Below, piece after piece: positions 1-14,405 of a stretch of 14,405 nt of DNA. Origin of the DNA: an uncultured bacterium (lineage in GTDB: Bacteria; Bacillota; Clostridia; Christensenellales; Pumilibacteraceae); assembly GCA_949747725.1 (NCBI GenBank), contig CATKFJ010000160.1, forward strand, positions 1 through 14,405. The letters run 5' to 3'. How positions within the stretch are numbered: the stretch's first letter is position 1; the number at the start of each line of letters is the position of its first letter. The translations under genes were made by a program, and so were the position numbers. The notes below the pieces were generated by a model. That model ran no database searches. It was not told where the DNA came from and saw nothing but the letters and a program-made list of their open reading frames with translations.

Positions 1-23
1 AAATTATTGTTTATCGTACAATT

Positions 24-52
24 ATTATATCACGAAAAATGAAAGAACGCAA
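24..52 (-). promoter_or_regulatory. SigA-type promoter reading out of the left edge
   Basis: On the minus strand, -35 TTGCGT (47-52) and -10 TATAAT (24-29) are separated by 17 bases, with a TG one base before the -10. It should drive a minus-strand gene lying left of the window. No start codon for that gene is visible. Confidence 0.6.
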
Positions 53-141
53 CCGATTGAATTTTGCGGGAAATATAAAACATATCTATATCTCACTAGG
101 CTACGAGTAGCCAAGTTCGTCCACAGAAAAAAGTACAGAAA

Positions 142-164
142 AGGCATAGCCTAACGCTATGCCT
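142..164 (-). terminator. Hairpin, probable minus-strand terminator
   Basis: A perfect 9-base-pair stem AGGCATAGC/GCTATGCCT has a 5-base loop. Read on the minus strand it is followed by TTTTCTGTAC and then a T run, as in a rho-independent terminator. It may be a second stop for transcripts from the smpB side, or insulate the outgoing promoter at 24-52. Confidence 0.5.
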
Positions 165-232
165 AAATCTTTATTATTTGCGTCTTATTAAATTCCCTAT
201 GGGAATTACGGTAATCGATGAATTTAATTTAG

Positions 233-262
233 ACGGCGCTCGGCTTTGTCGGGCGCTTTTTT
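233..262 (+). terminator. Plus-strand terminator-like hairpin
   Basis: GCGCTCG pairs with CGGGCGC (one G-U pair) and is followed by TTTTTT. No plus-strand gene is visible upstream that it would serve. Confidence 0.4.
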
Positions 263-280
263 ATTGACTTCATTCCCGAT

Positions 281-363
281 GTAAAAAATCTTGATTTACT
301 AAACCGTCGGTTTAGTTTGACGGTAAGGTATCCGAAGTTTTTTTGACATCATGTAAAATTTTC
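281..363 (+). repeat. Palindromic dispersed repeat, copy 1
   Basis: Layout in order: AAATC-TT-GATTT (286-297), the palindrome CTAAACCGTCGGTTTAG (299-315), ACGGTAAGGTATCCGAAG (320-337), a T-rich spacer, and GTAAAATTTTC (353-363). Same orientation as copy 2, opposite to copies 3 and 4. Confidence 0.85.
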
Positions 364-590
364 AAATGAGCGCGTCTTAAAACGGGCGGCGAGCTGCCGC
401 ATACGCTGTCGCAAAGATTATATTTCGCTGCCGTCAAATTACATCCGTATATTTGCGCGCCGCTTCGGAACTTCCATGAAAAAGTTTTACTTAAATCGCG
501 CAATGACTTTTCGTCCGTATAATTCCGAACGCTATAAAAAAACCTGAAGTTATTTACAAGCGACGAATTTTTATCCGTCAAACTTATTTT

Positions 591-670
591 AAAAAATCAC
601 GATTTGCTAAACCGACGGTTTAGCGTAACGGTAAGGGTATATAACTTTTTCTTTCCGCATGTTAAATTCC
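591..670 (+). repeat. Palindromic dispersed repeat, copy 2
   Basis: AAATC-AC-GATTT (594-605), palindrome CTAAACCGACGGTTTAG (607-623) with G/C extending it one base on each side, ACGGTAAGGGTAT (628-640), then GTTAAATTCC. It is more diverged than the others after the ACGGTAAGGGTAT block. Confidence 0.8.
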
Positions 671-695
671 GTCTCAGACCGCGAAAAACGGCATT

Positions 696-723
696 AAAAA
701 ACCGAGCTATTGCTCGGTTTTTT
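696..723. terminator. Bidirectional terminator
   Basis: Six A, stem CCGAGC/GCTCGG with loop TATT, then six T: symmetric, so it works on either strand. It lies five bases beyond the stop codon of the minus-strand small membrane protein gene and is its natural terminator. Confidence 0.85.
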
Positions 724-727
724 AGCT

Positions 728-991
728 CTATTGTTCGGATCTTTCTTCGGTATCGGCATTGTCCTCAACGTCGGCGTTTAACACGTTATCCGTATCGGGA
801 GCCGATTTCTCGACAGGCGGTTCGTTATTCGAATTTTCCTGATTTTCTTCGCTTTTTCTCTTTTTACGCTTGCCGTCCCACACTATATAAAACGCCAATG
901 CGCCGAATATGATCAAAAGAAAAAACACGCCCAATACGTAATACCACGGATTGCTCGGATCGTTAAATGCGTTTGATAAAAAAGTTGTCAT
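728..991 (-). CDS. Small single-pass membrane protein with charged tail
   Basis: An 87-residue protein I do not recognise. It has a short N-terminal segment, one hydrophobic helix (about residues 16-37), a basic stop-transfer cluster (KRKKRK) and an acidic, Asn/Glu/Asp-rich tail that looks disordered. The charge pattern predicts the N-terminus outside and the tail in the cytoplasm. ATG is preceded by AGGAG at a 5-base gap, and the gene has its own promoter and terminator, so it is a real unit rather than a trailing smpB cistron. Antisense frames over it are shadows. The function is unknown. Confidence 0.75.
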   Translation of the reverse strand: MTTFLSNAFNDPSNPWYYVLGVFFLLIIFGALAFYIVWDGKRKKRKSEENQENSNNEPPVEKSAPDTDNVLNADVEDNADTEERSEQ

Positions 992-1000
992 GTCGTCTCC

Positions 1001-1019
1001 TAATGTTTTTCTAACATTA
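1001..1019 (-). repeat. Inverted repeat in leader of the small membrane protein
   Basis: Perfect 7-base arms TAATGTT/AACATTA with a 5-base spacer. It overlaps the -10 edge and ends just before the ribosome binding site. It could be an operator or a leader hairpin, but the arms are AT-rich and short. Confidence 0.35.
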
Positions 1020-1048
1020 TTATACTAAATATCTGCGGTTTTTGTCAA
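1019..1048 (-). promoter_or_regulatory. SigA-type promoter of the small membrane protein
   Basis: TTGACA (1043-1048), an 18-base spacer and TATAAT (1019-1024) on the minus strand. Both hexamers match the consensus perfectly. Confidence 0.8.
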
Positions 1049-1075
1049 GCCCCTTCCAAAACAGTCGGCTTAAAA

Positions 1076-1576
1076 CTAATAATTGCTGATTTCGCGCGCA
1101 GCCGTGCGGTTAATATCGCGTTCTTTTATCACTTCTTTCTTTTCGTAGTTCTTTTTACCTTTGGCGAGCGCTATCTCCACCTTTACAAACCGACCTTTAA
1201 AGTACATTTTAACGGGTACGATAGTGTATCCCTTTTCTTTGGCTTTGGAAGTAAGCCTGTCGAGCTGAGCTTTATGGGCAAGCAATCGGCGCGAACGTCT
1301 CGGATCGGGAGCAAACGCTCCGACTTTGGCGTACGGCGTTATCTGACAGTTTTTCAGTTCGAGATTGCCGTTTTCCATAAAACAAAAACTGTCGCGCAAC
1401 GACACGTCGCCCTTTTTTATAGACTTAACTTCCGAACCTTCGAGCACAATTCCTACTTCCATGGTTTCCACGAAAAAGTAGTCGAACGCCGCTTTTTTAT
1501 TGACCGCAACCGTCTTATTTATCTGTGTCGCGGCTGTTCTTGCCTGTTTGTTTTTTCTTTCAGTCTTGCTTTTCAT
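1076..1576 (-). CDS. smpB: SsrA-binding protein SmpB
   Basis: SmpB binds tmRNA (SsrA) and delivers it to stalled ribosomes for trans-translation. Family landmarks seen: NKKAAFDYFFVETMEVGIVL, EVKSIKKGDVSLRDSF, PYAKVGAFAPDPRRSRRLL, YFKGRFVKVEIALAKGKKNY and the basic C-terminal tail (KKEVIKERDINR), which enters the decoding centre. I start at the ATG at 1574-1576, giving 166 residues. An upstream in-frame GTG at 1589-1591 would add only MWVSS and lies inside mnmE. One base separates this ATG from the mnmE stop codon, so the two are probably translationally coupled in one transcript. The tmRNA gene itself is not in the window. The identification is very secure. Confidence 0.96.
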   Translation of the reverse strand: MKSKTERKNKQARTAATQINKTVAVNKKAAFDYFFVETMEVGIVLEGSEVKSIKKGDVSLRDSFCFMENGNLELKNCQITPYAKVGAFAPDPRRSRRLLAHKAQLDRLTSKAKEKGYTIVPVKMYFKGRFVKVEIALAKGKKNYEKKEVIKERDINRTAAREISNY

Positions 1577-1577
1577 G

Positions 1578-2912
1578 CTACTTACCCACACAAAATCTTT
1601 CGAAAACCGACGAAATAACGCTTTCGTCCGCCTGTTCGCCGTACATTTCTTTTATAGCGGAATATGCTTCGTATAACAGCGCCGCAACTATTTCCAAGCC
1701 TCCGGCAACATTACACTCTTTTTCGGCAGCCTTAAGACTGTCTAAACACTTAACGGCGCATTCGTACTGACGGTGATTGCAAATAGATCCGTGATCTTTC
1801 GGACATAAGTCATACATCATCTGTTTTAGCGCGGTTACGTTTTTCCCTGTTTTGGCGCTTATTTTAAGCCTGCCGCTATCTATCGCCTTATTGTAATCTT
1901 CACCTACATCTTCCGTTCCGTCGCATTTATTTATTACCTTTATTAAATTTTTATATTCGTTTTCATTTTCAAACACCGTTTCGGCGCTTTCCGCCACAAA
2001 AACCACCGCATCGGCGTCATTAGCTGCGGATAAAGCCCGTTCGATACCTATTTTTTCCACCGCGTCGCGCGTGTCGCTTCTTAGCCCGGCTGTATCCGTT
2101 ACCGAAAACTTCCTGTCTTTATATACGAATTCTCCGTTCAAAGTATCGCGCGTCGTTCCGGCAATATCCGTTACTATAGCGCGGTCGCTATCCGTCAATG
2201 CGTTTAATAAAGTGGACTTACCTACGTTAGGCGCGCCTATAAGCGTAACTTTAAACCCGTCGTTTATTATTTTTCCGCCGGCAAATCCGTTTACTTCCTT
2301 TTCAAGCTCTGCAATTGCCTTTCCTATCGCGCCGTAAACGTCGTTTATAACGGCTTTATCTATCTCTCCGTCCTCGAGTTCGTCACTGTAATGCAAAACC
2401 GCCTCTATCGAGCTCAACGCCTTATTAAGCAATGATTCGGCGTTTCCGAGCGATTTAAACCCTCCGTCATACCGTGTGTTGCCGTAATTGAGCTGTTCGG
2501 CAGTTTGCGCGTCTATAATATCAGCAAGCGCTTCGCACTGCATCAGATCCACTTTTCCGTTCAAAAACGCTCTTTTTGTAAATTCTCCGCGTTCCGCGAG
2601 CCTTGCTCCGCCGCCTATCAGACTTTTAATTATCCCGTCGCAAATCGTCATGTTTCCGTGCGGAAACAATTCTACAAGGTCTTCTCCCGTATACGAATGA
2701 GGCGCTCTGTAACAAACCGCCATCAGCCGTTCCGTGAAATTATCACCTTTAAACACATTTACTTTCAACTGCCCTGCCTTTAGCTCACGCGACAAATATC
2801 GTGCCGCTAAATCTATGCAGCCGCTTCCGCTTACTCTTATTATTGCTACCGCCGACTTCCCGTACGGAGTCGCCAACGCCGTTATTATATCGTTTTTGTT
2901 TATTGTGTTCAT
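1578..2912 (-). CDS. mnmE: tRNA-modifying GTPase MnmE (TrmE)
   Basis: MnmE works with MnmG to install the aminomethyl-type modification on the wobble uridine of certain tRNAs. With the ATG at 2910-2912 the protein has 444 residues, close to the usual 450. The N-terminal folate-binding domain (ALATPYGKSAVAIIRVSGSG) is followed by the conserved RGEFTKRAFLNGKVDL helix region (about 108-123). The G domain has GAPNVGKS (226-233), GTTRDT (252-257), DTAG (273-276), NKCD (328-331) and SAK (352-354). The C-terminus ends in FCVGK with the conserved Cys441. A TTG at 2934-2936 could add eight residues, but neither start has a clear ribosome binding site. The partner gene mnmG, often adjacent, is absent here. 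Transcribed with smpB. Confidence 0.97.
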   Translation of the reverse strand: MNTINKNDIITALATPYGKSAVAIIRVSGSGCIDLAARYLSRELKAGQLKVNVFKGDNFTERLMAVCYRAPHSYTGEDLVELFPHGNMTICDGIIKSLIGGGARLAERGEFTKRAFLNGKVDLMQCEALADIIDAQTAEQLNYGNTRYDGGFKSLGNAESLLNKALSSIEAVLHYSDELEDGEIDKAVINDVYGAIGKAIAELEKEVNGFAGGKIINDGFKVTLIGAPNVGKSTLLNALTDSDRAIVTDIAGTTRDTLNGEFVYKDRKFSVTDTAGLRSDTRDAVEKIGIERALSAANDADAVVFVAESAETVFENENEYKNLIKVINKCDGTEDVGEDYNKAIDSGRLKISAKTGKNVTALKQMMYDLCPKDHGSICNHRQYECAVKCLDSLKAAEKECNVAGGLEIVAALLYEAYSAIKEMYGEQADESVISSVFERFCVGK

Positions 2913-3193
2913 AATTTTTGAACTTTTTGTAGACAACCTTTGATTTGTGGTTAAAATTTTTTCTATTTTTTCCGTTCTTTTAAAGCCGTTTTTTTGCTAT
3001 GTATATATCTTTTATATTATACACACCGTAGTCGACAAAATTAAACCGAATTATATACACTTTTACTTTTATGATTTATCCACTCCGTTGTATATTTTTT
3101 CTTTTAAACACGTATATTTTGTGTTTTTTTTTACTTATAAACATTTATACACACATTATCATCTTTATATCTGATAAAATATATATATAATAT
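2913..3193. other. Candidate replication origin (oriC)
   Basis: This very AT-rich gap between mnmE and rsmG has exact DnaA boxes TTATACACA at 3017-3025 and 3145-3153, and the one-mismatch box TTATCCACT at 3076-3084, all in the same direction. A weaker TTATATACAC is at 3051-3060. A nearly pure A/T tract (3175-3193, TAAAATATATATATAATATC) could be the unwinding element. It may also hold the mnmE promoter: a minus-strand TATAAT (3016-3021) overlaps the first box, with only a weak -35. GC skew changes across this gap, and parB with three parS sites lies about 5 kb away. No dnaA gene is in the window. This is inference from motifs. Confidence 0.6.
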
Positions 3194-3847
3194 CTACTCT
3201 TTAGCGTAAATGAATAAACGTCGTTTTATTTCGGTTTCGGGTAATACGTAATCGACAATGTTATGTAATTTTACATTGCATAATGTTTCGGTCGAAAGAG
3301 AAGCCCGTTCGTCGTTTTGCGTTCTGTAAAGAATTATCTTTCCGCCCGATCTCGTCAGCGGCGCGCAAAGCTTTATCGATTTATCGGGGTCAGCAACGGC
3401 GCGCGCACACACGGTATCGAATTTAACGTTATTTTTTGCGAGATCTTCCGACCGTGAGTACTCGGTATTGATATTTTTAAAATTGAGTTCCGATACGCAC
3501 CGTTTTATAAGAGTGAGTTTTTTTCCTACGCTTTCGATGCCTGTGAAGTTAAGATCGGTAACGATAGAGAGCGGAATGCACGGAAAACCTCCGCCGCAGC
3601 CGATGTCCGCACACTCGCCGTCGAAATATTTATACGGATACACACTGTCGAGATAATGTTTGATGTAAATATCGTCGTAATTGCGCAGAGCGGAAATATT
3701 TATTACCGAATTTACTTGAATGTACAGTTCAGTCAGTTTATCGAATATCTGCAAAAGATCTTTGTTTTCGAAATTGTTTAACAGAAAATCGGCAAAAATA
3801 CGCCGTCCGCGAGAGTTTTCAAGTTCGGAAGTCGAAATATTTTTCAT
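3194..3847 (-). CDS. rsmG: 16S rRNA (guanine-N7) methyltransferase RsmG (GidB)
   Basis: RsmG methylates N7 of a guanine in the 530 loop of 16S rRNA using S-adenosylmethionine. The 217 residues match the family length. Seen: the NISALRNYDDIYIKHYLDS block before the Rossmann domain, the SAM-binding loop ADIGCGGGFPCIPLSI, an acidic residue ending strand 2 (IESVGKKLTLIKR), and the CARAVADPDKSIKLCAPL segment. The ATG shares one base with the degV stop (TAATG), so translation is probably coupled. It is the last gene of the four-gene minus-strand operon. No good hairpin terminator follows before the candidate origin, which is notable since read-through would enter it. Confidence 0.95.
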   Translation of the reverse strand: MKNISTSELENSRGRRIFADFLLNNFENKDLLQIFDKLTELYIQVNSVINISALRNYDDIYIKHYLDSVYPYKYFDGECADIGCGGGFPCIPLSIVTDLNFTGIESVGKKLTLIKRCVSELNFKNINTEYSRSEDLAKNNVKFDTVCARAVADPDKSIKLCAPLTRSGGKIILYRTQNDERASLSTETLCNVKLHNIVDYVLPETEIKRRLFIYAKE

Positions 3848-4707
3848 TATCTTTTGTTTCCGTCGTTTATGTAAAGAATACCGAGAGTGCTTTTTCCGCA
3901 GTGACTGGTAATAGTAGAACCGGCGATCGTTTCGTGTATGTTTTCCGGCGCGAATCCGAAAGCGATAAGCTTTTGGCGTACCGCTTCTACGGTGTCGGCA
4001 TTAGCTTGCGTATGTGTTATAAAAACGTTACTTAAATCGGGCCTGTTATACCTTTCGAGCGTATAGTCAACGTATTTTAGAATGTTTTTATCGAAGTTGC
4101 CTAAAAATTTGCGCGCGACTGTAATGTTTCCTTCTATCAGTTGAAGCGTCGGTTTTATGGAAAATGCTTTTCCGAAGAATGCCGACAGTCCGCTGCACCG
4201 ACCGCCTTTGTATAAAAAGTCGAGCGTGTTTATCATAAATGACGCTTGAACTTCGTTTTTGCGCTTTTCTATTGTCTTTACTATATGTTCCGCGTCGATC
4301 CCGCGATCTCGCATATCGGCGGCGGCAAGCGCCAAAAGACCGGTCCCCGACGAAAGCGACAGTCCGTCTATAACATAAACGTTGTCGAGCCGTTTTGCCG
4401 CTGCGCATGCATAGTCGTATGTAGAAGAAATTTTAGACGATATTGCTATATGTATTACCGACTTTCCGTTGTCCGTGAAAGATTTGAAATAATTATAAAA
4501 ATCGTCTATTGACCGCGCCGCCGTTTTTGGAAGATCGCCCGTTTTCGCGTAATGATCGAATATCATAGTAGGATCGATATCCACGTCGTCGAGATACTGT
4601 TTATCGTCGAGAATGACATAAAGAGGAAATTCGCCTATTTCTCTCGATTTAAAAAGGCTGTTCAGATCGGATGCGCTGTCCGTAGTTATAACTGTATTTA
4701 AAGCCAT
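3847..4707 (-). CDS. DegV family fatty-acid-binding protein
   Basis: A 286-residue full-length DegV/FakB-like protein. Members bind a fatty acid and present it to the FakA kinase domain for phosphorylation. Seen: N-terminal TDSASDL, PKTAARSIDDF at the position of the usual TSQPS-type ligand motif, ISSKISSTYDYA, the characteristic NTLDFLYKGGRCSGLSAFFG segment, and SHCGKSTLGILYI near the C-terminus, where most members have HxGPG; here PG is KS. The start has a GGTGAT ribosome binding site five to six bases away. It follows the signal peptidase gene by 45 bases and overlaps rsmG by one base. Its ligand is unknown, and no fakA is in the window. Confidence 0.92.
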   Translation of the reverse strand: MALNTVITTDSASDLNSLFKSREIGEFPLYVILDDKQYLDDVDIDPTMIFDHYAKTGDLPKTAARSIDDFYNYFKSFTDNGKSVIHIAISSKISSTYDYACAAAKRLDNVYVIDGLSLSSGTGLLALAAADMRDRGIDAEHIVKTIEKRKNEVQASFMINTLDFLYKGGRCSGLSAFFGKAFSIKPTLQLIEGNITVARKFLGNFDKNILKYVDYTLERYNRPDLSNVFITHTQANADTVEAVRQKLIAFGFAPENIHETIAGSTITSHCGKSTLGILYINDGNKR

Positions 4708-4752
4708 ATTATCACCTTTTTTGTTATTTAAAAGTTATAAAAATATAACAAA

Positions 4753-5403
4753 TTATAAAATTTTAAGCACTTTTGACGTAATTTTATCGATAGTGCGTGT
4801 GCCGTAATATCTGCTATCTTTGGAATTATTGCGATTGTCGCCGAGAAAAAATATGCTGTTTTCCGGAACGGTAATTATTGATTTTTCTATTTTTGAAAGC
4901 TCGGCATGTAATGACGGATCTTTTATGTTAAGTTCGGTGAGTAAAGGAGTATAGTTTAAAACTATTACGTTTTCGTATACGCCTATAGCACGGCTCATGG
5001 GCTCTTTAATATAAGGTTCGTCAAGCAACTCGAAATAGTTATTTTCCGCTTTGCAAATATACAGATCTACCGTTCTATTGTTCTTAGAAGACATAAAGAC
5101 GAGCTTGTCGCCGCTCATACCGACTACTCTTTTGATAACGATATGTTGTTCTTTTTTGTTTACCGAAGTATTTATAGTTACTATATCGTTATATTGCACG
5201 TTGAAACATCTGCGTTGTACAATACAATATTGTTCGTTGTGCAGTGTGTTTTCCATGCTGTCCCCGTCTACGGGAACAAGGGCTAAAAAGAAAAATGTAG
5301 TAATAACGCCTATAAGCAGGAAAATCAAAGCATACATAAATATGCCGATAAGAGGTTCGCGTCTGTTTAAAAGGTTTTCTCCCGAATTTATTTTATCGTT
5401 CAT
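4753..5403 (-). CDS. lepB: Signal peptidase I
   Basis: This membrane serine protease (S26 family) removes signal peptides from exported proteins. The 216 residues have one N-terminal membrane helix (about 18-43), the catalytic serine in DGDSM (Ser49), the catalytic lysine in IVIKRVVG (Lys91), and box E FFLGDNRNNSKDSRYYG with the conserved GDN and DSR. The active site therefore faces outside, anchored by the N-terminus as in Gram-positive type enzymes. ATG lies four bases after the stop of the upstream hydrolase-like gene (TAACGACATG) without a strong ribosome binding site, so coupling is likely. Its physical link to the hydrolase-like gene is unusual, and a dedicated substrate is possible but unproven. 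It could equally be the general signal peptidase. Confidence 0.93.
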   Translation of the reverse strand: MNDKINSGENLLNRREPLIGIFMYALIFLLIGVITTFFFLALVPVDGDSMENTLHNEQYCIVQRRCFNVQYNDIVTINTSVNKKEQHIVIKRVVGMSGDKLVFMSSKNNRTVDLYICKAENNYFELLDEPYIKEPMSRAIGVYENVIVLNYTPLLTELNIKDPSLHAELSKIEKSIITVPENSIFFLGDNRNNSKDSRYYGTRTIDKITSKVLKIL

Positions 5404-5407
5404 GTCG

Positions 5408-7009
5408 TTATACCCAAATTACAGAATCTACGGTAAAACTTTCATCCGATGAAAATTCCAAAACAAGAATTTGCGACCAATCGACCAATGTGCCGTTTTG
5501 ACCTTTAAAATTATGATGTGCCAACGAAAATTTATACCAATCGTCCGACGTTTTTATGTCTACTTGACAACTGTATTCGTAATTCATATCTTTAACCGTC
5601 ACGGTCAGAGTTTGCGGTTTTCCGCATACCATTATTTGAAGAAGCGTGTCTGTCGGAACTTTAAACAACGGATCTCCGGGCTTGAAAGTTATAAGAGATC
5701 CGTTGTCAGACGTTACTCCCTCTATGTCGTAAGGACCTTTTTTAAGATAAACCTTTTCGCCGTTTCGCGCTATCCAGCCGTCCTTACCCATGCTCGAATC
5801 GTAAATTTTGCGGTGACTTACTCCGGGTTTGGACTTGATGCCGAGAGTTTTGGGCAGAATGTTAAAAACTACCGACGAATTTTCACGCGCGGTCGTGCCG
5901 TCGTCGTTCGGCAATGTTATATTTGCAAAGGCATATATAGGCTTTTCGGATTGACACACGTTTATATGCGAGATGTAGCCGTTTTCGCCCAAATTGATCG
6001 TCGAAAGCTTCATCCAATTTCGATATCGCGCGTCCTCTATGCAAAATGCTACATAAAGATCGAGATCGTATTGCGGTAAATTATCGCTGTTTTGAATTAA
6101 ATCACTGTCGTCGGAAGAAATAGTTATATTAAAATAAAGATTTCCTTCCGAATTAGAGGCTTTTATTTCGGGCGTCAGTATTGGAGCTTGATAATTTTCG
6201 AAGAAATCGATCACTTCGCCGTAGATATTATTTATTCCGCAACGGAATGAGCGCTCTATTATTCTGAAACATTTAAGCGACGCCGTTTCGTCGGCAAGCT
6301 CGGACATTTTATCGAGCGAACCGTCTTCGTCGTTTGACGCCACGCCCATAAATAACGGAAGCTTACAAAGTGTAGCATAAGCTAAGTTATCGAGCGACGC
6401 GTGATAATTTATTATCTCATTACCCGAACCCGATACTTGTGGATTTATGTTTAACAGCGTAGCGCAGGCTTTAATGCCGTCGTCGAATGCCGCAAGCTTA
6501 TATACAGTACATCCGCCAAGACCGATGCCTAAAGCAAAAATGTCCGCGTCATACAGTTTTTTAAGAAGTTTAACGGCGCGGCGCGCAATGCACGTCCACA
6601 TATACCAGCGGCTATACTGCGCGTCCGCGGCAAGTTTGAATACATCACAGCCGCGGCTGTTACAAATATCGAGCGATCGAGGATAAAGAGTATATCTTGC
6701 GATGTCATCCGATTTTCCCAAATAATCCAATACGGCAACGGTGTATCCGCGCGAATAAAGATTTTTTATCGCGTTGGCATTGATTGAATCATCCACGCTC
6801 GGAACAAACAAAATAACGCCCTTCGCGGACGGGTTTTCGCTTATACGCATAAAAGCGCGCACTCTGCCGTCTACCGTTACATGACCGTCAAAGTAGAATT
6901 CCCGTATACATATACCGTTATCGGTTTTTTCGGAAAGCGCGTACTCGTTAAACGGCAAAGCCGTTACGTCGTAATCTTTCCATAAACTGCTGGGACTCGT
7001 TATATCCAA
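5408..7009 (-). CDS. Alpha/beta-hydrolase-like protein lacking nucleophile Ser, with beta-rich C-terminal region
   Basis: A 533-residue cytoplasmic protein with no signal peptide. Residues about 35-280 look like an alpha/beta-hydrolase of the dienelactone hydrolase/acetyl xylan esterase type: GVILFVPSVDD then YSRGYTVAVLDYLGKSD, and the elbow region FALGIGLGG followed by KACATLL. The nucleophile position, normally Ser in GxSxG, is Gly163 (GIGLGG), and no His is seen where the catalytic His normally follows (IERSFRCGIN). It is probably a non-catalytic hydrolase fold. Residues about 285-533 are beta-rich, end in VLEFSSDESFTVDSVIWV, and resemble a carbohydrate-binding jelly roll in feel only. The TTG start has GGAG six bases upstream and follows a consensus promoter. 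It heads the operon with lepB, degV and rsmG. Confidence 0.75.
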   Translation of the reverse strand: MDITSPSSLWKDYDVTALPFNEYALSEKTDNGICIREFYFDGHVTVDGRVRAFMRISENPSAKGVILFVPSVDDSINANAIKNLYSRGYTVAVLDYLGKSDDIARYTLYPRSLDICNSRGCDVFKLAADAQYSRWYMWTCIARRAVKLLKKLYDADIFALGIGLGGCTVYKLAAFDDGIKACATLLNINPQVSGSGNEIINYHASLDNLAYATLCKLPLFMGVASNDEDGSLDKMSELADETASLKCFRIIERSFRCGINNIYGEVIDFFENYQAPILTPEIKASNSEGNLYFNITISSDDSDLIQNSDNLPQYDLDLYVAFCIEDARYRNWMKLSTINLGENGYISHINVCQSEKPIYAFANITLPNDDGTTARENSSVVFNILPKTLGIKSKPGVSHRKIYDSSMGKDGWIARNGEKVYLKKGPYDIEGVTSDNGSLITFKPGDPLFKVPTDTLLQIMVCGKPQTLTVTVKDMNYEYSCQVDIKTSDDWYKFSLAHHNFKGQNGTLVDWSQILVLEFSSDESFTVDSVIWV

Positions 7010-7038
7010 GGCCGGCTCCGAATTGAAAAATTTTTCGT

Positions 7039-7067
7039 ATTATATATCATTTTCGCTCTTTTGTCAA
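7039..7067 (-). promoter_or_regulatory. SigA-type promoter of the hydrolase-lepB-degV-rsmG operon
   Basis: Minus strand TTGACA (7062-7067), a 17-base spacer and TATAAT (7039-7044): both hexamers match consensus. It lies 30 bases before the TTG start and is divergent from the parB promoter. Confidence 0.85.
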
Positions 7068-7207
7068 GTAATTGCATTGTAGCGGAACGCATGCGCCATA
7101 TCTTTTCGCGCCTTAAAACGATAATTATTTTTAAATTCATTGCTTTTTATATATATTTCCCTATATTCCGCCATTTCGCGTTTGGTTAGCAGCGCCATAT
7201 AATTTGC

Positions 7208-7236
7208 TTGACTTATACGCTTGCGCCGTATATAAT
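7208..7236 (+). promoter_or_regulatory. SigA-type promoter of parB
   Basis: TTGACT (7208-7213), a 17-base spacer and TATAAT (7231-7236), 26 bases before the parB ATG. A GGAG ribosome binding site is at 7251-7254. No parS sequence is seen at this promoter, so self-regulation through parS here is not indicated. Confidence 0.85.
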
Positions 7237-7262
7237 ATAATAAAAAACAACGGAGATATATT

Positions 7263-8141
7263 ATGGCACCGATAAGAAAAGGCGGTTTGGGACGCGGTTT
7301 GGGCGCATTGCTCAGCGATATCGAGGAAGAGTCGGTTATTGGCACAACGGAAACGTCCGAGATGCTGTTATCCAATATCGACCCCAATATCGATCAACCT
7401 CGAAAGCAGTTTAACGACGACGCGCTTGCCGCGCTCGTGGAAAGCATTAAAAAACACGGCGTTATTACCCCTCTTATAGTTACGCCTAAACCCGACGGCA
7501 GATATATGATAATTGCCGGAGAACGTCGCTACAGGGCGGCGACTGCCGCGGGACTTGTTTCCGTACCCGTATGTGTGCGCGAGTGTACGCCTGTAGAAAT
7601 AGACGAGCTGTCACTTATAGAGAATATTCAGCGCGAAGACCTGAATCCTATGGAAGTAGCGCGCGCCATAAGAAAACTTATGGACGATTACGGATATACT
7701 CAAGAGGAAGCGGCGGAGCGTATCGGTAAAGCGCGTCCCACCGTAGCTAACCTTTTGCGCCTTATGGAACTTTCCGAACCCGTGCAAAAATTAGTAGAAA
7801 GCGGCAACCTTTCCGCCGGACACGCGAGATGTTTGGTAGTAGTTGCCGACCCCGCTCTTCAAGCCGAGCTTGCAGATAAGGGTCGCGACGATAAAATGAG
7901 CGTGCGCGAATTCGAAAAACTCGTTAAAAACACAGTAAATCCCAAAAAGAAAGTCGAACCCGTAAAACAAAGCCTCGAACTTAAAGATATGGTCGTGCGC
8001 ATGCAGCGAACATTCGGAACAAAGGTTTCTTTGCTCGGCAACGATAATAAGGGTCGTATATTTATAGACTATTATACTCCCGACGATCTGAGCCGAATCG
8101 AGAGCATGTTAGCTTATTTGGAGCAGAATTACAGAAACTAA
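7263..8141 (+). CDS. parB: Chromosome-partitioning protein ParB (Spo0J family)
   Basis: ParB is a CTP-dependent DNA clamp that loads at parS and spreads to organise the origin region and recruit condensin. The 292 residues show the N-terminal ParA-stimulating patch (GLGRGLGALL), DQPRKQF, the CTP-binding motifs GERRYRAA (86-93) and ENIQRED (120-126), the helix-turn-helix TQEEAAERIGKARPTVANLL (146-165), and a C-terminal dimerisation domain (about 238-292). It has its own promoter and a good ribosome binding site. parA, normally just upstream, is missing: the neighbour is a divergent hydrolase-like gene. Three parS sites follow directly after its stop codon. Noc, a paralogue, is less likely because the sites match parS rather than the Noc site. 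Confidence 0.96.
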   Translation: MAPIRKGGLGRGLGALLSDIEEESVIGTTETSEMLLSNIDPNIDQPRKQFNDDALAALVESIKKHGVITPLIVTPKPDGRYMIIAGERRYRAATAAGLVSVPVCVRECTPVEIDELSLIENIQREDLNPMEVARAIRKLMDDYGYTQEEAAERIGKARPTVANLLRLMELSEPVQKLVESGNLSAGHARCLVVVADPALQAELADKGRDDKMSVREFEKLVKNTVNPKKKVEPVKQSLELKDMVVRMQRTFGTKVSLLGNDNKGRIFIDYYTPDDLSRIESMLAYLEQNYRN

Positions 8142-8157
8142 TGTTTCACGTGGAACA
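8142..8157 (+). promoter_or_regulatory. parS site 1
   Basis: TGTTTCACGTGGAACA matches the Firmicute parS consensus TGTTNCACGTGAAACA at all but one base. It starts at the base right after the parB stop codon. Confidence 0.93.
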
Positions 8158-8179
8158 TAAAATATTGACTTAAAAACAG

Positions 8180-8195
8180 TGTTTCACGTGGAACA
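8180..8195 (+). promoter_or_regulatory. parS site 2
   Basis: TGTTTCACGTGGAACA, identical to site 1, starting 38 bases after it. Confidence 0.93.
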
Positions 8196-8216
8196 ATAAA
8201 CAAAACCTATAAAAAT

Positions 8217-8232
8217 TGTTTCATGTGAAACA
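8217..8232 (+). promoter_or_regulatory. parS site 3
   Basis: TGTTTCATGTGAAACA has the perfect palindromic arms TGTTTCA/TGAAACA but a central AT in place of CG, and starts 37 bases after site 2. The regular 37-38 base steps put the sites at about three and a half helical turns apart. Confidence 0.88.
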
Positions 8233-8236
8233 TTGC

Positions 8237-8275
8237 AAAATAAAAGAACGCTCTGTACGAGCGTTCTTTTATTTT
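8237..8275. terminator. Bidirectional terminator between parB and the ferritin-like gene
   Basis: A perfect 17-base-pair stem (AAAATAAAAGAACGCTC and its complement) has loop TGTAC. A/T runs at both ends serve both strands. Its last base is the first base of the stop codon of the minus-strand gene. Confidence 0.9.
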
Positions 8276-9534
8276 CAGTCTTGCTTAGTTCGTCCGATAT
8301 TTATATTGTCTTCTTTGCGGTTTCTCAAGCATTTAACGGGGTGTTCGGCAACGGTAAATCGGTAGTCTTCGCCGAATTCGGCAATATAACTGTCTATTAC
8401 CTTGTGGCTGGCAACTGCGGACGGAGTTTTATTAACGGCATTGTTATATTTAAAATATTCGTAATCGTCGGGAATATTGTTGAGATCGGTATACTCTTCG
8501 AGTACCGAAGTGTTGTTTATGGTGTTTTTCAAAATATTGCGTATATAATGTTTGTTCTTTTCGCAATTATCGTTAAATGTCAGAAGCGTGGGGAATTCGG
8601 CGTTGGGTATTACCTGTGCCCATTCCTTGCCCTCGTACTTCTTTAAAAGCTCCGCGGCATAGTGCAGGTGCGACAGTTCCTGCTCGAAGTGAGACGTCCA
8701 TATTTTTTTGGCGACGTCGTTTGTTTCTTCGCTCATTGCGGAATAATACAGATAGCACTCGCAATATTCGTGCATTAAAAGACATTCGAGCCATGTTGTG
8801 CTTGCGTCCATAAGCGATTCGTATTGAGAAACGTGTTGTTCTTCTATCATGCCGATCTCGAGAAAAAGTTTTCTGCCCAAATCGGAAGTCGGATAGAACG
8901 TGCCGAGATTCATATAGAAATTCATAGTTTGCTGTTCGGCAGCGGTGATTATCATTGTGTGAAGCTTTGTTGCAAGCGACGCGTCGGGAGTTACCGGACG
9001 ACGAATATCGTCAAACGGATGGCGGTGTTCTGCGATAGTCGGTCTGCCGGGCATTATTTCGGTATAACTGCCGACTAACTTTTCGCCCGTTATGCCCTGT
9101 TCCATTTCCAAAAGATCGCTGAATCGATACAGATGATCGAAGTCTTCAAGGAGAGCAAAGTCGAGTGCGGCTTTAACGTATTTGTTCTTTTCCGTTTGGG
9201 CAAGAACTGCGGTAAGATCTACCGCGAGTTGCTCATAGGAAATAGTAGTTTCGAGCGCCGTTTCGTCCTTAGGCTTAAAGAACGATATGCGTTTTTGTTG
9301 TTGCTGTTCGAGTTTACGCAAGTAACCTACGTCGCGGCGAAGATTGTTGTCTGTGGTGTGTCTGGCAAGCTGATGCATAAACCAAGCTTCTTCGAATTCC
9401 GCTCCGTTTAGTAAGATAGTGCGTACTTTGGTGTAAGCGTCCGTGCTGTTTTTATCGTAAGACGTGGGATATATTTTTCTCCAATCCGCAACGCACTTCT
9501 CGATCTTGCACGGTTTTTCGTTAAAAGGATTCAT
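8275..9534 (-). CDS. Ferritin-like di-iron protein, 419 residues
   Basis: I do not recognise a named family. The core at residues 190-300 has the ferritin-like di-iron signature over four helices: Glu200 (TAAEQQTMNFY), Glu231-x-x-His234 (EEQH), Glu256/Glu259 (HEYCECYLYY) and Glu286-x-x-His289 (ELSH). This arrangement binds two metals in rubrerythrin-, ferritin- and oxygenase-type proteins. The N-terminal 190 residues are also helical and Glu/His-bearing (GAEFEEAWFMH; LLEDFDHLYRF) and could be a second bundle. It lacks a signal peptide and a rubredoxin-type CxxC pair, so it is not a classical rubrerythrin. ATG has a perfect GGAGG six bases upstream. It is monocistronic, with the phospholipase D-like gene divergent. 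A role in oxygen or peroxide defence in an anaerobe is inference. Confidence 0.75.
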   Translation of the reverse strand: MNPFNEKPCKIEKCVADWRKIYPTSYDKNSTDAYTKVRTILLNGAEFEEAWFMHQLARHTTDNNLRRDVGYLRKLEQQQQKRISFFKPKDETALETTISYEQLAVDLTAVLAQTEKNKYVKAALDFALLEDFDHLYRFSDLLEMEQGITGEKLVGSYTEIMPGRPTIAEHRHPFDDIRRPVTPDASLATKLHTMIITAAEQQTMNFYMNLGTFYPTSDLGRKLFLEIGMIEEQHVSQYESLMDASTTWLECLLMHEYCECYLYYSAMSEETNDVAKKIWTSHFEQELSHLHYAAELLKKYEGKEWAQVIPNAEFPTLLTFNDNCEKNKHYIRNILKNTINNTSVLEEYTDLNNIPDDYEYFKYNNAVNKTPSAVASHKVIDSYIAEFGEDYRFTVAEHPVKCLRNRKEDNINIGRTKQD

Positions 9535-9615
9535 AATTTACCTCCGAAAATAATTGTTGGCAACAGTTAAAAGCTTTAAACATATTTAATTAAAACAGTA
9601 GCGTTTTAAAAAGCT

Positions 9616-11085
9616 ATGTGTTACAATATGACTGTGAAACCGTTGCATAAAAAGAAAGCTGTATTGCTGTATGAAACAAGAATGCGCGTCGGATTTGTCG
9701 TGATGACCGTGGTATTCTATTTGTTGGCGGCGATTATTTGGTACATGCTTGCGGCGGTATTGCCCTACACTCAAACGGTAAATGTGTCCGAAAGCGAAAA
9801 TGTGTTTATCACGCGCGAAGCGTTGTCCGCATCGCAAGAGCAAATAAATAGATCGGAGCGGCTTAAAGAACGTGTGTTGCTCATGCCTACGAGCGAGAGC
9901 ACGTTTAACAGACGACTCAAACTGATAGCCGACGCAAAGGAAACCGTCGATTTTATGGTTTTCGATACCTATGCCGGAGATTTTACAGATATCTTTTACG
10001 GCGCGCTTATAAACGCTGCCGATCGCGGAATAAAAGTGCGCGTTGTGCTCGACGGTAAAATGGGCAAACTCGGCGGATCGCTCAAGCCTATAGAAAATTT
10101 GTTATCAAATCATAACAATATCGAACTGTATTTTTTTAAAGGGGTGAACGTATTCGATCCGGGCGGTTTAATGACGCTTATGCATGATAAACTGACCGTT
10201 GTCGACGGCGATAAATGCATCGTCGGGGGCGTAAATATGGGTACGGGCGCATATTTATCCAATTTCGACATGGAAGTCATGGTGACGAACAGCGGCGCAA
10301 ACGGGGCTGCCGGACAGGTAAAACACTATTACGAAACTATGTTGAAAAGCGGCTTGGTCAAGCGATTTACGTCAAAAATCGACGATATAGAGGCAAAAAA
10401 ATTATATATCGGCAAATATACGGAATATTTTGCAAAAAGCGAGTTTGCGAACGCAACGATAGATTATGCAAGCCAAGGCGTTGCGGTCGATAAAATAACT
10501 TTGGTGAATAACAGAATTTCGGCGCGCAAGAAATCGCCTATTATTTGGCAAGCGCTGTATAATTTAATGTATGACGCAAAAAAATCTATCCTTGTAACAC
10601 CGTATACTCTGTTACAAAACGATAAAAAAGATCAGATCAAAAGTCTGGCGGCACGCAACGATGAGTTTGTTTTGATTACTAATTCGCTGTATAATACGCG
10701 TAACGTGGGGTATGCCGATTATTATTACACGCGCAAAGCTTATTTGACCGACGATATTAAACTGCTCGAATATCAAGCGGAGAATCAATTGCATGCCAAA
10801 ATGTTCGCAATAGACGATCGTTACAGCATTATAGGATCGTTCAACCTCGACGAACGCAGCATTCATATCGATACGGAAAGCGTTTTGGTGATCGATTCGC
10901 CGGCGTTCAATAAAATATTGACCGATTATATTACCGATACAATGGTAAATAACAGCCTTGAAGTCGGAAAGGACAACGAGTATATTTTGACCGAAAATAT
11001 ACCGTCCGCGCCGACCGTAGACGCCGCCAAACGGTTTAAATACGCTATATACAGAGTACTCGGCGTGGTAAGATGTTTGATATAA
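9616..11085 (+). CDS. Membrane-anchored phospholipase D-family protein (cardiolipin synthase-like)
   Basis: A 489-residue protein with one N-terminal membrane helix (about 25-50) and two HKD motifs. The first is HDKLTVVD followed by GGVNMG (His190, about 190-207), the second HAKMFAID followed by GSFNLDERS (His393, about 393-414). Paired HKD motifs form one active site, and this domain order fits cardiolipin synthases, which transfer phosphatidyl groups between phosphatidylglycerols at the membrane. Classical bacterial Cls has two N-terminal helices, so another phosphatidyltransferase or phospholipase is possible. The start is uncertain: ATG at 9616 and at 9628 both lack a clear ribosome binding site. 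A weak promoter, TTGGCA (9557-9562) with CATATT (9581-9586), lies upstream. Confidence 0.88.
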   Translation: MCYNMTVKPLHKKKAVLLYETRMRVGFVVMTVVFYLLAAIIWYMLAAVLPYTQTVNVSESENVFITREALSASQEQINRSERLKERVLLMPTSESTFNRRLKLIADAKETVDFMVFDTYAGDFTDIFYGALINAADRGIKVRVVLDGKMGKLGGSLKPIENLLSNHNNIELYFFKGVNVFDPGGLMTLMHDKLTVVDGDKCIVGGVNMGTGAYLSNFDMEVMVTNSGANGAAGQVKHYYETMLKSGLVKRFTSKIDDIEAKKLYIGKYTEYFAKSEFANATIDYASQGVAVDKITLVNNRISARKKSPIIWQALYNLMYDAKKSILVTPYTLLQNDKKDQIKSLAARNDEFVLITNSLYNTRNVGYADYYYTRKAYLTDDIKLLEYQAENQLHAKMFAIDDRYSIIGSFNLDERSIHIDTESVLVIDSPAFNKILTDYITDTMVNNSLEVGKDNEYILTENIPSAPTVDAAKRFKYAIYRVLGVVRCLI

Positions 11086-11099
11086 TAATTGGGAGTTCG

Positions 11100-11127
11100 G
11101 CTTACTTCTTTTGTAAAAGAAGTAAGC
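11100..11127 (+). terminator. Strong hairpin after the phospholipase D-like gene
   Basis: Perfect 13-base arms GCTTACTTCTTTT/AAAAGAAGTAAGC are separated by two bases, 15 bases after the stop codon. There is no U run after it, so it may be an inefficient terminator, an RNA 3'-end stabiliser or an intergenic palindromic repeat unit. Confidence 0.5.
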
Positions 11128-11231
11128 AAGAAAACCTTTAGTGCCGTGTGTTTACTTAGGCTGTTTGTTGTAGGTTGCACCCGAATAGTTTTATGACGTT
11201 AGAAATTTATCGGACGCCACTATGTATTAGC

Positions 11232-11363
11232 ATATAGATCCCTCGAGAGGGCAAAAAACGCTCGGAATGACATGGTTGGGCTTGTCCTTTCGACTGAAGG
11301 GCGTCATGTCCTTTCCATGTCTTTTCGACCGAAGTGAGCGTAGCGAACGGAGCGGAGAAATCT
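11232..11363. repeat. Degenerate intergenic repeat of the TTCGACCGAAG...GAGAAATCT type
   Basis: The segments ATAGATCCCTCGAGAGGG, CGCTCGGAATGACA and TTCGACCGAAG...GGAGAAATCT resemble widespread short intergenic repeats of gut bacteria (AGATCCCTCGAC...CGCTCGGGATGAC and relatives). The match is from memory. Several short inverted repeats, such as CCCTC/GAGGG (11240-11251), lie within. Non-coding. Confidence 0.45.
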
Positions 11364-11418
11364 TCGGTTGCTTAACCGCCGCGACAGCGGTCATCAAGTC
11401 CGAATTATGCTTTGCCGT

Positions 11419-11453
11419 CGCCGTTTTAAGCTTGATAACCGCTTAAAACGGCG
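11419..11453. repeat. Perfect 13-base-pair inverted repeat beside repeat copy 3
   Basis: CGCCGTTTTAAGC and GCTTAAAACGGCG are separated by 9 bases (TTGATAACC). There is no T run, so it is not a standard terminator. It ends 10 bases before copy 3. A CTTAAAACGGGCGGC-like block sits at the same end of copy 1 (376-390), so this may be part of a longer element. Confidence 0.6.
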
Positions 11454-11462
11454 TTCTGTATT

Positions 11463-11540
11463 GAAATTTTACACGGAGAAAGGAAATTTTCGGATACCCT
11501 TACGGTGCGCTAAACCGACGGTTTAGTAAATCGAGATTTT
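11463..11540 (-). repeat. Palindromic dispersed repeat, copy 3
   Basis: Reading on the plus strand: GAAATTTTACACGG (11463-11476), TTCGGATACCCTTACGGT (11489-11506), palindrome CTAAACCGACGGTTTAG (11510-11526), then AAATC-GA-GATTT (11528-11539). It is the reverse complement arrangement of copies 1 and 2. Confidence 0.85.
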
Positions 11541-11567
11541 GTCGAAATAATTTGAAGGTTGATTTTT

Positions 11568-11595
11568 ATCGGCAGGATAATATTCTGCCGATTTT
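11568..11595 (+). terminator. Terminator-like hairpin between repeat copies 3 and 4
   Basis: A perfect 8-base-pair stem ATCGGCAG/CTGCCGAT with a 9-base loop is followed by TTT. No gene precedes it, so it may end an unrecognised short RNA or be part of the repeat neighbourhood. Confidence 0.4.
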
Positions 11596-11715
11596 CGTTA
11601 TGCGCGCGTAAAATTTCGAAAAAATAAAACTTTAAGTATAAGCGTATAGAAACTCGAACTCGCCGTTTGCTAAAACAACCGATATGCCAAATAGAAAATA
11701 ATGGCGCGCTGTAAC

Positions 11716-11796
11716 GAAATTTTACACGGACAATAAAAATCTTCGGATAGTCTACCGTCGAGCTAAACCGGCGGTTTAGTAAATCAAGATTTTTTT
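11716..11796 (-). repeat. Palindromic dispersed repeat, copy 4
   Basis: GAAATTTTACACGG (11716-11729) is identical to copy 3. Then come CTTCGGATAGTCTACCGTCG, palindrome CTAAACCGGCGGTTTAG (11763-11779), AAATC-AA-GATTT (11781-11792) and a T run. Only the central base of the palindrome varies across the four copies (T, A, A, G). Confidence 0.85.
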
Positions 11797-11850
11797 CAAT
11801 GAGTATGAACGTCGGATTCGAGCGTTTATATTATGTAAGCCTGTAATACC

Positions 11851-11879
11851 GTTTAATTTTATTTATAAAGGCGTATAAT
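11851..11879 (+). promoter_or_regulatory. Possible promoter of the 43-residue basic protein
   Basis: A perfect TATAAT (11874-11879) has only a weak -35 (GTTTAA at 11851-11856, 17-base spacer). It lies 68 bases before the start codon. Confidence 0.4.
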
Positions 11880-11946
11880 CGTACAAACACGGTACATACT
11901 AACATTGCGTAAAAAATAAACTAAATTAAGGGGGATAAAAAAGAGT

Positions 11947-12078
11947 ATGGCTAATACGAAGAAGACAACGACTCGCAATTGCTCCGGCAAGAAGTCGAAC
12001 GGTACTCAAACTTGCAGCAGCAAGACTACCGGCAAAGCGACTCGTACGCAGAGCAAAAAGTCTAACACGGTTAAATAA
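11947..12078 (+). CDS. 43-residue Lys/Thr/Ser-rich basic protein
   Basis: The frame begins MANTKKTTTRNCSGKKSNGT and ends SKKSNTVK. About half of its residues are Lys, Thr or Ser, with three Arg, two Cys, no Asp or Glu and no aromatic residue. The composition resembles small nucleic-acid-binding or histone-H1-like tails, but no named family is recognised. Support for expression: AAGGGGG at 11928-11934 (spacing about 12, rather long), an upstream TATAAT, and a bidirectional terminator at 12186-12219. Codons are varied (ACG, ACA, ACT, ACC), so it is not a simple DNA repeat. It stands alone between non-coding stretches. It could be disordered and unstable, or cell-surface debris of a longer gene, but nothing suggests truncation. 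Confidence 0.6.
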   Translation: MANTKKTTTRNCSGKKSNGTQTCSSKTTGKATRTQSKKSNTVK

Positions 12079-12185
12079 GGAAAAACAAAATAATTACTTA
12101 TAAAAAAATATAGGTTGTAACATATAATTAAAAATTCCGAATTTAACATATTACAAACCAAAATAACCGATAATTTTTACGCAAA

Positions 12186-12219
12186 CGAAAAATCGAGCAA
12201 TATCTGCCCGATTTTTTCG
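12186..12219. terminator. Bidirectional terminator
   Basis: CGAAAAATCG and CGATTTTTTCG flank an inner GCA/TGC pairing. A and T runs on the two sides serve the plus-strand 43-residue gene and the minus-strand lipoprotein gene, whose stop is 25 bases away. Confidence 0.75.
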
Positions 12220-12243
12220 TGAATAAATTAAAATAATAAAAAA

Positions 12244-13923
12244 TTATAAAAGAACGATATAAATAATATCGGCGTTAAATTTTATAATATCCGAGTTTGC
12301 GATTATGCATGTGTATGAACCGTCATCGTTATCGATTATAAACCACGGCGTGCCGTTTACCGTTAATTTGACCGACGCGCTGTCTACAAACAAAGTATTT
12401 TCGGCGTATTCGAGTATAGTTATCGCGTATCCCGAACTTTCGGATTCTATGTCTATAATGATAGGGTCTTCGGCAGAATATTCAGCGACGATAATTTCGT
12501 TCCCGATATCGAAACGGAGCAATATATTTTGCGCTTTAAAATAAGCGATGCCGTCATATTTAATTCCGTCGGCTGTCAACTCTATCATTTTACCGTCGAT
12601 ATTCCAATGCCCGTTGCCGTAATTCAAATCGACGGGATTTCCGTCGATCTCGGAGTTGTCGGGCGCAAGCACGATAACCGTATCGGCATTATAATAAGTG
12701 CCGTAAACGTCGGCGACGATCTCAAGCTTTCCCGTCAGTTTCAGCGGAAGATACCCGTCTTTCACAAGAATAATATCGTCGGTATAAACCCCGATTTCGA
12801 TATATTGCGGAGTCGATTCGGTAGGGAAAACAACTTCGCCGTCATAGTCAAATTCATAACCGTGCGGCAAACCGTCGTAAATATACAGCAGCGACGGTAA
12901 CGCTATCGATTGTTCGGACAGCAGTTCGAAGGGAATATCTAAGCGCGTGACCGTTGCCGACGAGTTTACGGCAAATGTGCAATGCGACATATCGTAATTA
13001 AAATAAATACCGTCGGGACAATAATTAACGTTGGAAATAACGCATAATATTTCGTTAGTCAATTGAATTTCCGCGCAATTATTTATAAAATAAATATCCA
13101 ACGAAATAGTGTCCGAATATGCATAACAATAGTTGCCGTTTATGCAAAATATATTCGAATTCGACGGAATTTTATCGAAATTAACGTCGTTTACGCAACA
13201 AATATCGTTTTTTACGTAAAAATCCGTTTCGCTATTTATTTTACCGTTCCCGTCCACGCCGTAGAAAATAGGTAATTCGTCGTTATCGAATATACAGGTA
13301 TTTTCGGTTAAAATAATAATTCCGTAATTTTTATTCAAATACTTTCCGCTAATATTCGGTAAAATAAAAAGCGTGGACGAGTCGGCATAATCGCCGTAAA
13401 GCCCGTTCACGCGGTAGTAGATCGTGTATTGCCCGATTTCGGTGCATTCAACGGTTTGGGTAAAGTTAATGCCGTCGAGCGAGTACGATATATCGTCGGC
13501 AGAAGACGTTCCGATAATATCGATACAGTGCGGTGAGCCGTCATAAACGACTGTTTTGTTCGGCGCCGAAACGTTATTTAATACAGACCGTGAGATCGTG
13601 ATCGTTGCGTAAGCATAAAGATCTTTAAAACCGGCGCGCGTAACGTGATAATACACTTTATAAACGTCGGGAACGGTAAAAGTCGGCGGAACTTCCGACC
13701 AATGCACATTGTCTGTCGAATATAAAACAACGTCGGAAGCTTGAGTATTATTGACGGTTATGGTATGCGGAGAGCCGTCATAAACTACGTTTACGTCCGT
13801 TGCGTAAACGTCGGCGATCTCGGGCGGATCGGAGCCGACGGGCGACGAACATGCGGAAAAGCAAAGAACGGAAATGGTAAAAAGCATGACGATCAGCGAA
13901 ATCGTCAAGACGGTTTTCTTCAT
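12244..13923 (-). CDS. Secreted lipoprotein with YDG (MBG/Ig-like) repeats
   Basis: A 559-residue protein with a lipoprotein signal: MKK, hydrophobic core, then FSAC with the lipidated Cys25. It should be anchored to the outer face of the membrane. Two clear Ig-like repeats begin VVYDGSPHTITV (about 47) and VVYDGSPHCIDI (about 124), and a third starts YIYDGLPHGYEF (about 347). This Tyr-Asp-Gly-x-Pro-His signature is typical of bacterial MBG-type beta-sandwich surface domains. The rest is beta-rich, strongly acidic and Asn/Ile/Tyr-rich, with no catalytic motif seen. ATG has AGGAG seven bases upstream and a good promoter. It stands alone. Adhesion or structural surface roles are possible; none is shown. 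Confidence 0.85.
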   Translation of the reverse strand: MKKTVLTISLIVMLFTISVLCFSACSSPVGSDPPEIADVYATDVNVVYDGSPHTITVNNTQASDVVLYSTDNVHWSEVPPTFTVPDVYKVYYHVTRAGFKDLYAYATITISRSVLNNVSAPNKTVVYDGSPHCIDIIGTSSADDISYSLDGINFTQTVECTEIGQYTIYYRVNGLYGDYADSSTLFILPNISGKYLNKNYGIIILTENTCIFDNDELPIFYGVDGNGKINSETDFYVKNDICCVNDVNFDKIPSNSNIFCINGNYCYAYSDTISLDIYFINNCAEIQLTNEILCVISNVNYCPDGIYFNYDMSHCTFAVNSSATVTRLDIPFELLSEQSIALPSLLYIYDGLPHGYEFDYDGEVVFPTESTPQYIEIGVYTDDIILVKDGYLPLKLTGKLEIVADVYGTYYNADTVIVLAPDNSEIDGNPVDLNYGNGHWNIDGKMIELTADGIKYDGIAYFKAQNILLRFDIGNEIIVAEYSAEDPIIIDIESESSGYAITILEYAENTLFVDSASVKLTVNGTPWFIIDNDDGSYTCIIANSDIIKFNADIIYIVLL

Positions 13924-13960
13924 TGGTCAACTCCTCTGTACGAATTTTAGTTATATTTTA

Positions 13961-13990
13961 ATTATATAAGTTTACTCGTTGTTAAGTCAA
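13961..13990 (-). promoter_or_regulatory. SigA-type promoter of the lipoprotein gene
   Basis: Minus strand TTGACT (13985-13990), an 18-base spacer and TATAAT (13961-13966), 38 bases before the ATG. Confidence 0.75.
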
Positions 13991-14069
13991 GTAAATTGTA
14001 GATTATTGTGGAAAATTGTAGACCAAATTTTTTCGAACAGAGGCAAAACGGATTTCTCTATCACGCAAA

Positions 14070-14090
14070 AAGGGCGCAAGACGCGCCCTT
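14070..14090 (-). terminator. Terminator of the small SH3/KOW-like gene
   Basis: Stem AAGGGCGC/GCGCCCTT has a 5-base loop and is followed on the minus strand by TTTTTGCG. It lies 41 bases past the stop codon. Confidence 0.85.
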
Positions 14091-14131
14091 ATATGCCGTT
14101 TGGTAGAGCATACTCAACCTAAAACGAATAA

Positions 14132-14356
14132 TTACCATTCATTTAATATTTTTAAGTCCTCGGCACGAATACCTACATCGATTTCGGTAGTGCAATAAAC
14201 GCCGTTTTCGTCTTGAACTATTTCTCCGTCGAAATATACCAAAACATATCCGTTTCTATCGCCGCCCAAAACGACGCCTTTGTCGCCACTTTTTACGCCT
14301 GCTTTTTTATACTCCGCACGATCTTTTATTAGTTCCACTCTATCATATTCTTTCAT
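14132..14356 (-). CDS. Small SH3/KOW-like protein (DUF4926-like)
   Basis: A 74-residue protein from the ATG at 14354-14356, which has GGAG nine bases upstream. An earlier TTG start would overlap the neighbouring reading frame and is less likely. The pattern VELIKDR...AGVKSGDKGVVL...GYVLVYFDGE...DVGIRAEDLKIL is that of small beta-barrel proteins such as DUF4926, where a GDxGxV turn and a closing EDL strand are typical. It is acidic and cytoplasmic, of unknown function. It lies one base after the stop codon of a possible upstream gene and is followed by a terminator, so it is the last gene of an operon. Family assignment is from memory of the pattern. Confidence 0.75.
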   Translation of the reverse strand: MKEYDRVELIKDRAEYKKAGVKSGDKGVVLGGDRNGYVLVYFDGEIVQDENGVYCTTEIDVGIRAEDLKILNEW

Positions 14357-14357
14357 T

Positions 14358-14405
14358 TTATTTTTCTCCGAATGGTGTGGCAAGCAATATCTTGCCGTCG
14401 GGATA
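14358..14405 (-). CDS. C-terminal end of a gene running off the right edge (partial)
   Basis: The frame reads YPDGKILLATPFGEK and then TAA, with one base before the ATG of the next gene. The residue make-up and the tight operon-like junction suggest a real protein end. Only 15 residues are visible, so no function can be assigned. Confidence 0.4.
   Translation of the reverse strand, partial: YPDGKILLATPFGEK

Follow-up and report, generated by a model that had tools for sequence, protein, structure and literature searches.

Introduction

Ter sites (with RTP or Tus) are polar, occur in multiple copies, have opposite orientations on the two chromosome arms and lie at the terminus, where their clusters are tandemly redundant. 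Among the known systems close to the one considered here is that of the RBMs, which, in the available part of the published account (PMC6657595), comprise five sites, a pair per chromosome arm plus one near oriC, and set the limits of the chromosomal portion that the forespore captures. In this study, we analysed a composite DNA element present in four copies in a 14,405-bp contig of an uncultured bacterium; this whole stretch is referred to as the window. An earlier note on this DNA had described the copies and missed their framing of oriC and parS, their inward polarity and their genus-wide arrangement.

Results

Element copies and neighbouring genes in the window

The contig is part of a 1.6-Mb Anaerocaecibacter-type genome. 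Four copies were found at the positions where they had been claimed, the profile matches extending the element by about 20 bp beyond the ends given before. As copies 1 and 2 lie on the + strand and copies 3 and 4 on the − strand, both pairs face into the window, and they bracket parS (3.3 kb to the right and 7.5 kb to the left). The parS-like sites listed below were called against the 16-bp parS consensus.

282..382, + strand: element copy 1, left outer, pointing toward oriC (profile R1, 78.1 bits, copy in the training set; alignment)
299..315: 17-bp palindrome of copy 1, centre T, exact match
590..692, + strand: element copy 2, left inner, pointing toward oriC (profile R1, 71.3 bits, in the training set)
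607..623: 17-bp palindrome of copy 2, centre A, exact match
728..991, − strand: orf7, small protein, membrane-bound-looking by eye, at the left block edge
1076..1591, − strand: smpB, left edge of the conserved block
1578..2936, − strand: mnmE
2937..3193: mnmE-rsmG gap, probable oriC, 78% A+T, with two relaxed DnaA boxes (3017 and 3145)
3194..3847, − strand: rsmG
7263..8141, + strand: parB (Pfam ParB_N and HTH_ParB)
8142..8232: three parS-like sites (8142, 8180 and 8217), at most two mismatches to the parS consensus
8275..9534, − strand: gene for a 419-aa protein, right part of the block, present in 19 of 19 genomes
9616..11085, + strand: phospholipase-D-domain gene, forming the block's right edge in 11 of 19 genomes
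11435..11541, − strand: element copy 3, right inner, pointing toward oriC (profile R1, 81.6 bits, in the training set)
11510..11526: 17-bp palindrome of copy 3, centre A on the + strand, exact match
11689..11795, − strand: element copy 4, right outer, pointing toward oriC (profile R1, 81.1 bits, in the training set)
11763..11779: 17-bp palindrome of copy 4, centre G on the + strand, exact match

The palindrome is indeed invariant save for its centre, the CTAAACCGNCGGTTTAG arms being identical in all four copies. The claim that the copies share an ordered set of parts held for these fixed arms, but the other blocks are looser than was stated: no copy contains ACGGTAAGGGTATCCGAA exactly (the nearest, copy 3, has one mismatch), and CGTGTAAAATTTC is kept only in copies 3 and 4. 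The exact 17-mer occurs four times in the window genome, always on the window contig, when 0.0003 occurrences are expected in 1.6 Mb from base composition. Allowing up to three mismatches gave five more palindrome-like places in this genome; one of them, on contig C225, scores weakly with the profile (14.6 bits, E 0.045), and the other four are absent from the genome's nine profile matches. Terminator-like hairpins are present in the window at 694-725 and 11568-11592, separate from the element copies, and none was found inside a copy.

Probable location of the replication origin

DnaA boxes were counted in the mnmE-rsmG gap plus 60 bp on each side. Over 19 genomes, 31 boxes fall within 7.8 kb of such gaps, compared to 13 in the 157 kb making up the remainder of the block, a density about 50 times higher in the gap than elsewhere in the block. 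GC skew reverses within the block in all four long contigs. From the DnaA boxes together with the turn in GC skew, the mnmE-rsmG gap is probably oriC.

Conservation and distribution of the element

Nineteen genomes of the same genus with an assembled origin region carry 60 copies, two to four per genome, and in all of them the copies flank one conserved block with oriC, parB and parS. Every one of the 60 profile copies points inward (the profile was built from 58 of them), and each of the 19 genomes has at least one perfect palindrome per side, the nearest lying 2.1-4.7 kb to the left and 6.0-9.1 kb to the right of the oriC midpoint. Forty-seven of the 60 palindromes are exact, 12 have one or two mismatches and one is further off. 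The core proteins of these genomes are 62-98% identical, and the presence of the element at the same locus in 19 species speaks against its having been "recently copied", as the earlier note had suggested for it as an alternative to selection. An intergenic, multi-part element under selection, and one that lacks a MITE layout, is what the comparison supports.

Searches of the genome and its relatives with the 17-mer and with the profile, which the earlier note had proposed, found copies only at the origin locus within the genus. The exact 17-mer is present in 18 of the 19 other same-genus genomes, in two to three copies on one contig each, and in none of 131 genomes of other genera. The sole same-genus genome without exact copies, G008, is also without a parB match, so that the origin region is probably absent from its assembly. 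No strong profile match was seen away from the origin locus among 74 genomes of the family, although the profile search applied stricter filters and gave scores to 49 out of several hundred initial candidates in each genome, so that diverged copies could escape it; the exact-pattern searches are free of this limit. As no extra copies were found in the genome, the label "repeat family" misleads; the earlier note had itself held that such a result would count against a dispersed repeat. A palindrome with two mismatches lying 25 kb from parB in G007 was rejected as an element, there being no profile match in that stretch (L229).

Among the genera searched, the element is confined to one. Matches elsewhere were weak or partial: those in the g18 genus (best in G062, E = 0.011) are on contigs without parB, viral contigs gave one match covering the palindrome only (18.4 bits), and of 20 stretches taken as outside the genus, out of 56 from a contig collection, 17 match the profile partially, around the palindrome, at no more than 20.8 bits and three (L043, L077 and L081) have no profile match. 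By our own arithmetic, 257 Gb would contain about 60 matches to 16 fixed bases by chance. Twenty parB regions of other genera were also searched for repeated palindromes and for inverted repeats of at least 35 nt, yielding a dispersed GGCGATTC repeat and a few short palindromes in L204 and L206, as well as repeats in L210 and L211. An equivalent origin system with a different palindrome was set aside for these genera, since only these repeats surfaced; with smpB present in only three of the 20 regions, this is a partial test.

Outside the palindrome, copies are 0.60 identical within genomes versus 0.55 between them, a weak indication of concerted evolution.

Discussion

The copies may be origin-border elements, that is, intergenic, polar, multi-part putative binding sites at both edges of the oriC and parB/parS region, a reading to which we would give an even chance. 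It builds on the position, polarity and conservation of the copies and on their presence at the origin only, as far as the searches see. A homodimeric DNA-binding protein would grip the 17-bp palindrome, and the asymmetric boxes, which are an A/T tract and TCTTGATTTA outward of the palindrome and ACGGTAGGGTATNCGAAA, TGTAAAATT and a CGWCTGAGAACGCC-like end inward of it, would set the binder, extra copies of the binder, or a partner in one orientation. The bound complex would then act on the origin region as a whole, on its position, its segregation or the placement of the septum over it, as modelled on RefZ at the RBM sites in Bacillus, and would not switch an adjacent gene; one to three copies per side would give redundancy. 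The C-terminal domain of Spo0A was found in 15 of the 16 same-genus genomes searched (E about 1e-42), making a RefZ-like sporulation role possible. Strict polarity is superfluous for a simple palindrome binder and is just as much a pointer to functions in fork movement or recombination. More tentatively, both edges of the oriC/parS domain might be bounded by convergent, orientation-strict putative protein sites, serving as a loop anchor, a fork gate or an origin-flipping site, that evolved in this genus and have been kept throughout it.

The earlier note had considered a TetR-type operator. TetR operators are palindromes of about this size, TetR matches number three to nine per genome in 20 genomes, and in eight genomes the right-hand copies precede the 419-aa gene (135-1030 bp upstream), as a copy precedes orf7 in four (24-150 bp upstream). 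A role as a transcriptional operator or promoter element is nevertheless quite improbable: the neighbouring genes and their direction vary between species while the element stays, so that ordinary operator use fits poorly, no promoter-like match overlaps a copy in the window (the only genome scanned), and no strong copies were found at other loci. As to a protein, 19 of 20 genomes have a member of one TetR family whose recognition-helix region carries an invariant RKTFYR (in A. muris, G016:C6:36635-37192); none of the loci examined for it adjoins the origin. A second family is present in 16 of 20. The clustering took in 91 of 103 matches, with one ORF per locus, and owing to this incomplete sampling the absence of the first family from G011 and the four absences of the second may be gaps. 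The 14 members of a third "TetR" group proved to be ABC ATPases encoded next to the matches. Searches at the protein level with the other two families reach down to about 50% identity and cannot show genus restriction. Judged from sequence, the near-universal family is a candidate binder.

In another reading, the copies would bound the spreading of ParB, or anchor loops as SMC moves away from parS, and their convergent polarity would matter as it does for eukaryotic CTCF sites. It draws on the bracketing of parS by convergent copies in 19 of 19 genomes and seems very improbable to us, because the distances from the copies to parS are unequal and we know of no bacterial precedent for a convergent CTCF-like boundary. 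A polar barrier or pause, at which an element-bound protein stops or slows forks that are either outgoing (under stress) or returning, would account for the identical orientation of all 60 copies with respect to outward fork movement from oriC; the tandem redundancy resembles Ter clusters, and stalled forks could produce inversions with breakpoints at the elements. It is still rather unlikely, as outgoing forks that met a strong barrier only 2-9 kb away from oriC would bring replication to a halt unless the barrier were regulated, and no RTP-family protein (PF02334) exceeded the cut-off in 25 genomes, 16 of them of the same genus (best same-genus E 0.05). Inversions of the origin block between species do have their breakpoints in the element gaps, and the block is flanked by inverted copy pairs, on which a site-specific recombinase might act to flip it. 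The S10 ribosomal operon, outside the available stretches in seven genomes, shares the side of smpB in 10 and is across the block from it in G002 and G009. For orf7, 14 genomes have it on the smpB side and four have it beyond the opposite copy (it was not found in one of the 19); in G016 it lies between two copies. In G009 the block is inverted between the inner copies. In a half-flank exchange test, the flanks were too diverged and neighbouring copies fell within the 400-bp flanks. However, the one-base palindrome centre is unlike the usual crossover regions, which are 2 bp for serine and 6-8 bp for tyrosine recombinases, directly repeated copies would suffer deletion, and inspection by eye of the flank ORFs that were read showed no recombinase. 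Since, moreover, inversions around bacterial origins are common and usually due to homologous recombination at repeats, according to the portion of the literature account available (PMC9584773), we consider flipping by a recombinase decidedly unlikely. A structured RNA or a mobile-element relic has a close to negligible probability. The palindrome can be folded as a 7-bp hairpin and a sub-threshold Leu_leader match (592-725; 25.7 bits against a gathering score of 50, E 0.1) overlaps copy 2, but none of the seven stem pairs is compensated over 58 copies and no Rfam match in the window exceeded its gathering score (best E 0.088), so that an RNA was rejected on both counts, the structure check proposed in the earlier note having come out negative. 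A dispersed repeat or mobile element was rejected as well, there being no strong off-origin copies in 20 same-genus genomes; the co-occurring transposase that had been suggested as something to look for was not obvious among the flank ORFs read.

If the copies do mark the borders of the origin, an origin region could possess edges that are defined by sequence, depend on orientation and lie only kilobases away from oriC, offering a simple natural setting in which to study the limits of ParB spreading, SMC guidance, fork pausing and septum positioning. The exact motif could be used for protein fishing in a named strain, Anaerocaecibacter muris CLA-AA-M11. The comparison also places the probable oriC between mnmE and rsmG, with dnaA on a different contig.

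Compared with known systems, the element resembles dispersed REP-like sequences (for example GGCGATTCNNGAATCGCC in G030, G052 and G034) in containing a short palindrome, although these number 26-69 per genome on many contigs while the element is found at the origin only. With four copies at a single locus in the window genome, it shows neither the dispersed copies of a MITE nor the many dispersed palindromes of REP/BIME. E. coli datA and DARS1/DARS2 are, in the partial descriptions available, likewise non-coding and tied to replication control, but the element's consensus shows no DnaA box and its two to four copies lie beside oriC. Like parS with ParB/Noc, the element is palindromic and origin-proximal; it differs in that its palindrome does not match the parS consensus, in that separate parS-like copies lie inside the block, and in its flanking asymmetric boxes. 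With Ter sites it has in common polarity, multiple copies and opposite orientation on the two arms, but the elements here frame the origin and Ter sites the terminus.

RBMs lie much further from oriC than about 10 kb, unlike the elements here, which are within that distance. What the two have in common, in the accessible part of the description of RefZ, a TetR-family protein, and its RBMs in Bacillus (PMC6657595), is a small number of near-palindromic sites on either side of oriC, a place conserved in the genus and, on the Bacillus side, an action on a chromosome region and not on a promoter; polar composite boxes and an inward rule do not figure for RBMs in that part of the source. The copies described here likewise are near-palindromic and occupy conserved places to either side of oriC. 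No protein exceeded the cut-off of the RefZ model NF037937 in 25 genomes, 16 of them of the same genus, compared to one of 14 controls, and five of the 16 have weak TetR-type matches to it. B. subtilis is among the control genomes matching NF037937. By analogy, the best reading is that the element would work in a RefZ-RBM-like mode, yet is not a member of that system.

Copies of the element and their distribution

The window makes up the entire contig C160 of a genome assembly that comprises 410 contigs, totals 1,616,348 bases and is 78.8% complete. The four copies of the element reported in the earlier note are all present in it, at the following positions:

281-363, + strand, element copy 1 (left end of the window)
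591-670, + strand, element copy 2 (left end)
11463-11540, - strand, element copy 3 (right end)
11716-11796, - strand, element copy 4 (right end)

With copies 1 and 2 on the plus strand at the left and copies 3 and 4 on the minus strand at the right, all four copies point inward. The earlier note had proposed searching the genome and its relatives with the 17-bp palindrome. In the genome itself, the exact palindrome occurs four times (0.0003 expected from base composition), every time on this contig. Within the genus (Anaerocaecibacter, placed by NCBI in the Pumilibacteraceae, Clostridia), 18 of the 19 other genomes carry two to three exact palindromes each, on a single contig per genome and 8 to 13 kb apart from first to last. 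A search of 131 genomes from other genera found none, so that 19 of 151 genomes were positive when the window's own is counted. The sole same-genus genome without an exact palindrome is 76% complete, and its origin region was probably not assembled, as its parB match is missing too.

A sequence-only profile was built from 58 aligned copies, taken from 18 fetched regions and the window (one degenerate copy, in locus L092, was excluded). It detected 60 copies in 19 genomes, two to four per genome, two of them outside the training set; 59 scored at least 64 bits and one degenerate copy scored 42.8. When 74 family genomes were searched with stricter filters (49 candidates scored per genome), matches with E values of 8e-11 or better were confined to the origin contigs of same-genus genomes, the next-best matches were the palindromes of the same copies on the opposite strand, and the best match at any other place was near E 1e-3. 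All 60 copies surround the same gene block, the left ones on the plus strand and the right ones on the minus strand, and in all 19 genomes both sides include one or more perfect palindromes. In other genera of the family, 20 parB regions, only three of which include smpB, revealed no comparable inverted element in flanking position. The element is a polar, origin-framing sequence, and a putative protein site, in every same-genus genome with an assembled origin region.

Anatomy and constraint

As read from 59 copies, the element starts on its outer side with an A run (replaced by T in between six and nine copies, according to the alignment column) and TC-TT-GATTTA, followed by the palindrome CTAAACCG-N-CGGTTTAG, then Y-N-N-N-ACGGTAGGGTATNCGAAA, a pyrimidine-rich stretch, TGTAAAATTYYG, and an inner end reading WNTNANANCGYC, in which C and G (alignment columns 111-112) are conserved at 97-98%. 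Outside both edges, conservation is at background level. The GGGTAT box is missing from both copies of genomes G001 and G003 and from the right-hand copies in G014 and G018. The palindrome is exact in 47 of the 60 copies and is mismatched at one or two positions in another 12; in the remaining one, an additional copy at L095:16102-16211, it is more divergent. As core proteins of the element-bearing species are only 62-98% identical, the palindrome is under strong constraint, which bears out the earlier suggestion of selection. Between G004 and G012, the most similar pair (98%), two of three orthologous copies have a different centre base and the arms are unchanged. The proposed check for RNA structure, carried out with RNAalifold, returned the palindrome hairpin only, with double changes in none of its seven pairs. 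Judged from its sequence, the pattern is that of a putative protein-binding palindrome with asymmetric accessory boxes. What the earlier note had observed was confirmed, and its interpretation (a repeat family, under selection or recently copied) was partly right, selection being among the parts that held.

The replication origin and its surroundings

In all 19 genomes, the block contains smpB, mnmE, rsmG, a signal-peptidase gene and parB, together with genes for two proteins of 419 and 533 aa without a Pfam family. It also carries one to three parS-like sites per genome, called with the parS consensus. In all four long contigs, the GC skew reverses within the block, its cumulative minimum falling between the left and right copies. 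The dnaA gene lies off the element's contig in all 19 same-genus genomes having both. Across the 19 genomes, the mnmE-rsmG gap (258-316 bp) plus 60 bp on each side adds up to 7.8 kb and contains 31 relaxed DnaA boxes, as compared to 13 in the 157 kb of remaining block and none in the two gaps around parB; by the pattern used, G001, G011, G013 and G016 have none in the mnmE-rsmG gap. The element's locus is the replication origin, with the mnmE-rsmG gap (window positions 2937-3193) as the probable site of oriC. The block can be assigned with more confidence than the precise position within it, because the skew minimum is closer to parS than to this gap in three of four contigs (G001, G014 and G002); in G016 (Anaerocaecibacter muris CLA-AA-M11) it is near the gap. 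The nearest perfect copies are 2.1-4.7 kb from oriC on the left and 6.0-9.1 kb on the right.

Several other features were recorded. In one of the 19 genomes (G017, locus L103), parB is inverted within the block. The 419-aa protein (window 8275-9534) is encoded next to parS in all 19 genomes, and three genomes of another genus, g18, encode it near parB; it has no Pfam or NCBIfam match and by eye looks ferritin-like. Just outside the right-hand copies, a short frame with, by eye, a good-looking ribosome site (window 11947-12078) encodes a 43-residue peptide that has two cysteines and is rich in K, T and S. A 559-aa protein (window 12244-13923) appears lipoprotein-like by eye and has no Pfam match; in its gene, 46-nt stretches at 13529 and 13766 resemble each other. 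Elsewhere in the family, G030, G034 and G052 (loci L204 and L206) carry a palindromic repeat, GGCGATTCNNGAATCGCC, dispersed in 26-69 exact copies per genome and usually with CCTAC after it; no exact copy was found in the other 71 family genomes.

Gene order around the origin

In the gene-order comparison with longer flanks (REARRANGEMENT), the S10 and L2 ribosomal-protein operon (Pfam) lies on the same side as smpB in 10 genomes and opposite to it in G002 and G009; in seven it is outside the stretch covered. The small protein gene orf7 (window 728..991, minus strand) shares its side with smpB in 14 genomes, including G018 (grouped in one comparison and not in the other), past the opposite element in four (G001, G003, G006 and G009), and was not found in G017. 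G016 and G009 both have the operon followed by an element, orf7 and a second element; smpB comes next in G016, and the reversed block in G009. Judged by eye against the core-protein tree, these arrangements would require at least two inversions, or three if the side of orf7 in G001 and G003 reflects an inversion and not a lone move of orf7. The breakpoints are located in the element-bearing gaps. As origin-spanning inversions are common in bacteria and often occur via repeats, according to PMC9584773, these inversions may be a consequence, not the function, of the element. No exchange inside the element was demonstrated in a flank comparison of the copies. In A. muris, an inverted repeat of about 100 bp lies just outside the elements (L102, 3171-3400 and 15709-16550).

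Possible roles of the element

A dimer would grip the palindrome, the asymmetric boxes would give the bound dimer its orientation, and the complex might then work on the origin region. We prefer an organising or positioning role, since the element stays in place with respect to oriC as the genes next to it change, and since a parallel exists in RefZ. A fork barrier or a recombination site would equally account for the strictly inward orientation, and both are therefore retained. RTP, the replication terminator protein of fork traps, was not found over the cut-off, and no obvious recombinase was noticed among the flank ORFs read by eye. Counting against the preferred role, copies are upstream of the 419-aa gene in 8 genomes, those that lack the phospholipase-D gene there, and upstream of orf7 in 4, as an operator might also be.

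A candidate binder may be sought among the TetR proteins, with 3-9 matches in each genus genome. Among the matches fetched, one TetR family is represented once per genome in 19 of 20 genomes, and RKTFYR is invariant in its recognition-helix region while whole-protein identity goes down to 34%; this family is a lead only. Its gene is downstream of a phosphatase-like gene in both loci read (L285 and L290).

No description of the element was found in the PMC literature searched, where the name Anaerocaecibacter turned up in one paper. RefZ was not found over the cut-off in the genomes searched, and Spo0A is present in 15 of 16 same-genus genomes searched. According to PMC6657595, the TetR protein RefZ binds five near-palindromic sites (RBMs), two per arm and one near oriC, whose positions are conserved across Bacillus, and it is required for precise chromosome capture in sporulation. 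RefZ and its RBMs are a close parallel, with near-palindromic sites whose placement is conserved across a genus. We place the element among the known origin-proximal landmark sites, as a new form with a putative binder.
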